Shown: one piece after another, positions 1 through 56,170 of the stretch
Layout of the letters: every line of letters begins with the position of its first letter
How positions within the stretch are numbered: position 1 is the first letter of the stretch
DNA from: Thermoproteota archaeon
Lineage (GTDB): Archaea; Korarchaeota; Korarchaeia; Korarchaeales; Korarchaeaceae
Assembly: GCA_027491415.1 (NCBI GenBank)
Contig: JAOZFH010000035.1
Coordinates: 1 to 56,170 of the forward strand
Direction of reading: 5' to 3'
Length of the DNA stretch: 56,170 nt
Translations under genes and position numbers: made by a program
Notes under the pieces: model-generated
Databases searched by the model: none
Told to the model about the DNA's origin: nothing
What the model saw: only the letters and a program-made list of their open reading frames with translations

Positions 1-980
1 AGCCCCAGCTTCTCCAGGATGGTCCTCTGTACATCTACGTGAGGCTCGAACTCCTTGCTCCTGAAGGCGTGGGTCACCCCTGTGAGCGAGTCCATTACGC
101 TGACGGCGAAGTCGTAGTTGGGGTACACGCGGTACCTGTCGCCGTGGATCGGGTGGGGGTGCTCGATGATCCTGAAGATTCCGGGATCCCTCATAGTCAG
201 GTTCGGGTGCCTCATGTCCGTCTTGAGGCGGAGGTGGGCCTCCCCCTCCCCGAACCTTCCCTCCAGCATTCCATGCCACAGCTCTAGGTTCTCCTCGACG
301 GACTGGCTCCGGTGGGGGCACTCCCTCCCCTGTGCCCTGTTGAGCCTCACCTCGTTGGCGGGACAGGTGCAGACGTACGCGTCGCCCTGTCTGATGAGCT
401 GCTCCGCGTAGCCGTACAGCTCGGGGAGGTGGTCGGACTCGATTATCTCGCGGTCCCACTTACCGGGTGAGAGTCCAAGGACTCTCTCCGCCGCCTCGGT
501 GATTGAGAGGAACTCCTCCCTTATGGCGTCGTAGAACTCGAGCCTCTCGACCCTGGGGTTGGTGTCCTCGAACCTAAGGTGGAACTCTCCGCCGTACTGC
601 CTGGCGTAGACGAAGGGGACCATGAGCCCCTTCACGTGCCCCAGCGTTGGATACCCGTTGGGCTCCGGAGCCACTCGGGTCACTATCCTCTCGTACTTCT
701 CGGCGTTCGGTAAGGGAGGCCATTTTCTCTCCTCCTTCTCCCTCTTCTCCTCCCTCAGGACGCCAAGCTCCTCGGCGATCCTCTGAATCTCCCCTTCGGA
801 CTTGTAGTTGACCTCTTCGACGACCTGCTGAACTATCTCCCTGACCTCTGCAACCCTCTGCTTGAGGTCCGGCCGGTCCGCCAAGACCTTTCCAATGACC
901 GGGCCCGGCCTCGCCTTGCCGTACTTGAGGGCGTTCCTTATCGCGTGTACGAGGGCGAGCCTGCGTATCTCCTCGTCCAT
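1..980 (-). CDS. gltX: Glutamyl-tRNA synthetase, archaeal type (3' part cut by window edge)
   Basis: Charges tRNA-Glu in the cytosol. Reading leftward from ATG at 980 gives about 326 residues before the edge. The N-terminal helical region (about 110 residues) typical of archaeal/eukaryotic GluRS/GlnRS is followed by the class I signature EPNGYPTLGHVKG, then RFEDTNPRVE, which binds the ATP/amino acid region, and AFRSKEFEPH, the usual segment before the tRNA-binding domain. The KMSKS loop and anticodon-binding beta barrels lie outside the window. It starts 6 nt downstream of the stop of the S-layer-like gene, so the two may be cotranscribed. Archaea lacking a GlnRS use this enzyme to make Glu-tRNA-Gln also; that part is family knowledge. 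Confidence 0.93.
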   Translation of the reverse strand, partial: MDEEIRRLALVHAIRNALKYGKARPGPVIGKVLADRPDLKQRVAEVREIVQQVVEEVNYKSEGEIQRIAEELGVLREEKREKEERKWPPLPNAEKYERIVTRVAPEPNGYPTLGHVKGLMVPFVYARQYGGEFHLRFEDTNPRVERLEFYDAIREEFLSITEAAERVLGLSPGKWDREIIESDHLPELYGYAEQLIRQGDAYVCTCPANEVRLNRAQGRECPHRSQSVEENLELWHGMLEGRFGEGEAHLRLKTDMRHPNLTMRDPGIFRIIEHPHPIHGDRYRVYPNYDFAVSVMDSLTGVTHAFRSKEFEPHVDVQRTILEKLG

Positions 981-986
981 CGTGGC

Positions 987-2507
987 TCAGGGTGAGTATG
1001 CTACCACTGAATCATAAAGGCCGACCCTCGCGACGCTACAAACGGTCAGCCTGCTCACATCTACCGATCTGCTGGGGGTCATGAGGCCGACGCACACCGG
1101 GACGGTGATGGGCCCCTCCTTGGCTAGGAACAGCCTGTCTCCCTGGAGGTTTAGGAACAGCCCCATGGATTCGCTCAGGTATAGCTCGTCCCCCACCTCG
1201 GCGGGGTCGGAGAGGTTCAGATACCCGCCGTCGCCGAGCTCCAGACTGAAGGATACCCTCATGGTGAGCCATCCTCGCGTGGGGTCTCGATCCAAGAGTT
1301 CTATCCTCATCACGGTGGGGCTTCCGTCGGGCCCCGCGTCGAGGGGGACGTCGAAGTACCACATCTCCGTCACGTTGACGGTGGTCCAGTTGAAGACCAG
1401 CTCGTCGGGCATGACGTAGAACACAAACTCCGCCAGCCCGTCGGGCCGAAGCGTGTTGAGCTTGACCGCGATCCTCCCACCCGTCCACGGGATCGTCACC
1501 ATGTCGTCGACGAATATCCTGCCGCTGTCCGCGTACAGGGAGACCCACCCCCTGCCCGGCACGGCGGAGAGCCACGCGTCGTTCCACCTGAGCAGGTCCT
1601 CCGGGACCAGCCGGATCTTCGCCGTGTATCCGTCGGCCTCGGCGTACACCCCGAGGTAGATCTTGGCGTAGGACTCGGTGGCGTTGGCGACGTAGATCGC
1701 GTTGAACCTAGAGTCGATCGGGAAGAAGTCCTGCTTGACCATGCAGGGGACTAGCCACCCGCGGTGGGAAGCGTTGATCATCCAGACCCTCTCCTCGGCG
1801 TCTGTCATGAGGACGGCGGAGCAGTTCGTGTGTGCGTTCAGGAAGGCGGCGGACATGGGCGGGGAACTCCACACGGCAGGCCTCCTCGGAGCGAGGAACT
1901 CGTCCCTAACCCTGACCCTGCCGTCGTCGTACGTGGCGAAGAGCACCGCGCCGACCCTGGCGTTCCGGCACTCGTACGCGAGGAGGCCCCTGGCCGCCCC
2001 CAGGGTCCCGTACCTGTCGACGCCCGCCACCCAGAGGAGTGGAAGCTCGGGGTTCCAAGGGTTCGTCGTGGCCTGGGCGAATCCGAAGTGGTACATCCCC
2101 CCGAAGTGCCTGTTGTCTGGGGTGCGAACGGTCCAGAGGTTCCCGACCTTGACGAACCTTAGCGGGGCGGCCTCGTTGGGCAGCTCGGCGTACCTGTTGG
2201 CCACCGGCCCCCCTATGATTATCAGCGGCCTGTCCCGCAGGTCTGAGGGCGCGACGCTCGAGGCGTTGAGCACCGCGACCTCTCCGCCCAGCCTGAACTT
2301 TATGAAGTCGGCCAGCTCCGCGGCCGCGTCCCAGTCCTCCTTTGCCGCCGAGTCCCCAACTATTATCGTCGCCTGAGGATAGCCTGAGGTCGTGAGCAGC
2401 GCCGAGAGGGGGCAGATCCCTCTCAGCTCCAGCGGCTGCGAGTGCAGCGGAACCGCCGAAGCTGCGAAAGCAAGCAGGGTAATAGCGGCGGCAAGTCGCG
2501 CCTTCAT
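987..2507 (-). CDS. Secreted S-layer-like protein
   Basis: Predicted exported cell-surface protein of 506 residues. A clear signal peptide (MKARLAAAITLLAFAASAVPLHS) opens the protein. Residues about 40-190 resemble the archaeal S-layer domain pattern: ATIIVGDSAAKEDWDAAAELA, then IIIGGP and LLWVAGVDRYGTLGAARGLL. The remaining beta-rich part (about 200-500) has no motif I recognise and ends without a membrane anchor. The same IGGP...VAGVxRYGT block recurs at the C terminus of the 1,109-residue secreted protein at 31661-34990. A TATA-like box (gcttatagc, about 2531-2539) on the minus strand lies about 25 bp before the ATG, so the transcript is probably nearly leaderless. Function is inferred from domain resemblance only. 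Confidence 0.7.
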   Translation of the reverse strand: MKARLAAAITLLAFAASAVPLHSQPLELRGICPLSALLTTSGYPQATIIVGDSAAKEDWDAAAELADFIKFRLGGEVAVLNASSVAPSDLRDRPLIIIGGPVANRYAELPNEAAPLRFVKVGNLWTVRTPDNRHFGGMYHFGFAQATTNPWNPELPLLWVAGVDRYGTLGAARGLLAYECRNARVGAVLFATYDDGRVRVRDEFLAPRRPAVWSSPPMSAAFLNAHTNCSAVLMTDAEERVWMINASHRGWLVPCMVKQDFFPIDSRFNAIYVANATESYAKIYLGVYAEADGYTAKIRLVPEDLLRWNDAWLSAVPGRGWVSLYADSGRIFVDDMVTIPWTGGRIAVKLNTLRPDGLAEFVFYVMPDELVFNWTTVNVTEMWYFDVPLDAGPDGSPTVMRIELLDRDPTRGWLTMRVSFSLELGDGGYLNLSDPAEVGDELYLSESMGLFLNLQGDRLFLAKEGPITVPVCVGLMTPSRSVDVSRLTVCSVARVGLYDSVVAYSP

Positions 2508-2651
2508 GGACAGGTCTGCGTCACGGCCTCACGCTATAAGCATGAACCGCCAGGCGGCGAACAGTAGTTTCGGGGGTCCGTTACCCCAGGTGCGATCACT
2601 GCTCACTCTGGGATGGCTTCTTCATCCCCTTCCGTTACCGCGATAGCTCGG

Positions 2652-2660
2652 TATAAAAGG
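2652..2660 (+). promoter_or_regulatory. TATA box of the HisD-like gene
   Basis: The sequence tataaaagg is a near-ideal archaeal TATA element. Its centre lies about 30 bp before GTG 2686, so initiation is expected around 2682 and the mRNA is leaderless or has only a few leader bases. Confidence 0.6.
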
Positions 2661-2685
2661 TAAGCCCGTAGCAATCCCTTGGCCG

Positions 2686-3993
2686 GTGGCTCTCATGAGG
2701 GTAATGAGGGGAGACGAGGCCTGGAAGTACGTCGCGTCCCTGGAAACGAGAGATATAGAGAGCTGGCTTTTCAGACAGGCGGTCGAGCCCGTCATCAGAG
2801 ACGTGAGGATAAGGGGCGACACGGCGATCGCAGAACACCTGGTCAAGGCATACGGCGTGGAGATCACTCCGGAGGATTTCCGGGTCTCGAGGTGGGAGAT
2901 CGAGGATGCCACTTCAAAGCTCTCTCCCCAGAACAGGAGGCTCATCGAGGAGTCCATCGAGGTGATCGAGGACTTCCACAGGGGTCAGATGCCGCAGACC
3001 TACTCCAAGAGCTATCCCTGGGGTGAGGCGTGGATCTCCTGGGAGCCCCTCGACAGGGTCGGGGTTCACGTGCCCGAGTACGACGAGGTGGCCTACGTGT
3101 CCACCCTCCTGTTCGCAGCCGTCCCAGCGAAGGTTGCCGGGGTCAGGGAGGTGGCCGTCTTCACCCCCCCGCTGGGAGGCGGGAGAATCCACCCGGTCCT
3201 CCTGGCCGCCTGCGGCATCCTGGGGATAGAGGAAGTCTACAGGATAGGGGGGCCCGTGGCAGTGGCCGCCATGGCCTACGGCACCTCCAAGATCCCGGCG
3301 GTCGAGAAGATATTCGGGTCGGGGGACAGCTACTTCATGGCGGCCAAGCAGATCGTCGCATCTGACGTGCCAGTTGACATGCCCTCCGGGCCGTCGGAGA
3401 CTGTTGTCCTCGCCGACTCCTCGGCGGATCCGAGGGTCGTCGCGGCGGAGATGGTCGCCCAGGCTGAGCACGACGTGGACTCCATGGTGCTGCTCCTCAC
3501 CGACGACGAGGGGCTCGTTGAGGAGGTGTTGAACATAATCGAGGAAATGGCCAGTTCTCTGGACAGGGGCGGGGTTGCCAGGGAGGCTCTGGATGGTAGA
3601 GGGGCCGTGCTGGTGTTTGAGAACCTCGACGAGGTGGTAGAGGCCGTTAACGTCATCGCCCCCGAGAGGGTGACGGTCCTCTCGTTCAAGGACTCGTCTC
3701 TCGCCTCCGAGATAAAGAAGGCCGGCGCCGTCTTCGTGGGGCCCTACACCGTCAGCGCCTTTGGAGACTACGCCCTGGGCATAAACCAGCTCCTGCCCAG
3801 CGGTGGACACGCGAGGAGGTTCGGGGCGCTGACGGTGCACAGCTTCCTCCGACCCGTGGCGCACGGGAGGGTCAGCCCCGACGGGGCCAAGGAGCTCGCC
3901 GACCTGGTGGCCGGGCTGGCCAGGTTGGAGGGGCTCACGGCGCACGCCGAGGCCGTCAGGATCGCCACTTCCTCCCCGTCAGCCCGGAGCTGA
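2686..3993 (+). CDS. hisD: Histidinol dehydrogenase family protein (HisD-like, altered active site)
   Basis: A 435-residue member of the HisD family, which oxidises histidinol to histidine with NAD in a zinc-dependent reaction. Zinc ligands are kept: Q259 and H262 in AQAEHD, the Asp in GDYALG and the His near the C terminus (HAEAVRIA). GPSETVVLADSSADP is also canonical. However, the catalytic PEHL motif reads PERV (His to Arg), the NAD-contacting GPGN reads GSGD (IFGSGDSYFMAAKQ), and GPNHVLPT reads GINQLLPS. No other histidine gene is nearby. It may therefore act on another substrate or be a paralogue. Start is GTG 2686, or ATG 2695 in the same frame. Its end overlaps the convergent RNase H gene by 38 bp. 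Confidence 0.8.
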   Translation: MALMRVMRGDEAWKYVASLETRDIESWLFRQAVEPVIRDVRIRGDTAIAEHLVKAYGVEITPEDFRVSRWEIEDATSKLSPQNRRLIEESIEVIEDFHRGQMPQTYSKSYPWGEAWISWEPLDRVGVHVPEYDEVAYVSTLLFAAVPAKVAGVREVAVFTPPLGGGRIHPVLLAACGILGIEEVYRIGGPVAVAAMAYGTSKIPAVEKIFGSGDSYFMAAKQIVASDVPVDMPSGPSETVVLADSSADPRVVAAEMVAQAEHDVDSMVLLLTDDEGLVEEVLNIIEEMASSLDRGGVAREALDGRGAVLVFENLDEVVEAVNVIAPERVTVLSFKDSSLASEIKKAGAVFVGPYTVSAFGDYALGINQLLPSGGHARRFGALTVHSFLRPVAHGRVSPDGAKELADLVAGLARLEGLTAHAEAVRIATSSPSARS

Positions 3994-4690
3994 GGGCCTC
4001 GTCCCTCTTGGCCCTCGCGAGGACGCTCGCCGCCGCCACCGAGGGGAACCTCTCGTCCGCCTTGGGCTCGACGACGAGGGTCGCGCCCGGCGGAACGAGT
4101 TTCCTGAGCCGCGACTCCAGGGCGCCGGAGTCAAACGCGTCCACTGCCACCACGTCCACGCGCTTCAGCCTCTCCAGTACTTCTCCGAGCACCTCGAGGT
4201 GCCACTCGGCCAGCAGCCTGTTCAGGGTCCCCCTGACCCACACCTCGGAGAACTCCTCCGGGGTCACGAGTCGAACCGCTCGATCTAAGCACCTCTCCTC
4301 GATCCTCGCGGCGACGGCCTGGATCTCCCCCCTGGGAATGGACTTCGTCTCGGTCATCCCCCTGGCCCTGAGCCACGCGGCTGACTCCGGGTCTAGAGCC
4401 ACGGCGGCCACGACGATCGGTCCCTCATCCTCCCCCTTCCCAGCCTCGTCAGAGCCGACCTCGATTCCCCTGGGCCTGAGCAGGGACCGCTCGACCAGGG
4501 GGATGAGCCCCTCGTGATAGACCGCCTTCCCGGTCCTGTAGACCACAACCAGGTCCTCTCCGAGCCGGGCCCGCAGGACCTCGTACCTCCCCGGCTCTTG
4601 GAACTCGGCCCCCTCCTCCTCGAGCAGGGAGGCGAGCCTCTTGACCTCCCCCTCCAGCAGCTTAGTGCTTACCTGCCTTCTTCGCGCCAA
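3956..4690 (-). CDS. Ribonuclease H, type 2 family (HII catalytic domain with HIII-like N-terminal domain)
   Basis: Hydrolyses the RNA strand of RNA/DNA hybrids and removes ribonucleotides from DNA. Residues about 1-75 form an N-terminal extension containing VVVYRTGKAVYHEG, like the TBP-fold substrate-binding domain of RNase HIII. The catalytic domain begins at GSDEAGKGEDEGP (D81, E82); the third acid is in VVAVDAFDSG, and the fourth region PKADERFPSVAAASVLAR has Asp as in RNase HII rather than the Glu of HIII. At 244 residues it is longer than usual archaeal RNase HII. Start is TTG 4690, preceded by ggtgagg four bases upstream; it overlaps the upstream secreted-protein gene by 29 bp, so it is probably translationally coupled. 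Confidence 0.85.
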   Translation of the reverse strand: MARRRQVSTKLLEGEVKRLASLLEEEGAEFQEPGRYEVLRARLGEDLVVVYRTGKAVYHEGLIPLVERSLLRPRGIEVGSDEAGKGEDEGPIVVAAVALDPESAAWLRARGMTETKSIPRGEIQAVAARIEERCLDRAVRLVTPEEFSEVWVRGTLNRLLAEWHLEVLGEVLERLKRVDVVAVDAFDSGALESRLRKLVPPGATLVVEPKADERFPSVAAASVLARAKRDEALSSGLTGRKWRS

Positions 4691-5963
4691 CGAGCCTCAC
4701 CGCCGCGGCGACGATCCCTGCGGCGAGGGCGGCGGCCACGATGGTCTTGGCCGGGATGCGGGCCGGCGCCACCACGGTAACAGGGATCTGGACGGTGGCG
4801 TTTAGCTCCTCGGCCGGGTAGGGGTTCATCCACGTGATCGTGGCGCGCACCGTGTAGTTCCCCGGCCCAGGCGCGGCTAGGGCGACTGAAACCGTCTCAA
4901 CCTGATAGGGCCCGAGCGGCCCCATCTGGACCTCTCTCCTAAGGTCTCCCAGCTCGACGCTCAGCACGGCAGACGACACGTTCCAGGGGGAGTCATTTGA
5001 CACCCGGAAGGTGAGGTTCAGGATGCCCCCCGCCTGGACCTCCGCCGGGCTCTCGATCGCCCGAAGCGACAGCTGGGAGTTCTTCACGATCCTGACCTCC
5101 CTCGTCAGCATGGCGGCGTAGGTGGAGTCGTCGCACCGGTAGTTGAACAGCAGGATCAGGGTGTGCCTGCCAGCCGGAACGTCCGGGTTGATCTCGAACG
5201 ACCGGCTCACCAGCTTGACCTCAGAGGGTCCAATTGGCCCGACCTCGTCCCTCACCGGCTCGCCCAGGAGGGTCGAACTGATCGTCAGGTTGGAGTCGGT
5301 TATCGGCACGCTCGTCCTGACGAGCCTTCCCGTCCTCGGGTCCAACTCCCAAGCCTCTTCAGAGTTGGCGATCGTCAGCTTGATGGTTAGCGTCCCAGGC
5401 GGCTCGAGCTGCCTGGGCTGTACCTCAAGGGTCAGCTGGGGGCCCCAGGGTGTCACAGAGAGTTTCGCCTCCCTCGAGTGATCCACCGTGATGAGCGTGC
5501 CGTTTGGAGTCTCCTCCAGTGCCTGAGCCCTGACGTAGATTGTGTAGTCTCCCGGTGGGGTCGACAGGGGGATTACCACCCTAGCCCTGACGGAGACGAC
5601 CCCTATCTTCTGGGCCGAGACCCTGATGGTGGACCCCTCCACGGAAACATTGGTTATGTTGTTGAAGTCCGGGTCGAGCGCGACGACCCGAGTTATGTTG
5701 TAGGGCAGGTTTATTGGGATCATCAAGCTTACCTCGGCGCTCTTCAGGATGTTGGTGGATCTTATCGTCCCTCCCCCCACGAGAACGCTCCTCGAGAGGT
5801 TGTACTCGACCAGCACCTCCCCGCCCTGCCTCACGGTCTCCGGGTAGACCCACAGAACCGGCAGGTACGGCCGTACCTGCCGAGCCGCGGCCTGCCCAGC
5901 GAGCGGTTGGGCGAGTGGCGCGAGAACCGTGATGGCGATCAGCAGGGCACCCCTGACCCTCAT
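4662..5963 (-). CDS. Secreted, C-terminally membrane-anchored Ig-like repeat protein
   Basis: A 433-residue surface protein of unknown role. It has a signal peptide (RGALLIAITVLAPLAQPLAG), then several beta-sandwich repeats of the CARDB/NEW3 type. Recognisable repeat phrases are VRQGGEVLVEYNLS, RQLEPPGTLTIKLTIANS, IGPSEVKLVSRSFEI, and EVQAGGILNLTFRVSNDSPW. A C-terminal membrane helix (TIVAAALAAGIVAAAVRLV) ends in the basic tail GAKKAGKH. ATG 5963 is preferred to GTG 5984 because it is preceded by ggagggg and sits 26 bp from the shared TATA element. It is divergent from an ABC transporter and may belong to a surface or exporter-associated system; that link is only positional. Confidence 0.7.
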   Translation of the reverse strand: MRVRGALLIAITVLAPLAQPLAGQAAARQVRPYLPVLWVYPETVRQGGEVLVEYNLSRSVLVGGGTIRSTNILKSAEVSLMIPINLPYNITRVVALDPDFNNITNVSVEGSTIRVSAQKIGVVSVRARVVIPLSTPPGDYTIYVRAQALEETPNGTLITVDHSREAKLSVTPWGPQLTLEVQPRQLEPPGTLTIKLTIANSEEAWELDPRTGRLVRTSVPITDSNLTISSTLLGEPVRDEVGPIGPSEVKLVSRSFEINPDVPAGRHTLILLFNYRCDDSTYAAMLTREVRIVKNSQLSLRAIESPAEVQAGGILNLTFRVSNDSPWNVSSAVLSVELGDLRREVQMGPLGPYQVETVSVALAAPGPGNYTVRATITWMNPYPAEELNATVQIPVTVVAPARIPAKTIVAAALAAGIVAAAVRLVGAKKAGKH

Positions 5964-5986
5964 CTCGTCCCCTCCACCGACCACAG

Positions 5987-5993
5987 TTTTAAG
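5987..5993. promoter_or_regulatory. Bidirectional TATA element (ttttaag)
   Basis: The only A/T-rich patch between two divergent genes. Its centre is about 26 bp from ATG 5963 on the minus strand and about 25 bp from GTG 6014 on the plus strand, the canonical archaeal TATA-to-start spacing in both directions. One element apparently drives both leaderless or near-leaderless transcripts. Confidence 0.5.
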
Positions 5994-6013
5994 CAGCTCG
6001 CGACGCTAGGCGG

Positions 6014-6754
6014 GTGAAGATGCCGGCGCTCGAGGTACTTCGACTGACGAAGCGGTTCGGAGACTTCGCGGCGGTGGACGGGGTCACGTTTCAGGTAGAG
6101 GAGGGGGAGATATTCGGCTTCCTCGGCCCCAACGGGGCCGGGAAGACCACGACCCTCCGGATGATCTACGGGGTCCTCACGCCGACGGCCGGAGACGTCC
6201 TGATCAAGGGTAAGAGCGTTCGCGAGGACCCGGAGGGGGCCAAGGCGCACCTTGGGGTGATGCCCGAGGACGCGGGCATCTACCCCAGGCTGACCACGGA
6301 GGAGAACCTGGTGTACTTCGGCAAGCTCAGGGGGATCCCCGAGGGCGAGCTGAGAGAGAGGACCCCCCAGCTGCTTGACAGGCTCGGGCTGACAGAGAAG
6401 AGGTACGTGCTGGCCGACAAGCTCTCCAAGGGGATGAAGCGTAAGCTGGCCTTCGCCAGGGCGATTCTACATGAGCCCGACATACTCCTCCTCGACGAGC
6501 CGACCTCGGGGGTCGACGTCATGAGCGCCAGGGAGATCAGGTCCATGATCTCGGACTACGCCTCCGGCGGGAGGACCGTTGTGATCAGCACCCACAACAT
6601 GTGGGAGGTCCAGCAGCTCTGCACGCGGGTGGGAATAATCAACCGCGGCCGGCTGATCTACGTCGGCTCTGTCGAGGAGCTGGAGAGGTTGACGGGAGAG
6701 AAAGAGTTCGAGGAGGTCTTCGTGAGGCTGATAAAGGGGGAGGTGGCAGAGTGA
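6014..6754 (+). CDS. ABC transporter ATP-binding protein (NatA/CcmA-like)
   Basis: ATPase of an ABC-2 type exporter, acting at the cytoplasmic face of the membrane with the permease that follows. All motifs are present in 246 residues: Walker A GPNGAGKTT, Q-loop region GVMPEDAGIYPRLT, signature KLSKGMKRKLAFAR (the variant LSKGM typical of the CcmA/NatA group), Walker B ILLLDEPTSGVD and switch His in VISTHNMWEV. The stop overlaps the permease GTG start (gtga), indicating translational coupling. Start is GTG 6014, or ATG 6020. Substrate is unknown; NatAB relatives export sodium or drugs. Confidence 0.9.
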   Translation: MKMPALEVLRLTKRFGDFAAVDGVTFQVEEGEIFGFLGPNGAGKTTTLRMIYGVLTPTAGDVLIKGKSVREDPEGAKAHLGVMPEDAGIYPRLTTEENLVYFGKLRGIPEGELRERTPQLLDRLGLTEKRYVLADKLSKGMKRKLAFARAILHEPDILLLDEPTSGVDVMSAREIRSMISDYASGGRTVVISTHNMWEVQQLCTRVGIINRGRLIYVGSVEELERLTGEKEFEEVFVRLIKGEVAE

Positions 6755-8091
6755 GGCTCCGGAGACCGCGATCCGGATCGGAGGGGGTCGTGAGGTTCAC
6801 CAGGGGCCTGGCCGACCTGGGCTACTCCCTGCCCAACAGGCCTTGGCTCGTCGTCGCGTGGAAGGAGCTCACCGAGTCCCTGAGGGATCGGAGGACCATC
6901 ATCAACGCGGTCCTCCTCCCGATGATCCTCATGCCCATCGCCGTGGGACTGCCCATGCTCTTCCTCAGCCCAAAGACATCCCCGCCCAGGATAGCGATAG
7001 TGCCTACCGACCCCGGGGCCCTCCCCCTCGTGGAGAGGATAACAAGCGAGGTCCCCGGAAACTTCACCATAAAGACGCCCGGGTTCAACGCGACGGACGC
7101 CATTCTGAAGGGCCTCGTCGACTTGGTCGTCGTGATACCCGAGGGCTTCTCCGCCAACATCTCACGGGGCGGGTCGGCGAGGGTGGTCTACCTCTACGAC
7201 CCCTATCAGCTGAAGTCCTCCACGGCCATGGGCCTCGTTCAGGGGGTCGTCGACGAGTACAGCAGGGAGATCTTGAGCGAGAGGCTGAGGAGTCTCAACC
7301 TGTCGGAGGAGTTCGTGGAGCCGATCAGGGCAGTCAGCTACCAAGTCACGGCAACGGGCGCCGCGGCCACGGCCGAGTCCATGTTCGGCGTCATGCTCCT
7401 CCCAATGATGGTCGGAGTGCTGGCGATCACGGGAGCTAGCTCCTTCGCCCTAGACATGATCGCCGGTGAGAGGGAGAGGAGGACCATCGAGGCCCTGCTG
7501 ACCGCTCCTGTGAGGCGGATCTCCATCCTCGCGGGCAAGTACGTCGCCCTGACCGTCCTCGCGGCAGTAATGGGTGTCTCAACCATGGCGTCGGTCGTGC
7601 TCAGCGTCGGCGTCATGGCGGTCGCCGTCCCAATGGAGGAACTCGTCCCCCCTCAGGCCGCCCAGGCGGCGGAGAGGGCCGGGACAGGCCTCGCCTCGCT
7701 CTCCAAGATATTCCCGCAGGGGACCAGCCCGACCGTCATCCTGCTGGGGATAGGGGCCGCTATGCTCCTGGCCGCCCTCACGGGAAACGCCATCGTAGTC
7801 ATGGGGGCCAGCTTCGCCAAGAGCTTCAAGGAGGCCCAGCAGTACGTCGGCGCCATCACCGGCATCATGGTCCTGCCGATGATCGCGGTCCCCTACGCGC
7901 CAGCCAGACTCCTGGGGCCGATGAGGTTCCTGCCCATAACATCCGTCGCGATGCTGGCCAGAGACCTGATCGTGAACCCCGGCGACGTGGCGGCGCTGAC
8001 GACCTCCGGCCTGGCCTCCGTCGTTTATCTGGTGGCATTCTTGTTGGCCAGCGCGAAGCTGTTCGGAAGGGAGTCAGTTGTGTTCGACTGA
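6751..8091 (+). CDS. ABC-2 type transporter permease (NatB-like)
   Basis: Membrane subunit (446 residues) for the preceding ATPase. After the cytosolic amphipathic ELTESLRDRRTIINAVLLP stretch comes one membrane helix, a long extracellular domain (about residues 75-200) and then five or six helices near the C terminus. The ABC2_membrane_3 hallmark AGERERRTIEALLTAPV lies between helices. The coding frame is open further upstream, but GTG 6751 overlapping the ATPase stop is the sensible start. The large outer loop is typical of NatB and of permeases exporting drugs or ions. Substrate cannot be inferred. Confidence 0.87.
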   Translation: MRLRRPRSGSEGVVRFTRGLADLGYSLPNRPWLVVAWKELTESLRDRRTIINAVLLPMILMPIAVGLPMLFLSPKTSPPRIAIVPTDPGALPLVERITSEVPGNFTIKTPGFNATDAILKGLVDLVVVIPEGFSANISRGGSARVVYLYDPYQLKSSTAMGLVQGVVDEYSREILSERLRSLNLSEEFVEPIRAVSYQVTATGAAATAESMFGVMLLPMMVGVLAITGASSFALDMIAGERERRTIEALLTAPVRRISILAGKYVALTVLAAVMGVSTMASVVLSVGVMAVAVPMEELVPPQAAQAAERAGTGLASLSKIFPQGTSPTVILLGIGAAMLLAALTGNAIVVMGASFAKSFKEAQQYVGAITGIMVLPMIAVPYAPARLLGPMRFLPITSVAMLARDLIVNPGDVAALTTSGLASVVYLVAFLLASAKLFGRESVVFD

Positions 8092-8120
8092 TGTCGGCGC
8101 GACGTGCTGGGCGGCTAGCA

Positions 8121-8906
8121 TCAGGAGATCACCACCAGCGCCACCACCAGCCCCAGGAGGCCAAAGGAGACCGCAAACACCCCGGGACTGACCCTCCTGG
8201 ACAGCCTCATGAGGGCGTGCATGGACGCGTAGCCGGAGCCCGCCGCGGCTGCGGCTGAGAGGACCTGCGCGACGCCGACTTCCACGGCACCGGTGAGCGC
8301 CACCAGGCCGGCGGCGCCGAGAGAGGCAGGTATGGAGAGCAGGAAGGACAGCTTCAGGGCCCTCTCTGCCTCCAGTCCCATTAGCATGAGGCCCAACACC
8401 GTGATCCCAGACCTGCTGACTCCGGGGAGCGCGGCAACGCCCTGAAGGGATCCCACGAGCGCCCCTAGCCTGACGGGATCCGCAGGCCCGACCTCGACCG
8501 CCCTACCCTCCGCGAGTAGGAGCGCGAGTCCGAGGGCGGTGAGCAGGGTGGGGGTCACCAGCGCGAGGGCGGCGCTCGACGGCACCCTCGTGGCGAGCAG
8601 GTAGAATGGGACGCCGGTGACGGCGGTGACGGCCGTGCCGACCAATAGGTACTTGAACGCCTCGGGATCCCCGCCCTCGGCGCGGAGGGGCCAGATGATG
8701 GCCGCGGCGAGCTCCGACCTGAGGTAGGCCGCGGCCGCGAGGGACGTCCCGAGGTGGAGCCAGAGGGCGGTCGACACCGCCGAGGCCGGGGGCGCGCCCA
8801 CTAGCATCGAGAGGAGGACAGAGACCTGCCCCTCGCTGCTGACCGGCAGCCACTCCAGCACGCCCTGAACGAGGCCCGCCAGTATCGTCGCGACGGTGGG
8901 GTTCAA
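8121..8906 (-). CDS. uppP: Undecaprenyl-diphosphatase family protein (BacA/UppP-like)
   Basis: Polytopic membrane phosphatase of 261 residues. In bacteria UppP recycles undecaprenyl diphosphate; in archaea the natural substrate is expected to be a dolichyl-type diphosphate used for N-glycan or S-layer glycan assembly (inference). Both family signatures are visible: GLVQGVLEWLPVSSEGQ near the N terminus and LPGVSRSGITVLG in the middle. In the first motif the usual final His of SSxGH is Gln. About seven or eight hydrophobic helices fill the sequence. ATG 8906 overlaps the Nudix gene stop by 4 bp (atga). Confidence 0.85.
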   Translation of the reverse strand: MNPTVATILAGLVQGVLEWLPVSSEGQVSVLLSMLVGAPPASAVSTALWLHLGTSLAAAAYLRSELAAAIIWPLRAEGGDPEAFKYLLVGTAVTAVTGVPFYLLATRVPSSAALALVTPTLLTALGLALLLAEGRAVEVGPADPVRLGALVGSLQGVAALPGVSRSGITVLGLMLMGLEAERALKLSFLLSIPASLGAAGLVALTGAVEVGVAQVLSAAAAAGSGYASMHALMRLSRRVSPGVFAVSFGLLGLVVALVVIS

Positions 8907-9349
8907 CGCCGCCCACCGCCCTGAACCACCCTCTTGGCCACAGAGGACATCAGATACACGCCTCGGAGGGTCTCTCCCCTAGTCTCCATCTGCCTTATGT
9001 CCTCGACGGTGAACCATCCCCAGTCGTCGTGTTCCTCCGGCCTGAGCACGGGCTCTCCGCTGTGGAAGACGGCGTAGAGCGGTATGATGAACTGAACGGA
9101 GCCGTAGCCGTAGACGAAGGAGAACGTGTCCACCGGGATCAGGTCGACTGGCCGTATCTTGAACCCAGTCTCCTCCTCCAGCTCCCTCGACGCGGCCTCC
9201 CGCGGGGTCTCGCCGAACTTCAGGCTGCCCCCGGGTATCTCCCACTTGCCGCCGTACCGCTTCTTCTTTGACCTCTTTAGTAGAAGCACCTCCCCCCGTC
9301 CGTTGAAGACAACGACGCAGGGAACCACGTGAATTCTCCTCTTCTTCAA
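8903..9349 (-). CDS. Nudix hydrolase
   Basis: Hydrolyses a nucleoside-diphosphate-linked compound; the substrate is not evident. The full Nudix box GGSLKFGETPREAASRELEEETGF lies about residues 40-63, which fits G-x5-E-x7-RE-x2-EE-x-G-[UF]. Length (148 residues) is usual for small Nudix proteins of the MutT/ADP-ribose type. It is translationally coupled to the downstream uppP (4-bp overlap) and lies 19 nt after the zinc-ribbon membrane protein gene, so these genes form one minus-strand operon. Confidence 0.88.
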   Translation of the reverse strand: MKKRRIHVVPCVVVFNGRGEVLLLKRSKKKRYGGKWEIPGGSLKFGETPREAASRELEEETGFKIRPVDLIPVDTFSFVYGYGSVQFIIPLYAVFHSGEPVLRPEEHDDWGWFTVEDIRQMETRGETLRGVYLMSSVAKRVVQGGGRR

Positions 9350-9368
9350 TCCCCCCGCCTCGACGCCC

Positions 9369-9800
9369 TCAGAACAGGGGCCGCCTCGCTTGCTTCTTCG
9401 GCTTCTTCGCGTAGATGGCGGCCACGAACATAGAGCCTCCGCACTTGGGACAGGCCTCCTCCGCCTTCAGGCCCACGTACTCTCCCTCCCTGAACTCCCT
9501 CTCCTTCCAGTGCCCACAGTCGACGCACTGAAGCCGAGAGACTATTGTGGGCTCTTCCTCCTCCGGCGCGATCTTCATCCTGAGCACATCGTAGACCATC
9601 TTCAGCGACAGCATAAGCCCCGTGACGCCGAACAGCACCTGAAACCACGTGTCCATTCCCGGTGTCTCGGTCCTAGACCCCGCCCTGATGCCGTAGTAGA
9701 TTATTATCACGGAGAAGGCCGCCAGGCCCAGCGACATGAGTATCATCAGGGCCGTCGCTGCGAGCGTCGGACCCTCCTTGGCCTCCCTCTCCTCAGGCAA
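9369..9800 (-). CDS. Membrane protein with C-terminal zinc ribbon
   Basis: Hypothetical protein of 143 residues, not assigned to a family. Two hydrophobic helices (ALMILMSLGLAAFSVIIIYYGI and WFQVLFGVTGLMLSLKMVYDVL) are followed by a four-cysteine zinc ribbon, CVDCGHWKER...ACPKCGG, and a basic tail (KKPKKQARR). The ribbon is expected in the cytosol next to the membrane. Its start overlaps the upstream DUF1512-like gene by 8 bp, so both are cotranscribed and perhaps work together at the membrane. Confidence 0.7.
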   Translation of the reverse strand: MPEEREAKEGPTLAATALMILMSLGLAAFSVIIIYYGIRAGSRTETPGMDTWFQVLFGVTGLMLSLKMVYDVLRMKIAPEEEEPTIVSRLQCVDCGHWKEREFREGEYVGLKAEEACPKCGGSMFVAAIYAKKPKKQARRPLF

Positions 9801-10974
9801 CGGCCACCACCTCTGCCTCCCGCAGGGTGTTGCCCACCCCGACCGTGTTCCCTATACCGGCAACGATGATCACGTCACCGGGCTTCGTCCCCTCCCTTAT
9901 CGTTCTCCTGACCCTCTCGATGACCTTGTCGACGGCCTCGGCTATCTCCTGAGCCATGGGAGTGATGGCCTCAAGCAGGTCCTGCTTGATCACTATGGAG
10001 TGTACGGGGATCGAGTACTGAGAGGCGACCTCCTCGATCTTCCACTTCTCCGGGCCGGGGTCCCCGATGGCCGCGCCGGAGCCCTCGGCCACCTCGCCGG
10101 TGGGCTCGCCCTCCAGCTTCGTGGCCGCGTCTATCATGACGATCTTCGCCACCTTTCCGCCCCTGGACTCCACGATCCTCCTGATGGCCTCTCCCGGCTT
10201 GCCGACTTCCCCTCCGGGCCCCTTGGCCTTGACGACGATGACCCTCCTGTCCTCCAGCTCCACCTCAGCGGCGACCACGTTCTTGGCGACCTCCTCCACG
10301 GGGGCACCGCCTATCAGCCTGAGGGCGACCAGGGGGCCTATGCTGTCTCCAACAGGCACTCCCCTCTGAAACGCCGTCGAGGAGCGCCAGTAGGCCCTGG
10401 CGATTCGCATGATCTCCGGCAGCTGCATCTGGACCTGAGCGATGTAGATCCAGTTCTGGGTCTTCCTGCCCAGCAGGTAATAGTGTCTGACTATCCTGAA
10501 GATCAGATCGAGAACTATGACGCCCTCGAGCTGATCCCTCAGGTTGGCCCTCTTCACGCTGTCGGCCCTGGGGGCTGCCCTCTCTACGAACCTGCTGAGG
10601 GAGTCCTCGGCCTCGTCCAAGATGTTCTCAAGCCTCCTTATGGCGCCGGTCGGGTCGAGCGTGACGGGCGAGATTGTGAAGAAGCCCTTCGCCTCCTGGA
10701 GGATCTTCTTGACCCTCTCTCCGTCTCCGCCGAACTTGGAGGCCTCTTGGAGGAAGGTGTCGGAGGCCTCCCTGGTCAGCTGCTGCAGCTGGCCCAGCGC
10801 CCTGGCTATCTGGTTCATCCACATCTGGACCTGCAGCTTGCTGCCGTATATGTTCAGCACGGCGATCATGATCATGAAGATTATCCAGTTCAGCCAGCTG
10901 TCTCCCAGGTCGCCCGCCTGGGCGCCCGTGAGTCCGTCGAGCAGTCCCTTTTCCAACAACCAACTGGGGAGCAA
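9793..10974 (-). CDS. Conserved archaeal membrane-anchored protein, DUF1512-like
   Basis: A 393-residue protein resembling the archaeal DUF1512 family; function unknown. One N-terminal membrane helix (WLNWIIFMIMIAVLNIYGS) precedes an alpha-helical region containing FRIVRHYYLLGRKTQNWIYI and QLPEIMRIARAYW, and an alpha/beta domain with RVIVVKAKGPGGEVGKPGEA and VIIVAGIGNTVGVGN, a Gly-rich end that could bind a nucleotide or phosphate. TTG 10974 is chosen because ggggaggg lies six bases upstream and a TATA box lies about 25 bp before the implied transcript start; the open frame continues upstream to 11094 without such support. Family name is from memory. Confidence 0.65.
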   Translation of the reverse strand: MLPSWLLEKGLLDGLTGAQAGDLGDSWLNWIIFMIMIAVLNIYGSKLQVQMWMNQIARALGQLQQLTREASDTFLQEASKFGGDGERVKKILQEAKGFFTISPVTLDPTGAIRRLENILDEAEDSLSRFVERAAPRADSVKRANLRDQLEGVIVLDLIFRIVRHYYLLGRKTQNWIYIAQVQMQLPEIMRIARAYWRSSTAFQRGVPVGDSIGPLVALRLIGGAPVEEVAKNVVAAEVELEDRRVIVVKAKGPGGEVGKPGEAIRRIVESRGGKVAKIVMIDAATKLEGEPTGEVAEGSGAAIGDPGPEKWKIEEVASQYSIPVHSIVIKQDLLEAITPMAQEIAEAVDKVIERVRRTIREGTKPGDVIIVAGIGNTVGVGNTLREAEVVAVA

Positions 10975-11019
10975 CCCATTCCCTCCCCAAACTTTTCGAG
11001 ACAGGGGGCCGGCCAACGC

Positions 11020-11028
11020 ACATTTAAA
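11020..11028. promoter_or_regulatory. Shared TATA element (catttaaag)
   Basis: A single symmetric tttaaa core lies between the divergent DUF1512-like gene and the small Cys protein gene. About 26 bp to either side gives expected starts near 10999 (minus strand, followed by a Shine-Dalgarno and TTG 10974) and 11051 (plus strand, ATG 11060). Confidence 0.45.
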
Positions 11029-11059
11029 GATCAGAGGGAGAAGGGCGGCCTCGATCGGG

Positions 11060-11266
11060 ATGATCGAGGAGAAGTACTGTCCGTTGTTCAGCATGGGTAG
11101 CGGATCGCCCGTCAGGTGCCTGGGAGAGAGGTGCGTGTTCTACCAGAGGGCGGACGGGATGGAGGGGACCTGCGCCCTGCTGGAGGGGCTGTTGGCAGTT
11201 CAAGACCTCTCCCAGCTCGCGGAGGAGATCGTCGCCGCCCAGAGGGTCGAGGAAGAGGGCACCTAA
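11060..11266 (+). CDS. Small four-cysteine protein
   Basis: A 68-residue protein that I do not recognise. Cysteines are arranged YCPLFS...VRCLGERCVFY...GTCALL in the first 40 residues, which would suit a zinc or iron-sulfur site; the rest is an acidic helix (LSQLAEEIVAAQRVEEE). ATG 11060 is favoured over upstream in-frame starts because it follows the shared TATA element at proper distance. It leads a plus-strand run of short genes ending with the HAD phosphatase. Confidence 0.6.
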   Translation: MIEEKYCPLFSMGSGSPVRCLGERCVFYQRADGMEGTCALLEGLLAVQDLSQLAEEIVAAQRVEEEGT

Positions 11267-11289
11267 GCCGGAAAATAGGGGATCACCCG

Positions 11290-11610
11290 TTGAGGGAGCC
11301 AGAAGGTGGAGAGGGGGGAGAGGCGCGAGGGACGGAGGCGGACCCCTGCGCGCTGGTTGAGATGGCGCTCCTCGCATACCTCAGAGTTCACGGGCGGCGG
11401 ATACTGGAGGTCGCAGCGCCCTCCGGACAGTCGGAGGTTAGGATAGCGCTGAGGGCTCTGTTCCGGTACTTCTCCCCCTCAGGGAGGTACAGGAAGCTCG
11501 TGGACGCCCTCAGCGACTGCGACGAGCTTCCCCTTAGGATAGTGGAGGAGGACGGGGAGCCCTCTGCCGTTGTCCCCCTCGAGTACGTGAGGAGGGCTGG
11601 TTCGGAGTGA
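11290..11610 (+). CDS. Hypothetical protein
   Basis: Unrecognised small protein. From TTG 11290 it has 106 residues; from ATG 11362 it has 82. The reliable part is MALLAYLRVHGRRILEVAAP followed by EVRIALRALFRYFSPSGRYRKLV and LPLRIVEEDGEPSAVVPLEYV, a helical then beta pattern. Its stop overlaps the GTG start of the next gene (gtga), so it is translated together with the SerB-like phosphatase, and reading direction and frame are thereby supported. Confidence 0.55.
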   Translation: MREPEGGEGGEARGTEADPCALVEMALLAYLRVHGRRILEVAAPSGQSEVRIALRALFRYFSPSGRYRKLVDALSDCDELPLRIVEEDGEPSAVVPLEYVRRAGSE

Positions 11611-12275
11611 GGGAATGTGAGGGGCTCGTGGCCTTCGACATGGACGGAACGCTCGTGAAGCTCGAGAGCTCATGGGCGCTCATCCACAGGGCCATGGGGA
11701 CCGAGAGGGAAGCGAGGGTCAACATGGAGAGGTACTACAGGGGCGAGCTCTCCTACGACGAGTGGGCTGAGCTCGACGTGGCTCTGTGGGTGGGCAAGGA
11801 CTTCTCCCCGGCACTGAGGGCAATTGAGGGGGTGGAGCCCGTCGACGGTGCTGGTGAGGCATTGAGGGCGCTAAGGGTGGCAGGGCTCACCGTTGGCGTC
11901 ATCAGCTCCGGGCTCGACTTGGTCCTCAGGAGGTTGGAGTCGCTCCTCGGGTTTCGATTCGACTTTGCGGTGACCAACGAGCTCATCATTGATGGGAGTA
12001 GGCTCGTCGGCTGGAGGGTGAACGTGCCCTTTCACTCCAAGGGTGACGTGCTCCTCCGGGTGGTCAGGCGACTCGACGTTCCCCTCTCCAAGGTTGCGGT
12101 GGTCGGAGACGCGGAGAACGACCTAGGGATGTTCAGGCTGCCGGTGGGGCTAAGGGTGGCGTTCAACCCGGCCTCCGACAGGCTGGAGAGAGAGTCAGAC
12201 GTGGTGGTCAGGTCCAAGAGTCTCATCGACGTCGCGAAGGCCATTGTGGACTGGTGCGAGGGAGATCGCACTTGA
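11607..12275 (+). CDS. HAD-superfamily phosphatase, SerB-like
   Basis: Phosphomonoesterase of 222 residues. Motif I is FDMDGTLVKL, motif II VISSGLDLV, motif III the Lys in FHSKGDVLLR, and motif IV VVGDAENDLGMF, all in the arrangement of phosphoserine phosphatases, with a C1 cap (about residues 30-90). Substrate could be phosphoserine or a related small metabolite. GTG 11607 overlaps the previous stop. The following gene has its own TATA box. Confidence 0.82.
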   Translation: MRECEGLVAFDMDGTLVKLESSWALIHRAMGTEREARVNMERYYRGELSYDEWAELDVALWVGKDFSPALRAIEGVEPVDGAGEALRALRVAGLTVGVISSGLDLVLRRLESLLGFRFDFAVTNELIIDGSRLVGWRVNVPFHSKGDVLLRVVRRLDVPLSKVAVVGDAENDLGMFRLPVGLRVAFNPASDRLERESDVVVRSKSLIDVAKAIVDWCEGDRT

Positions 12276-12315
12276 TCCGGCAAGGTAATATGGGCGGGTC
12301 TCGCCCTACTTCGAG

Positions 12316-13092
12316 ATGGAGAGACCCGCGGTCATGGGACTCGACGACCCTGCCATCGAGATCATCGGTTCCGTGCTCGCCAACGAAACTGGTAGAAAGG
12401 TTCTGGCGGCCCTAGCGAGTGGGCCGAAGAGCCCGAGCGACGTAGCCAGGGAGCTGGGCCTCCCGTTGACGACCGTCAAGCACCACGTCGACAGGCTCGT
12501 CTCGGCGGGAATCGTCCAACTCGTCGAGACCTCTCCGGGCAGAAAGGGGAGGAAGAGGATCTACGCCCTCAGGTCGCCCGCGCTCGTGATAATCCCCTCG
12601 AGCAGCGAGGGGGCCGCCATCAGGGCGATCCGAGGATGGGTCATGGAGAGGGCCAGCGCGGTGATCTCTCTCAGGAGGCCAATCCTGGCCGGCGTGCTGG
12701 CCGCCATAGTGGTTGGGATTGGGTCCGGACTGCTGGCCACCCAAGCGCTTCTGGCAGCTCCTCCACCTGAACCGACGGCATGGGCCGGTGTGGGTGTGAA
12801 GGAGGTCCCGGCAGCCACTTCAGAGGTCCCCTCGTCACCAACCGAGCCGCTGTATCAGACCCCAGAGGAAAAAGCCGGACTTGACGAACTTGCGGCGCCC
12901 AGAGGAGCCTCAGGGGGCGAGTTAACGGTCATCGCCGTGGCCGTGGTCTGCTCGTCGGCGGCCGGGGCAGCGGTCTTCTGGGCGGCGACCAGGTCACGGC
13001 TGGAAGTCGGGCGGAAGGGGGTCGCCCCTGCAGTGAACGACTCCTCTGTACCTCCGGACGAAGTTGGGGCAGGCGTAGCAGAAGATGAATGA
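12316..13092 (+). CDS. Membrane-tethered winged-helix (ArsR-like) regulator
   Basis: 258-residue protein with an N-terminal DNA-binding domain (about residues 14-85): RKVLAALASGPKSPSDVAREL, then recognition helix PLTTVKHHVDRLV and wing GRKGRKRIYAL. A membrane helix (LAGVLAAIVVGIGSGLLATQALL) follows, then a low-complexity Pro/Ala-rich segment and a second helix (LTVIAVAVVCSSAAGAAVFWA). It may sense an envelope signal and act as a one-component regulator. A TATA-like taatatg at 12286-12292 is 27 bp before ATG 12316, so the mRNA is leaderless. Its last 99 bp overlap the convergent gene 12994-13254. Confidence 0.72.
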   Translation: MERPAVMGLDDPAIEIIGSVLANETGRKVLAALASGPKSPSDVARELGLPLTTVKHHVDRLVSAGIVQLVETSPGRKGRKRIYALRSPALVIIPSSSEGAAIRAIRGWVMERASAVISLRRPILAGVLAAIVVGIGSGLLATQALLAAPPPEPTAWAGVGVKEVPAATSEVPSSPTEPLYQTPEEKAGLDELAAPRGASGGELTVIAVAVVCSSAAGAAVFWAATRSRLEVGRKGVAPAVNDSSVPPDEVGAGVAEDE

Positions 13093-13254
13093 CACCCTTT
13101 TTCCCAGCACGGGACAGTCGACGGCGTCCTTGGCGAACTTTCTGACGGTGCTCTTGCCGAGCATGTCCTCTATCTTCTTCTTGAGCTCCCTCCTCACCCT
13201 CAGCGCCCTCTCCAGCTTGATGACCTCGACCTCGTACTTGTGATCGGCGGACAT
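12994..13254 (-). CDS. Small cysteine-containing protein
   Basis: Unassigned protein of 86 residues. The N-terminal half is a charged helix (KYEVEVIKLERALRVRRELKKK). The C-terminal half carries DCPVLGKRVSFIFCYACPNF and VVHCRG, four or five cysteines that could ligate a metal. ATG 13254 (MSADHK) is preferred because a TATA-like ctaaaaattg on the minus strand ends about 30 bp upstream. The 3' end runs 99 bp into the convergent HTH gene; either coding end could be overcalled, but the Cys motif here argues that this frame is real. Confidence 0.55.
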   Translation of the reverse strand: MSADHKYEVEVIKLERALRVRRELKKKIEDMLGKSTVRKFAKDAVDCPVLGKRVSFIFCYACPNFVRRYRGVVHCRGDPLPPDFQP

Positions 13255-13315
13255 CTCGTCTTCGGGCCCGCGCACCCCTGTCAATTTTTAGGGGTTCGCC
13301 CCGACCCGCCGAGAG

Positions 13316-13984
13316 ATGAGGTCTGTTATATTCGACGTCTGGCACACGCTGATCGAGCCGGCAGCGGGGGACGAGGAGTATTACGGCCTCAGGGTTCGTC
13401 GACTGCTCGAGAGCTGCGGGCTCAACCCTTCCCCCGACCAGCTCTCCCGCGCCTTGGAGGTCTACAGCGAGGTCAGGTCAGAGGTTGAGGCCAAGAGGAG
13501 GACCACCCTGATAGAGGTACCCGCCGAGGAGGAGATCTCCCTGTTCTTTCGGAGGCTGGGCATCGACTGCGCGGTGGGGCCTGAGCAGATGAGGGCGTAT
13601 GCCGAGCCCTTCCTGAGGCTAACGGTCCTGAAGGAGGGGGCCAGGGAGGTCGTCGAGTTCCTGCACCGAGCCGGGCTTGCCCTGGGCACGCTGGCGAACT
13701 CACCCTACGGGGAGATGGTCAGGCTTCGGCTGGAGGCGGCGGGCCTCTCCGGGTACTTCAGGGCGATCGTGTGCTCCGGCGACGTGGGGCGTCGGAAGCC
13801 CCATCCTGTGGCCTTTCGAGCGGTGCTGCGCGGGCTCAACTCTCCCCCGAGTGAGGCCCTCATGGTGGGTGACGACCCGGGGGCCGACGTCGGCGGGGCA
13901 AAGTCAATAGGCATGAGGGCGGTTTGGGTGGTGAGGCCGGGTGTGGCCCCCCCGACGACGCCGACGGCGTCGTCGTGGACCTGA
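13316..13984 (+). CDS. HAD-superfamily hydrolase with frameshifted C terminus
   Basis: 222 residues as read. Motif I is FDVWHTLIEP, lacking the second Asp, as in haloacid-dehalogenase-like and some archaeal HAD proteins; motif II GTLANSPYGE; motif III RRKPHP; motif IV MVGDDPGADVGGAKSIGM. Substrate is unknown. The last 16 residues (APPTTPTASSWT) look wrong: shifting frame within the run of seven C at 13947-13953 gives DDADGVVVDLRDLLRVVRDMGW, the usual HAD ending, stopping at 14028 and then overlapping the next gene (ttga). So the true end is probably 14028, with a one-base loss here in the genome or the assembly. Confidence 0.8.
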   Translation: MRSVIFDVWHTLIEPAAGDEEYYGLRVRRLLESCGLNPSPDQLSRALEVYSEVRSEVEAKRRTTLIEVPAEEEISLFFRRLGIDCAVGPEQMRAYAEPFLRLTVLKEGAREVVEFLHRAGLALGTLANSPYGEMVRLRLEAAGLSGYFRAIVCSGDVGRRKPHPVAFRAVLRGLNSPPSEALMVGDDPGADVGGAKSIGMRAVWVVRPGVAPPTTPTASSWT

Positions 13985-14024
13985 GAGACCTTCTGAGGGT
14001 CGTTCGGGATATGGGGTGGTTGAC

Positions 14025-14306
14025 TTGAGGAGGAGGATCCTCGACGTTCTAGCCTGTCCCGCCTGCCATCACCACCCGCTCAAGCTCGAGGTCCACTCCG
14101 AGGAGGAGGTCGAGTGGAGTGGTCAGAAGCCGACGAGGCCCCTCTGCGAGCGCTACTGCGCCATGAACGGCGGCCCCCTGCCTGAGGATCCCGAGACGTG
14201 CGTAGAATGCATGAGGCGGGACGTGATGGCCGGGTCGCTTGTGTGCGAGGGGTGCGGGAGGAGGTACGGGATATCGGAGGGAGTCCCCGACCTCCTGATC
14301 TCCTGA
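14025..14306 (+). CDS. Trm112-like zinc-binding protein
   Basis: 93-residue protein of the Trm112p type, small activators of tRNA and protein methyltransferases. It opens with RRRILDVLACPACHHHPLKLEV and ends with VCEGCGRRYGISEGVPDLLIS, the two halves of the Trm112 zinc fold. Between them is an insert with further cysteines (LCERYC, CVECMRR), so a second metal site is possible. TTG 14025 follows ggggtgg by five bases and overlaps the frame-corrected stop of the HAD gene; GTG 14016 is an alternative. Confidence 0.75.
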   Translation: MRRRILDVLACPACHHHPLKLEVHSEEEVEWSGQKPTRPLCERYCAMNGGPLPEDPETCVECMRRDVMAGSLVCEGCGRRYGISEGVPDLLIS

Positions 14307-14314
14307 CCGAGAAC

Positions 14315-14324
14315 CTTTTATTTC
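14315..14324 (+). promoter_or_regulatory. TATA box of tRNA-Tyr
   Basis: The sequence cttttatttc lies with its centre 26 bp before the first base of the tRNA, exact archaeal promoter spacing. Confidence 0.55.
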
Positions 14325-14345
14325 GAGGTCGAAGGGGGTGACGGG

Positions 14346-14463
14346 CCCCCGGTAGCTCAGTGGCAGAGCGGCCGGCTGTAGGGTCAGGCGAACTCGCCGA
14401 CCTCCGTCGGCGGCCGCTCGCGCAGTAACCGGCAGGTCCCGGGTTCAAATCCCGGCCGGGGGA
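14346..14463 (+). tRNA. tRNA-Tyr (GUA) with a 46-nt intron
   Basis: Acceptor stem ccccccgg-type pairing is ccccсgg-like: 5' strand 14346-14352 (five C then gg) pairs with ccggggg at 14456-14462, discriminator A at 14463, encoded CCA at 14464-14466. D arm gctc/gagc 14355-14369; anticodon stem gccgg/ccggc (14371-14375, 14429-14433); loop reads ct-GTA-g ... a, so the anticodon is GUA. T arm ccggg-ttcaaat-cccgg 14439-14455. The intron 14382-14427 sits after position 37, the canonical archaeal site for the splicing endonuclease. C1-G72 is the identity pair of archaeal tRNA-Tyr. Confidence 0.93.
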
Positions 14464-14479
14464 CCACCCCCCGAACAAT

Positions 14480-14878
14480 TCACTCGCCCTCGAGCGCGTG
14501 GAGCCTGCGGAGCACCTCCCTCCCCAGGGTGGTCGCTTCTAGGTCGGCCCCCATCACGGCCCTGGCCGCCGCCCTGAGGTCGTCTACTTTCATCAGGCTG
14601 AGCACGCGCCTAGCCATCCTCCGGAGGATCTCCCACCTGTCTGCCAGTTGATAGAGGTCGACGTCGCCGACCACTAGGCCCGAGCGTATCAGCCTCTCCC
14701 ACGCCGCCCTAAGCGCCTGGTCGCTCAGCAGCTCTAGGCCATCCCGATCGAGCGCGGCGAGAATCGACCAGGCCTCCGCCGAGACATGCGGGGGCGCGGC
14801 GTCGTCCCCTGACATCAGCCCTCGGAGGATTTCTACCAGCCTCGACCTAGTTGGGGGATACCTCACGAGAACATCCAC
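14480..14878 (-). CDS. Hypothetical helical protein at the end of the KaiC/V4R operon
   Basis: Unrecognised 132-residue, largely alpha-helical protein (RSRLVEILRGLMSG, EAWSILAALDRDGLELLSDQALRAAWERL, WEILRRMARRVLSLMKVDDL). No enzymatic motif. The pattern of a short DNA-binding-like N half and a leucine-rich C half is compatible with a winged-helix-like adaptor, but I cannot show that. GTG 14878 is the first start after the upstream V4R gene stop at 14896; the frame is open slightly further upstream. Position suggests it belongs to the signalling operon. Confidence 0.5.
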   Translation of the reverse strand: MDVLVRYPPTRSRLVEILRGLMSGDDAAPPHVSAEAWSILAALDRDGLELLSDQALRAAWERLIRSGLVVGDVDLYQLADRWEILRRMARRVLSLMKVDDLRAAARAVMGADLEATTLGREVLRRLHALEGE

Positions 14879-14895
14879 CCACTGAGGGTCAGGGA

Positions 14896-15690
14896 CTAGA
14901 TCTTCATTGCCATGACGGAGATCTCGTCGTAAGGATCGCCGAGGGCCTCGCACCTGACCTCCTCACCGACCGTGGGGGTTCTCCATATCGCCGAGATGAA
15001 GCCCGTGAGTACCCCCCTGAGTATGTTGCTCCTCCTCGTCTCGCTCCGCCAGCCCGAGCACTCGAAGGACCCCCGAAGCCTGACAACGGCCCTTCCCTCC
15101 TCCTCCGAGAACTCGACGATCTCGTACCAGCTCATCCACCCGCAGCTCTTGAGGATCCCCAAAAAGAGTTCCAGCATCTCTCTCCCGTCCAGCGCGGCGA
15201 TCTTGACCAGTTTCTGGTAGGAGTCCCTCCCCGCGGCCACTCCCATGTGATAGAGGAAGGCCTCACCCGCCGGACCCCAGTACCTCCTCACCGCCTCGAA
15301 CAGGGATCGGGTGGAGTCCAGCGGTATCACCCCCGCCCTGTCTCCCATGAGCAGGAGGCCGTTGAGGGCGTCGTTCACCCACAGGTCGCCGACCCTTGAG
15401 CCGCCGGCGCGGACCTCAAGTACGCCCTCAATTTCGGCGATCTTGGTCCTCAACTCATCGGCTCGAGTCCCCGGGGGGAGCTCTATCACGAACATCGCAG
15501 CGTACTCCGAACCCACGCTGCCCTGAATGCCGCCCAAGACTCTAGCGCCCTCCTCCTCGAGGGCCCTCATGATCTCGGAGAGCGGGGGATCGTCTGGTTT
15601 CAGTTTGAGACCAAAGATGACCACGTCCCCCTCGAGAGGCCGCGCCAAGGCCGGAAACGGGACGTCAAACATCGAAGGGCCCCCCATCAC
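14896..15690 (-). CDS. V4R-domain sensor protein
   Basis: 264-residue cytosolic protein. Residues about 20-95 form an alpha/beta regulatory-like domain (DVVIFGLKLKPDDPPLSEIMRALEE, MFVIELPPGTRADELRTKIAEIEGV). The C-terminal 150 residues match the V4R (4-vinyl reductase) ligand-binding fold: EAFLYHMGVAAGRDSY, then RLRGSFECSGWRSETRRSNILRG, GVLTGFISAIW and RCEALGDPYDEIS. V4R domains bind small hydrophobic ligands in signalling proteins. ATG 15690 overlaps the KaiC-like gene stop (atga), so sensor and ATPase are made together; a joint signal-transduction role is inferred. Confidence 0.72.
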   Translation of the reverse strand: MMGGPSMFDVPFPALARPLEGDVVIFGLKLKPDDPPLSEIMRALEEEGARVLGGIQGSVGSEYAAMFVIELPPGTRADELRTKIAEIEGVLEVRAGGSRVGDLWVNDALNGLLLMGDRAGVIPLDSTRSLFEAVRRYWGPAGEAFLYHMGVAAGRDSYQKLVKIAALDGREMLELFLGILKSCGWMSWYEIVEFSEEEGRAVVRLRGSFECSGWRSETRRSNILRGVLTGFISAIWRTPTVGEEVRCEALGDPYDEISVMAMKI

Positions 15691-16406
15691 TCGAGCCTCA
15701 TCGGGCCGAGCACTATGAAGCCTGAGTCGGTGATCGCCACCCCGTAGTGCTCCCTGCTGTGCCTAGAGAGCCTCAGCTTCACCACGTTGATCCTGGTGGT
15801 CAGGCCCTCCCTCGTCTCCTCGTGCCTGAGGATGATCAGGCCGTCGGCGATGAACTCCTCCACACCTGACAGGCGAACGGGCCCCAGCATGGGGAGCTCG
15901 GCTATCAGCAGGGTGAGCATCCCGACGTCGTGGGTGATTCTAACGATCATGCTCAGGAGGGGCCTGACCTGCTCCGGCGGGAGGAACTGAAGCATGGCCG
16001 AGACGCTGTCTACCACCAAGAGGTCTGGCTTGGCAGACTCCACCTTGGCGATCATGTTCTCGAGGGCCGTCCGGACGTACTCGGTGGAGGCCGTGAAGGG
16101 CATCAGCTCCTGAAACGTGGCCAGCTTCCTCTCCTCCAGCTCGTGTAAGTCCATGCCGAGCAGCCGGAAGTGGAGGCGGATCTGGTCGGCCGGCTCCGAC
16201 AGGGTCATGTAGAAGAACCTCTCGCCGTGGCGAGTGGCCCTGTGGTAGGCGATCTGACCGGCGAGCGTGGTCTTTCCCGTCCCCGGATTTCCGGCTAGCA
16301 GAATGGCCGAGGGCCTTGGGAGCCCACCTCCCACTATCTCGTCGAAGCCCGGGACTCCCGTGTCAACCCTCTTTATCTCGGCCACTCTCTCCCCTGACAA
16401 ACCCAT
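15687..16406 (-). CDS. KaiC-like RecA-superfamily ATPase
   Basis: Single-domain archaeal KaiC-like protein (239 residues). It contains VDTGVPGFDEIVGGGLPRPS, Walker A GNPGTGKTTLAG, the catalytic Glu region YMTLSEPADQI, Walker B DLLVVDSVSAML and the C-terminal strand VAITDSGFIVLGPMRLE. Such proteins act as ATP-dependent signalling hubs rather than clock proteins in archaea. It lies between a small ORF/membrane RecA-fold protein upstream and a V4R sensor with which it overlaps by 4 bp. ATG 16406 is preferred; GTG codons at 16412 and 16409 are alternatives. Confidence 0.82.
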   Translation of the reverse strand: MGLSGERVAEIKRVDTGVPGFDEIVGGGLPRPSAILLAGNPGTGKTTLAGQIAYHRATRHGERFFYMTLSEPADQIRLHFRLLGMDLHELEERKLATFQELMPFTASTEYVRTALENMIAKVESAKPDLLVVDSVSAMLQFLPPEQVRPLLSMIVRITHDVGMLTLLIAELPMLGPVRLSGVEEFIADGLIILRHEETREGLTTRINVVKLRLSRHSREHYGVAITDSGFIVLGPMRLE

Positions 16407-16445
16407 CACCACCGATTTAAGGGGCCTCGGGCCTTTCGAGCCTCA

Positions 16446-16568
16446 TCATATCTCGGTGATCACCTCCAACCTCATCGGCCCCCAGTAGCCCTTTGGGGAT
16501 ATATATTCAATTTTCCCGGGAGATGATGGGCAGCTAATCCACGCTACGTCGGTGATTGGGTACCTCAT
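16446..16568 (-). CDS. Small ORF (40 codons) coupled to the membrane RecA-fold gene, KaiC C-terminus-like
   Basis: ATG 16568 overlaps the stop of the upstream gene (atga). The product reads MRYPITDVAWIS... and ...ISPKGYWGPMRLEVITEI. Both the YPITD strand and the GPMRLE ending match the C terminus of the neighbouring KaiC-like ATPase (AITDSGFIVLGPMRLE). It is therefore either a small partner protein or the natural C terminus of the preceding RecA-fold protein split off by the atga junction (aaaagatgagg could also allow -1 slippage). Too short for standard gene callers; judged real on motif match and coupling. Confidence 0.5.
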   Translation of the reverse strand: MRYPITDVAWISCPSSPGKIEYISPKGYWGPMRLEVITEI

Positions 16569-17974
16569 CTTTTCCGGGCGGAGAGCGCCTCCTCCTTCGG
16601 TTTGCTCGTCGCGCTTGAAAGCCTCAGATCAACGATCTCGCTGGCGATCATCTCAAATTCGGCGAGCTCACTCTCTGAGTGAGCCTCGGGGAATATCGTC
16701 GCGAACATGATCGCCCCGGACGACTTCAACTTGGGTTGGACGGAGGACAACATCTCCACAACCCTCTCGTGGCCGTTGACCGCCACCAGGTCGGTCAGGC
16801 TGTCCAGAATTATCACCGCCCCCTTCACCTCGGCCAGCCTGTGCAGGGCCCCGCTGACGTGCTGGACGTCAACCGGGATCCTGAACGTCCGGACCCCGGG
16901 GTTCCCAAGGTCGTGCCCGTCGGCAAACGTCGACAGGTGAATGACCAGCTCCGCCTCTTCGGTTAGGGGCCCAAATAAATCCAGTAGGGAGCCTCTCCGC
17001 GTCAGCAAGATTGCTGGGCGGCCATTGGGTAGAGACGTCTTTAGAGAGAGGTACAGCCTCTCGATGAACCGGGCTCCAGGCGTCCCCTCCACCAGGTAGA
17101 CCCCAGACTTATCGACCTGGAACTCCACCGGGGAGGGGGCCAGCAGGGACGTCGAGCCAGAGAAGTAGAGGAGTGGCGGGAGGGCCAGGGCGCCCGCTGC
17201 CACCGCGGAGCCGCGCCCCCAGATGCTGACCAGGATGGGGGGGAGGTAGATCAGGTCGTCCGCCAGCATGACCAGCGAGGCGGTCAGCCCGGCCAGGTAC
17301 CCGCCAAGCAGGCTGGATATGAGCCACCTGCTCGGGCCCCTCATCCCAGGCACGATCGTCGACAGTCTCATCGCGGGCAAGGAGAGCACCAGGACGAACG
17401 CCAGGTGGACGAGGGCGTCCGGCATCTCCGGCGTTGGCCTGAGGCCGTACTCCCACCCGAGGAGTCTCTGCGCCGCCGCCGCGGCCGGGGCTCCCAGCAC
17501 CCAGATAACCGAGGCTCCGAGGAGGTTGACCCTGGGGGGCGGCCTCAGGTACCGCAAAAACGCGGCCAACTTTGTGACGGCAGTCGAGATGAACCACGAC
17601 ATCCCCAGAGCGCCGACCACGAGGCTGGCCGCCCCCAGCGCCCTGGTCGCGGGGGTGAGCTCGAACGTAGCGCGCATCAGCATTACGTAGGTTCCGAAGG
17701 CCAGCAGCAGGGCGCTAGACAGGGAGTGACCCCAGTCGGGCAGGAGGAAGGATTCGACTCTCTCCTTCCAAGTCACGAAGAATGTGAATAGGAGAACCAC
17801 GGTCAACATGGTCGCGCCCGCCCTTAGGAGGAGATCCACCGGATCAAAGGACTTGGGAATCCAGTTTTGAGAATCGTAGATCGTGTACGCAAATGCGGCG
17901 GCTATCCAGGCTCCCGAGAGACCCAGTGAGATCACTACCGTCCTGAGGGGATCCCTGTGGGCTAGATGGCTCAT
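16565..17974 (-). CDS. Polytopic membrane protein with cytosolic RecA-fold (DUF835-like) domain
   Basis: 469 residues. Seven or eight hydrophobic helices occupy residues about 10-270, e.g. VVISLGLSGAWIAAAFAYTIY, MLTVVLLFTFFVTW, LGAASLVVGALGMSWFIS. The C-terminal third resembles a RecA/KaiC fold without Walker A, as in DUF835: VEGTPGARFIERLYLSL, GRPAILLTRRGS, GAVIILDSLTDLVAVNG and FEMIASEIVDLRL. Membrane input passed to the KaiC-like ATPase is a plausible role (inference). ATG 17974 follows ggagagg by eight bases; upstream TTG 18037 is less likely. A minus-strand A/T-rich cttaattattt near 18040-18050 is a candidate promoter. Confidence 0.7.
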   Translation of the reverse strand: MSHLAHRDPLRTVVISLGLSGAWIAAAFAYTIYDSQNWIPKSFDPVDLLLRAGATMLTVVLLFTFFVTWKERVESFLLPDWGHSLSSALLLAFGTYVMLMRATFELTPATRALGAASLVVGALGMSWFISTAVTKLAAFLRYLRPPPRVNLLGASVIWVLGAPAAAAAQRLLGWEYGLRPTPEMPDALVHLAFVLVLSLPAMRLSTIVPGMRGPSRWLISSLLGGYLAGLTASLVMLADDLIYLPPILVSIWGRGSAVAAGALALPPLLYFSGSTSLLAPSPVEFQVDKSGVYLVEGTPGARFIERLYLSLKTSLPNGRPAILLTRRGSLLDLFGPLTEEAELVIHLSTFADGHDLGNPGVRTFRIPVDVQHVSGALHRLAEVKGAVIILDSLTDLVAVNGHERVVEMLSSVQPKLKSSGAIMFATIFPEAHSESELAEFEMIASEIVDLRLSSATSKPKEEALSARKR

Positions 17975-18102
17975 TGTCCAATCCTCTCCTTTCACGGGCC
18001 ATACGCTTACACTTTTTTGATTAATGCTCGCGGTCAAATAATTAAGTCTTTTGAGTCAATGTTAAACCGTAGGCTTGCAAATAGCCACCCGGGAGCTCGC
18101 TG

Positions 18103-19053
18103 CTAAGGTCTGAGGAACACCACCCTCTTGGAGCGGCTCCTGACGATCTCGAGGAGTCTGGGGAGGTCCCTCTCGAGCAAGGTGAATCCGGCGGCGTTCG
18201 GATGACCTCCCCCCCCGAACGACCTGGCTATCTCGAGGGCGTCTATGGGCCCGCCGCGTCGAGATCTCAGGGACACGCGCGAGTCGTTGCCCCTCCACCT
18301 CCCGAGCGTGACGATCAGATCAACTCGATCCCGAAGGGCCTGGTGTATCAGGGGGGACAAATAGCCCGGAATTCTCCTAGCGTCAACGACGGCGACCAGC
18401 CCGGCAGGTCCAGCGTCTCCGACGCGCGACGGCAGCGACGATATCCACCCTATCTCCTCCGAGTTCACCCTCTCAACCTCAGCCCAAGCTCTCTTGACCT
18501 CTGGAATCTCCAACAGCTCCTCCTCTCGCTCGGGTCTGAGCTCCAAGAGGGATCTCACAATGGAGTTCAGGACCCGATCTCTCTTGCCCGTCCAGAATAT
18601 CCTCTTGACGGCAGACGTGAAGGCGGCGGCGCAGAAGCCCATGTCTCCCGAGTCAACCCTAGACGTCAGCTCCACGAGCCCTCCCAGTTCGGGAACGTCT
18701 ATCCTGCCCGCGAACTCTCTCCATATCACGCTCGCAGCCGACGGGGCCCTCGGATCGAGGATCACGACCTCGGCCCTCTCCCGCGCCAGATCCACGTTGG
18801 ACCGATGGTGATCGAAAAGGATCAGGCTGCCGCCAGCGGGCGGAGGCAGGTCGGCGACCACGTGAAAGCTCTTCCGAGACCTCTGAGCCCTGTCCGGGCT
18901 CTCAAACCTCATGCTCACCTCGCCCCCCAGCGCGGCGTAGATCAGGGCGGCGGATGCCAGCCCGTCCAAGTCCTCCCCGTGAGAGAGAACTGAGTACGGC
19001 GGATCCACGCTCGAGGTGAGCCAGTCCAGGATCTCGACGCCGCGCGGGGGCAA
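18103..19053 (-). CDS. DHH/DHHA1-family phosphoesterase
   Basis: About 316 residues, NrnA/RecJ-like phosphodiesterase, likely acting on short oligonucleotides or phosphonucleotides with Mn. Motifs: SHGEDLDGLASAAL (the DxD variant of motif I), VADLPPPAGG, LILFDHHRSNVD (DHH motif), SRVDSGD and the C-terminal DHHA1 signature GGGGHPNAAGF. TTG 19053 is chosen because ggagg lies eight bases upstream; TTG 19059 is the alternative. Divergent from ribL with a shared TATA box. Confidence 0.82.
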   Translation of the reverse strand: MPPRGVEILDWLTSSVDPPYSVLSHGEDLDGLASAALIYAALGGEVSMRFESPDRAQRSRKSFHVVADLPPPAGGSLILFDHHRSNVDLARERAEVVILDPRAPSAASVIWREFAGRIDVPELGGLVELTSRVDSGDMGFCAAAFTSAVKRIFWTGKRDRVLNSIVRSLLELRPEREEELLEIPEVKRAWAEVERVNSEEIGWISSLPSRVGDAGPAGLVAVVDARRIPGYLSPLIHQALRDRVDLIVTLGRWRGNDSRVSLRSRRGGPIDALEIARSFGGGGHPNAAGFTLLERDLPRLLEIVRSRSKRVVFLRP

Positions 19054-19088
19054 GGCCAACTCCTCCGCAGCCGGTCCAGCGCGCGGGG

Positions 19089-19097
19089 TAAAAATAG
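19089..19097. promoter_or_regulatory. Shared TATA element (taaaaatag)
   Basis: Only A/T-rich element between divergent DHH and ribL genes. It predicts starts near 19067 (minus; 14-nt leader with ggaggag) and 19119 (plus; ATG 19126). Confidence 0.45.
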
Positions 19098-19125
19098 TTC
19101 GCGTGGATCACCGGCCGGGAATCGC

Positions 19126-19575
19126 ATGGGGAGAAAGGTGCTGGTCGCGGGAACCTTCGACATCCTCCACCCCGGCCACGCCAGAATGCTTCAGCACGCC
19201 AAGAAACTCGCTGGACCCGACGGGGAGCTGGTCGTTGTCGTCGCGAGAGACGCGAACGTGAGGGTGTTTAAGGGGAGAGAGCCCATTCTCCCGGAGGAGG
19301 AGAGGGTGTTCATGGTCTCCTGCCTGAAGCCCGTTGACAGGGCCATCCTGGGGGATCCAGAAGATCCACTAGCCACGGTAGAGAGAGAGAGTCCAGATAT
19401 CGTCGCGCTGGGGTACGACCAGTGGCCGGACGAGGACTGGATCAGGGGAGAGCTGAAGAAGAGGGGCCTGGACTGTGAAGTCGTGAGGCTGCCGAAGTTC
19501 GGATCCCCGCACGACTCCACGACCGACATAGTTCGTCGAATAGTCGAGGTGTTCTGCGAGGGGGCGCCCTCGTAG
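19126..19575 (+). CDS. ribL: FAD synthase (FMN adenylyltransferase), archaeal RibL type
   Basis: Transfers AMP from ATP to FMN giving FAD. The 149-residue nucleotidyltransferase-fold protein has VAGTFDILHPGHARML (HxGH nucleotide-binding motif), VVVARDANVR, LPEEERVFMVSCLKPV, IVALGYDQWPDE and the C-terminal FGSPHDSTTDIVRRI (the ISTT-like adenylyl-binding motif with nearby residues). Size and motif order match RibL of methanogens. ATG 19126. Confidence 0.88.
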   Translation: MGRKVLVAGTFDILHPGHARMLQHAKKLAGPDGELVVVVARDANVRVFKGREPILPEEERVFMVSCLKPVDRAILGDPEDPLATVERESPDIVALGYDQWPDEDWIRGELKKRGLDCEVVRLPKFGSPHDSTTDIVRRIVEVFCEGAPS

Positions 19576-19614
19576 GAGGGTAAGACTATTATCGGCTCCT
19601 AGAATTATCCACCT

Positions 19615-19679
19615 GCGGCCGGGGCAGGTGCTGGCAGACCTCTGGGGGGCTTCGCCCTTGGCGCTCGACCCCCGGCCGC
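19615..19679 (+). ncRNA. Candidate structured RNA upstream of metG
   Basis: A perfect 10-bp stem (gcggccgggg 19615-19624 with ccccggccgc 19670-19679) closes a 45-nt interior that itself can fold into two hairpins (aggt...acct 19626-19640 and gggc-ttc-gccc about 19647-19657), a three-way-junction shape. A TATA-like gactattatc at 19583-19592 lies about 26 bp before the first stem base, so transcription could start exactly at the stem. It is not a tRNA: no anticodon arm and no ttcaaat T loop. It may be a free small RNA or a leader element of metG about 100 nt downstream. Confidence 0.4.
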
Positions 19680-19782
19680 AACCCCCTTCTTCAGGGCCCG
19701 CCCGAGATCAATGTTATTATGGCACGGGCGGTGGACCAGCCCTAAGTCCGGCGGGAGGTGCGAGGACCTGGGAAGGTGGATA

Positions 19783-21462
19783 GTGGCCAGCGCGTGGCCC
19801 TACGTCTACTCGCTCCCCCACCTGGGGAACCTGATAGGCGCCCCCCTCTCGGCCGACGTCTACGCTAGGTTCCTCAGGAGGAAGGGGGAGGAGGTCGTCT
19901 TCGTCTCCGGGAGCGACGAGCACGGTACCCCCATAGAGGCCGAGGCGCGCAGGAGGGGGATCCGTCCGAGGCAGCTGACCGACGAGATGCACAGGAAGAT
20001 CTCCTCGCTGTTCGAGGCATTCAGGATCAGCTACGACAACTACACCAGGACCGAGAGCCCCGTGCACGTCAGGTTCGTACAGGAGTTCTACTCCAAGGTC
20101 TACGAGAACGGGCACATATTCGACGAAGAGATAGAGCAGCTCTACTGCGAGAACTGCGGCATATTTCTCCCTGACAGATTCGTCGTAGGGACTTGCCCGT
20201 ACTGCGGCAACCCGAAGGCCTACGGGGACCAGTGCGAGGTCTGTGGCAGGCTCCTGACCCCTCTGGACCTTATAGGGCCGAGGTGTGCGTTCTGCGGGTC
20301 GACTCCGGTCGTTAAAAAGACGAGGCACTGGTTCTTCGACCTGCCGAAGTTCTCCGACGAGCTAAGAGGGTACATAGAGCGGAACGAGAACTTCCCGGAG
20401 AACGCGAGGAACATGTCCCTGGCCATGATAAGGGAGGGCCTCAAGCCCAGGTCAGTCACGAGGGACAACGAGTGGGGCATCCCCGCGCCGTTCCCCGGGG
20501 CGGAGGGGAAGACCATATACGTCTGGATGGAGGCGGTCTTGGGCTACGTGTCGGCCGTGAAGGAGTGGGCCGAGAGGCGGGGGAAGCCCGAGCTGTTCGA
20601 CGAGTTCTGGAAGGACCCCCATACGAGGAGCGTGTACTTCATCGGGAAGGACAACATCCCGTTCCACACGATCATATACCCCGCCCTCCTGATGGCCAGC
20701 GGCCAGGGCTACGTGCTTCCCTACAACGTCAGCTCAACCGAGTTCCTCATGTACGAGGGACAGAAGTTCTCCAAGTCCAAGGGCATCGGGATATGGATGG
20801 ACGAGGCCCTCGAACTCCTGGAGGCGGACTACTGGAGGTACTACCTGATCGCCACCAGGCCAGAGACCAAGGACTCCAGCTTCGCGTGGGCCGACTTCGA
20901 GGCCAAGATCAACAACGAGCTCAACGACGTGCTGGGGAACTTCGTCCACCGCACCCTCACGTTCACGGCCAGCAGGTTTGGAGGTGAGGTCCCCGCCCTA
21001 AACCCCTCGGACGAGGAGGCAAGGTCCGCGATATCAAGGGCAGAGGATCTGGCCAAGAGGGCCGAGGACAGCCTGTGGAGGTTCAGGATGAGGGAGGCCC
21101 TCGTAAGGGTAATGGACATCGCCAGGGAGGGTAACGCCTTCCTCAACTCCAGGGCCCCCTGGGCAGACCTCAAGGAGGGCAGGGTCGAGAGGGCAGGGAG
21201 CACGATATCAGCCGCCCTCACGCTGGTGAAGGGCCTGGCGCACTACCTGGAGCCGTTCCTGCCCGACACGTCCGAGAGGCTTTGGGAGATGCTCAGGCTC
21301 GACGGCAGCCCCCACGAGACCACCTGGGACAGCGCCTTCGAGCCCCTGCCTGAGGGGCACCGGATAGGGGATCCCAAGCCCCTGTTCAGAAAGGTGAAGA
21401 AAGAGGAGCTCATCGAGAGGCTTAGGGAGATCAGGGCTGCTCGGGCTCAACCCGAATCTTGA
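19783..21462 (+). CDS. metG: Methionyl-tRNA synthetase
   Basis: Charges tRNA-Met. ASAWPYVYSLPHLGNLIGA holds the class I HIGH-equivalent (HLGN), and GQKFSKSKGIG the KMSKS-equivalent. The zinc knuckle region is duplicated as in archaeal enzymes: YCENCGIFLPDRF, TCPYCGNP, QCEVCGR, RCAFCGS. At 559 residues it lacks the C-terminal tRNA-binding dimerisation domain of bacterial MetRS. GTG 19783 is preferred because ggaaggtgg lies four to five bases upstream and the protein then begins right at the Rossmann strand; the frame is open to ATG 19711. The 3' end overlaps the convergent gene by 32 bp. Confidence 0.93.
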   Translation: MASAWPYVYSLPHLGNLIGAPLSADVYARFLRRKGEEVVFVSGSDEHGTPIEAEARRRGIRPRQLTDEMHRKISSLFEAFRISYDNYTRTESPVHVRFVQEFYSKVYENGHIFDEEIEQLYCENCGIFLPDRFVVGTCPYCGNPKAYGDQCEVCGRLLTPLDLIGPRCAFCGSTPVVKKTRHWFFDLPKFSDELRGYIERNENFPENARNMSLAMIREGLKPRSVTRDNEWGIPAPFPGAEGKTIYVWMEAVLGYVSAVKEWAERRGKPELFDEFWKDPHTRSVYFIGKDNIPFHTIIYPALLMASGQGYVLPYNVSSTEFLMYEGQKFSKSKGIGIWMDEALELLEADYWRYYLIATRPETKDSSFAWADFEAKINNELNDVLGNFVHRTLTFTASRFGGEVPALNPSDEEARSAISRAEDLAKRAEDSLWRFRMREALVRVMDIAREGNAFLNSRAPWADLKEGRVERAGSTISAALTLVKGLAHYLEPFLPDTSERLWEMLRLDGSPHETTWDSAFEPLPEGHRIGDPKPLFRKVKKEELIERLREIRAARAQPES

Positions 21463-22189
21463 TCTCCACGCTCGCCCTGGCCAAGGGGTGCCCCGGGGCG
21501 CCGATCACCAGGCCGACCGAGTCCGTCACGTTGCTGGCGGTGGTGTTGGCGGGTACGGTCAGGGTCCAGCTGATGGTTGCCACCCCGTCCGGGCCGGTCT
21601 TCGCCGGGTTGGGCGTGAACGTGGCGATCCCCGCCCTGCCGGCCATGGACTTCGCGAACACCAGGGCCCCCACCACCGGCCTGCCCAGCTCGTTCCTCAC
21701 GGTGACCGTGATCGTCGCCGAGACGTTCACCGACGTGTTGGCCTGGGAGTGGGCGACGACCTCCTCCGGGTTGACCTCCGCCCGCACCTGCAGCTCGCCG
21801 CCGTAGTAGACGGAGAACGGGACCTCGGCCGTGACCTCCCTCCCCCCCACGGTGGCCACCACCCTAGCGACGTGGAGGCCCACCGAGTAGACCCCCTCCT
21901 CCAGGAAGACCTGAACCGAGGACTCCCTAGACCGCCCCAGATCGAACACCTGCACCGGCTTAAGCTCCGGGCCCTGGAGTATCTCCAGCCTGGCGGTGGA
22001 CGGGACCTCGTCGAACCTGACGGTGATGGTCACGTTTCCGTTCAGGGGGACGTCCTGAGGGTCGGCGATCACCTCCACGCCCGCGCCCCTCATCGCCAGC
22101 GGGGGTACCAGGAGCAGGAGGGCGAGCGCGACATTGAGGGCTAAGGCAAGCTGGAGCTTCCTGTTTCTCGCGAGGCTCACCGAACTCAC
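21431..22189 (-). CDS. Secreted or membrane-anchored Ig-like domain protein
   Basis: 252 residues, role unknown. One N-terminal hydrophobic segment (LQLALALNVALALLLLVPP) acts as signal or anchor. It is followed by two or three beta-sandwich domains; the last is invasin/Big_1-like: VRNELGRPVVGALVFAKS and NPAKTGPDGVATISWTLTVP. Start GTG 22189: the minus-strand TATA (cttaatttt, 22211-22219) is 26 bp upstream, giving a leaderless mRNA. Its stop lies inside the end of convergent metG. Confidence 0.65.
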   Translation of the reverse strand: MSSVSLARNRKLQLALALNVALALLLLVPPLAMRGAGVEVIADPQDVPLNGNVTITVRFDEVPSTARLEILQGPELKPVQVFDLGRSRESSVQVFLEEGVYSVGLHVARVVATVGGREVTAEVPFSVYYGGELQVRAEVNPEEVVAHSQANTSVNVSATITVTVRNELGRPVVGALVFAKSMAGRAGIATFTPNPAKTGPDGVATISWTLTVPANTTASNVTDSVGLVIGAPGHPLARASVEIKIRVEPEQP

Positions 22190-22236
22190 GGGTCGGACCT
22201 GAGATCCCCCAAAATTAAGGTTGACCAGTGGGAACC

Positions 22237-22246
22237 GTTTTTTACC
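22237..22246 (+). promoter_or_regulatory. TATA box of egsA
   Basis: gttttttacc centred about 29 bp before ATG 22271, giving a leaderless or 3-nt leader transcript; distinct from the minus-strand TATA at 22211-22219. Confidence 0.45.
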
Positions 22247-22270
22247 GCGGGTCCCCGGACAACACGACGG

Positions 22271-23392
22271 ATGTTGAGAGGACTCGGCGAGAAGTACGTG
22301 GGCGATCTGGAGCTGATAGAGAGCCCCCGCTACATATTCTTCGGCCCTGACGCCCTGAAGAAGACCAGCGAGACCCTGAGGTCGCTGGAACTCGAAGGGA
22401 AGGCCCTCATAGTGACGGGCGGGGAGCGCACCTCCAAAATAGCCTTGAGGCTGGGCGAGTTCATCGAGGGTGACGGGTACGAGTTCCACGTGCACCAGGT
22501 GACCTCCCGCCACCCCGACGTCAGAGAGGTGGAGGCGGCGTTCAAGAGGCTCAGGGAGTTCGGCGCGGGGTTCGTTATAGGGGTCGGCGGAGGTCGAGTG
22601 CTGGATGTGGCAAAGCTGACCGCCCACTGGGCCGGCGTGAGGTACGTCAGCGTGCCGACCAGCGCGAGCCACGATGGGATAGCCTCTCCGTCCATCAGCT
22701 TTCTGCTGGCCGAGACCGTCAAGGCCGTCAAGGGAGAGAGGTGGGCGAAGCCCGAGTCCCCCACGGCCGTGATCGCCGACACGAGGGTGATAACCCAGGC
22801 CCCGGACGTCACGAGGAAGTCCGGCTTCGGCGACCTGGTCGCCAAGATAACGGCAGTCAGGGATTGGGAGCTGGCCCACAAGTTGAAGGATGAGCCGTAC
22901 AGCGAGTACGCCGCCAGTATGGCCCTCCTGAGCGCCCAGCTGGCCATGCAGCACGCCGAGGACATAAGGCCGGGAACCGAGGAGTCGACCAGGCTCCTGG
23001 TGAAGGCCCTCATAGGGAGCGGGGTCGCCATCAGCATAGCCGGCAGCAGCAGACCGGCCAGCGGGAGTGAACACCTGTTCAGCCACGCCCTGGACAGGCT
23101 CGCCAAGGAGAAGGGGTACAGGAGCGCGCCTCACGGCATACAGTGCGGCCTGGGCGCGATAATGATGGCCTACCTCCAGGGGCAGGATTGGGAGAGGATC
23201 AGGGACAGCCTGAGGGCCGTCGGAGCCCCCGTGACCGCCGAGGAGGCCGGCCTCGAACCGCACGTCGTAGTGGAGGCCCTCACGATCGCCCACACGATCA
23301 GGAAGAGGTACACAATCCTTGGAGAAACTGGACTCACCGAGAACGCCGCCAGGAAGCTTGCGATCAGGACGGGCGTCATCCGCCAGTTCTGA
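22271..23392 (+). CDS. egsA: sn-Glycerol-1-phosphate dehydrogenase
   Basis: Reduces dihydroxyacetone phosphate to glycerol-1-phosphate with NAD(P)H, the stereo-defining first step of archaeal membrane lipids. 373 residues of the iron-dehydrogenase-like fold: FVIGVGGGRVLDVAKLTAH (dinucleotide loop), VSVPTSASHDGIASP (hallmark of G1PDH), SGFGDLVAKITAVRDW with the metal-binding Asp, and the two metal-binding histidines in GSEHLFSHALD and SAPHGIQCGLGAI. Presence of this gene is the firmest proof of archaeal origin. Confidence 0.95.
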   Translation: MLRGLGEKYVGDLELIESPRYIFFGPDALKKTSETLRSLELEGKALIVTGGERTSKIALRLGEFIEGDGYEFHVHQVTSRHPDVREVEAAFKRLREFGAGFVIGVGGGRVLDVAKLTAHWAGVRYVSVPTSASHDGIASPSISFLLAETVKAVKGERWAKPESPTAVIADTRVITQAPDVTRKSGFGDLVAKITAVRDWELAHKLKDEPYSEYAASMALLSAQLAMQHAEDIRPGTEESTRLLVKALIGSGVAISIAGSSRPASGSEHLFSHALDRLAKEKGYRSAPHGIQCGLGAIMMAYLQGQDWERIRDSLRAVGAPVTAEEAGLEPHVVVEALTIAHTIRKRYTILGETGLTENAARKLAIRTGVIRQF

Positions 23393-23417
23393 GGCTTCCC
23401 GTACGCGCCGGCTCCGG

Positions 23418-25208
23418 TCAGGCGTAGTATCGGCCTGAGGCTCTGGCCTCCACATCCAGCCTGGAGCCCGGCTTGTTGACCCTGGGCCTCCCCGTCCTTG
23501 GATCTCTCCTGAACGTTATGCCCACCTCCCTCAGGAACTCGTTCATGCCCCTCTCCACCGGCATGGGGCTCGAGGCGTGCCCCTCAACCCCGGGATCCCC
23601 CGTGAAGAGGATTATGCGGTCCGCCAGCGCCTCTATGGTGATCAGGTCGTGCTCGACGACTATGGCTGCCCTGTCCTCGCCCTCGACCCTCCTCTTGATG
23701 GCCTTGGCGAGGGCTAGTCTCATCTCCACATCCAAGAAGGCGCTCGGCTCGTCCAGGAGGTAGATGTCGGCGTCCATCCCCAGCGTCGCCGCCACGGCCA
23801 CCCTCTGGAGCTCCCCTCCGCTCAGCTCAGAGAGCCTGCGGTCCATCAGCCCGTCCACGCCGAGCCTGTGGAGGACCTCGGCCCTGAAGAAGCTCGAACT
23901 CAGCTGGGAACCCGCCATCGACTTCAGGAGGGAGTAGACGGTTCCGTCCTGCTCCGGCCTGACGTACTGGGGCTTGTAGGCCACCTTGATGTCCTCCGCC
24001 AGGACCTCCCCGCTGGTGGGCTCGATCACGCCAGCCAGCATGGAGACAAACGTGGTCTTGCCGATGCCGTTGGGCCCGACGGCCACGACCACCTCCCCCG
24101 CCCTCAGCTCCCCGGGCTCCACGGTGAGCCGGAAGGCGGAGTCGTACTCCTTGACGAGTTCGCTGTAGCTCACCAGCGGGAGGGTCTCCACCTTCCCGGC
24201 CGTCGACCTCCTGCTGAAGGAGATGCTGTACTCCCTGAACCTGACGTTGTCGTCCGGCAGGTAGCCGTCCAGGAAGATGTTGATGCCCTCCCTGGTCCCG
24301 TGGGGGTAGCTCACCACGCCGAACACGCCCCTCACACCGTAGAGGACGTGGATGTAGTCGCTCAGGTAGTCGAGGACCGCCAGGTCGTGCTCGACCACCA
24401 GCACGCCCTTCCCGGCCTCGGCCAGGCCCCTTATCACGGACGCGATCCTCATCCTCTGGAAGACGTCCAGGTAGTTGCAGGGCTCGTCGAACATGTAGAC
24501 GTCGGCCTCCTTCGAGGAGGCGGCGATCGCTGCGACCCTCTGGAGCTCTCCCCCGCTCAGCTCAGACAGCTTTCGATCCATGAGATCTGACAGGCCCAGT
24601 TCCTCCGCCAGCTCCCTCGCCACCCCCCTCTCGTCAGCCCTCTCCAGGGCCTCCCTCAGCGTTCCTGGGAAGGCCCTGGGAAGGAGGTCGATCCTCTCCG
24701 GCTTGTGGACCACCCTGACCCGGCCGCCGGCCAGCCTCTCCAGGTAGTTCTGGATCTCGGTGCCGCGGAACCTCCTGATGACCTCGTCCCAGTCCAGCTC
24801 GGCGTGGGGGTCGCCCAGGTTGGGGACGAGCTCGCCCGACAGTATCCTCATGATGGTGGTCTTGCCGATGCCGTTGGGCCCGACCAGCCCGACGACGCTT
24901 CCCATCCTCACTATGGGGAGTCTGAAGAGGACAAACCCGTTGACCCCATACCTGTGAATCTCCTCCCCCTCGAGCGGGGCCGGCAGGTTGACTATGAACA
25001 GGGCGGAGAATGGGCACTTCTTGACGCAGATGCCGCAGCCCATGCACAGATCCTCGTCTATCACCAGGAAGCCGTCCTCCAACCTGATGGTGTCCTCCTC
25101 GCCTGCCCTGACGCGCGGGCAGAACTTGATGCACTCCTGGCCGCACTTCCTCGGGTTGCACCGATCCCTGTCGACCACCGCTATCCTTCTTGCGTCCACC
25201 GCCGGCAC
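23418..25208 (-). CDS. Ribosome recycling factor ABCE1 (Rli1)
   Basis: Twin ABC ATPase that splits 70S ribosomes after termination with aPelota/aRF1. The N-terminal domain has two [4Fe-4S] clusters: RDRCNPRKCGQECIKFCP and CMGCGICVKKCPF. First NBD: GPNGIGKTT, LSGGELQRVA, DEPCNYLD; second: GPNGIGKTT, LSGGELQRVA, LLDEPSAFLD. 596 residues is family-typical. GTG 25208 is the start; it follows iorB by 16 nt, so the essential translation factor may share an mRNA with the IorAB fermentation genes. Confidence 0.95.
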   Translation of the reverse strand: MPAVDARRIAVVDRDRCNPRKCGQECIKFCPRVRAGEEDTIRLEDGFLVIDEDLCMGCGICVKKCPFSALFIVNLPAPLEGEEIHRYGVNGFVLFRLPIVRMGSVVGLVGPNGIGKTTIMRILSGELVPNLGDPHAELDWDEVIRRFRGTEIQNYLERLAGGRVRVVHKPERIDLLPRAFPGTLREALERADERGVARELAEELGLSDLMDRKLSELSGGELQRVAAIAASSKEADVYMFDEPCNYLDVFQRMRIASVIRGLAEAGKGVLVVEHDLAVLDYLSDYIHVLYGVRGVFGVVSYPHGTREGINIFLDGYLPDDNVRFREYSISFSRRSTAGKVETLPLVSYSELVKEYDSAFRLTVEPGELRAGEVVVAVGPNGIGKTTFVSMLAGVIEPTSGEVLAEDIKVAYKPQYVRPEQDGTVYSLLKSMAGSQLSSSFFRAEVLHRLGVDGLMDRRLSELSGGELQRVAVAATLGMDADIYLLDEPSAFLDVEMRLALAKAIKRRVEGEDRAAIVVEHDLITIEALADRIILFTGDPGVEGHASSPMPVERGMNEFLREVGITFRRDPRTGRPRVNKPGSRLDVEARASGRYYA

Positions 25209-25224
25209 CCGCTCGGGGGTCGGC

Positions 25225-25845
25225 TCAGCGCTTTAGAATCTCTTCCCTACCCATGTCGAAGGCCCGTAGGTTCAGCTCCAAGTACTTCTTAGGAGCCTCC
25301 TTCTCCAGCGCCCTCCTCAGGGCGCCCTCATCGAACGGCAGCACTCCGAGGGCGTCCACGGCACCCAGCAGGACCGAGTTCGTCACGACTATGTCGCCAG
25401 CCCTCTCGGCCACCTCCACCGCGTTTAGCGCCTCGAGCCTCTTCGGCTTGAGCGCCTCCAGGACCTCCAGGATCTCCTTAACCTTGGGGATCCTCTTCCT
25501 CTCGAGGTAGGCGCCTATCGGAGCCACCAGGTGGGTGTTCATCACTATGGAGGTTCTGTCGGTGACGTAGCTGGCGTATCTCAGCGCCTCTATAGGCTCA
25601 AGGGCGACCAAGAGGTCGAGAGTTCCCTCCATTATCAGCGGGCTCACCACGTCTCTTCCTATCCTGATCTCGGTCTTGATGGAACCGTACCTCTGGGCCA
25701 GGCCGTGGACCTCGCTCTGCACGAAGTTCAGGCCCGAGTCGAGGGCCGCTCGGGTGATCACCCGGCTGGAGAACAGGATGCCCTGCCCCCCGACGCCGGC
25801 TATTATGATGTTGAACTCGGACCCGTCAGACGCCAATCTTCTCAC
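25225..25845 (-). CDS. iorB: Indolepyruvate:ferredoxin oxidoreductase, beta subunit
   Basis: Gamma-domain subunit (206 residues) of the oxygen-sensitive enzyme oxidising aryl-pyruvates to aryl-acetyl-CoA with ferredoxin reduction. Visible: NIIIAGVGGQGILFSSRVI near the N terminus, SEVHGLAQRYGSIKTEIRIG, and NTHLVAPIGAYL. It overlaps iorA by 20 bp, as expected for the two-subunit complex. Confidence 0.92.
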   Translation of the reverse strand: MRRLASDGSEFNIIIAGVGGQGILFSSRVITRAALDSGLNFVQSEVHGLAQRYGSIKTEIRIGRDVVSPLIMEGTLDLLVALEPIEALRYASYVTDRTSIVMNTHLVAPIGAYLERKRIPKVKEILEVLEALKPKRLEALNAVEVAERAGDIVVTNSVLLGAVDALGVLPFDEGALRRALEKEAPKKYLELNLRAFDMGREEILKR

Positions 25846-27721
25846 CCCTCCAATCCAGGGAGCCCTCCATCGGCTCTATCGCCCCGTATGGGCACACGTC
25901 GACGCAGGAGCCGCAGCCGAAGCACACGGTTGGGTCGATCTCCACGACCTTGCCGGTGTCCACGAAGGCCGGGCAGGCGTAGGTGTTGATGCAGACCCTG
26001 CAGTAGGTGCACTTGTCCGGGTCGACGCGGTAGGGGACGATCTTGACGCCCTCCCTCCTCAGCCTCCTCACGGTGAGCAGGGCGCACTCCCTGCGCATTA
26101 TGACGACGGACACTCCGTCGTGCTTCATGGCCTCCCTTACAGCGTTCTCGGCGGCCTTGAAGTCGAAGGGATCGACGATCTGGACGTGCTCCACGCCCAG
26201 GCCCCTGACCACCTTCTCTATGTCGAGGGCCGGAACCTCCTCGCCCATGGCCGAGACGGGCACTCCTGGGTGCGGCTGGTGGCCGGTCATGGCCGTGATC
26301 CTGTTGTCGAGCACTACCAGGAGGAACTTCCTGTTGTGGTGCACGGCGTTGATCAGCGCCGGAATCCCGGCGTGGAAGAACGTGGAGTCTCCTATGAGCG
26401 CCACGGTCTTCTGGTCCGTGGCGAGGCTGATGCCGTTGGCGAAGCCCACGCCAGAGCCCATGGCGTGCGTAACGTCGCCGAGGTTGAAGGGCCTCTGGAA
26501 AAGCAGAGCGTAGCAGCCGATGTCGTTCAGGTACACTGCCGAGCCCGCGGCGCGCCTTATGGCGTAGCCCGAGGCCCTGTGCGGGCAGGCCGGGCACATG
26601 ACCGGCGGCCTGTTCACGGCGAGTTCCAGGGCGGGCTTGGCCCTCTCCTCCAGAGCGCCGAAGTCGATCGGTGAGGGCTTTCCCGTCACCTTGGAGAGCG
26701 CCCCGACCACGAGCTTGATGTTGAGCTCCCCAACCCTCGGGAGGAGTCCCTGGGCCTTGCCTAGGATCTCGACATCCGGGGCGGTGTCCTTAGCTATCGC
26801 CTTGACTCTCTCCTCCAGGTACGGGTCGAGCTCCTCGACTATCAGGACCCTCTTGAGGCCGCGGAGGAACTCGCCGATACTCTCCGCCGGCAGGGGGTTG
26901 GTCATGGTCAGCTTGAGTATGGGGACGTCGAGCCCCATGGCCCTGGCGGCCTCGAGGACGTACGTGTAGGCGACACCCGAGGTTATTATGCCGAGTTCGC
27001 CGCTCCCGCCCCTCACCTCGGCGAACTCGGAGGCTAGCTCCCTCTCGATCCTGCTCAGCTTCTCCAGGAGCTCCCTGTGATGCTTCCTCGCTATGGCGCC
27101 GACCTGCACGTACCTGTCCGGCTCGGGGGGCTTGAACTTGCCCTTCCCCCTCCTCTCCCTGATCTCGCCCAGCCTCACGGGCGCCCTGGTGTGGCTTATC
27201 CTGGTGGTGGACCTGACCAGGAACGGCAGGGCATACCTCTCCGAGAGGTCGAAGGCCCTGTACACCAGGTCCTTGGCCTCCTGAGGCGTGGAGGGCTCGA
27301 GCATGGGGAGACCCATGGCCACGGCGTAGTGCCTGTTGTCCTGCTCGTTCTGGCTGCTGTGGGCGTGGGGGTCGTCGGCGCTGACGACGACGAGCCCGCC
27401 TATGGTGCCCGCGTAGGTGAGCGTGAAGAGCGCGTCCGCCGCCACGTTCACGCCGACGTGCTTCATGAAGCACATGGCCCTCAGGCCGGACCACGCGGCG
27501 CCTATAGCAACCTCAGAGGCCACCTTCTCGTTGGTCGCCCACTCGAAGTGGAACCCCAGCTCCCTGGCGGCCTCCGCCAGGGTCTCTCCGATCTCGGTGC
27601 TGGGGGTCCCCGGGTAGGCCGCGGCTACGTCCAAACCGGCCTCTATGGCCCCCCTGGCAATCGCCTCGTTCCCAAGAAGCGGCACAATCGAACCAGGGGG
27701 GGAGAGAACCGCCTTTGACAT
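25826..27721 (-). CDS. iorA: Indolepyruvate:ferredoxin oxidoreductase, alpha subunit
   Basis: Catalytic subunit (631 residues): pyrimidine domain LLGNEAIARGAIEAG and YPGTPSTEIGETL, TPP-binding domain with MCPACPHRASGYAI and IGDSTFFHAGI...DNRITAMTGHQPHPG, then a C-terminal two-cluster ferredoxin domain CTYCRVCINTYACPAF and CFGCGSCVDVCPYGA. Converts aromatic 2-oxo acids made by transamination into acyl-CoA. ATG 27721 follows ggggga(g) by about eight bases, and a tttaaac TATA element lies about 35 bp upstream. Together with the ADP-forming CoA synthetase upstream it fits amino-acid fermentation with ATP formation. Confidence 0.94.
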   Translation of the reverse strand: MSKAVLSPPGSIVPLLGNEAIARGAIEAGLDVAAAYPGTPSTEIGETLAEAARELGFHFEWATNEKVASEVAIGAAWSGLRAMCFMKHVGVNVAADALFTLTYAGTIGGLVVVSADDPHAHSSQNEQDNRHYAVAMGLPMLEPSTPQEAKDLVYRAFDLSERYALPFLVRSTTRISHTRAPVRLGEIRERRGKGKFKPPEPDRYVQVGAIARKHHRELLEKLSRIERELASEFAEVRGGSGELGIITSGVAYTYVLEAARAMGLDVPILKLTMTNPLPAESIGEFLRGLKRVLIVEELDPYLEERVKAIAKDTAPDVEILGKAQGLLPRVGELNIKLVVGALSKVTGKPSPIDFGALEERAKPALELAVNRPPVMCPACPHRASGYAIRRAAGSAVYLNDIGCYALLFQRPFNLGDVTHAMGSGVGFANGISLATDQKTVALIGDSTFFHAGIPALINAVHHNRKFLLVVLDNRITAMTGHQPHPGVPVSAMGEEVPALDIEKVVRGLGVEHVQIVDPFDFKAAENAVREAMKHDGVSVVIMRRECALLTVRRLRREGVKIVPYRVDPDKCTYCRVCINTYACPAFVDTGKVVEIDPTVCFGCGSCVDVCPYGAIEPMEGSLDWRGEKIGV

Positions 27722-27864
27722 ACTATCAGCTCCCCCGCGAGCCTCGGGGGGATTTGGTTTAAACTTTGAGCAATTTTTGGGGGCCAGCCTCCCGGTGTTC
27801 GGACGGCTCTCACGCGGCCTCAGGTCGGGGCGCGATCCCTCTACCTCTGGCCCCTGACACACGG

Positions 27865-29268
27865 TCAGAGATTCTTGGTCCTCTTCCACCACTCGACCAT
27901 GGCGGCCACGGCGCCGACGGCCCTCTCCGGGGTCGGGAACGCGGGTATCCCCCTGGAGTTGAGCAGGTCGGCGGCCCGCTCGGACCTCTCCCCTCCCATG
28001 AGCATGACTGCTATGGGCTTGTCGGTCCCCTCGGCCGCCCTCAGAACGGCCCTAGCTATCCCCTCGGGGTCAGTGACGGCGGTCTCGCAGTAGAGCACGA
28101 TCACGTTGTCCACCGACTCGTGCTCCAGCGCAGCCCTCACGGCCCCCTCGAACTCCGGCTCGGCCGCCTGGCCGGTGAGGTCGACGGGGTTCTTCGGGCT
28201 CCCGAAGGGAGGCATGTAGGAGCGGAAGGTCTCCTTGAGGTCCTCGGGCGGGTCTAAGAGGTCGAGCCCCGATAGCTCGGCGGCGTCGGTGGCCAAGACG
28301 CCGGCGCCTCCCCCGTTGGTCACTATGACCGTCCTGGTCCCCCTCGGGACCCTCCTGGACGCGAAGGCCCTGGCCCAGTCGAAGGCCTGCTCGACGCTGT
28401 AGGCCCTCAGGATCCCGGTCTGCCTGAAGACGGACTCGTAGACCGCGTCCATGCCAGCCAGAGAGCCCGTGTGGGACGAGGCCGCCATGCTGCCCCTCGC
28501 GCTCCTCCCCGCCTTGAGGACGATCACGGGCTTTCTCGGGGTTACCCTCCTGGCGACCTCCATGAACCTCCTGCCCTCCTTGACCCCCTCCATGTAGACC
28601 AGGATCACGTCCGTGTCTTCGTCCTCCGAGAGCCAGAGCAGGAGGTCGGAGTCCTCGATGTCTGACTTGTTGCCCACGCTCACCACGGCAGAGAGGCCTA
28701 TCCTCTCGGTTATAGTCCAGCCCATCAGGGCGATTCCGAGGGCCCCGGACTGCGTGACGAACGCTATGGATCCGGGGAGGACCTTCGTCGGCCCGAACGT
28801 GGCGTTCATCCTCGCCGGGGTGTAGACGACGCCGAATATGTTGGGCCCCAGGACCCTCATCCCCCTCTCGTGGGCCCTCCTGACGAGCTCCTCCTCGAGC
28901 TCCCTCTCTCCAACCTCCGAGAACCCGCTGGATATCACGGCCACCGCCCTCGCCCCCTTCTCGCCGAGGTCGTCTATCGCGTCCAGAACGTACCTGGCCG
29001 GGATGGAGACGACCCCCAGGTCAACGGTCCCCGGGATCTCGGAGACGGAGTGGTAGCACCTGAGGCCCAGGATCTCGTCCGCCTTCGGGTTCACGGGGTA
29101 TATCCTCCCCCGATACCCGTACTCGACGAGGTTCTTGAGGATCTCGTGTCCTATCTTTCCAGGGGTCCTAGAGGCCCCGATCACAGCGATCGATGACGGC
29201 CTGAACAGAGCGTCCAGGGCCCTGACCGATTCCAACGCCCGCGACCTCCTCGCGGGCGAAAGCGCCAC
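27865..29268 (-). CDS. Acyl-CoA synthetase (ADP-forming), alpha subunit
   Basis: 467-residue alpha subunit of archaeal acetate/aryl-acetate:CoA ligase (ADP-forming), which converts acyl-CoA, ADP and phosphate to acid and ATP. CoA-binding domain: FRPSSIAVIGASRTPGKIGHE, GYRGRIYPVNPKADEILG. Ligase domain: LGPNIFGVVYTPARMNATFG, AFVTQSGALG, SVGNKSDI and the phospho-histidine region MAASSHTGSLAG. No beta (ATP-grasp) subunit is adjacent, so it must be encoded elsewhere. Its location upstream of iorAB suggests shared use of aryl-acetyl-CoA. Confidence 0.88.
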   Translation of the reverse strand: MALSPARRSRALESVRALDALFRPSSIAVIGASRTPGKIGHEILKNLVEYGYRGRIYPVNPKADEILGLRCYHSVSEIPGTVDLGVVSIPARYVLDAIDDLGEKGARAVAVISSGFSEVGERELEEELVRRAHERGMRVLGPNIFGVVYTPARMNATFGPTKVLPGSIAFVTQSGALGIALMGWTITERIGLSAVVSVGNKSDIEDSDLLLWLSEDEDTDVILVYMEGVKEGRRFMEVARRVTPRKPVIVLKAGRSARGSMAASSHTGSLAGMDAVYESVFRQTGILRAYSVEQAFDWARAFASRRVPRGTRTVIVTNGGGAGVLATDAAELSGLDLLDPPEDLKETFRSYMPPFGSPKNPVDLTGQAAEPEFEGAVRAALEHESVDNVIVLYCETAVTDPEGIARAVLRAAEGTDKPIAVMLMGGERSERAADLLNSRGIPAFPTPERAVGAVAAMVEWWKRTKNL

Positions 29269-29296
29269 ATGGGTAAAATCTTTTCCATCGATGGGG

Positions 29297-29812
29297 TCAT
29301 CCGCTCAGGAGGTCTCGAATCACCTCGGTGGCCCTGTCTTTGGCGTGATGGATGTTTTTAACGCTCTTACCTCTCTCTTTCATCTCTGAAGCAGGCCTCA
29401 GGGCGTATCCAACTGCCAGGGGGGCGCCGTACCTCTCGTCCACCACGACCACAAGGTCCCCCTCCTCGACATCGTCGTCCACGTCCACTATGCCCGGCCC
29501 CATCACGTCCGCCCCGTTCAGGATGAACCTGACCGCGCCCTGGTCCACCACGACCCTCTTCACCCTGACCCCCTCCCTGAGGGCGCCGACGAATGGAACG
29601 ACCTCTCCGGTGGCCTTCTGAACCAGCACCGGCCTGCCCTCGTAAAGCAGGACCCTCTCGATCCCCTTGCCCGTCTCGTACTCCACGGCCTCCAGCGAAA
29701 CCTTCAGCCTTGGGAAGAGTGTCGCCAGCTCTGGGTGTCGCTCTATGAGCGAGCTCACTATCTCCCTGCTCTCCCTAGCGGAGATGAAGTACCTCTTCTG
29801 CTTAGCCGGCAT
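29297..29812 (-). CDS. PUA-domain RNA-binding protein (MCT-1/Tma20-like)
   Basis: 171 residues with an N-terminal pre-PUA (DUF1947-like) domain (KQKRYFISARESREIVSSL, FPRLKVSLEAVEYETG) and a C-terminal PUA domain (RFILNGADVMGPGIVDVD, GDLVVVVDERYGAPLAVGYAL). Eukaryotic relatives (MCT-1, eIF2D) act in translation reinitiation and ribosome recycling; an archaeal translational role is likely. ATG 29812 is leaderless from the shared TATA element with tRNA-Asp. Confidence 0.85.
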   Translation of the reverse strand: MPAKQKRYFISARESREIVSSLIERHPELATLFPRLKVSLEAVEYETGKGIERVLLYEGRPVLVQKATGEVVPFVGALREGVRVKRVVVDQGAVRFILNGADVMGPGIVDVDDDVEEGDLVVVVDERYGAPLAVGYALRPASEMKERGKSVKNIHHAKDRATEVIRDLLSG

Positions 29813-29833
29813 CCCGGCCGGGTCGCGCGGGCT

Positions 29834-29845
29834 AAATTTATATTC
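29834..29845. promoter_or_regulatory. Bidirectional TATA region between PUA gene and tRNA-Asp
   Basis: The patch taaatttatatt is the only A/T-rich stretch. Plus-strand reading (tttatatt) is about 28 bp before tRNA position 1 at 29871; minus-strand reading (atataaattta) is about 27 bp before ATG 29812. Confidence 0.5.
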
Positions 29846-29870
29846 CGGATCACCGGGCGGCCCACGCGGT

Positions 29871-29944
29871 GCCCGGGTGGTGTAGCCAGGCTAGCATAGG
29901 AGCCTGTCGAGCTCCAGACCCGGGTTCAAATCCCGGCCCGGGCG
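29871..29944 (+). tRNA. tRNA-Asp (GUC), CCA encoded
   Basis: Acceptor gcccggg (29871-29877) pairs with cccgggc (29937-29943); discriminator G 29944, the usual Asp discriminator; CCA at 29945-29947. Anticodon arm ggagc-ctGTCga-gctcc gives anticodon GUC. T arm ccggg-ttcaaat-cccgg. No intron. Confidence 0.95.
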
Positions 29945-29947
29945 CCA

Positions 29948-30303
29948 CCCACTCCATCCATCGACCCGCCGCCCCCTCACGAGCGGCGGCCCACGCCCGG
30001 CCGTCCGTCCCTCAGTCGATCTCCGGGTGACGTTGGCCGAACATAGTTTGCGACCCGGTCTCGCCGCCAGGGTGCGTGCACGTCTTGCGCTTTCCAGGCC
30101 TACCCAAGCCTGAGAAGGCCCCTCTCACGGCCCCCCGCGTCGCTCGGGGGGTTCCAGTGACGAGGGCCGAGGCCGAGACCGGGAGGTCCACCGCTCGCGG
30201 GTTCGCGGAGGCCGGAGCTTAGACGTAGACTAGGGAGGGCTAGAGGGGGTCAAGAGAGAGCCCCCGATCTCGGCGTCTCCTTAGGGGACGGGTTCCTGCC
30301 CGC
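29948..30303. other. Intergenic region, GC-rich, no gene recognised
   Basis: About 350 bp without a convincing ORF. It holds several potential hairpins: tgaga...tctca near 30110-30130, a 7-bp stem ccccccg...cggggggg near 30133-30155, and ggggg...ccccc near 30245-30266 that could end the convergent transcripts. I looked for SRP RNA and RNase P RNA core motifs on both strands and did not find them. A structured RNA cannot be excluded. Confidence 0.35.
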
Positions 30304-31494
30304 CTAGGACCCGCTCCCGGCGGACGCCCAGCCCAGCCCCCCAATCCGGGTGAGGGAAGCCGCGGCCGAGAAGGCGGCAAGGAGGAGGCCAGACGTGATT
30401 GCGGTCTCGACCACCCCAACCGAGTCCCCGAGCCAGCCGCCGGCCGCGATACCCGCGGCGAGCGCCACGGAGAGCACCGAGTCCACGACCGCGAGACCCC
30501 TGCCCCTAGAGCCCTCTGGGAGGTGTGCCAAGAGGTAGCTCCTCCACGAGACCCAAAGCACCGCCCCGAGAACGCCAAAGAGAGCGCCGACCACGTAGGG
30601 GTTGGGGAACACGGGGAACAGAAGCGTCGTGACGCCTTGAAGGCCAAAGGCCGTCGTGATCAGGGTTCCCGTCCTCCTCGACGTGTCGACGCCCTCCATG
30701 GCGACGTAGGCGGCCGCCGAGGCCAACGACATGGACAGGAAGAGGTCTCCGTAGGCCCCCGGTCCCAGGTCCGAGAGTACGGGGGCCCAGAGCGCCCTCC
30801 CCATCCCGAACAGGACGTTCCCCACGAGCCCGTAGGCCACCAGGGGGACAATCTCTGGGGTGAGCAGGGGGCGGATTCCCGGGATCCGCTCCCTCCGATC
30901 ATCCCCACGCCCCCCGTCGACTGAGGGGCCGGGAGAGCCCGCCCCCAGCCGAGCGAAGAGAGTTCCCGAGACGAGGAACAGGGCGGCAGACAGCAAGGCG
31001 GCCGGCCGGTGGCGCCCTAGGTCCCCTAGGATCCTCCCTCCCAGGGAGTAACCCACCCCGCTTCCCACAGAGTCGGCCAGGCTTATTCTGGAGACCAGCC
31101 TCTGAAGGGCCGGGCTCACCCCGCCCGACACCTCCGGGAGAGAGGCCTCGAGGCCGTAGCCCCAGAGGTCGAGGGGCTGGGAGGCGACGACGGCGGCAGC
31201 CCACGCGCCGGCCGTCCCGAGGTCCAGCATACGCTGCGACGCGGCCGACACCGCCGACGCGAGGAGGAGGCCTAGGAGCGCCGCCCTCTTGGCGCCAAGC
31301 CTGTCCACGACCCAGCCGGCAACGACGGACGTGACGACGTATGGGAGCATCTCGAAGACGAGGGTGAGCCCGTAGCCCAGCGAAGTCCCGGTGGCCTCGT
31401 ATCCCACCCACTCAATCGCCACGTAGAGGACGCCGGACGCCACCGACGCGGTGAGCGTGGCTGCCAGCAGCGCCAGGACCTCTCTCCACCACAA
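30304..31494 (-). CDS. MFS-type transporter
   Basis: 396-residue polytopic membrane protein with about 12 hydrophobic helices. The MFS loop 2-3 signature appears as VVAGWVVDRLGAKRAALLG (GxxxDrxGrr pattern). Other helices include VLALLAATLTASVASGVLYVAI, LVGNVLFGMGRALW and VVDSVLSVALAAGIAAGGWLGDSVG. Substrate unknown; drug or sugar efflux are common in this group. TTG 31494 is preceded by gggaggggg five bases upstream. Stands alone, divergent from the large secreted protein. Confidence 0.75.
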   Translation of the reverse strand: MWWREVLALLAATLTASVASGVLYVAIEWVGYEATGTSLGYGLTLVFEMLPYVVTSVVAGWVVDRLGAKRAALLGLLLASAVSAASQRMLDLGTAGAWAAAVVASQPLDLWGYGLEASLPEVSGGVSPALQRLVSRISLADSVGSGVGYSLGGRILGDLGRHRPAALLSAALFLVSGTLFARLGAGSPGPSVDGGRGDDRRERIPGIRPLLTPEIVPLVAYGLVGNVLFGMGRALWAPVLSDLGPGAYGDLFLSMSLASAAAYVAMEGVDTSRRTGTLITTAFGLQGVTTLLFPVFPNPYVVGALFGVLGAVLWVSWRSYLLAHLPEGSRGRGLAVVDSVLSVALAAGIAAGGWLGDSVGVVETAITSGLLLAAFSAAASLTRIGGLGWASAGSGS

Positions 31495-31660
31495 CCAGGC
31501 CCCCTCCCGGTGGCCCCGCCGGGGAGATCAGCGGGCATCCAGCCCGCGCCGCGCGGCCGACCGAGGGCTCCCGAGGCGGCCCTCCAGCTGCGGGGCAGCT
31601 GGTTCGGCTTGCCCCCAACTCGACTTAATTATCCCCCCGACAGCCGTCGGCTGAGGCGGG

Positions 31661-34600
31661 TTGAGGGTCCAGTCGCTGCCTCTGCTGGCGCTGCTCCTCT
31701 TCTCAACGCTGGCGGCCGGAGGCGGGCCCCCGCCGGCGATCCACCAGGGGGCGGGGGGCCCTGAGCTCGGTGTCTACGAGCCCTGCCCCTCCCCCGGAGA
31801 CTGCGACGTGAGGGCGGGCCTCAGGAGGATCGTGGAGGCCGGGGGGAACGCCGTCCTGGTGACGGTGGTCGACGGCGAGGGCGCCCTCTACCCCTCGAGG
31901 GTCCTTCCGATGGCGAACTACGCCGACCCAGGATACGTCTCGAGCGTGGTGAGGGAGGCGCACCGCCTGGGCCTGAGGGTCTACGCATGGGTCAACATCC
32001 CGCACGAGCACTGGCTGAGGGATCACCCGGACTGGATCGCGGTGCTTTCCGACGGGAGGCCGGCGGACTTCTACGATGACGACTACTTCCACAGGATAGT
32101 CTCACCGGCAAGGCTCGTGAGGGAGCCCGAGTGCGTCTCGACCCTCAGGGCCCTCTTCATGGAGATCGCGTCCTTGGGCTTCGACGGCGTGGACGTGAAC
32201 GACAACTTCCAGTTCTCCGACCAGTACATCGAGTCCCAGGACGTCTCGCTACTCACGAGCTACGACGAGTTCACCGTGAGGGCGTTCGAGGAGGACACGG
32301 GCATCCACGTCCCCGGATCCGGCCCGAGGGAGTGGGCAAGCTTCCTGGAGTCCGACGAGGACGCCTGGCGGGCCTGGGTGAGGTGGAGGGCTAGGCAGGT
32401 CACGAGGCTGATCGAGATCATCGCCGGCGCGGTCCACGAGGTAGACCCGAACCTGCCGGTTAGGCCTCACCTGCTGATCTGGGACCCTCTCGCCACCTAC
32501 GGGCTTGACTACGCCGCCCTGGCGGAGGCGACCGGGACGGGAACCCTCTACGTGATGGTCCCGTCGGAGGAGCCGAGGGCCTGGCACGTGCGGGCCGTGA
32601 CCCAGGCCAGGCGCGCCGGGGCGAGGGTCGTGGTGGCCTCCACGTACCTCTACGGGATCTCCTACTCCGACGACCCCGTGGGCGAGGCGAGGAGGAGGGG
32701 GATGTGGCTGGCGGAGGCGGGGGCCGACGCCGTGTACGTCCACTGGTTCGGGGACGCCGAGGACCTCTCCCTCTGGGACGCGGTTCGCGCCGTCTTCCGG
32801 GGGTTCGTGGAGGTGAAGTCGGCCGTAGAGAGGTTCCGATGGCTCTACGGGGCAAGGGCCGTCTCGCTCTGGATGGGACCAGGGGAGGCCGCCGAGGCTG
32901 ACGTGGCCTCGGTCGTGGGGAGGCTGGCCGGCCAGGGGGTGAGCCTCATCGAGCTGGACGTGGGGCTCAGCTCCTACAGCCTGATGTACGACGATCGCGG
33001 GTTCGAGGAGGCCCTGCGGGTGGTCAGGGAGGTCGCCGACGAGGCGCACAAGAGGGGGCTCAGGGTGGCCGTTTACCTCCCGGCGCTCGAGGTGGTGTCA
33101 GACGCGACCGCCGGCCGGACGTTCGGGGTCGAGCACGGGGGGTGGGTGCAGAGGGCGCTGGACGGCACCCCCCTCCTGGCCACCGGGAGGGAGCTGGGCG
33201 TGGTCTGGGTGGGGCCGAACGAGGAGGACGCCTGGGTCTCTCCAGCGTCCCCCCACAGGTGGGTGATAGCGGACCGGGCCAGGAGGCTCGTGGAGGAGGG
33301 TGGGGCCGACGCGGTATGGCTGGACGTCCCCCACATGCCCTCCTACCTGACGGAGGGGCTGAGCGACCTGTGGCCCGACGCCTCCGAGTGGGGGGCCCGG
33401 TCGTTCGGGGAGCTCTACTGGGACGACCCGCCGTCGGAGCCCGACTGGGACGACCCGGCCTTCAGGGAGTGGCTGGCGTGGAGGCACGAGGTCACGCTGG
33501 ACTTCGTCCTAGAGGTGGCCGAGGCCGTCTACGAGGCGGGCGGCGTGCTGATGGTCGAGACCTCGGCCAACGACGCCTCGGGCAACGAGCTGGGCTTCGA
33601 CCCAACGCTGCTGAGGTGGTGCCCCGTGGTGGCGCTGGTTCCCGAGATAGGCCCGCCGGCCTGGGGAGAGCAGGCCAGGGCGGATGTTAGGGTCTGGTCG
33701 GATTATCTGGCCATGCTTAAGCACGCCAGGTCCTGCACCCCGGGCAGGCCGGTCCTCCCGCTAACCTACGGCGTTAACCCGGCGGACGCTGCCAGGCAGC
33801 TGGCCCTCGTGCTCGCCTCGGCGGACGGGTTCTTCGAGACGAATTTCGACGGCTACATGACCGGGTCCGTCGGTCCCGAGTTCAGGGAGAGGGCCTTCAG
33901 GCTCGTCAGCCTCCTCTCGGGGCCGAGGATGTCCGAGGCAAAGGTGGCCGTGCTCTTCTCCAGGGCCTCGAGGGACTACGTGGACGGCTACGTCAACGAC
34001 ATCTACGACGTGTCGGGCACGACCCACATGGCCGCCTTCAGGGGGGCGGTGGAGGCGCTGGTGAGGGCGGGGGTGCAGTTCGACGTCCTCCCGGTGGAGG
34101 AGCTACGCCCCGGGGAACTCGACGGGTACGAGGTCGTCATAGCGCCTCAGGTCAGGTGCCTCGGCGAGGGCGCCAGGCGCGCCCTCCTGAAGTATGGGGG
34201 GACTTTGCTCGTGATCGGAGAGCTTGGGTCCATGAATGAGCTGGGAGGCCCAGCAGAGCCGCTGGAGGTGGGGGTGAAGGTGACGGTCGGTGACCTCTCA
34301 GACCTCCTGGCGGAGTACGCCTCGGATGTTGAGGCGCCCGGGGGTGTGGTGGTCGAGGAGTTCTCGATCCCCGGGTGCAGGCTCGCGGCGGTCGTGGCCA
34401 CTGCCGGCGCCGGCGGTGGTGAGTTCCGGGTGCCCGGAGGCTCCTGGGTCCTGAGCCTGGACTCCTGGTCGGCCTGGCCGTCCGGCGGGGCCGAGCCCAC
34501 CCCTGACTCGGCCGCCCTCGTGATCCTGGAGGCGTCGCCGGGCGGCGGAAACCTGGACCTGGGCCGAGCCTTGGCCTGGGCCCCCTCGGCGGTGGACTCG

Positions 34601-34990
34601 GACCTCAACCCCGAGGCGCGGCGCCTCACGGGAACCGAGCCTCCCTCCACGGTGATAGCCCTGGGAGGCCCCCAGGTCTATCCCGGAGTGTGGAAGGGAT
34701 CGGAGGTCGAGTTCCTGAGGGACGGTGGGACCTATCACGCCCTCAGATACCCCAACGGCACGCTGGAGTCCTCCTTCGGCTCGGAGGACTACGCAGTCGT
34801 GTGGGTGAGCAGGTGCGGCGGGATCACGCTGGTCAGGGTGGCGGGGGTGACGAGGTACGGCACCCGGGCCGCCCTCCTCTGGCTGCTGAGCCGCGGCGAG
34901 GCGGACGGGGAGTACACGGTGCTCAGGTGGGTGGACGACGGGGACGGCGCGGTTGAACTCACGGAGGTCGAGGTCGTGGCCTCCTGGTAG
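31661..34990 (+). CDS. Large secreted glycoside-hydrolase-like protein with S-layer-type C-terminal domain
   Basis: 1,109 residues. Signal peptide (SLPLLALLLFSTLAAGG), then a TIM-barrel-like module (about 30-390) of the GH10-like/DUF4015 kind: RIVEAGGNAVLVTVVDGEG, HRLGLRVYAWVNIPHEHW, GFDGVDVNDNF. A second barrel (about 400-720) repeats the theme: AHKRGLRVAVYLPALE, GGADAVWLDVPHM, MVETSANDASG. Next is a class I glutamine-amidotransferase-like domain as in beta-galactosidase trimerisation domains (AAFRGAVEALVRAGVQFDVLPVEELR, YEVVIAPQVR). The C-terminal ~120 residues (VIALGGPQVYPG...VRVAGVTRYGTRAAL) match the S-layer-like protein at 987-2507. TTG 31661 follows a ttaattat TATA box. Likely a wall-bound polysaccharide-degrading enzyme. 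Confidence 0.75.
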   Translation: MRVQSLPLLALLLFSTLAAGGGPPPAIHQGAGGPELGVYEPCPSPGDCDVRAGLRRIVEAGGNAVLVTVVDGEGALYPSRVLPMANYADPGYVSSVVREAHRLGLRVYAWVNIPHEHWLRDHPDWIAVLSDGRPADFYDDDYFHRIVSPARLVREPECVSTLRALFMEIASLGFDGVDVNDNFQFSDQYIESQDVSLLTSYDEFTVRAFEEDTGIHVPGSGPREWASFLESDEDAWRAWVRWRARQVTRLIEIIAGAVHEVDPNLPVRPHLLIWDPLATYGLDYAALAEATGTGTLYVMVPSEEPRAWHVRAVTQARRAGARVVVASTYLYGISYSDDPVGEARRRGMWLAEAGADAVYVHWFGDAEDLSLWDAVRAVFRGFVEVKSAVERFRWLYGARAVSLWMGPGEAAEADVASVVGRLAGQGVSLIELDVGLSSYSLMYDDRGFEEALRVVREVADEAHKRGLRVAVYLPALEVVSDATAGRTFGVEHGGWVQRALDGTPLLATGRELGVVWVGPNEEDAWVSPASPHRWVIADRARRLVEEGGADAVWLDVPHMPSYLTEGLSDLWPDASEWGARSFGELYWDDPPSEPDWDDPAFREWLAWRHEVTLDFVLEVAEAVYEAGGVLMVETSANDASGNELGFDPTLLRWCPVVALVPEIGPPAWGEQARADVRVWSDYLAMLKHARSCTPGRPVLPLTYGVNPADAARQLALVLASADGFFETNFDGYMTGSVGPEFRERAFRLVSLLSGPRMSEAKVAVLFSRASRDYVDGYVNDIYDVSGTTHMAAFRGAVEALVRAGVQFDVLPVEELRPGELDGYEVVIAPQVRCLGEGARRALLKYGGTLLVIGELGSMNELGGPAEPLEVGVKVTVGDLSDLLAEYASDVEAPGGVVVEEFSIPGCRLAAVVATAGAGGGEFRVPGGSWVLSLDSWSAWPSGGAEPTPDSAALVILEASPGGGNLDLGRALAWAPSAVDSDLNPEARRLTGTEPPSTVIALGGPQVYPGVWKGSEVEFLRDGGTYHALRYPNGTLESSFGSEDYAVVWVSRCGGITLVRVAGVTRYGTRAALLWLLSRGEADGEYTVLRWVDDGDGAVELTEVEVVASW

Positions 34991-35044
34991 TCGTCCGGGA
35001 CATCCCGGGGCCGCCGGGGGCGCGCCTCGGGGCCACCCGAACGC

Positions 35045-35566
35045 TCAGCCGCGGGGCTCGGATCTCGGTATCAGGTTCTTGAAGAGGCAGGGGACGTCGG
35101 GGACGAGGCCCCTCACCCGACTGGCATACTCTTCGTACTCCCTCCCGAACTTCCGCCTGACCTCCGGCTCCTCCACCAGGTGGACGAATGCCACCACCCC
35201 GAGCACCTGGACGGTGGTCGCGACGATTATGTGCGAGAGGGAATCCAGGGCGAGGGCCAGCCCGACCGAGAGAACCGCCAGGCCGAGGTGGTTCGGGTGC
35301 CTCACGCAAGAGTATATTCCCACGGTGACGAGTCGATCGATCTGGCCGAACCCGCCGGGGCGCGACTTCCCGTACAGCCTCAGGTGCCTCCCGGCCGAGG
35401 CGCTGAGCGCGAACGCCAGGCCGATCAGGAGGAAACCGAGCACCCTTGAGGGGAGACCCAGGAGGCCTCCCCAGTTCATCCTGGCCGAGACTGCGAGCCC
35501 GAAGCCGTAGAGAGCCAGCCAGTAGGCGAGCTTCCAGGCCTGAGATCTCACGCGATCGACCTCCAT
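35045..35566 (-). CDS. Isoprenylcysteine/phospholipid methyltransferase-like membrane protein
   Basis: 173-residue integral membrane methyltransferase of the ICMT/PEMT group. About four helices; the cofactor motif is VGIYSCVRHPNHLG and the terminal catalytic part is HLVEEPEVRRKFGREYEEYASRV. Methyl acceptor is unknown (lipid or prenyl group). The frame is open up to 35680, but ATG 35566 (MEVDRVRSQAW) begins at the first helix and avoids overlapping the pilin-like gene. Another member of this family lies at 48884-49369. Confidence 0.72.
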   Translation of the reverse strand: MEVDRVRSQAWKLAYWLALYGFGLAVSARMNWGGLLGLPSRVLGFLLIGLAFALSASAGRHLRLYGKSRPGGFGQIDRLVTVGIYSCVRHPNHLGLAVLSVGLALALDSLSHIIVATTVQVLGVVAFVHLVEEPEVRRKFGREYEEYASRVRGLVPDVPCLFKNLIPRSEPRG

Positions 35567-35630
35567 CCTCGGAACCGGACGGGGCGCGGACTCAACCGGA
35601 TCGGCCCGGGTTGAGCCAGAACCCCCCGGG

Positions 35631-36152
35631 TCACGGGTAAGCGCGGATGGCCCTGCTGCCCTCGGGCCCGAAGATCTCAACTATAAACCTCTCCGATGGG
35701 TCCTGGACGCCTGACGGCACGTAGACCACCCATATCTCGCCAGGTTCCAGCCTCGGATCCGCTGAGCAGTCCCAGGGCAGCCCCTTGCAGTCCAGGTAGC
35801 ACGGCGACAGCGTGTAGGTGCCCGTGGAGTTCCTGAGCACCAGGGCCCAGTCCTGCTCCCACCTGTACTCCTCTATCGGCTCATCTCCAACGTTCTTTAT
35901 GGCAACGGATAAGGCCTCCGCCCCCCTGCAGGAGGCGGGAACCCAGGGGTAGTCAGGGACCGTGTCCCTCGGGTTCACCGAGACTATCTCCAGCTGGTAC
36001 TTGACGTGGCTCCTGACCACCACTCGGTGGACGGCGCCCGTTATGACATGCCCCACCGGGCTGAATAGGAGCAGGGAGACGGCTACGGCTATGACCAGCA
36101 GGACGACCTCCGCGGCGACTCTCGATATTCCGGCTCCGCCGTTCATTTTCAT
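35631..36152 (-). CDS. Archaeal pilin/flagellin-like protein (class III signal peptide)
   Basis: 173 residues. The N terminus MKMNGGAGISR-VAAEVVLLVIAVAVSLLLF has the short charged leader and hydrophobic assembly helix of archaeal type IV pilins (DUF1628-like); a PibD-type peptidase would cut just before or within GISR-VAAE. The rest is an extracellular beta domain with two cysteine pairs (CRGAE; CYLDCKGLPWDC) and several Tyr/Trp residues. No pilus assembly genes are adjacent. Likely an adhesive or surface minor pilin. Confidence 0.7.
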   Translation of the reverse strand: MKMNGGAGISRVAAEVVLLVIAVAVSLLLFSPVGHVITGAVHRVVVRSHVKYQLEIVSVNPRDTVPDYPWVPASCRGAEALSVAIKNVGDEPIEEYRWEQDWALVLRNSTGTYTLSPCYLDCKGLPWDCSADPRLEPGEIWVVYVPSGVQDPSERFIVEIFGPEGSRAIRAYP

Positions 36153-36196
36153 TTTAACAGTACAATATGGGTCGATTCCGGATATAACGTTGCCGC

Positions 36197-37090
36197 CTAA
36201 TTAGCTACATCCCCGACGCCTAGGTGTCTGTCGAGGAACCCGAGCACCCTGGAGAGGTAGGCCTCCCTGTCGAGCTTTATCGTCCTGACGTGCTCCGCGT
36301 CGGTCTCCCAGAGCTCAACGTCGGGGTTAACGCGCCTGGCCCTCTTAACGAACTCCCTCACCTCCTCGATCCGGACGAGCGGGTCCCTCCGGCCCGCCAC
36401 TACCAGTAGGGGCTTCTTCACCCTCTCGGCGTACGCCATACTGTCGACGGCCCTGGATCCGCTCAGTAGGAGCGCGATCGGCTTGACCAGCGGGTAGATC
36501 CACTCGGGCAGCCCGGCAAAGTACCTCAGCCCCCTGGCGCCGGTGCGGTCCATGTTGATGGGCGGGCTGTCCGCCACCGCGCACGCCACCCGGTCCTCCT
36601 CGGCTAGGGCCCTGATGGCCACCACGCCGCCCATCGAGAAGCCCACCAGGCCTACCCCGCGGGCGGCGTGGGGATGGTTGGATTCCAGCCAGTCGAGCGC
36701 GGCCCGAAGGTCTTCGAACTCCCTGACGCCGAAGGTGGTCCTCGACCCGCCGCTCCTGCCGTGGGCCCTGAAGTCGAATGCGAGGACGTTGTATCCCCGC
36801 CTGGCGGCTTCCTCGATAACCGGGGTGATGTAGAAGGCCCACCTGCTGGCGGTGTACCCGTGTAGGGGAATCACCGTGCGGTCAGACCCGCGGTCGATCC
36901 ACCAGCCCGAGAGGGTGACCCCGTCGCCCGCGGTGAAGGTCACGTCCTCGTAATCCAGGCCGGCGTCGGTCGGGGTCCACTCTCCCACGTGCCTCGGCGG
37001 GGTGACGAGCCTGTAGCCCACGTAGGACAGGAAGGCCCCCGCCGCCAGGGCGACCGCGAGGGGGAGCGCCAGAGAGGCCACCGCGCTCAT
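36197..37090 (-). CDS. Membrane-anchored alpha/beta hydrolase
   Basis: 297 residues. One N-terminal helix (LALPLAVALAAGAFLSYVGY) anchors an esterase/peptidase-like domain: oxyanion strand TVIPLHGYTAS, nucleophile GFSMGG, acid in VAGRRDPLV, base His in DAEHVRTIK; NVLAFDFRAHGRSGG is typical of serine aminopeptidase S33-like hydrolases. Substrate unknown. ATG/GTG start at 37090 overlaps the upstream transporter stop by 4 bp, so the hydrolase may process what that transporter imports. Confidence 0.82.
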   Translation of the reverse strand: MSAVASLALPLAVALAAGAFLSYVGYRLVTPPRHVGEWTPTDAGLDYEDVTFTAGDGVTLSGWWIDRGSDRTVIPLHGYTASRWAFYITPVIEEAARRGYNVLAFDFRAHGRSGGSRTTFGVREFEDLRAALDWLESNHPHAARGVGLVGFSMGGVVAIRALAEEDRVACAVADSPPINMDRTGARGLRYFAGLPEWIYPLVKPIALLLSGSRAVDSMAYAERVKKPLLVVAGRRDPLVRIEEVREFVKRARRVNPDVELWETDAEHVRTIKLDREAYLSRVLGFLDRHLGVGDVAN

Positions 37091-38346
37091 TCACCCCCAG
37101 CCTCCAGTCTCCTCATCCCCCACACCAGGGGGAGCGCCAGGAACACCAGCAGGGCGCCCAGCGGGAAGAGGATCCTGTAGTTGCCGCCGAAGAGGTCTAC
37201 TACCGCGCCTCCGAAGGTCCCGGCCAGCATGACCGGGATGGACTTCGTGGCCTCGTAGACCCCGTAGTACCTGCCCGTGAACGCCTCCTTCTCGTACTCG
37301 GTAAGGAGGTCGCCTACAACCGGGTAGGAGGCGGCCATCAGCGCCCCCCAACCGACCCCGCCCAGGAATAGGGCGGCCACTATCTCCCCCCTGGTGTGGA
37401 CAAACCAGCCCCAGGCCAGCGGGAGGGCGAATATCAGGCCCCCGATCACTATGCTGAGCCTTCTGCCCACCCTGTCGTAGATGTATCCTCCCGGGAGGGA
37501 GCCGAGGAGGACGGCGACGTTGAACAGGGCCATCAGGTACAGCCCCAAGGGGGTGACGCTGTCCACGGCCTCTTTCGTGGCAGATCCGTAGAGTATGAAG
37601 GCTAGTATGCCGTAGAGGAAGATGGCCACGAACTCGAAGCTCATCCACCACAGTATCTGGGCCACGTAGAATCTGAGGAAGTCCCTGTTGCCGAAGATGC
37701 TGGAGAGGTACTCACCGAGGCCTTCTTCCTCCTCCAGCTCCGGCGGCTCGGGCTCCCTAACCCTCAGCACCGTGAAGATGGCGGCGCCAGCGAGGAACGC
37801 CGAGGCGATCGCAAAGGGACCGAAGTGACCGGCCCCGTACTTCGCCGCCAGCACCCCGCCCACGCCGAACAGGAACAGGTTGCCGGCCCACTCCCCGAGC
37901 GTGATGAACCCGCTCGCCTTCCCTCTCTGGCCCGACTCTATGGTGTCCGGCATGAGGGCCCTGAACTGGGCCGTGTAGATGTGCAACGAGAGGTAGAGGA
38001 ACCCGAGGGTCGCGGCGAATCCCCAGAGCGGGACCCCTAGCGCGTATGCCGTGTATATCATGGCGGAGGCCACGCCCGCCAAGATGCCGCCCACCAGGAT
38101 GAAGGGCCTCCGCCTGCCCATCCGCGAGCGGAGCGTGTCGCTGTAGTACCCCAGGAGGGGCGGCACCGCCAGGCCGATTATGCCCTCTAGGGCGAGGATG
38201 GCGCCCTTCACGAACGCCGACTCGGTGTAGTGCGAGAGGAGCGGAAAGGAGAATCCCTTGTTCAGGGCCCACCCAACGCTCCTGCTGAATCCAAGGATGG
38301 AGAGTCCCAGGATGACTCCCCAGTCGAATCTCCTCTCTCTTGACAC
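37087..38346 (-). CDS. MFS transporter, SLC45/sugar:cation symporter-like
   Basis: 419 residues, 12 membrane helices. The loop after helix 2 reads GYYSDTLRSRMGRRRPFIL, the pattern of SLC45/GPH sucrose and sugar transporters, repeated in the second half as GGYIYDRVGRRLSIVIGG. A likely importer of sugars or glycosides. GTG 38346 is preceded by ggaggg six bases upstream. It forms a two-gene operon with the hydrolase downstream. Confidence 0.83.
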   Translation of the reverse strand: MSRERRFDWGVILGLSILGFSRSVGWALNKGFSFPLLSHYTESAFVKGAILALEGIIGLAVPPLLGYYSDTLRSRMGRRRPFILVGGILAGVASAMIYTAYALGVPLWGFAATLGFLYLSLHIYTAQFRALMPDTIESGQRGKASGFITLGEWAGNLFLFGVGGVLAAKYGAGHFGPFAIASAFLAGAAIFTVLRVREPEPPELEEEEGLGEYLSSIFGNRDFLRFYVAQILWWMSFEFVAIFLYGILAFILYGSATKEAVDSVTPLGLYLMALFNVAVLLGSLPGGYIYDRVGRRLSIVIGGLIFALPLAWGWFVHTRGEIVAALFLGGVGWGALMAASYPVVGDLLTEYEKEAFTGRYYGVYEATKSIPVMLAGTFGGAVVDLFGGNYRILFPLGALLVFLALPLVWGMRRLEAGGE

Positions 38347-38400
38347 AGCAATCCCTCCGCGAAGGTGCGAGAGAGTTTGACTGGTCGCAGGAAACGCGGC

Positions 38401-38410
38401 TTACTTATAA
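38401..38410 (+). promoter_or_regulatory. TATA box of the GlpA-like operon
   Basis: ttacttataa at 38401-38410, centre about 26 bp before an expected start at 38432. The 33-nt leader carries ggtgagg four bases before ATG 38465. Confidence 0.45.
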
Positions 38411-38464
38411 CCGCCCCTCCGGCCCTCAGCCCCGTCGACGCCCTGGAGGGGCCGGTGAGGTCAG

Positions 38465-39949
38465 ATGGGGGTCAGGGTAGTCGTCGTGGGCGCCGGAGTC
38501 GTGGGCGCCAGCGTGGCCAGGGTGCTCAGCAGGTACGAGGGGCTGGAGGTCCACCTCATCGACACCAACCCCGACGTGGGCTGGGGAGTGAGCAAGGCCA
38601 ACACCGGCATAGTGCACGGCGGCTACGACGACGACCCCGATCGCTTCCCGCTCAGGGCGGAGCTCTGCGCGCTGGGGAACGAAATCTGGCACAGGTGGGT
38701 CGAGGAGCTCGACATCCCACACGCCTGGAGCGGGGCGCTTGTGGTCGCCCTGGAGGGCGATCAGAGAGGGGAGCTGGAGTCGCTCCTGGAGAGGGGCAGG
38801 AGGAACGGCGTGCCGGAGCTGAGGATAGTCGAGCGAGAGGAGGCCCTGGCCCTGGAGCCCAACCTGACCCCAGACGTCGAGGCGGCGCTCTGGGCCCCCA
38901 CAGTGGGACAGATCCACCCCGTGCGGGCAACGGTGGCCATCGTGGAGAACGCCGTGGACAACGGGGTCAGGGTCCACCTGGAGACCGAGATCAGGGGCGT
39001 CAAGGTGAAGGGAGGGGAGGTCAGGGGGTTGGAGACATCCCGCGGATTCCTGGAGGCAGACATCGTGGTCAACGCCGCGGGCCTCAGGGCCGACGAGCTT
39101 GCGGACATGGCCGGAGTTGAGTTCCCGAGGATCAGGCCCAGGAGGGGAGAGTACTGGATATTCGACCGCTCCGCCGGGCCCAAGCCGAGGCGAGTCCTGT
39201 TCCCCACTCCCACGCTGACCAGCAAGGGGGTAGTCGTGACGACGGAGGTGAGCGGGCACCTCATGATAGGCCCGAACGCCGAGGACCTTCCGCCAGACGC
39301 CAAGGACGACGTGGGGAACACAGCGAAGGGGTTGGAGGAGGTCTGGGAGAGGGCCAGGGAGCTCTGGCCCAGGCTACCGTCCAGGAGGCTGGTCATAAGG
39401 ACCTTCGCCGGGCTGAGGCCTGAGCCGGAGGGCGGAGACTTCGTGATTGGGACCACCGAGGTCTGGGGGTTCGTGAACGCTGCGGGAACCAGGTCACCAG
39501 GCCTCACGGCGGCCCCGGCCATCGCCCTGAGGGTGAGGGACGCGCTGGTTGAGCTCGGGATCGAGCTCAGGGAGAAGAGTAGGTGGAAGGCCACAAGGAG
39601 GGACATCGAGTCCACCATCGACCTGAGCTGGCGGGAGAGGGCGTCTAGGGCCCGCGAGGACCCGTTCAGGGGCAGGGTGGTCTGCAGGTGCAACCTCGTC
39701 ACCGAGCGGGAGGTGCTGGAGGCCATCGAGAGGATGCGGGCTGTGGGCGTGAGAACCCCGAGCCTCGACTCGGTGAAGTTCAGGACCGGGGCGACCTCAG
39801 GCACCTGCCAGGGGAGCTTCTGCAGGGTCAGGCTCGTCGAGATCCTAGCCAGGGAGTTCGGCGTTCCCCTGTGGGGTGTTACGCTGAAGGGGAGGGGGAG
39901 CGAGGTGGGCGTCGGTGACGTGAAGGTCCTCCTCAGGGGGCGAGCATAG
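38465..39949 (+). CDS. FAD-dependent glycerol-3-phosphate dehydrogenase-like protein (GlpA-like, with BFD [2Fe-2S] domain)
   Basis: 494 residues. DAO-type flavoprotein: VVVVGAGVVGASVARVLS (FAD-binding GxGxxG), TGIVHGGYDDDP, GQIHPVRATVAI, FAGLRPE and NAAGTRSPGLTAAPAI. The C terminus is a BFD-like ferredoxin domain: VCRCNLVTEREVLEAI and RTGATSGTCQGSFCR (four Cys). This layout and the next two genes (FAD/NAD oxidoreductase, DUF1667) equal the three-gene GlpA set known from Thermotoga and some archaea. Expected to oxidise glycerol-3-phosphate or a related hydroxy acid. Confidence 0.85.
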   Translation: MGVRVVVVGAGVVGASVARVLSRYEGLEVHLIDTNPDVGWGVSKANTGIVHGGYDDDPDRFPLRAELCALGNEIWHRWVEELDIPHAWSGALVVALEGDQRGELESLLERGRRNGVPELRIVEREEALALEPNLTPDVEAALWAPTVGQIHPVRATVAIVENAVDNGVRVHLETEIRGVKVKGGEVRGLETSRGFLEADIVVNAAGLRADELADMAGVEFPRIRPRRGEYWIFDRSAGPKPRRVLFPTPTLTSKGVVVTTEVSGHLMIGPNAEDLPPDAKDDVGNTAKGLEEVWERARELWPRLPSRRLVIRTFAGLRPEPEGGDFVIGTTEVWGFVNAAGTRSPGLTAAPAIALRVRDALVELGIELREKSRWKATRRDIESTIDLSWRERASRAREDPFRGRVVCRCNLVTEREVLEAIERMRAVGVRTPSLDSVKFRTGATSGTCQGSFCRVRLVEILAREFGVPLWGVTLKGRGSEVGVGDVKVLLRGRA

Positions 39950-39952
39950 GGG

Positions 39953-41230
39953 GTGAGGGGAGTGGGGACTAGGGTCGAGGGGCGCAGGGACGTCGTGGTC
40001 GTCGGGGGCGGGCCGGCCGGGATGGCCGCCGCTGCCAGGGCCGCCGAGCTGGGTCTCGACGTGTTGATGGTGGACGAGGGAGAGAGGCTCGGCGGCATAC
40101 TGCCGCAGTGCATCCACCCAGGGTTCGGCGTCCACTACCTGAGAGAGGAGCTCACCGGGCCCGAGTTCGCCCAAAGGCTGGCATCGCGCGTGGAGGACGC
40201 TGGCGTTGACGTACTGCTGGAGGCCCACGTGCCGGAGGTCAGGTGGATCTCCCACGCGGAGAAGGGCGTGCGCGTGCTCTCCCCCGGCTTCTCGGGGGAG
40301 GTGAGGGCCGGGGCGGTGATCTACGCCGCCGGGGCCAGAGAGAGGCACCGCTTCGAAATCGGGATCCTTGGGGACAGGGTGGCCGGGGTCTACACGGCCG
40401 GAGAGGCCCAGACGATGATGGACGTGTACGGTATCCTGCCGGGAAGGAGGGTGCTCGTCGTCGGCTCCGGCGACGTGGGGATGATCGTGGCAAGGAGGTT
40501 CGCCCTGGAGGGGGCCGAGGTGGTGGGAGTCGTCGAGATAATGCCCTACCCTGGCGGGCTCACGAGGAATGTGGTCCAGTGCCTAGAGGACTTCGACATA
40601 CCCCTCCTGCTGAGCCACAGGGTCGTCTCGGTCAGGGGGAGAGGGAGGGTGGAGAAAGCTGTCCTGATGAGAGTTGACGAGGGGCTGAGAGACATCCCCG
40701 GGACCGAGACGGAGGTGGAGTGCGACACGGTGGTCGTGTCGGCCGGGCTGGTACCGAGGGTGGAGGTCCTGCGAGAGCTGGGGGCGCTGATCGATCCAGC
40801 GACGGGAGGCCCGGTGGTCAACGACAGGCTGGAGACTACCGTCCCCGGCGTCTTCGCCGCAGGGAACGCCCTCGTGATAAACGATCTGGTGGATCACGCC
40901 GCCGAGCAGGGCGAGCAGGCCGCCGAGGGGGCGGCCGAGTTCCTGAGGAGAGGAGGAATCCCTGCGACCGACTGGGTGAGGCTGAGGCCGGGCGAGGGAG
41001 TCAAGCTGACGGTACCTCAACTCCTCAGCGGGGAGAGGGACGTCTGGATCTACTTGAGGGTCAACAGGCCCGTCAGGAACGCGAGACTAAGCCTCAGGGG
41101 AGCGGGCAGGGAGGTCAGGCTCCCGGTGGTCAGGCCGGCGGAAATGGTCAGGGTCAAGCTCATGGCCGGGGAGGTCAGGCGGGCTAAGGTCGGGGGCCGG
41201 GAGGTCGTGGCGGAGGTGTATAGAGGTTGA
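39953..41230 (+). CDS. NAD(P)/FAD-dependent oxidoreductase subunit of the GlpA-like complex
   Basis: 425 residues with two dinucleotide folds: DVVVVGGGPAGMAAAARAAELG and RRVLVVGSGDVGMIVARRFALEG. Conserved GGILPQCIHPGFG, CDTVVVSAGLVP and VPGVFAAGNALVI mark the pyridine nucleotide-disulfide-type group associated with GlpA. It should pass electrons between the flavin/[2Fe-2S] subunit and NAD(P). GTG 39953 or GTG 39962 is the start, 3-12 nt after the previous gene. Confidence 0.85.
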   Translation: MRGVGTRVEGRRDVVVVGGGPAGMAAAARAAELGLDVLMVDEGERLGGILPQCIHPGFGVHYLREELTGPEFAQRLASRVEDAGVDVLLEAHVPEVRWISHAEKGVRVLSPGFSGEVRAGAVIYAAGARERHRFEIGILGDRVAGVYTAGEAQTMMDVYGILPGRRVLVVGSGDVGMIVARRFALEGAEVVGVVEIMPYPGGLTRNVVQCLEDFDIPLLLSHRVVSVRGRGRVEKAVLMRVDEGLRDIPGTETEVECDTVVVSAGLVPRVEVLRELGALIDPATGGPVVNDRLETTVPGVFAAGNALVINDLVDHAAEQGEQAAEGAAEFLRRGGIPATDWVRLRPGEGVKLTVPQLLSGERDVWIYLRVNRPVRNARLSLRGAGREVRLPVVRPAEMVRVKLMAGEVRRAKVGGREVVAEVYRG

Positions 41231-41640
41231 CCGGTCGCGGGAAGGTCAGGAGGCTGACCTGCATCGTCTGTCCCCTGGGCTGCGAGATCGAGGTTCGGCT
41301 GGACCGCGGCCCGGGCGGAGATGTGAGGGTCCTCGAGGTCAGGGGGGCCACCTGCCCGAGGGGGAGGGAGTGGGCCGCTCAGGAGGTGACAGACCCCAGG
41401 AGGGTCGTGATCACCGTGGTGCCGGTGAGGGGCGGTGATCCGCCGACCGTGAGCGTGAAGACGGACAGGCCGATCCCCAAGTCCAGGATCCCGGAGTTCA
41501 TGAGGGCCCTGGCCGGGCTGGAGGTGGAGGCGCCCGTGAGGGTGGGTCAGGTCCTCGCCAAGGACGTGCTCGACCTGGCGAACGTGGTGGCGACCAGGGA
41601 GTCAAGATCGATGGGGAGGAGTTTCGGAGAGAGGCCGTGA
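41227..41640 (+). CDS. DUF1667 protein, small Cys subunit of the GlpA-like complex
   Basis: 137 residues: RRLTCIVCPLGCEIEVRL and RGATCPRGREWAAQEVTDPRRV supply four cysteines for a metal or Fe-S site; VSVKTDRPIPKSRIPEFMRAL is the family core. Always found beside the two oxidoreductases, so probably an electron-transfer or structural subunit. TTG 41227 overlaps the previous stop (ttga). Confidence 0.85.
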   Translation: MTGRGKVRRLTCIVCPLGCEIEVRLDRGPGGDVRVLEVRGATCPRGREWAAQEVTDPRRVVITVVPVRGGDPPTVSVKTDRPIPKSRIPEFMRALAGLEVEAPVRVGQVLAKDVLDLANVVATRESRSMGRSFGERP

Positions 41641-41830
41641 GGTCCCCTGCGGCCTACCACCTACCCTACCCCACGAACGGGGAACCGGGAGTATGGGGAT
41701 CACGATTCCCGATCTGAGGCAGAGGAAGTAGCCCCAGGCCGGATGGGCATCCGTGCTCGAGAGGCCCCCTCCCGCCCTATCCAGACAAGGGTGCAACGCG
41801 TCGGCGGTCTTCGGCGTCTCAGTGAGCACG

Positions 41831-41863
41831 TCAGTACGAACCTGCGAGAAACCGTGTTATCAA
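41831..41863 (+). promoter_or_regulatory. Promoter and upstream element of peptide gene 1
   Basis: tcagtacgaacctgcg (41831-41846) begins exactly 70 bp before ATG 41901; a nearly identical 16-mer (two mismatches) begins exactly 70 bp before peptide gene 2. About 8 bp downstream lies the TATA-like tgttatcaa (41855-41863), predicting a start near 41885 and a ~16-nt leader. Confidence 0.55.
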
Positions 41864-41900
41864 CGGGCGAGGATCCCCGCGCAGGTCCGGGTGGTTGAGC

Positions 41901-42017
41901 ATGGCCGTACTCTCCGCGTTCTTCGGGCTCGGCGCGGAGGACCTCAGAGCCTCCGTGGCCGTCGCCTCCTGCTCGGCCTGCTGCCTGGCGGGCGGAGGGG
42001 GGACCCTCATCGCCTAG
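41901..42017 (+). CDS. RiPP precursor peptide 1 (Cys/Gly-rich core)
   Basis: 38-residue peptide. Leader-like part MAVLSAFFGLGAEDLRASV then core CSACCLAGGGGTLIA at the very C terminus. The second peptide gene 160 bp downstream ends CAFCCLLAGGGTLIT: equal 15-residue length and pattern C-x2-CCL-x2-GGGTLI-x. Conservation of the extreme C terminus with a divergent N-terminal half is the hallmark of a modified-peptide precursor. It has its own promoter and a T5 run (42036-42040) after the stop. The radical SAM enzyme with a PqqD-like leader-binding domain downstream is the expected maturase; Cys thioether (sactipeptide-like) links are the best guess. ATG 41901 is preceded by ggtgg six bases upstream. 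Confidence 0.72.
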   Translation: MAVLSAFFGLGAEDLRASVAVASCSACCLAGGGGTLIA

Positions 42018-42035
42018 GCCCCTCCACCTGCCACC

Positions 42036-42040
42036 TTTTT
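42036..42040 (+). terminator. T-run terminator after peptide gene 1
   Basis: Five T in a row 18 bp after the stop; archaeal RNA polymerase terminates at such runs. It would separate the peptide 1 transcript from peptide 2. Confidence 0.35.
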
Positions 42041-42106
42041 CTCGATAAATCCGGCTTCTTTCAGCCAATGGAGTAAGATTCGACCATTTATGGATATGTT
42101 ATCACC

Positions 42107-42140
42107 TCAGTACGAATCTACGGATCATGATTTTTACATC
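42107..42140 (+). promoter_or_regulatory. Promoter and upstream element of peptide gene 2
   Basis: tcagtacgaatctacg (42107-42122) repeats the element of gene 1 at the same 70-bp distance from ATG 42177. The TATA-like gatttttacatc (42129-42140) follows 6 bp later. Base composition here (42040-42160) is clearly more A/T-rich than the surrounding genes. Confidence 0.55.
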
Positions 42141-42176
42141 ATACTGGCCGGAGCCTCAGCCCAAGGGGTGAGGTGT

Positions 42177-42296
42177 ATGGCGAGCGTCCTGGGCGAGTGG
42201 AGGGATGTGAGCGCCGCCGACATCGGCGACGGCGTGACGGCCTGGCCCTGCGCCTTCTGCTGCCTCCTGGCTGGAGGGGGCACCCTAATCACCTGA
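42177..42296 (+). CDS. RiPP precursor peptide 2 (Cys/Gly-rich core)
   Basis: 39-residue paralogue of the peptide at 41901. Leader-like part MASVLGEWRDVSAADIGDGV, core CAFCCLLAGGGTLIT. Three Cys at the same spacing, Gly triplet and TLI are shared with peptide 1. ATG 42177 has a good Shine-Dalgarno (ggtgaggtg) directly upstream; the frame is open to 42090 but upstream codons look non-coding. A T6 run at 42314-42319 follows the stop. Two related precursors before one maturase is common in peptide clusters such as lanthipeptide and sactipeptide loci; the mature product cannot be stated. Confidence 0.75.
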   Translation: MASVLGEWRDVSAADIGDGVTAWPCAFCCLLAGGGTLIT

Positions 42297-42311
42297 GGGT
42301 CCCTCTCTCCT

Positions 42312-42321
42312 CATTTTTTGG
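42312..42321 (+). promoter_or_regulatory. T-rich element: possible terminator of peptide 2 and TATA box of the maturase
   Basis: cattttttgg contains T6. Its centre is 26 bp before GTG 42343, so it can serve as the maturase TATA box while also ending the peptide 2 transcript. This would let the short peptides be made in excess over the enzyme. Confidence 0.4.
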
Positions 42322-42342
42322 GCGTGAGCGGGGGTGTTCGGC

Positions 42343-43743
42343 GTGTCTAGGCCGGTCCTGAAGCCGTTCGTCGGGATCAGGAGAGAGAATTTCGGGGTGA
42401 TCCTCTACAGAGGAGGCTCCGACCAGATTCAGGCGGTCCACCCAGTCGCCGCGTACGTGCTCACCCTCATGGACGGGAGGAGGACGCTGAGGGAGATCGC
42501 GGAGGCCTTGGCGAGGGAGCTCGGCAGGGGCGTCATGGACGCCATGGAGATAGTCGAGGTGGTTCTGGACAGATACGCGGACTACGTCGATCTCGAGGGC
42601 TCCCACGTCAAGGACCTTCCGAGCCCGGAGGAGCTGCTCGAAGGAGTACCGGCTGAGATCCCCCCGGAGGAGGCCCTCCTCGGCAGGCTCAGCGCTCCGA
42701 CGGGCTTCGGCTACATCGTGACCCACGCCTGCCCCAACAGGTGCAGGTACTGCTACGCCGCCGCCTGGAGGAGGACGAGGCTCGAGGACGACCTGGTCCC
42801 CCTGGACGTGATCCTCAGGACCGTGGACGAGGCGGCGGACGTGGGGGTCAAGACGATCCTCATGACCGGCGGGGAGCCCTTCATGAGGCCCGACCTGGTG
42901 GACATAGTCGAGCGGGGCCTGAAGAGGGACATCTTCGTCTACATACCAACCAAGTCGCTGATAACCGAGGAGAAGGCCAGGAGGCTCAGCGAGGCCGGCC
43001 TGGGCTGGATCCAGGTGAGCATAGACTCGCCAAATCCGGAGACCGAGGACTTCCTCGTGGGGCCCGGGGCCCACGCGAGGCTGACGACCACGGTCAGGAA
43101 CCTGGTCAGGCACGGAATCGACGTGAGGGTCAACTCCGTCGTCACCTCTTACAACGTCAGGGAGGTTCCGAGGCTGATCGAGTGGCTCTACGAGATGGGG
43201 GTCAGCAGGATCTCCCTCTCACCGTATCAGTCCCCACACGACGTGGTCGACGACGACCTCTTCCCCTCGGTGGGGGACTACGCCTGGCTGCTGGACAGGA
43301 TCGAGGAGCTGCCGAGGCACCTGAGGGACGCGCTCGACCCGGCCGGAATACGGGCGATAGAGAACGCCGTGAGGGTCAACAGAGACGAGCTGGAGGACGT
43401 GGAGGCCCTGAGGAAGTGCTCCGCGGGAAGGAGTTCCCTCGTAATACTGCCGGACGGCAGGGTCTCGTTCTGCGAGAGGGTGGCGCTGGACGAGAGGTTC
43501 GTCGTGGGAGACCTGAGGAGGCAGTCTCTCATGGATATATGGAGGTCGGAGAGGCTGGAGAGGCTGGTGTATCCACCGAGGGAGCTTTTCTCCGGCACGG
43601 CGTGCCACGACTGCCCCATCTTCGACGAGTGCACCAGGCTGGGGAAGAGGTGCTACGTGAGGGCCATGGACGCCTACGGGGAGCCCTTCGCCCCGGACCC
43701 GATATGCCCGGCCGCGCCGCGGGTGGAGGGCAGGTTCGTGTGA
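42343..43743 (+). CDS. Radical SAM/SPASM peptide maturase with N-terminal PqqD-like RRE domain
   Basis: 466 residues from GTG 42343 (ggggg-tg six bases upstream; GTG 42334 possible). Residues about 1-95 match PqqD: NFGVILYRGGSDQIQAVHP, AAYVLTLMDGRRTLREIAEAL, the fold that binds precursor leaders (RRE). The radical SAM core has THACPNRCRYCYAA (CxxxCxxC cluster), GGEPFMRPDL and QVSIDSPNPETEDF. The C-terminal SPASM domain holds further clusters: KCSAGRSSLVILPDGRVSFCE, GTACHDCPIFDECTRLGKRCY. In known systems such enzymes form thioether or C-C crosslinks in Cys-containing peptides. It directly follows two candidate substrates and overlaps the ABC ATPase start (gtga). Confidence 0.88.
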   Translation: MSRPVLKPFVGIRRENFGVILYRGGSDQIQAVHPVAAYVLTLMDGRRTLREIAEALARELGRGVMDAMEIVEVVLDRYADYVDLEGSHVKDLPSPEELLEGVPAEIPPEEALLGRLSAPTGFGYIVTHACPNRCRYCYAAAWRRTRLEDDLVPLDVILRTVDEAADVGVKTILMTGGEPFMRPDLVDIVERGLKRDIFVYIPTKSLITEEKARRLSEAGLGWIQVSIDSPNPETEDFLVGPGAHARLTTTVRNLVRHGIDVRVNSVVTSYNVREVPRLIEWLYEMGVSRISLSPYQSPHDVVDDDLFPSVGDYAWLLDRIEELPRHLRDALDPAGIRAIENAVRVNRDELEDVEALRKCSAGRSSLVILPDGRVSFCERVALDERFVVGDLRRQSLMDIWRSERLERLVYPPRELFSGTACHDCPIFDECTRLGKRCYVRAMDAYGEPFAPDPICPAAPRVEGRFV

Positions 43744-44741
43744 CGGGGGTGGGCGAGGTGGCGTCGGGCGTCGCGCGCGACGCGGTGATCGCCGAGAACC
43801 TGGTCAAGTACTACGGAGACTTCAAGGCGCTCGACGGCGTCTCCCTGAGGGTCGAGAGGGGAGAGGTCGTGGCCCTGCTGGGCCCCAACGGGGCTGGGAA
43901 GACCACCACCATCGGCATACTCTGCGGCCTCATGTCCGCGGACGCCGGCAGGGCCTTCGTCCTAGGGGTGCCGTCGACCGACAAGGATGGGGTGAGCAGG
44001 CTGATCTCCTACGCCCCGCAGGAGACGGCCCTTGACTACCTGATGAGCGTGGAGGACAACCTGAAGTTCATCGGCTGGCTGAGGGGGCTGAGAGGCGGGC
44101 GGCTCAGGGAGCGAATCGAGTGGGCGCTGAGGGAGTTCGGCCTCCTCGAGAAGAGGAGAATCCCGGTCATAGCGCTCTCAGGTGGGCTGATGAGGAGGGT
44201 CCAGCTGGCCGGGGCCCTCATGCTGGAGCGCGAGGTGCTGGTGCTGGACGAGCCCACCCTCGGGCTTGACCCCATGGGCAAGATGACCGTCTGGCAGATG
44301 GTCAGGGAGAGGGCCAGGAGGGGGGCGGCCGTGCTGGTCGCCACCAACGACATGCACGAGGCCGAGGTGCTCGCGGACAGGATAGCCTTCCTCAACAGGG
44401 GCAGGATCGTCGCCTTCGACACGGCCGACAGGCTCAAGGCCCTGTCCGGTAGCTCCTACCTGAGGCTGCGGCTGGAGCCCGGCTGGGAAGACCTGGTCAG
44501 TGCGCCCCGGGGGGCGAGGGTCCTCGGGGACGGGTGGATCGAGGTCGAGTACCGCGAGCCGGGAGAGGTGGCCGAGATCGTGGCGTCGCTCTCCGGCGCG
44601 AGGATCCTCGACATGAGGCTGAGGGGGCCCACCCTGGACGACGTGTTCAGGAAGCTGGCGACCGAGTCGGAGACGGTTCCAGAGGGCGACGGGGCGGGCG
44701 TGAGAGTGGTGGCCGAGGTCGGGCCACCGGCCGGGGGGTGA
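43740..44741 (+). CDS. ABC transporter ATP-binding protein of the peptide cluster
   Basis: 333 residues. Walker A LLGPNGAGKTTT, Q-loop SYAPQETALDYLMSVEDN, signature ALSGGLMRRVQLAGALM, Walker B VLVLDEPTLGLDP, switch His replaced in VATNDMHEAEV (Asp-Met-His near the expected position). The ~90-residue C-terminal extension (WEDLVSAPRGARVLGDGWIEV) is typical of antibiotic exporter/self-resistance ATPases. GTG 43740 overlaps the maturase stop; GTG 43749 and 43758 are alternatives. Likely energises export of, or immunity to, the modified peptide. Confidence 0.87.
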   Translation: MTGVGEVASGVARDAVIAENLVKYYGDFKALDGVSLRVERGEVVALLGPNGAGKTTTIGILCGLMSADAGRAFVLGVPSTDKDGVSRLISYAPQETALDYLMSVEDNLKFIGWLRGLRGGRLRERIEWALREFGLLEKRRIPVIALSGGLMRRVQLAGALMLEREVLVLDEPTLGLDPMGKMTVWQMVRERARRGAAVLVATNDMHEAEVLADRIAFLNRGRIVAFDTADRLKALSGSSYLRLRLEPGWEDLVSAPRGARVLGDGWIEVEYREPGEVAEIVASLSGARILDMRLRGPTLDDVFRKLATESETVPEGDGAGVRVVAEVGPPAGG

Positions 44742-44745
44742 TGCC

Positions 44746-45492
44746 GTGCTCGCGCCGCTGATCTGGAGGGAGTTCAAGATCCACTCCAGCAAGGCCCTGG
44801 CCCTGAACCACCTGCTCGGCCCCACCTCCTACCTGGTGTTCCTGGGGCTCAGCATATCCTTCAACTTCGGGACCGTGCCCTACCAAGGCATGGCGGTGAG
44901 CTACCTGCACTTCATAATCCCCGGGCTCATAGCGATCCAGACGTACCAGCTCTTCGCCACGACCTTCTCCCTCACCAGGCTGGACATCTCCACCAAGATG
45001 ATCACGCTGATCATGACCTCCACGAGCTTCGTGAACTACATGGTCGCGAAGATAGCCTTCGGCATGCTAGTCTCGCTCGCGACGTCCGCGTACCTCCTGG
45101 GGCTGGGCTGGGTCATCGCCGGCCCCACGGAGGTCACGCCGGCTGGACTCCTGACGATGGTCGCGGGGATAGCGCTGGGGGACTTGCTCTTCTTCTCACT
45201 CGGGCTGCTCATGGGCCTCAGGATAAGGAGGGAGGACGTGAGAGACGCCATCTTCGCCCTGGCGGGAACGCCGGCGCTCTTCTCCAGTACGGCCTTCTAC
45301 CCCATGGACAGGGTGCCGGCGCCCCTCCGGCTGGTGGCCAGGCTGAACCCCATATCCCACATAGCAGACATCGTGAGGGCTGGCTACCTGAACGCGAGCC
45401 CCGACCCGCTGACCTGCCTCCTGCTAGCGGCCTACGTGGCCGCCGCCGTGGGCGTTACGTACAGGGCCGTGAGGCGGTTCGTCGTCAGGTGA
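44746..45492 (+). CDS. ABC-2 type permease of the peptide cluster
   Basis: 248 residues, six helices (GPTSYLVFLGLSISFNFGT, LHFIIPGLIAIQTYQLFAT, FGMLVSLATSAYLLGLGWVI, LTMVAGIALGDLLFFSLGLLMGL, LLLAAYVAAAVGVTYRAV). ABC2_membrane hallmark FYPMDRVPAPLRLVARLNPISHIADIVRAG is intact. Four bases separate it from the ATPase stop. No C39 peptidase domain is present in either ABC subunit, so leader removal must be done by another protease. Confidence 0.86.
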   Translation: MLAPLIWREFKIHSSKALALNHLLGPTSYLVFLGLSISFNFGTVPYQGMAVSYLHFIIPGLIAIQTYQLFATTFSLTRLDISTKMITLIMTSTSFVNYMVAKIAFGMLVSLATSAYLLGLGWVIAGPTEVTPAGLLTMVAGIALGDLLFFSLGLLMGLRIRREDVRDAIFALAGTPALFSSTAFYPMDRVPAPLRLVARLNPISHIADIVRAGYLNASPDPLTCLLLAAYVAAAVGVTYRAVRRFVVR

Positions 45493-45509
45493 GCGCCCGC
45501 GGCGCAACA

Positions 45510-45539
45510 CTTTTATTTGATCAATCAATCGATTGATTG
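45510..45539 (+). promoter_or_regulatory. TATA box plus 18-bp palindromic operator of the regulator gene
   Basis: cttttatttg (45510-45519) is followed by the perfect palindrome caatcaatcgattgattg (45522-45539), which covers the region between TATA box and GTG 45539. A dimeric repressor bound there would block initiation; the regulator gene it precedes encodes a winged helix, so autoregulation is likely. Confidence 0.6.
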
Positions 45540-46579
45540 TGCAGGGTGGGGACGACCTCAGGGACGCCGGGAGGATAGTGAGGCACCTGCTGTTCAACAG
45601 CCTCGATGTGGAGTCCCTGAGCATCCGGGGGATGGAGAGGGCGCTGGGCATACCCTTCTCCAGGCTCAGGCGACTGCTCAGGTGGCTCCAGAGTGAGGGA
45701 GTAGTCGTGGGATATCAGGTGGGCACCTCGATGGCCTTCAGGGTACTAGACCTCGAGAGGGCCGTTCACCTCGGCCTGGTGAGCCTGTCCACGGAGGACC
45801 TGGAGAGGGCCGTGTACGGCTCCATGGCGCTGCCGGCCTCGGTCAGGGGCATGGTGCGCGACGACCTCACCCTCAAGTTCCTGCCAGCGTCCAGCGACCT
45901 GCCGGGGCCCTACCTCGCGGCGATAGGGGACCTGAGGAGGAGGTGGGACCTCCTCTACCAGGCGGCCAGGAGGGCCTTCACGGGCGGGGACGGGGAGAGG
46001 GTGGGGCAGACGGGTCGAAGGGGGGCCGACGGCATGGAGGCCAGCCTGAGGCTCCTGGGGAGGGATTTCGTGTCCAAGGCGGGCCTCATCCCCCTCCTGT
46101 ACCTCGTGGCCGTCAGGCAGCTCAAGGTCCCTGTGGAGGTTGAGCTCGACGAGGACGACATAGAGGGCATGCTGCACAGGCTCAGGGTCGAGGCCGGCGT
46201 CGGGGAGGACGAGGTGAGGCTCCTGAGGTACTTTCCCTCCCTGGACCCCATAGCCCTGTTCGCGAGGGACGTGGTCATGGAGCTCGGGGTTCCCGAGGAG
46301 GTGAGCGAGGAGGAGCTCAGGCGGGCTGTCTCCAGGGTGGCGGAGAAGTACCTCCGCCTCCTGCTGAAGTTCTCCCGCGGGAGGCACCCGTCCAGGGAGG
46401 CCCGGCTCGTGGAGGCGCTTACCCTCAGGCACGGGGCCCTGTTCGGCATACTGACCGGGGCCCCGGCGGATCTCGTGAGTGAGTGCCTCTCCAGGGCGAG
46501 CGAGCTGGAGGAGGGGTCGAACTCAGGGGAGGGGAGGTTGAGGTCGTTGGGGAGGTGTGGGGATGCTCGAGCTGGCTGA
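45539..46579 (+). CDS. Winged-helix transcriptional regulator with large C-terminal domain
   Basis: 346 residues. The N terminus has an HTH: RHLLFNSLDVESLSIRGMERALGIPFSRLRRLLRWLQSEG with wing-like VVGYQVGTSMAFRVLDL. The long helical remainder (about 95-340) has no motif I recognise (e.g. LLYLVAVRQLKVPVEVELDEDDIEGML); it could bind an effector or oligomerise. GTG 45539 gives a leaderless mRNA 24 bp after its TATA box and lies in the palindrome; TTG 45533 is the alternative. Position next to the RiPP operon makes it the first candidate regulator of that cluster. Confidence 0.68.
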   Translation: MQGGDDLRDAGRIVRHLLFNSLDVESLSIRGMERALGIPFSRLRRLLRWLQSEGVVVGYQVGTSMAFRVLDLERAVHLGLVSLSTEDLERAVYGSMALPASVRGMVRDDLTLKFLPASSDLPGPYLAAIGDLRRRWDLLYQAARRAFTGGDGERVGQTGRRGADGMEASLRLLGRDFVSKAGLIPLLYLVAVRQLKVPVEVELDEDDIEGMLHRLRVEAGVGEDEVRLLRYFPSLDPIALFARDVVMELGVPEEVSEEELRRAVSRVAEKYLRLLLKFSRGRHPSREARLVEALTLRHGALFGILTGAPADLVSECLSRASELEEGSNSGEGRLRSLGRCGDARAG

Positions 46580-46901
46580 GCCCCCCGTCGCGGATGCTGA
46601 GGCCGTGTTCTCCCTCAGGAGGAGTAGGGTAAGGAGGGAGGTCCTCTCCTTCCTGGCCAGGATACACCCGAGGGCCTCCTACCCCAGCGAGATAGCCAGG
46701 GCGATAAACGCCAGGGCTGACCAGGTCCTCGCGGCGCTGAGGGGCTACGGGACCAGGTACAGGAGGGACATATCCCTCCTCGGGCTCGGACTCGTGAGGG
46801 AGGTCGGGAGGGGACCCAAGCTCACCCTCTACGCCGCCACCGAGAAGGGGGTCAGGGTGGTCGCCTACCTGAACATGGTCGAGTACAACCTCTCCCAGTG
46901 A
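46563..46901 (+). CDS. Small winged-helix regulator
   Basis: 112 residues: VLSFLARIHPRASYPSEIARAINARADQVLAALRG is a helix-turn-helix with the archaeal PadR/HTH-type pattern, and GLVREVGRGPKLTLYAATEKGVRVV is the wing. ATG 46563 has gggaggtg five bases upstream and overlaps the preceding regulator by 17 bp, so both regulators are coexpressed. GTG 46557 possible. Confidence 0.72.
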   Translation: MLELAEPPVADAEAVFSLRRSRVRREVLSFLARIHPRASYPSEIARAINARADQVLAALRGYGTRYRRDISLLGLGLVREVGRGPKLTLYAATEKGVRVVAYLNMVEYNLSQ

Positions 46902-47131
46902 GAACCGCCCGAAAGGGCCGACGAAGTACATCCAGCATCCACACACGGCACAGTTCTTCCCCCCTCGGCTTCCCGCCGCCGTCCTGGGGCTGATGTGGCC
47001 CTCCGCCCAGCCGCGTGCGCCTCACCGCGCGGCCCCCGGGTTACCTGCGGGCCACGAGCTCAGGGGGGGTCGGTGGGGGGCCGGGCCAGGATCTCAAGGG
47101 GGCCCGAGGGGAGCGGGAGGCAGCGGCGCCG

Positions 47132-47140
47132 CCCTTATAA
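47132..47140 (+). promoter_or_regulatory. TATA box of the DUF4097-like gene
   Basis: cccttataa, centre about 45 bp before ATG 47182, predicts a start near 47163. The 250 bp between 46902 and this box hold nothing I recognise. Confidence 0.4.
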
Positions 47141-47181
47141 CAGGGGGGCGGGAGGGCGTCGCCTGTCACCGGTCTCGGGAG

Positions 47182-48318
47182 ATGGCGTGGATGATGGTTG
47201 GCCTGAAGGAGCTCCTCCTCGGCGCGGCTTCGGCGCTCGTCCTCGTTGGGGTGCTCGCCTGCTCGCTGCTGTGCATCCCGTGGCACCTGCTGCCGGACTC
47301 TGGGGCCTTGCCCGCCGTTCTGGGCCTGGCGGCAGCCCTCGGCGCGGCCGCCGCGGGGAGGGCCCGCGGCGGGGTCAGGGTGGCCGCCTGGCTGGCGGCG
47401 GTCACCCTGGCCGCGCTCTCACTCGCCGCGGTCGGCTCGACGCTCGGGTTCAGGGTGGTCCCGAACTCGCCGTACGCGTCCGCAACCCTCGCGGACGTGC
47501 CCTGCGACAGTCCCCTGATCTTGAACGTGACGGCGGTCCCGTTCCACGTCAACGTCCAGCCCTGGGGTGGTGAGGGCGTGTCTGTGGTGATCGAGGCCCC
47601 CTCAAACCTGGTCGAGGAGGTGGAGAGGAGTGTTACCATCTCGCACGCCGTTGATCCGTCCGACGGCATCCTCCACCTGCGGATCCAGAGCGAGTACAGG
47701 AGGCCCATCGCGATCGGGTGGCTCGCCCTCTCCCCGCCCGAGCTGACGCTCAGGGTGATGGTTCCTTGGGCTGGCGGCTGCAGGGTGCTGCGGGCGTACA
47801 TATACACCGTGAGCGGAGACGTGGCCGTGCGTGTGGACGTCGATCTGTTATCCGTCCAGAGCGTCCACGGGAGCCTGAACCTCTCGGGGGATTTCGGGGT
47901 CCTGGAGGCCGAGACCGTCAGCGGCGGCGTCTTCCTGAGCGGAGGGGTGCTGCGCGGCGGGACCGTGAGGTCGACCAGCGGCGACGTGAGGGGGGAGGTC
48001 CTGGCCGCCGCAGGGGCCCTCGGCTCAGCGGGCGCAGGCGGCACCCTCTACCTGAGTACGACGAGCGGGGACATAGAGGTCGAGATCTCGAGGGAAGAGG
48101 ACGTCCACCTGGAGATCTACGCCAGCACGACGAGCGGGCGCGCGACCCTGATGGAGGACGGTGGCGGCTCGGGAGGCGGCCTCGACGTCGCGGTCATCTC
48201 CGAGGGTGAGGTCAGGGGGAGCGTCGGGCCCCCCGGGGGACGAGAGTTCAGGCTCGTGGCCGAGACAACCAGCGGCGACGTAACCATAAGGTACGCCGGG
48301 GTCTGGCGGGCCGGGTAG
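47182..48318 (+). CDS. Membrane protein with DUF4097-like beta-helix domain
   Basis: 378 residues. Three hydrophobic helices in the first 90 residues (ASALVLVGVLACSLLCIPWHLL, ALPAVLGLAAALGAAAAG, VAAWLAAVTLAALSLAAVGS), then an extracellular repetitive beta domain. Recurrent TVSGDVAVRVD, ETVSGGVFLSGG, RSTSGDVRGEV, STTSGDIEVEI, ASTTSGRATLM and ETTSGDVTIRYA are the DUF4097/adhesin-like repeat (SGDV/SGDI once per turn). Role unknown; such proteins occur in envelope stress and adhesion contexts. ATG 47182. Confidence 0.7.
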   Translation: MAWMMVGLKELLLGAASALVLVGVLACSLLCIPWHLLPDSGALPAVLGLAAALGAAAAGRARGGVRVAAWLAAVTLAALSLAAVGSTLGFRVVPNSPYASATLADVPCDSPLILNVTAVPFHVNVQPWGGEGVSVVIEAPSNLVEEVERSVTISHAVDPSDGILHLRIQSEYRRPIAIGWLALSPPELTLRVMVPWAGGCRVLRAYIYTVSGDVAVRVDVDLLSVQSVHGSLNLSGDFGVLEAETVSGGVFLSGGVLRGGTVRSTSGDVRGEVLAAAGALGSAGAGGTLYLSTTSGDIEVEISREEDVHLEIYASTTSGRATLMEDGGGSGGGLDVAVISEGEVRGSVGPPGGREFRLVAETTSGDVTIRYAGVWRAG

Positions 48319-48387
48319 GTCTGGGGCGCATTCCGCCCGCCCCGGTGGGAGGGCGGAGAGCGTAATTTCCGACGGCGGCCGCCCGCC

Positions 48388-48864
48388 GTGCGCGCCCTTG
48401 ATGGTACCACTCCACACCTCGCCAGGCTCGAGGCGATCTACCTGCTGGCCCTGGCGGTCGCGGCCTCCGGCTCGGGCGGGCAGCCCCGCCCCGCGGCTCG
48501 GGCAGGGGTCCCGAGGACCGATGCGGCGTTGGAGGAGTTCGCGTCGTGGTCCTCTTCAGCGCTCCTGACCCTGGCGCTGGCCGTGATCCACCCCCTCCTG
48601 GCCCTGGCGCCGACCGTCTCGGTCGCCCTGTCCTCGGCCTGCGCCCCGTTCTCGAAGGGCGTTGCGGGCACGGTCGCCCTGGGGAGGTTGGCCGGCTCCC
48701 AGCTCATACTGCTGGTGGCCTCCATGGGCCTTGCGGAGAGGGCCAGGCAGGTCTCACCCGGGCCCGGGGCCGGGGGAGTGGCGGAGAGGTGGCGCTCCAC
48801 GGTCGAGTTCCTGAGGGGGGATACCGACGGTACTCGCGGCCTCCCTGATCCCCTCCCTCCTTGA
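48388..48864 (+). CDS. Hypothetical membrane protein
   Basis: 158 residues, not recognised. Hydrophobic stretches LEAIYLLALAVAAS, ALLTLALAVIHPLLALAPTVSVAL and LAGSQLILLVASMGL suggest two or three helices. Its C-terminal part is Gly/Pro/Arg-rich and could be partly spurious. GTG 48388 lies about 25 bp after an A/T patch (gtaattt, 48363-48369). The reading is supported mainly by position between two membrane-protein genes on the same strand. Confidence 0.4.
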   Translation: MRALDGTTPHLARLEAIYLLALAVAASGSGGQPRPAARAGVPRTDAALEEFASWSSSALLTLALAVIHPLLALAPTVSVALSSACAPFSKGVAGTVALGRLAGSQLILLVASMGLAERARQVSPGPGAGGVAERWRSTVEFLRGDTDGTRGLPDPLPP

Positions 48865-48883
48865 GGCGGCGGGGGCGTGACCC

Positions 48884-49369
48884 ATGGGGCCTATCCCCGT
48901 GAGGAGGCTCGCCGGGGCGCTGACCTTCTTGGCCGTAGCGCTGGCCCTGCCGTCGGGCTGGGAGGTTCGGGGGCCACTCGAGGGCCTGACACGCCTGGTC
49001 GGGGCCCTGATCACGTCAAGCCCGTTGGTGCTGGGGGCCTGCGTCCACAGGTCCCTCCCAGATAGGCACGACAGGCCCGACGACTTCGGCGGCCTGATTA
49101 CGGAGGGGCCCTACTCGGTCGTCAGGCATCCGTTCTACCTCACCACGATCTTGGCCTGGCTGGGGGCGGCCGTCTACTCGCTATCGACCGGCATTCTGCT
49201 GTTGGCGCTGACCTCAGGGCTCCTCTGGTCGCTGGCCGCCGCCCTGGAGGAGCGAGGACTCAGGAGGCGGTGGCCGTGTGAGTACGAGGAGTACTCGCGC
49301 CGCGTGCCCATGCTGATTCCCCTCCCGCGGCGCCGGGGGGCCGGGAGGAACTCCGACTCCCGGGGATAG
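48884..49369 (+). CDS. Isoprenylcysteine carboxyl methyltransferase-like protein
   Basis: 161-residue membrane methyltransferase. Helices LAGALTFLAVALALPSG, LVGALITSSPLVLGACV, LAWLGAAVYSLSTGILLLALTSGLLWSL surround the SAM-binding motif EGPYSVVRHPFYLTT; the end CEYEEYSRRVPMLIPLP is the usual ICMT/PEMT catalytic tail. Second member of this family in the window (see 35045-35566). Acceptor unknown. Confidence 0.75.
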   Translation: MGPIPVRRLAGALTFLAVALALPSGWEVRGPLEGLTRLVGALITSSPLVLGACVHRSLPDRHDRPDDFGGLITEGPYSVVRHPFYLTTILAWLGAAVYSLSTGILLLALTSGLLWSLAAALEERGLRRRWPCEYEEYSRRVPMLIPLPRRRGAGRNSDSRG

Positions 49370-49497
49370 GAGAGAGGTCCCCCGAGTCGCCTACCATCTA
49401 GGGGGGCGTCGCGCGACTGTGGGGGGCTGACTCGATGGGTCCGTGTATTGAAGGGGGTGTAGGTGCGGCCCTGGGTAGGTCCGGGGGAGAGTCGGGC

Positions 49498-50100
49498 TCA
49501 GGACATCCCAAGCCTGGCCTTGATGAGGGCGAGGTCCTCCTCTATCTTTCTGAGCCTCTCATCCAAGAGAGAATTCAGGTCCAGCCTCAGCCGATCGAAG
49601 CCCTCCTTGATCTCCTTCTTCAGCTCCTCCTTCGCCGACCGAACCTCGGTGACGAGGAGGTCCTGCTTACCCAGCACCTGATCCATCTTGCCGAGCATTA
49701 GATCCTGCTTCTCGAGCATCCGGTCTTGCTTCTCCAGCATGAGGTCCTGCTTCTCGAGGAGCTGATCCTGCTTCTCGAGCATCTGAACCCCGGCCTGCAC
49801 TATCTTGACGAGCTGCTCCAGGCTGAAGACCCTGTAGAACGACTCCACGTCGGGCACGGGCCCCGGGTGCTCGGCCACCTCGACGGACCGCACCTCTGCA
49901 ACGGGGGGCCTCTCCTCCATGGCCATCCCAACGAACTCCTCCAACGCCGCCTCAGGCCCGTCCGCCAGAACCTCGAGGGCTCCGTTGAGGTTCCTGGCGT
50001 AGAACCCGGTGAGACCGAGCGCTGTGGCGCGCTGGAAGAGGAAGAGCCTGTAGCCAACCTCGGTGACCCTCGGCCCCCTGATCAGCAGCCGCCTGGCCAT
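49498..50100 (-). CDS. Acylphosphatase-like domain fused to a heptad-repeat coiled coil
   Basis: 200 residues. The first ~75 match acylphosphatase: RLLIRGPRVTEVGYRLFLFQ (with the phosphate-loop VGYR Arg), LGLTGFYARNLNGALEVLADGP (catalytic-type Asn), EEFVGMAMEERPPVAEVRSVEV. Then come tandem seven-residue units LEKQDxM/L (seven or eight copies: LEKQDQL, LEKQDLM, LEKQDRM, LEKQDLM, LGKMDQV, LGKQDLL) and a charged coiled coil (KEELKKEIKEGFDRLRLDLNSLLDERLRKIEEDLALIKARL). Possibly an oligomeric scaffold rather than an enzyme. ATG 50100 is leaderless from the minus-strand TATA gcttaatagc at about 50124-50133. Confidence 0.7.
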   Translation of the reverse strand: MARRLLIRGPRVTEVGYRLFLFQRATALGLTGFYARNLNGALEVLADGPEAALEEFVGMAMEERPPVAEVRSVEVAEHPGPVPDVESFYRVFSLEQLVKIVQAGVQMLEKQDQLLEKQDLMLEKQDRMLEKQDLMLGKMDQVLGKQDLLVTEVRSAKEELKKEIKEGFDRLRLDLNSLLDERLRKIEEDLALIKARLGMS

Positions 50101-50104
50101 TCAC

Positions 50105-50438
50105 CGTAACCCGTCCCGAGCGCTATTAAGCGTGGTGAGACGGGAAGCTTTCTCCGACCCCCGGGGACTCGACGATGGACTGACCAATGCGCGCCGGGGG
50201 CGGGTCCCGTGGAGGGCGGGGCAGACAGGACCCGAGGCGGGGGACGAGGTCCTGAACTCCGCACAGGCGGCGAGGGTAGAGGGTCGGCCACCCCTTGAGG
50301 GAGCTGGCGGCTGGCGGGTTGAGAGGGTGGGGTCGCCGCGGGGGGCTCTACCCCGGCCTTGTGCTCCCCGCCCCCCTGAGAGAGGTCTCCATGAGCTCTC
50401 AGGCAGCACGACGCACCTCTCCACCGTCTCCCGATCGG
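50105..50438. other. Region without a recognised intact gene
   Basis: About 330 bp between the acylphosphatase gene start and the recognisable part of the HEPN remnant. One minus-strand frame continues from the HEPN remnant to 50101 but its residues after VVLPESSW are Arg/Gly/Pro-rich and look non-coding. Probably decayed sequence. Confidence 0.4.
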
Positions 50439-50721
50439 TCATGCGTCTCGAGTAGTCGGCCCTCTTCCTGGCCCCGTACGGCTCGAGCAGACCGGCGGCC
50501 TCGGCCTCCAACCCGGGGTTGTCACGGCGTTGGCCAGCTTGTCGTCCCTCCTCGGCACCCTCCTGGCCGGTCGAGACGAGGAGGAGTTCCGCGGCCATCC
50601 TGGCCGACATGTAGGCGGCGCTGACGGCCTTGCCGTAGCACCGACCTCCAAGTCGATCCTGGCCTGGATCAGCAGGTGTCTAACCTCGTCGAAGCTCAAC
50701 CTCGCCCTCCTCCACGGTCAT
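50439..50721 (-). pseudogene. HEPN-domain protein, broken by several frameshifts
   Basis: Pieces of one HEPN protein lie in two alternating frames. In order: MTVEEGEV (frame of ATG 50721), LSFDEVRHLLIQARIDLEV (other frame), CYGKAVSAAYMSARMAAELLLVS, PARRVPRRDDKLANAV, then GLEAEAAGLLEPYGARKRADYSRRM. Combined they give a standard HEPN helix bundle with RKRADY near the end. At least four switches are needed, occurring as compensating pairs. HEPN proteins of this type pair with a nucleotidyltransferase-like partner; the upstream gene (50718-50981) overlaps ATG 50721 by 4 bp as in intact pairs. Either a decayed toxin-antitoxin unit or multiple indel errors. Confidence 0.6.
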
Positions 50722-50981
50722 GAGCTCAGCCCCTCGACTCCGAGCCTCCTCTGGGCATCCAGGGCGGCCCGGGCGACCAGCCTGAGGGCCTCGGCGTCCA
50801 CCCTGTCCACGAAGACGAAGACGTTGCCGTCGTACAGCAGGTCGTCGGGCGAGCTCCTGGCGACAACCCTCCTGAGCCTCCGGCCGAGCCTCCTCTGGAG
50901 TTCAGCCCGGAACTCCCTGACCAGCTCGAGCCAGGGGGGCCCGGCGGTGAGGTCCACCAGGTACGACACTCCCACATGCAC
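50718..50981 (-). CDS. Partner protein of the HEPN pair (degenerate nucleotidyltransferase-like)
   Basis: 87 residues from GTG 50981: YLVDLTAGPPWLELVREFRAEL, RRVVARSSPDDLLYDGNVFVFVDRVD, LRLVARAALDAQRRLG. The position just upstream of and overlapping a HEPN gene is that of MNT antitoxins, but the GSxxRG and DxD motifs of nucleotidyltransferases are missing; the N-terminal part may have been lost. Call rests on context. Confidence 0.4.
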   Translation of the reverse strand: MHVGVSYLVDLTAGPPWLELVREFRAELQRRLGRRLRRVVARSSPDDLLYDGNVFVFVDRVDAEALRLVARAALDAQRRLGVEGLSS

Positions 50982-51075
50982 AGACGCCCGGGGGCCCGAA
51001 GGCCCTCCGCGGGAGGTCGACGAGGGCGTGAGGTAGAGGGGAGGGCGGCCCCGGGGCCCTCCGTCCGGCCCCCGG

Positions 51076-51423
51076 TCAGGCCAGGCCGATCGCGTGGGCC
51101 AGCGCCAGCCAGGCGAGCCAGACTGCCACCGCGATTGAGCCGACTCTGACGCCCACCACCGGGGTCCGCCACCAGGCGTCTCTCCTCCCGGCCGCCCTGG
51201 CCAGCGCCCTCGGGTAGTAGATCAGGAAGCCCCCCAGGCCCAGGGTGAGGGCGGCGAACAGCAGGCTCGGGGGCGAGGTCGCCGAGCCGGGCGGCCAGGG
51301 CTCCGACCCGAGGAGGGCCCTGAGGGCCGGAGCCACGGCGTACTTCACGTACAGGGCGCACGCCAGGAGGTAGAAGTACAGGGGAGGGACGAGCCTCGGA
51401 AGGGACCTCGTCGACCGGCTCAT
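51076..51423 (-). CDS. Small membrane protein next to the Cys-rich precursor
   Basis: 115 residues, three hydrophobic helices: LVPPLYFYLLACALYVKYAV, LLFAALTLGLGGFLIYYP, VGSIAVAVWLAWLALAHAIG. ATG 51423 starts 8 nt after the stop of the halocin-like gene, so both are probably cotranscribed. Small membrane proteins beside bacteriocin genes often give immunity or help export; that is only suggested by position here. Confidence 0.55.
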   Translation of the reverse strand: MSRSTRSLPRLVPPLYFYLLACALYVKYAVAPALRALLGSEPWPPGSATSPPSLLFAALTLGLGGFLIYYPRALARAAGRRDAWWRTPVVGVRVGSIAVAVWLAWLALAHAIGLA

Positions 51424-51430
51424 CTCTGCT

Positions 51431-52381
51431 TCACCCGTAAGGGGGTTCCTTAAAGCACTTCTTCCCCCAGCGCTCACAGCACCTCCCGATGGTTGAGTAG
51501 GCGCACCAGACCAGTATACATGCGATGCAAGCCGACGTGCTTATTGCACATGGAATAGCGCAGTACGCCGCCTGTGCACACTCTCTCAGGACGCAGGTCC
51601 AGCTTATGTCGCAGCAGTACCAGCTGCAGTAATAATTGAGGGGGCATTCGGAGTCATATCGGCAGTAGATGCCGCAGCCGCCTAGGATGCTGACTCCTTC
51701 GCCCTCGGAAGAGAAGGCCTTGAGAACAAGCTTGTCGCCACGTATCTCCCAGAGAAAGGCGTCTTCCTTAACATCGCCGTCGTCGAACTCGAACCTCCTG
51801 GCCAAGACCACATGTCTCTCGTCTACGGGGATTCCTACGGCGGTGAGCTTCGCGGGCTCTCCATTAACCATGACTATGTGCTCGCCAGCCGACACTCCCT
51901 CTGCAGGCACTTTAACTCCTAGCCCGGTCTTGCCAAGGAGCGACCTTACGAATTCCCTCTTAACTATCTTCTCCGCGAAATCCCTCGCCAGATCCTCGTC
52001 CAACCTCCTAGAATCCAACACCTCGAGTCTCTTGACCTCCGCCACCCGGGGAACAGCCATCGCCTTGACGACCCTCCCGAGTCCCAGCTGTGCGAGGGTC
52101 GCCACGATGAGGAACTTGAATCCCATTGATAGGAATTCTCTGCGCTTCAGGCCGCCCCCCTCAAACTCCACGGCCGATCGTTCACACTCACAACACTCTC
52201 TCGTGGCCTTGTAGGCGAGGAGCACGAGTGCTGGCAGGAACGCTGCCTCAAGCAGGATCAAAGCTCTCTCTAGGAGGGGACTAATTTGGCTCAAGTGTAG
52301 ACTTATTACGATTAATCCATTTAACAGGGAGGCGGCTCCAAGCAGTCCCAGCAGGGATGCGGGATGTCTTGCACTTGGCAT
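51431..52381 (-). CDS. Candidate halocin C8-like secreted peptide precursor (16-Cys C terminus)
   Basis: 316 residues. Two membrane helices open the protein (LLGLLGAASLLNGLIVISLHL, LLEAAFLPALVLLAYKA), then KRREFLSMGFKFLIVATLAQLGLG, a twin-arginine-like motif before a third hydrophobic stretch. A soluble middle domain (about 105-235) follows. The last ~82 residues carry 16 cysteines mixed with Ala/Ile: GGCGIYCRYDSECPLNYYCS, YCCDISWTC, ECAQAAYCAIPCAISTSACI, LVWCAYSTIGRCCERWGKKC. Layout and Cys/Ala-rich core resemble halocin C8 precursors, where an N-terminal immunity part and a C-terminal antimicrobial peptide are cut apart. Codon use is more A/T-rich than neighbours, and the upstream 80 bp are very A/T-rich, hinting at transfer. 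ATG 52381 has aggtga six bases upstream. Confidence 0.6.
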   Translation of the reverse strand: MPSARHPASLLGLLGAASLLNGLIVISLHLSQISPLLERALILLEAAFLPALVLLAYKATRECCECERSAVEFEGGGLKRREFLSMGFKFLIVATLAQLGLGRVVKAMAVPRVAEVKRLEVLDSRRLDEDLARDFAEKIVKREFVRSLLGKTGLGVKVPAEGVSAGEHIVMVNGEPAKLTAVGIPVDERHVVLARRFEFDDGDVKEDAFLWEIRGDKLVLKAFSSEGEGVSILGGCGIYCRYDSECPLNYYCSWYCCDISWTCVLRECAQAAYCAIPCAISTSACIACILVWCAYSTIGRCCERWGKKCFKEPPYG

Positions 52382-52614
52382 AGAATATCACCTGCATTCC
52401 TATGGTAAAGATTAGTTATTTGCTGAAAAGCAAAGATTATTTAAGTCTATACCTTAAAATTTTCATACCAGACTACCCTAGTGAAAAGTCTAGCTGCGGC
52501 CGAATTGGGGCCGCCTCCTGCCGGGCGTCTAGCTGGCTGAGTTTGAGTTGGTGGAAGGTATCACAGGTGAGTGTGTTTATGGAGCCTTGGGCTCTCAACC
52601 CGGCCGTCGTGCTA

Positions 52615-52648
52615 CTTCCAACCCTGCAGTAAGAAGCGGCCAATCTGC
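52615..52648 (+). repeat. Orphan CRISPR repeat remnant
   Basis: A 34-bp stretch with only three mismatches to the first 34 positions of the 37-bp array repeat (cttccaaccctgcagtaa then gaagcggccaatctgc). The final three bases differ. It is in the same orientation as the array that begins 1,969 bp to the right, with two toxin-antitoxin modules between. Likely an old trailer-end repeat stranded when those genes arrived, or a relic of another array. Confidence 0.75.
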
Positions 52649-52775
52649 GGAGCTGAGAAAGGAGGCCCAGAAGCTCCTGAGCGAACATACCCAGACTGCG
52701 GAGTTCTCAGGGCAGGGGCGTGGAGATACGGCGAGGGAACCCGATCATGGCGTGACGGACGGGCCCGGGGAGAGA

Positions 52776-52809
52776 GTATACCGTTTAGAAATCCCAATTT
52801 GGTATACCG
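52776..52809 (+). promoter_or_regulatory. vapB promoter with two gtataccg boxes
   Basis: gtataccg occurs at 52776-52783 and 52802-52809 (the second within palindromic ggtatacc), 26 bp apart and flanking tttagaaatc, the likely TATA box about 26 bp before ATG 52814. Fits autorepression by a VapB dimer. Confidence 0.5.
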
Positions 52810-52813
52810 CCCG

Positions 52814-53041
52814 ATGTCGGAGGTCGTCAGCTTCAAGGTGCCGCAAGAAGTGAGGAGGAAGATGAGGGAGTACGCGGACAGGGTTAGGTGGAGCGAGGAG
52901 CTCAGGAGCTGCGTGATCAGGAGGATAGAGGAGATAGAGAGGGAGGAGAACCTCAGGAGGGTCGTCGAGCTCATCGAGTCGACGGCCAGCGTGCCCAGGG
53001 GCTTCTCAACCGCCAGCGTGAGGGAGGACAGGGGCTCTTGA
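52814..53041 (+). CDS. vapB: VapB-type antitoxin (ribbon-helix-helix-like)
   Basis: 75 residues: SEVVSFKVPQEVRRKMREYADRV with a beta strand and helix for DNA binding, a charged middle (RRIEEIEREENLRRVVELI), and the C-terminal toxin-wrapping tail PRGFSTASVREDRGS with the conserved R-x-DR end. ATG 52814 is leaderless. The stop overlaps the toxin's TTG start by 3 bases (ttga). Confidence 0.8.
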   Translation: MSEVVSFKVPQEVRRKMREYADRVRWSEELRSCVIRRIEEIEREENLRRVVELIESTASVPRGFSTASVREDRGS

Positions 53042-53450
53042 GCGCGGTCGACGCGTCGATAGTGGCCAGGTTCGTCCTCGGGGAGGAGGGCTGGAGGTCC
53101 CCTGCGGATCACCTGAGGAGCGCCGTGACCGTCGACCACGTCGTGAAGGAGACCGCCAACTCGGTGTGGAAGGCCCTGCGAAGGGGGCTGATTGGGGAGT
53201 CAGATGCCGAGAGGAAGTTTCAGGCCTTAACGGCCCTGTCGAGAAGAACCTGAGCCTCGTAGACGAGCTGGAGCTCCTGCCCGAGGCGTTCAGGCTGGCG
53301 ATCGAGGAGGGCATCACGGTTTACGACGCGGTGTACGTGGAACTCGCCAGGAGGAAGGGGGTGCCCCTCGTGACCGGAGACTCCTCTCAGGCGGAGGCCG
53401 CCGGGAGGGCCGGTGTGGAGGCCCTGTGCTGTGATGCGGGTATCCCCTAG
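53038..53450 (+). pseudogene. vapC: VapC-type PIN-domain toxin, frameshifted
   Basis: PIN ribonuclease in two frames. Part 1 (TTG 53038 to stop 53253): AVDASIVARFVLGEE (first Asp), TVDHVVKETANSVWKALRRG (conserved Glu). Part 2 (frame ending 53450): VEKNLSLVDELELLPEAFRLA, ITVYDAVYVELARRKG (Asp) and LVTGDSSQAEAAGRAG (Asp). All four acidic residues exist but the frame changes by one base near 53230-53245. A single-base indel explains it; toxin inactivation or an assembly error are equally possible. Confidence 0.75.
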
Positions 53451-53811
53451 CTCAGCCTCCGCGCTCGATCCCAACCTGCCCGGCGACCGCGTCCACGAAT
53501 CCGACCGCCTCCAGCGGTCTCCCCGCGCGCGAAGGGCGAGGGCCGCGGGCCTCACGGCTCGAACCTCCGGTCGGTTGAGCCCACTTCCTCAGATATACCC
53601 TGTGGTTACGAGCCGAGCCCTCTCGGCGACTCACTCGACGAAGCGGCTGAGGGCGAGAGTCCGGCGGGCTCTGGACCTCCCGAAGGCCCTCGCGCCGGCA
53701 CCCGAGGCGCGGCCGTCCGGCGACCGATCCCGAGGAGGCCGCGGGGGTCGCGACCACGCGCGGGCGGCGGCGGACCTCCCCCGCCCTCGCCAGCGGACTG
53801 ATCTCAGAAAA
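53451..53811. other. Intergenic region between two toxin-antitoxin modules
   Basis: About 360 bp, very GC-rich, with short overlapping ORFs of Arg/Pro/Ser composition on both strands, none with a motif. I see no gene, repeat copy or RNA here. Confidence 0.4.
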
Positions 53812-53839
53812 TTTTTAAGTCTGGGAATTTTCCAAATTC
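53812..53839 (+). promoter_or_regulatory. Promoter and palindromic operator of the AbrB-PIN module
   Basis: TATA-like tttttaagtc (53812-53821) is followed at once by gaatttTCCaaattc (53825-53839), a perfect inverted repeat with 3-bp centre, placed to cover the transcript start. It suits autoregulation by the AbrB-like antitoxin. Confidence 0.5.
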
Positions 53840-53852
53840 TGGGTAGCGGGTA

Positions 53853-54098
53853 TTGTCTGAGGTCAAGGTCAGGATCACCAAGAAGTTCACCCTGTACATC
53901 CCCAGGTCGATAGCCGGGGCCGCGGGCCTCAGGGAGGGGGACTACGTGAGGATGAGGGTCGAGGGCTCCAAGGTAATCCTGGAGCGGGTGCCCGATCCCT
54001 TCGAGCTGGCCCTGAAGGGGCCTAAGTTCGCCAGGATCACGTTTGAGGAATTCGAGAGGGAGTCCGAGGAGATGCAGGATGCGCTCTTCGGCGATTAG
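53853..54098 (+). CDS. AbrB/SpoVT-type antitoxin
   Basis: 81 residues from TTG 53853: KVRITKKFTLYIPRSIAGAAGLREGDYVRMRVEGSKVIL in two pieces (KVRITKKFTLYIPRSIAGAA; GLREGDYVRMRVEG) is the swapped-hairpin AbrB DNA-binding fold. The C-terminal acidic tail (ITFEEFERESEEMQDALFGD) should occupy the toxin active site. It overlaps the PIN toxin by 20 bp. Confidence 0.82.
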   Translation: MSEVKVRITKKFTLYIPRSIAGAAGLREGDYVRMRVEGSKVILERVPDPFELALKGPKFARITFEEFERESEEMQDALFGD

Positions 54099-54540
54099 GA
54101 TACTCCTGGACTCGACCTACCTGCTGCCCATCTTGGGAGTCGACGTGGAGGGCGTCGACGAGGCCCTGAGGGTGCTGAAAGGGCTCAGATCCGGCAGGAG
54201 GGCGGAGTTCTATTACACGGAGTTCAACCTGATCGAGGTGCTGGGAAAGATAGGCAGGACCGACTACGACCGGGGCAGGGTGCTCGCGGGCCTCAACTCC
54301 ATCGAGGAGGAGTTCAGGCTCACCCGCCCAACGGTCGAGGGGTACCTGAGGGCCCTGGCCCTCAGGAGGGTCGGCTTCAGAGATCTCATAGATCTGCTCC
54401 TCTACGCCACATCCCTGACGAGGGACCTCCTGTTCCTGACGAGGGACGACCACCTGATCGAGTTCCTGGAGGGGCGGGGCGAGGACACCCGGAGGGTGCT
54501 CCACGAGAGGTCCCTGATAGAGGAGTACGGGGGAGGGTAG
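54079..54540 (+). CDS. PIN-domain ribonuclease toxin
   Basis: 153 residues: RILLDSTYLLPILGV (first Asp), YTEFNLIEVLGKIGR (Glu), GFRDLIDLLLYATSLT (Asp pair) and FLTRDDHLIEF (terminal Asp). This is the VapC-like fold with an intact acidic quartet. ATG 54079 (MRSSAIRILLD) is chosen over upstream in-frame ATG 54043 that lies deep in the antitoxin gene. It lies 77 bp from the degenerate end of the CRISPR array. Confidence 0.8.
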   Translation: MRSSAIRILLDSTYLLPILGVDVEGVDEALRVLKGLRSGRRAEFYYTEFNLIEVLGKIGRTDYDRGRVLAGLNSIEEEFRLTRPTVEGYLRALALRRVGFRDLIDLLLYATSLTRDLLFLTRDDHLIEFLEGRGEDTRRVLHERSLIEEYGGG

Positions 54541-54616
54541 GCTCTGGCTGGATTGGAGTGGAGTGCCGTTGAGGGGCATCAAGCCCGTCTCCGTCACGTG
54601 CTGATCCCCGGATATC

Positions 54617-54653
54617 CTCTCAGCCCTGCCGCTTCTTGCGGCAAATCTGCTTC
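54617..54653 (-). repeat. Degenerate terminal CRISPR repeat with inverted hairpin loop
   Basis: 37 bp long and colinear with the repeat, but the core reads gccgc-ttctt-gcggc instead of gccgc-aagaa-gcggc, i.e. the exact reverse complement of the 15-bp hairpin, plus four point differences (positions 3, 7, 27 and 28). Marks the trailer end of the array. Confidence 0.85.
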
Positions 54654-56170
54654 GCCCCCTGTGGTGGAAGTCAATGTCTGTGCCATCAACCTCTTTCAAC
54701 CCTGCCGCAAGAAGCGGCTGATCTGCTTCCCCGGGCTGGAGCCAGCTCGCGCGCTCGAGGTCGCTTTCTTTCAACCCTGCCGCAAGAAGCGGCTGATCTG
54801 CTTCAACGAGGATCTCGCTAGGCTGAAGGCCCTGATAGTCTTTCAACCCTGCCGCAAGAAGCGGCTGATCTGCTTCTGGCGGGTCAGGGAGAGGAGGCAG
54901 GATCTGGAGCTGTACTTTCAACCCTGCCGCAAGAAGCGGCTGATCTGCTTCACGACGTGGCCGAGAAGGTTTCAGGAGCCCCGCCCCCATCCTTTCAACC
55001 CTGCCGCAAGAAGCGGCCAATCTGCTTCGATACGACATAGGTGGAATATTCACGTCAATTCGAGCTTTCAACCCTGCCGCAAGAAGCGGCCAATCTGCTT
55101 CTCGGGCACGCCCAAGCCCGAGGAGGTGGAGTACTTCGACTTTCAACCCTGCCGCAAGAAGCGGCCAATCTGCTTCTGGCCGAGGACCTGGTCGTGGTCG
55201 AGAGGGCGGTTCTCTTTCAACCCTGCCGCAAGAAGCGGCCAATCTGCTTCTTAAGAAGGCCACCGTGACAGAGACGAGAACAACAACTCTTTCAACCCTG
55301 CCGCAAGAAGCGGCCAATCTGCTTCCGGGTTCTGCCCCGAGGAGAACCACCTCCTGACCCAGTACTTTCAACCCTGCCGCAAGAAGCGGCCAATCTGCTT
55401 CTTCGACGCCCCCGACTACCAGGGCAACCTGAGGGCCTGCTTTCAACCCTGCCGCAAGAAGCGGCCAATCTGCTTCGGAGCTTGAGGCCGAGCTTGAGGG
55501 CGCGGTAAACCGGATAACTTTCAACCCTGCCGCAAGAAGCGGCCAATCTGCTTCCTCTTGGCCGCCAGGTCGTCCCTGACCGCCATCCAGTCTTTCAACC
55601 CTGCCGCAAGAAGCGGCCAATCTGCTTCCAAGCATCCGCTTTGAGGAGTTCGAGTTCTTGACTATGACTTTCAACCCTGCCGCAAGAAGCGGCCAATCTG
55701 CTTCTCAAATTTTGGCGATTCAGGCCGATTTCTTCATAGTCACTTTCAACCCTGCCGCAAGAAGCGGCCAATCTGCTTCGTCAGCACTCTGGCGGCCAAG
55801 AAGGACCTGCCCCTCTCCTTTCAACCCTGCCGCAAGAAGCGGCCAATCTGCTTCCAATGTTGTCTAAGTTAGCTATTATTTCATTCCAAACATTCTTTCA
55901 ACCCTGCCGCAAGAAGCGGCCAATCTGCTTCATGGGAACGCCGAGGCTGTGCAGCGCCGGGGTCGGTCGGCTTTCAACCCTGCCGCAAGAAGCGGCCAAT
56001 CTGCTTCCTCGGCCACCCCGGCCCTGGCGACTCATGCGTTACCACCCTTTCAACCCTGCCGCAAGAAGCGGCCAATCTGCTTCAGGGCTTACATCGGCTG
56101 GCTGGAGACCTACAAGCTAACTTTCAACCCTGCCGCAAGAAGCGGCCAATCTGCTTCACCGAAAGCAAAA
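54617..56170 (-). CRISPR. CRISPR array: 20 near-identical 37-bp repeats plus one degenerate terminal repeat, continues beyond window
   Basis: Plus-strand repeat is ctttcaaccctgccgcaa followed by gaagcggccaatctgcttc (37 bp). Full repeats start at 54693, 54768, 54840, 54915, 54992, 55065, 55140, 55214, 55289, 55365, 55440, 55518, 55592, 55668, 55743, 55818, 55895, 55971, 56047 and 56121; spacers are 35-41 bp. A degenerate copy is at 54617-54653. The core gccgc-aagaa-gcggc forms a hairpin. Read on the minus strand the repeat ends in gttgaaag, the usual 8-nt crRNA handle of archaeal type I/III systems, and the degenerate copy is on the left, so the leader should lie to the right. The four leftmost full repeats have gcggctgatc, all others gcggccaatc. 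No cas gene is in the window. Confidence 0.97.

Follow-up and report, generated by a model that had tools for sequence, protein, structure and literature searches.

The window, that is the whole stretch of 56,170 nucleotides analysed here, holds what we take to be a RiPP gene cluster, the product of which would most likely carry thioether bridges and leave the cell through a DrrAB-like transporter. We give this reading a probability of about three in four. Judged by its sequence, the cluster belongs to the RRE-radical-SAM-SPASM RiPP kind, with a precursor type that is found in none of the family libraries searched. All its genes lie on one strand and run in the same direction. Its features are the following:

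41827..41846, + strand: 20-bp cis element CACGTCAGTACGAACCTGCG, ending 54 nt before the ATG of peptide 1
41901..42017, + strand: precursor peptide 1, 38 aa, MAVLSAFFGLGAEDLRASVAVASCSACCLAGGGGTLIA, core CSACCLAGGGGTLIA
42103..42122, + strand: 20-bp cis element CACCTCAGTACGAATCTACG, ending 54 nt before the ATG of peptide 2
42177..42296, + strand: precursor peptide 2, 39 aa, MASVLGEWRDVSAADIGDGVTAWPCAFCCLLAGGGTLIT, core CAFCCLLAGGGTLIT
42334..43743, + strand: PqqD(RRE)-radical SAM-SPASM peptide maturase, 469 aa (Pfam, orthologues, dN/dS)
42712..43188, + strand: radical SAM core of the maturase, residues 127-285, with C133, C137 and C140 (PF04055)
43417..43707, + strand: SPASM region of the maturase, residues 362-458, C-x17-C-x43-C-x2-C-x5-C-x6-C-x17-C (PF13186)
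43740..44741, + strand: ABC transporter ATPase, DrrA-like, its GTG start overlapping the maturase stop (PF00005, 5.9e-28)
44746..45492, + strand: ABC-2 permease, DrrB-like (PF01061, ABC2_membrane, 2.6e-9)
45523..45538, no strand: 16-bp perfect palindrome AATCAATCGATTGATT, a candidate operator abutting the GTG start of the winged-helix gene
45539..46579, + strand: winged-helix protein, probable regulator, with an inferred leaderless start (model and co-occurrence)
46563..46901, + strand: EarA-like winged-helix protein (PF07381, 1.7e-22)

An earlier note on this DNA had described two short ORFs with an exact C-x2-CCL-x2-GGGTLI-x end, a maturase combining a PqqD-like domain, a CxxxCxxC radical SAM core and SPASM, then a coupled ABC ATPase and permease followed by two winged-helix proteins. 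The shared C-terminal end is indeed present, to the letter, in both peptides; the maturase is borne out by Pfam and by the positions of its cysteines, and the gene order and domains are as the note had them. It had also stated that the N-terminal halves of the peptides differ. This holds for most of the leaders, but the two have in common VL, A-x-D and a V located five positions ahead of the first Cys. Each peptide gene is preceded by a GGTG-type ribosome-binding site. The peptides are 42% identical overall, and their shared core is encoded by different codons; together with the shared leader residues, this indicates paralogous coding sequences rather than a copied DNA block.

The maturase has the architecture of leader-binding RRE enzymes that cross-link a Cys core (reviewed in PMC8172795). 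Pfam recognizes its Radical_SAM (PF04055, 2.5e-27) and SPASM (PF13186, 6e-13) domains. Its PqqD domain, at 22.8 bits (1.1e-4), falls just below the cut-off of 23.4 bits, and that of the orthologue in G378, a genome of another archaeal phylum, passes it with 26.5 bits. The enzyme has ten Cys only, the three of CxxxCxxC and the seven SPASM ligands. These ten Fe-S cysteines, as well as the unusual x6 spacing within SPASM, are kept in the maturases of the window, of G002 (from the sister genus), of G378 and of Mesorhizobium, which have in common the arrangement C-x17-C-x43/44-C-x2-C-x5-C-x6-C-x17/19-C. An AlphaFold model of the maturase, with a mean pLDDT of 43, was left out of the analysis. Among its best 25 NCBIfam models the enzyme lies far below every curated cut-off. 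The first of them, for the mycofactocin maturase, gives 103.1 bits (cut-off 265), the PQQ equivalog 94.8 bits (cut-off 381) and StsB 93.6 bits (cut-off 625), so that the mycofactocin, NirJ2, PqqE and StsB models all stand at a similar low level; SkfB, AlbA, PapB and SCIFF are absent from these 25.

Sactipeptide clusters (subtilosin sbo-alb, thurincin H, thuricin CD, SKF; PMC8172795) likewise have one or more short Cys precursors adjoining an RRE-radical SAM-SPASM/Twitch enzyme, along with ABC transport genes, regulators and often a protease, and thuricin CD has two precursors, as in the window. The present cluster differs from them in being archaeal, in the SPASM spacing C-x5-C-x6-C, and in a core of the form C-x2-C-C-L-x2-GG(G)T, whereas the thuricin-type motif is CX3CX3C or CX3CX2C (PMC3132745). 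Furthermore, no sactisynthase NCBIfam model is reached by its maturase, for which a bond from sulphur to the alpha-carbon is hypothetical. Ranthipeptide systems (SCIFF/CteB, PapB) also combine RRE, radical SAM and SPASM with Cys-rich precursors; unlike them, the window precursors are devoid of Cys-x3-acidic repeats, and a non-alpha thioether is again hypothetical. The maturases of PQQ and mycofactocin (PqqD/PqqE, MftB/MftC) pair a PqqD-type domain with radical SAM-SPASM too, but this domain is separate there and fused here, and the window precursors have neither Glu-Tyr nor a C-terminal Val-Tyr. A survey of archaeal RiPPs predicts that archaea have clusters resembling those of ranthipeptides and sactipeptides; the words radical SAM, SPASM and Korarchaeota do not appear in its text (PMC12144867). 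The system had been called probably undescribed, and the searches agree with this: the precursors have no meaningful match in NCBIfam or Pfam, and no publication on a matching system was found in the open-access literature.

The cluster recurs independently in other archaea. A profile built from the maturases of the window and of G002, run against 394 archaeal genomes, gave a single strong match outside the family (300 bits, the next best being at 151 bits), on G378:C46, a contig of 5.5 kb; within the scanned phylum of G378, this genome was the only one with a strong maturase match. One strand of the contig carries, as a single operon and in this order, a short ORF, a maturase, an M16 peptidase, an ABC ATPase and an ABC permease. 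The short ORF reads, from its likely start, MQDELLAAELRSQARAEGLTHWDVDAAHDQEVLCTVCCLIAGGT, and ends in CTVCCLIAGGT-stop. The maturase is 33% identical to that of the window over its whole length, with all ten Fe-S cysteines kept, while the ATPase and the permease are 36% and 32% identical to their counterparts. The GC content of the contig (0.596) matches the rest of that genome (0.587-0.607), hence contamination, though conceivable, is not indicated. The M16 peptidase, which carries HLCEH, gives the G378 version of the cluster a likeness to subtilosin, the AlbE and AlbF proteins of which belong to the M16 family. No further M16 peptidase was found in the G378 genome and none in the genome of the window, nor does the window hold any dedicated peptidase.

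A second recurrence comes from G006, a genome of the sister genus, where contig G006:C188 holds the start of a maturase gene with a 46-aa ORF, MSPDELERLRMSIARMGLKLRDSAGLDATDVCPVACVLLKYDPEPD, directly upstream. This ORF is of a short, C-x3-C type, without the GGGT tail and the middle Cys. Divergent from the maturase run two further genes, for a homologue of the winged-helix protein (29%) and one of the EarA-like protein (50%). Both this locus and that of G378 are short contigs from fragmented draft assemblies. In G002, the maturase is 35% identical to the window's, the peptide region lies off its contig, and ABC genes are absent downstream. Outside G000, G001 and G378 the cores are strongly different (G006, rhizobia), and what all the archaeal precursors have in common is Cys1, Cys5 and a hydrophobic residue after Cys5, with nothing else of the core.

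Homologous short Cys ORFs beside orthologous maturases, which the earlier note had proposed to look for, are thus present in G378 and G006, and they support its reading as a RiPP cluster with precursors, maturase, exporter and regulators; the regulator part gains support from the sister genus, where both regulators occur together with the maturase. The part of the proposal that is not supported in the form given is the choice of acceptors, all three Cys having been thought to join the GGGTLI tail: the G378 peptide ends in CCLIAGGT, without LI, and that of G006 lacks both GGGT and the middle Cys. This suggests either that the acceptors lie near the cysteines or that members of the family make different rings.

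We may then picture the process as follows. The precursors, of 38 and 39 residues, would each start with a leader and end with the core C-x2-CCL-x2-GGGTLI, and the leader would be bound by the PqqD-like domain at the N-terminus of the maturase. The radical SAM centre would make a 5′-deoxyadenosyl radical, which would abstract a core hydrogen, and a bond, most likely a thioether from Cys sulphur to carbon, would be closed with the help of the SPASM clusters. Some host protease would remove the leader before export, a task that probably falls to the M16 peptidase in the G378 version. The product, one or two thioether-bridged and possibly bioactive peptides, would be exported via the DrrAB-like ABC transporter, while expression would be under the control of the winged-helix and EarA-like proteins and of the two copies of the 20-bp element.

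Relatives of the maturase extend beyond archaea. A tblastn search of plasmids found them in Paenibacillus peoriae, Mesorhizobium and Rhizobium, at loci (NZ_AP023260.1, NZ_CP121654.1 and NZ_CP011513.1) whose annotation goes no further than hypothetical protein and radical SAM protein. The rhizobial plasmids have, directly upstream of the maturase, a Cys-rich ORF ending in CDSCTVCPCMICW. In P. peoriae two tandem Cys-rich ORFs stand upstream of a maturase gene that is frameshifted. These loci share with the window the maturase clade and the Cys-rich short ORF directly upstream, and differ from it in their cores, CDSCTVCPCMICW and C-x3-C-x3-C-x2-C-x3-C-STGG. In a tree, the window, G002, G378 and rhizobial maturases form one clade (support 99/97), to which the haem-type and Cys-Ala-tail enzymes that these archaea also have do not belong; the Paenibacillus protein is assigned to this clade outside the tree, by 32% identity and its SPASM signature. 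Radical SAM matches at 24-31% in other relatives were set aside as other families (the Cys-Ala tail system, haem-type genes, G263). A scan of 379 bacterial genomes, run without a positive control, returned no member at 1e-45. The viral contigs scanned gave no match, and the phages scanned only partial, weak radical SAM matches.

The maturase might instead modify its peptides by another radical SAM chemistry (epimerisation, a carbon-carbon or ether linkage, cyclopropanation), the cysteines acting as ligands or forming disulphides. This alternative, which we consider somewhat unlikely, draws on the similarly low scores of several NCBIfam models, no characterised equivalog being matched above its cut-off, and on the lack of conservation of the proposed acceptor tail in G378 or G006. 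Yet of all core residues in the four archaeal precursors, C1 and C5 are the best conserved, and Cys-rich cores recur with the bacterial members of the clade; both are as expected of thioether makers.

Another view, to which we would also grant a minor share of belief, concerns the transporter: rather than exporting the peptide, it would be a self-resistance pump against a toxic product. The closest models are indeed DrrA and DrrB, a drug-resistance pair, and there is no peptidase C39 domain; however, the cluster has no other exporter, and the roles of export and resistance are compatible. It is quite improbable, on the other hand, that the product is an unsecreted peptide-derived redox cofactor or metal ligand, in the manner of PQQ or mycofactocin, with the ABC genes there by chance. 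The mycofactocin maturase provides the best NCBIfam model, CxxCC could bind a metal, and G002 has no ABC genes downstream, but in two archaeal phyla the maturase gene is coupled to those of an ABC ATPase and a permease, homologous between the phyla, and the PQQ or mycofactocin partner biosynthesis genes are absent beside it.

The strict pattern of the precursor motif has two matches in the 1.78 Mb genome, both at this locus, and none in a reversed control. In 394 archaeal genomes a looser pattern matched in this genus and at two spurious places, in G092 and G350, where the reading frames are out of context and do not correspond to peptides; the pattern search thus found the precursor motif absent from about 390 other archaeal genomes outside the genus. 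Outside the genus as well, an HMM search with the peptides over 60 genomes met with noise only. That these ORFs arose by chance or are non-coding, the maturase acting on something else, is highly improbable: they are tiny and their sole close copy, in a 96%-identical species, shows five changes in all, but CxxCCLxAGG(G)T recurs before an orthologous maturase in another phylum, 20000 dinucleotide-shuffled versions of the local region contained not one copy of the motif, and about 0.6 Mb of other related loci gave no match once the same-genus locus L094 was set aside.

The close copy is that of G001, a sister species of the same genus (contig JAOZFN010000012.1). Compared with its orthologue there, peptide 1 shows one synonymous and one non-synonymous change, and peptide 2 three synonymous changes and no non-synonymous one; indels are present in the stretches before the peptides and in neither peptide. 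Values of dN/dS are 0.17 for the maturase, 0.24 for the ATPase, 0.09 for the permease, 0.28 for the winged-helix protein and 0.14 for the EarA-like protein. Every gene of the cluster is under purifying selection, the few changes making this weak evidence for the peptides. The maturase gene has a 1-nt deletion in the G001 record, which could reflect decay or an error of assembly, although the rest of the cluster is conserved there.

Very few radical-SAM RiPPs of archaeal origin are characterised so far, while many are predicted by genome survey (PMC12144867), and the present system could show whether one maturase clade acts on very different Cys cores. A bolder and unlikely proposal is that of a horizontally shared archaeal RiPP class, in which a distinct clade of radical SAM enzymes would close the vicinal-Cys core CxxCCLxAGG(G)T into compact rings with a topology not seen before, yielding a secreted two-peptide signal or antimicrobial between archaea.

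With reference to regulation, the protein encoded at 45539-46579 has no Pfam match; its AlphaFold model (mean pLDDT 52, only the N-terminal domain being trusted) displays an N-terminal winged helix. Among 40 other genomes, it was found in G001 and G006 only, adjoining the maturase in the latter. Being otherwise limited to this genus and placed beside the G006 maturase, it indicates that the regulators belong to the system. Upstream of the winged-helix and EarA-like genes lies an AT-rich region of their own, which includes the palindrome, and the two genes are therefore probably on a separate transcript; the 46-bp intergenic stretch that holds this palindrome, before the winged-helix gene, is identical in G001. 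The 20-bp element, with consensus CAC[GC]TCAGTACGAA[CT]CT[GA]CG, may be a regulator site, a part of a promoter or an element of the untranslated leader. With up to two mismatches allowed, the genome has no match to it other than these two copies, and G001 carries the same pair.

Large proteins with a conserved cysteine- and alanine-containing end are also encoded in this genome, next to a radical SAM gene, in an arrangement that recurs at related loci (L-numbers):

600-3688, minus strand, of L075 (contig C39 of this genome, G000): gene of a large protein overlapping a PqqD-like radical SAM-SPASM gene; Cys-Ala tail arrangement, listed for L075, L078, L074, L072, L008, L009, L012-L015, L017, L020, L022, L024 and L026.

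The overlapping pair was found at 13 loci, all of the same family. The large protein (560-580 residues) has no match in Pfam or NCBIfam, and its C-terminus is nearly invariant, SCACVSCACACACVSCACACAGGG[VAL][GR]-stop. The pair appears to form a system, found throughout the family, that modifies a Cys-Ala tail on a large protein.

In the window cluster itself, a 16-bp perfect palindrome, AATCAATCGATTGATT (45523-45538), lies immediately 5' of the GTG start of the winged-helix gene, and is a candidate autoregulatory operator. Elsewhere in the genome, L084 (contig C46, 2979-3284, minus strand) encodes a stretch of 27 residues that matches the winged-helix protein's C-terminal part at 70% identity, a candidate remnant of a second copy; this contig terminates in an apparent repeat array, perhaps CRISPR. 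In the sister species, a 1-nt deletion near position 7122 of the matching locus, L033 (window 43456), disrupts the reading frame of the maturase, with conservation kept on either side: this is either an assembly error or a fresh pseudogene.

Finally, bacterial plasmids carry comparable genes. In Paenibacillus peoriae (NZ_CP011513.1, L106, 7538-9424), two tandem Cys-rich ORFs precede a gene for a radical SAM-SPASM enzyme of the window maturase's type; this plasmid gene is frameshifted. Plasmids of Mesorhizobium and Rhizobium have an unnamed locus (L107, 5235-7089; L121, 6683-8512), where two radical SAM genes follow a short ORF of 77-78 residues with the C-terminal end CDSCTVCPCMICW.

What the first reader, a model, noticed from the sequence alone, without database searches (positions are those of the whole stretch)
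51076..52381. Halocin-C8-like precursor with 16 C-terminal cysteines and an adjacent small membrane protein
The protein combines N-terminal helices, a twin-Arg-like RREFL motif, a soluble middle domain and an ~82-residue Cys/Ala/Ile-rich tail, the layout of halocin C8, whose precursor is cut into immunity protein and antimicrobial peptide. The following three-helix protein 8 nt downstream could be immunity or export. Composition is more A/T-rich than flanking genes. A halocin-like peptide outside haloarchaea, in a GC-rich probable thermophile, would be notable.
Basis: partly seen in the sequence, partly recalled or inferred. Interest (0 to 1): 0.75.

Follow-up and report, generated by a model that had tools for sequence, protein, structure and literature searches.

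The report
Korarchaeal secreted cysteine-rich bacteriocin-like precursor
A hot-spring-type archaeon (a korarchaeote) carries, on a small island that its sister species lacks, a gene pair that looks like a secreted, disulfide-rich killing peptide and its protective membrane partner; it has the layout of the salt-archaeal toxin halocin C8, but its nearest detectable relatives outside its phylum are two unnamed bacterial proteins, so an antimicrobial peptide is likely but untested.

Summary
In detail: window 51431-52381(-) encodes 316 aa with 16 Cys in the last 82 residues (next best frame in the window: 9), an RRxFL motif, a soluble middle domain, and a small membrane gene 7 nt downstream. The literal reading "halocin C8 family" is not supported: neither TIGR04449 (tail) nor PF22862 (middle domain) hits it, and profile-profile scores with real halocin C8 precursors are at shuffled-control level. 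The layout reading is supported. The protein belongs to an unnamed family found in 5 of 29 korarchaeal genomes (a sixth keeps the N-terminal module only), three copies in this genome, each copy followed by a membrane gene, and homologous over middle domain and tail to single proteins of Thermomicrobium roseum and Curtobacterium. The twin Arg is invariant and TatC is in the genome. The locus sits in a 2.7-kb block, flanked by 13-nt direct repeats, that is missing from the sister species. Methanodesulfokora has a separate Cys-tail locus with swapped tail-plus-membrane cassettes, the mark of toxin-immunity systems. Best explanation: a Tat-exported precursor of a disulfide-stabilised hydrophobic antimicrobial peptide with membrane immunity. 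No activity, cleavage or disulfide was tested.

The parts
51431..52381 (-). precursor gene, 316 aa
   Evidence: ORF; homologues in four other korarchaeal genomes and two paralogues in the same genome
52208..52354 (-). N-terminal membrane part, residues 10-58: two hydrophobic helices
   Evidence: hydropathy; AF2 helices 8-30 and 35-65, low confidence
52058..52153 (-). twin-arginine-type signal, residues 77-108 (GLKRREFLSMGFKFLIVATLAQLGLGRVVKAM region)
   Evidence: R80 R81 invariant in 3 korarchaeal and 2 bacterial homologues; TatC in own genome, E 1.6e-44
51680..52054 (-). middle (pro/immunity candidate) domain, residues 110-234, strand-helix-helix-five strands
   Evidence: AF2 model of middle+tail, mean pLDDT 70.5, pTM 0.72; homology to T. 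roseum middle domain above shuffles
51434..51679 (-). C-terminal 82-residue tail with 16 Cys (predicted peptide)
   Evidence: 10 Cys invariant in five tails; tail profile related to bacterial tails above Cys-preserving shuffles
51076..51423 (-). 115-aa membrane protein, immunity candidate, 7 nt downstream
   Evidence: membrane gene directly downstream in every homologue, sequences mostly unrelated
52382..52470 (-). A/T-rich promoter region with GGTGAT ribosome site upstream of ATG and CTTAAATAAT box
   Evidence: read directly; inference
51008..53678 (.). block absent from sister genome G006
   Evidence: G006 matches window 46000-51007 (94%) then 53682-54729 (88%) on adjoining bases
50995..51007 (+). 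left copy of 13-nt direct repeat CCCGAAGGCCCTC
53679..53691 (+). right copy of the 13-nt direct repeat

Best explanation
The gene encodes a precursor of a secreted antimicrobial peptide (a korarchaeal bacteriocin). The protein folds with its cysteines, probably as disulfides, is anchored by N-terminal helices and exported through the Tat system at its internal RRxFL signal. A protease then frees the roughly 80-residue, hydrophobic, 16-cysteine tail, which would act on membranes of competing archaea or bacteria. The producer is protected by the membrane protein encoded 7 nt downstream, by the retained middle domain (as HalI protects in halocin C8), or by both. The pair is an accessory module that is gained, duplicated and lost. 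Shown here: sequence, family, invariant RR and Cys, TatC in the genome, conserved downstream membrane gene, presence/absence between sister species. Inferred: export, disulfides, cleavage, toxicity, immunity.
For: Family of precursors with the same order of parts in 5 of 29 korarchaeal genomes, three copies in this genome. Every precursor is followed directly by a multi-helix membrane gene whose sequence changes between lineages while related precursors keep related partners (G014/G016 37%; C36/C46 69%; window and G026 unrelated). Homology over middle domain and tail to T. roseum (hhalign 96.5%, E 9e-10) and Curtobacterium (89%, 2e-6), each with a small membrane gene behind it, above shuffled controls. 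RR invariant, TatC present. Patchy: absent in the sister species at the same site with 13-nt flanking repeats; a decayed C36-type relic remains elsewhere in that genome. In a korarchaeote of the same family another signal-peptide/Cys-tail precursor is followed by tandem tail-plus-membrane cassettes; two share a linker 98% identical over 45 nt and unlike after it, the pattern of polymorphic toxins. Halocin C8 precedent: Tat export, cleavage to HalI plus 76-aa peptide (PMC11509114).
Against: No toxicity, secretion or cleavage data. The tail has no detectable homology to any tested toxin. The AF2 model has no match among solved structures. The N-terminal helices may keep the protein membrane-bound rather than released. 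The middle domain of the two Sec-type paralogues is not detectably related to the Tat-type one. Bacterial support rests on two proteins whose single-sequence tblastn hits were not significant, although profile comparison was.
Confidence: 0.58

Rival explanations
1. A Tat-exported, membrane-anchored redox or metal-cofactor protein (Fe-S or other metal bound by the Cys tail) with its partner membrane subunit, used in respiration or redox balance.
For: Tat often carries cofactor proteins; anchored N terminus; relatives sit with redox-type genes: MauE in Curtobacterium and an N-terminal YDGACGRC motif in T. roseum.
Against: Spacing of the Cys varies and includes CC pairs; no ferredoxin-like CxxCxxCxxxC motif; Pfam, NCBIfam, PHROGs and solved-structure profiles give nothing; patchy indel distribution and unrelated membrane partners do not fit a core redox enzyme. 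The MauE/oxidoreductase company fits disulfide formation as well.
Confidence: 0.15
2. A secreted or surface Cys-rich signalling, adhesion or self-recognition protein, not toxic.
For: Same architecture would serve; three paralogues in one genome.
Against: Adjacent fast-changing membrane gene, indel island beside TA genes, hydrophobic tail and the cassette swapping in a related korarchaeote are more typical of toxin-immunity pairs.
Confidence: 0.15
3. A true, highly diverged member of the halocin C8 family whose similarity is below the sensitivity of the small profiles used.
For: Same order of parts; the AF2 middle domain is strand-helix-helix-strands, the order one would also read by eye in the halocin C8 middle domain; the best (insignificant) alignment falls on that helical region.
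Against: TIGR04449 and PF22862 give no hit; profile scores equal shuffles; the tail Cys patterns (10 Cys in halocin C8, 16 here) do not align.
Confidence: 0.12

Closest known systems
Halocin C8 precursors (ProC8; PF22862 Hac8_like_N + TIGR04449 halocin_C8_dom)
   Same: RR signal, middle domain, Cys-rich hydrophobic C-terminal tail of similar length, small membrane gene shortly downstream in the Halobacterium and Haloferax larsenii loci looked at
   Different: No sequence similarity found; 16 rather than 10 Cys; two extra N-terminal helices before the RR; thermophilic korarchaeote, not a halophile
Thermomicrobium roseum TRD_RS12315 (WP_012642562.1, hypothetical protein, megaplasmid)
   Same: Homologous middle domain and 16-Cys tail, RR signal, small membrane gene 9 nt downstream
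   Different: N-terminal part carries a CxxC-type motif (YDGACGRC) instead of two helices; a bacterium
Curtobacterium pS16 DEJ19_RS20825 (WP_146250426.1, hypothetical protein)
   Same: Tat signal, related tail, overlapping small membrane gene downstream
   Different: 10 Cys; preceded by a MauE gene; no N-terminal helices; middle domain on its own not significant
Candidatus Methanodesulfokora Cys-tail cassette locus (G026:C151, L020)
   Same: Signal, middle region, Cys-rich hydrophobic tail followed by a membrane gene
   Different: Unrelated sequence; tandem tail-plus-membrane cassettes; weak sub-threshold TIGR04449 similarity

Membership tests
Halocin C8 family | C-terminal domain matching TIGR04449 | tested here: not met
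   No match at E<=10 in hmmscan or in the whole genome; positive control 61.5 bits; tail profile score 7.5-7.7
Halocin C8 family | Middle/N-terminal domain matching PF22862 | tested here: not met
   No match; real precursors match at 1e-44 or better; profile score 11-14 against shuffled maximum 16
Halocin C8 family | Tat signal | tested here: met
   RRxFL plus hydrophobic stretch, RR invariant, TatC present; but no Tat profile (NCBIfam) hit for the window protein itself
Halocin C8 family | Cleavage to immunity protein plus free peptide with antimicrobial activity | not testable with these tools
   needs culture or heterologous expression
Unnamed Tat/Cys-tail family (korarchaea, T. roseum, Curtobacterium) | RR signal, homologous middle domain and tail, adjacent membrane gene | tested here: met
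Polymorphic toxin system | Conserved N-terminal trafficking part with swapped C-terminal toxin and adjacent immunity genes | tested here: inconclusive
   Membrane partners vary; G024 has the N-terminal part joined to another C terminus; cassette swapping shown only for the unrelated G026:C151 locus

The most novel reading that the evidence does not exclude
The first family of Tat-exported, disulfide-rich antimicrobial peptide precursors in korarchaea, shared with a Thermomicrobium and an actinobacterial species: a cross-domain class of 'folded, oxidised, then exported' peptide toxins, distinct from halocin C8, with linked disulfide-forming genes in bacteria and separate membrane immunity proteins.
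Probability: 0.35. Interest if true: 0.75.

Novelty: new variant of a known kind. Interest (0 to 1): 0.55.

Why it matters
The papers found here describe archaeal peptide toxins almost only from haloarchaea and Sulfolobales. A family in korarchaea, which are hardly cultivated, with detectable bacterial relatives would extend peptide warfare to a deep archaeal lineage and offer heat-stable disulfide-rich peptides. The tail plus membrane-partner pair is small enough to test directly. Makarova et al. 2019 (mBio 10:e00715-19, not held here) already widened the halocin C8 family to other archaea and some bacteria (my recollection of its abstract), so part of this family may have been seen there.

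Tried and rejected
Pfam, NCBIfam, PADLOC, PHROGs and PDB sequence searches of the window protein: nothing. Genome-contig scans found only Methanodesulfokora; viral contigs nothing; phages nothing. Full-length AF2 model poor (pLDDT 50); middle+tail model better (70.5), but no fold match in PDB or viral models. A CRISPR-guarded toxin idea (solo CRISPR-like repeat upstream acting as a CreA-like guide) was checked: no pairing with promoter or gene beyond shuffles, dropped. VKOR in korarchaeal genomes and DCC1-like family in the own genome: none found. G025:C18 hit is a primase-like gene, a false positive. Limits: only the korarchaeal phylum, plasmids, phages, viral contigs and two pattern-based scans of genome contigs could be searched, so the spread of the family in other phyla is unknown.

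Full report
What is there. The open frame 51431-52381 on the minus strand encodes 316 residues. Its parts, from the N terminus: two hydrophobic helices (about 10-58), a CC-C cluster at 63-66, an RRxFL motif at 80-84 followed by a hydrophobic stretch, a soluble domain (110-234) and an 82-residue tail with 16 cysteines. No other frame in the window comes near this cysteine density; the next has 9 in 82 residues. The next gene on the same strand starts 7 nt after the stop (ATG at 51423, 115 aa, membrane protein).

Where it comes from. The phylum set held for this genome has 29 genomes; the one named hit is Candidatus Methanodesulfokora washburnensis, class Korarchaeia. The window is therefore korarchaeal. 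It is the whole of contig C1.

Family. No curated family covers the protein. Searching the phylum with the protein and then with growing alignments gave homologues in G026 (E 1.6e-22 by single sequence), G014, G016 and G022, and two further copies in the same genome on C36 and C46. The alignment of five tails keeps ten cysteines. The two paralogues have a Sec-type signal instead of the RR part, and their middle domain is not detectably related to the Tat-type one; the tail is (hhalign 95%). Every precursor has a membrane gene directly downstream. These partners are mostly unrelated to each other, except that close precursors have close partners. G024 keeps the N-terminal membrane part joined to a different short C terminus.

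Bacterial relatives. A tblastn search of plasmids with the G026 protein gave two weak hits of meaningful shape: T. roseum TRD_RS12315 and a Curtobacterium protein. Profile comparison makes both clear: 96.5% (E 9e-10) and 89% (E 2e-6) over middle domain and tail. In controls, the T. roseum middle domain scored 27.4 against a maximum of 15.2 in shuffles, and the tails 28.6 and 28.2 against maxima of 20.5 and 22.2 in shuffles that kept every Cys in place. The Curtobacterium middle domain on its own is not significant. Both have a small membrane gene directly behind them (T. roseum 9 nt downstream; overlapping in Curtobacterium). Curtobacterium has a MauE gene directly before it, and the T. roseum protein begins with YDGACGRC, a motif like those of thiol-disulfide oxidoreductases (by eye; Pfam does not confirm it). 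Both hint at disulfide formation.

Halocin C8. Three real halocin C8 precursors were taken from Haloferax and Halobacterium plasmids as controls. Those scanned match PF22862 at 1e-44 or better and TIGR04449. The window family matches neither model, and profile-profile scores are within shuffled noise for both domains. So it is not filed as a member. Its layout is the same, and the literature on halocin C8 (Tat export, cleavage into HalI and a 76-aa peptide; PMC11509114; toxin acting as its own protection, PMC8628083; a C-terminal active fragment with unknown protease, PMC12893001) is the best working model.

Export. R80 and R81 are invariant in three korarchaeal and two bacterial homologues, and the genome encodes TatC (E 1.6e-44). 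VKOR was not found in any of the 29 genomes. From general knowledge, Tat carries folded proteins, and cytosolic disulfides are common in hyperthermophilic archaea, so oxidation before export is possible; this is inference.

Mobility. In the same-genus genome G006 the flanks of this locus are joined: window 46000-51007 matches at 94% and 53682-54729 at 88% on adjoining bases. The missing block holds the precursor, the membrane gene, a solo CRISPR-like repeat and a frame-broken PIN toxin-antitoxin pair, and is flanked by a 13-nt direct repeat. Whether G006 lost it or this genome gained it is open; the low G+C of the precursor (0.564 against 0.652) favours gain. G006 has no intact copy of the family but a decayed remnant of a C36-type pair, with Cys codons mutated, on its contig C9.

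A second system in the phylum. Methanodesulfokora contig C151 encodes a signal-peptide precursor with an 8-Cys tail, then a membrane gene, then a tail-only frame, a membrane gene, another tail-only frame and a small membrane gene. Two tail-only units share a 45-nt linker at 98% identity and drop to about chance beyond it. This is the arrangement expected of toxin tips that are swapped by recombination, each with its immunity gene. It is a different family, with a sub-threshold TIGR04449 similarity, but it suggests that Cys-tail plus membrane-gene modules behave as toxin-immunity cassettes in this lineage.

Structure. A two-row AF2 model of middle domain and tail reaches pLDDT 70.5 and pTM 0.72: strand, two helices, five strands, then a tail of short helices bracketed by two strands. 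It has no match among PDB or viral structures. Two rows are few, so the tail fold is a guess.

Verdict. A real, unnamed family; most likely a precursor of a secreted, disulfide-rich antimicrobial peptide with membrane immunity; works like halocin C8 but is not shown to be related to it. No function was tested.

Noticed in passing
L020 (G026:C151) 5220-9024, minus strand: Methanodesulfokora locus with one full Cys-tail precursor and two tail-only cassettes, each followed by a membrane gene; linker 98% identical between two cassettes over 45 nt, then unrelated. Looks like a polymorphic toxin-immunity array in a korarchaeote.
   Followed up: partly
window 52616-52651: Solo CRISPR-like repeat (6 of 36 mismatches to the array repeat; best in shuffles 13) about 235 nt upstream of the precursor start, 2 kb from the array. 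No CreA-like pairing with the toxin promoter found.
   Followed up: partly
window 54694-56157: CRISPR array of 20 repeats, running to the contig end; four repeats at the left end carry a two-base variant, and a more degenerate repeat lies at about 54618-54653.
   Followed up: no
window 52815-53450 and 53853-54540: Two toxin-antitoxin pairs of the PIN type; in the first, inside the indel block, the PIN gene is broken by a frameshift (52888-53253 and 53166-53450).
   Followed up: no
L058 (G006:C9) about 2376-2616: Decayed remnant of a C36-type precursor tail (Cys changed to Arg/Tyr) and its membrane gene in the sister species.
   Followed up: partly
L009 (G024:C71) 1351-1812, minus strand: N-terminal membrane part of the family joined to a different short C-terminal sequence, followed by another membrane gene.
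   Followed up: partly
L025 2551-2880 (T. roseum): Bacterial relative begins with YDGACGRC, like thiol-disulfide oxidoreductases of the DCC type, fused in front of the RR signal; Pfam gives no support.
   Followed up: partly
L025 3580-6040 (T. roseum): Four genes for short, apparently membrane-bound proteins follow the bacterial relative in a row, possibly an array of immunity genes.
   Followed up: no
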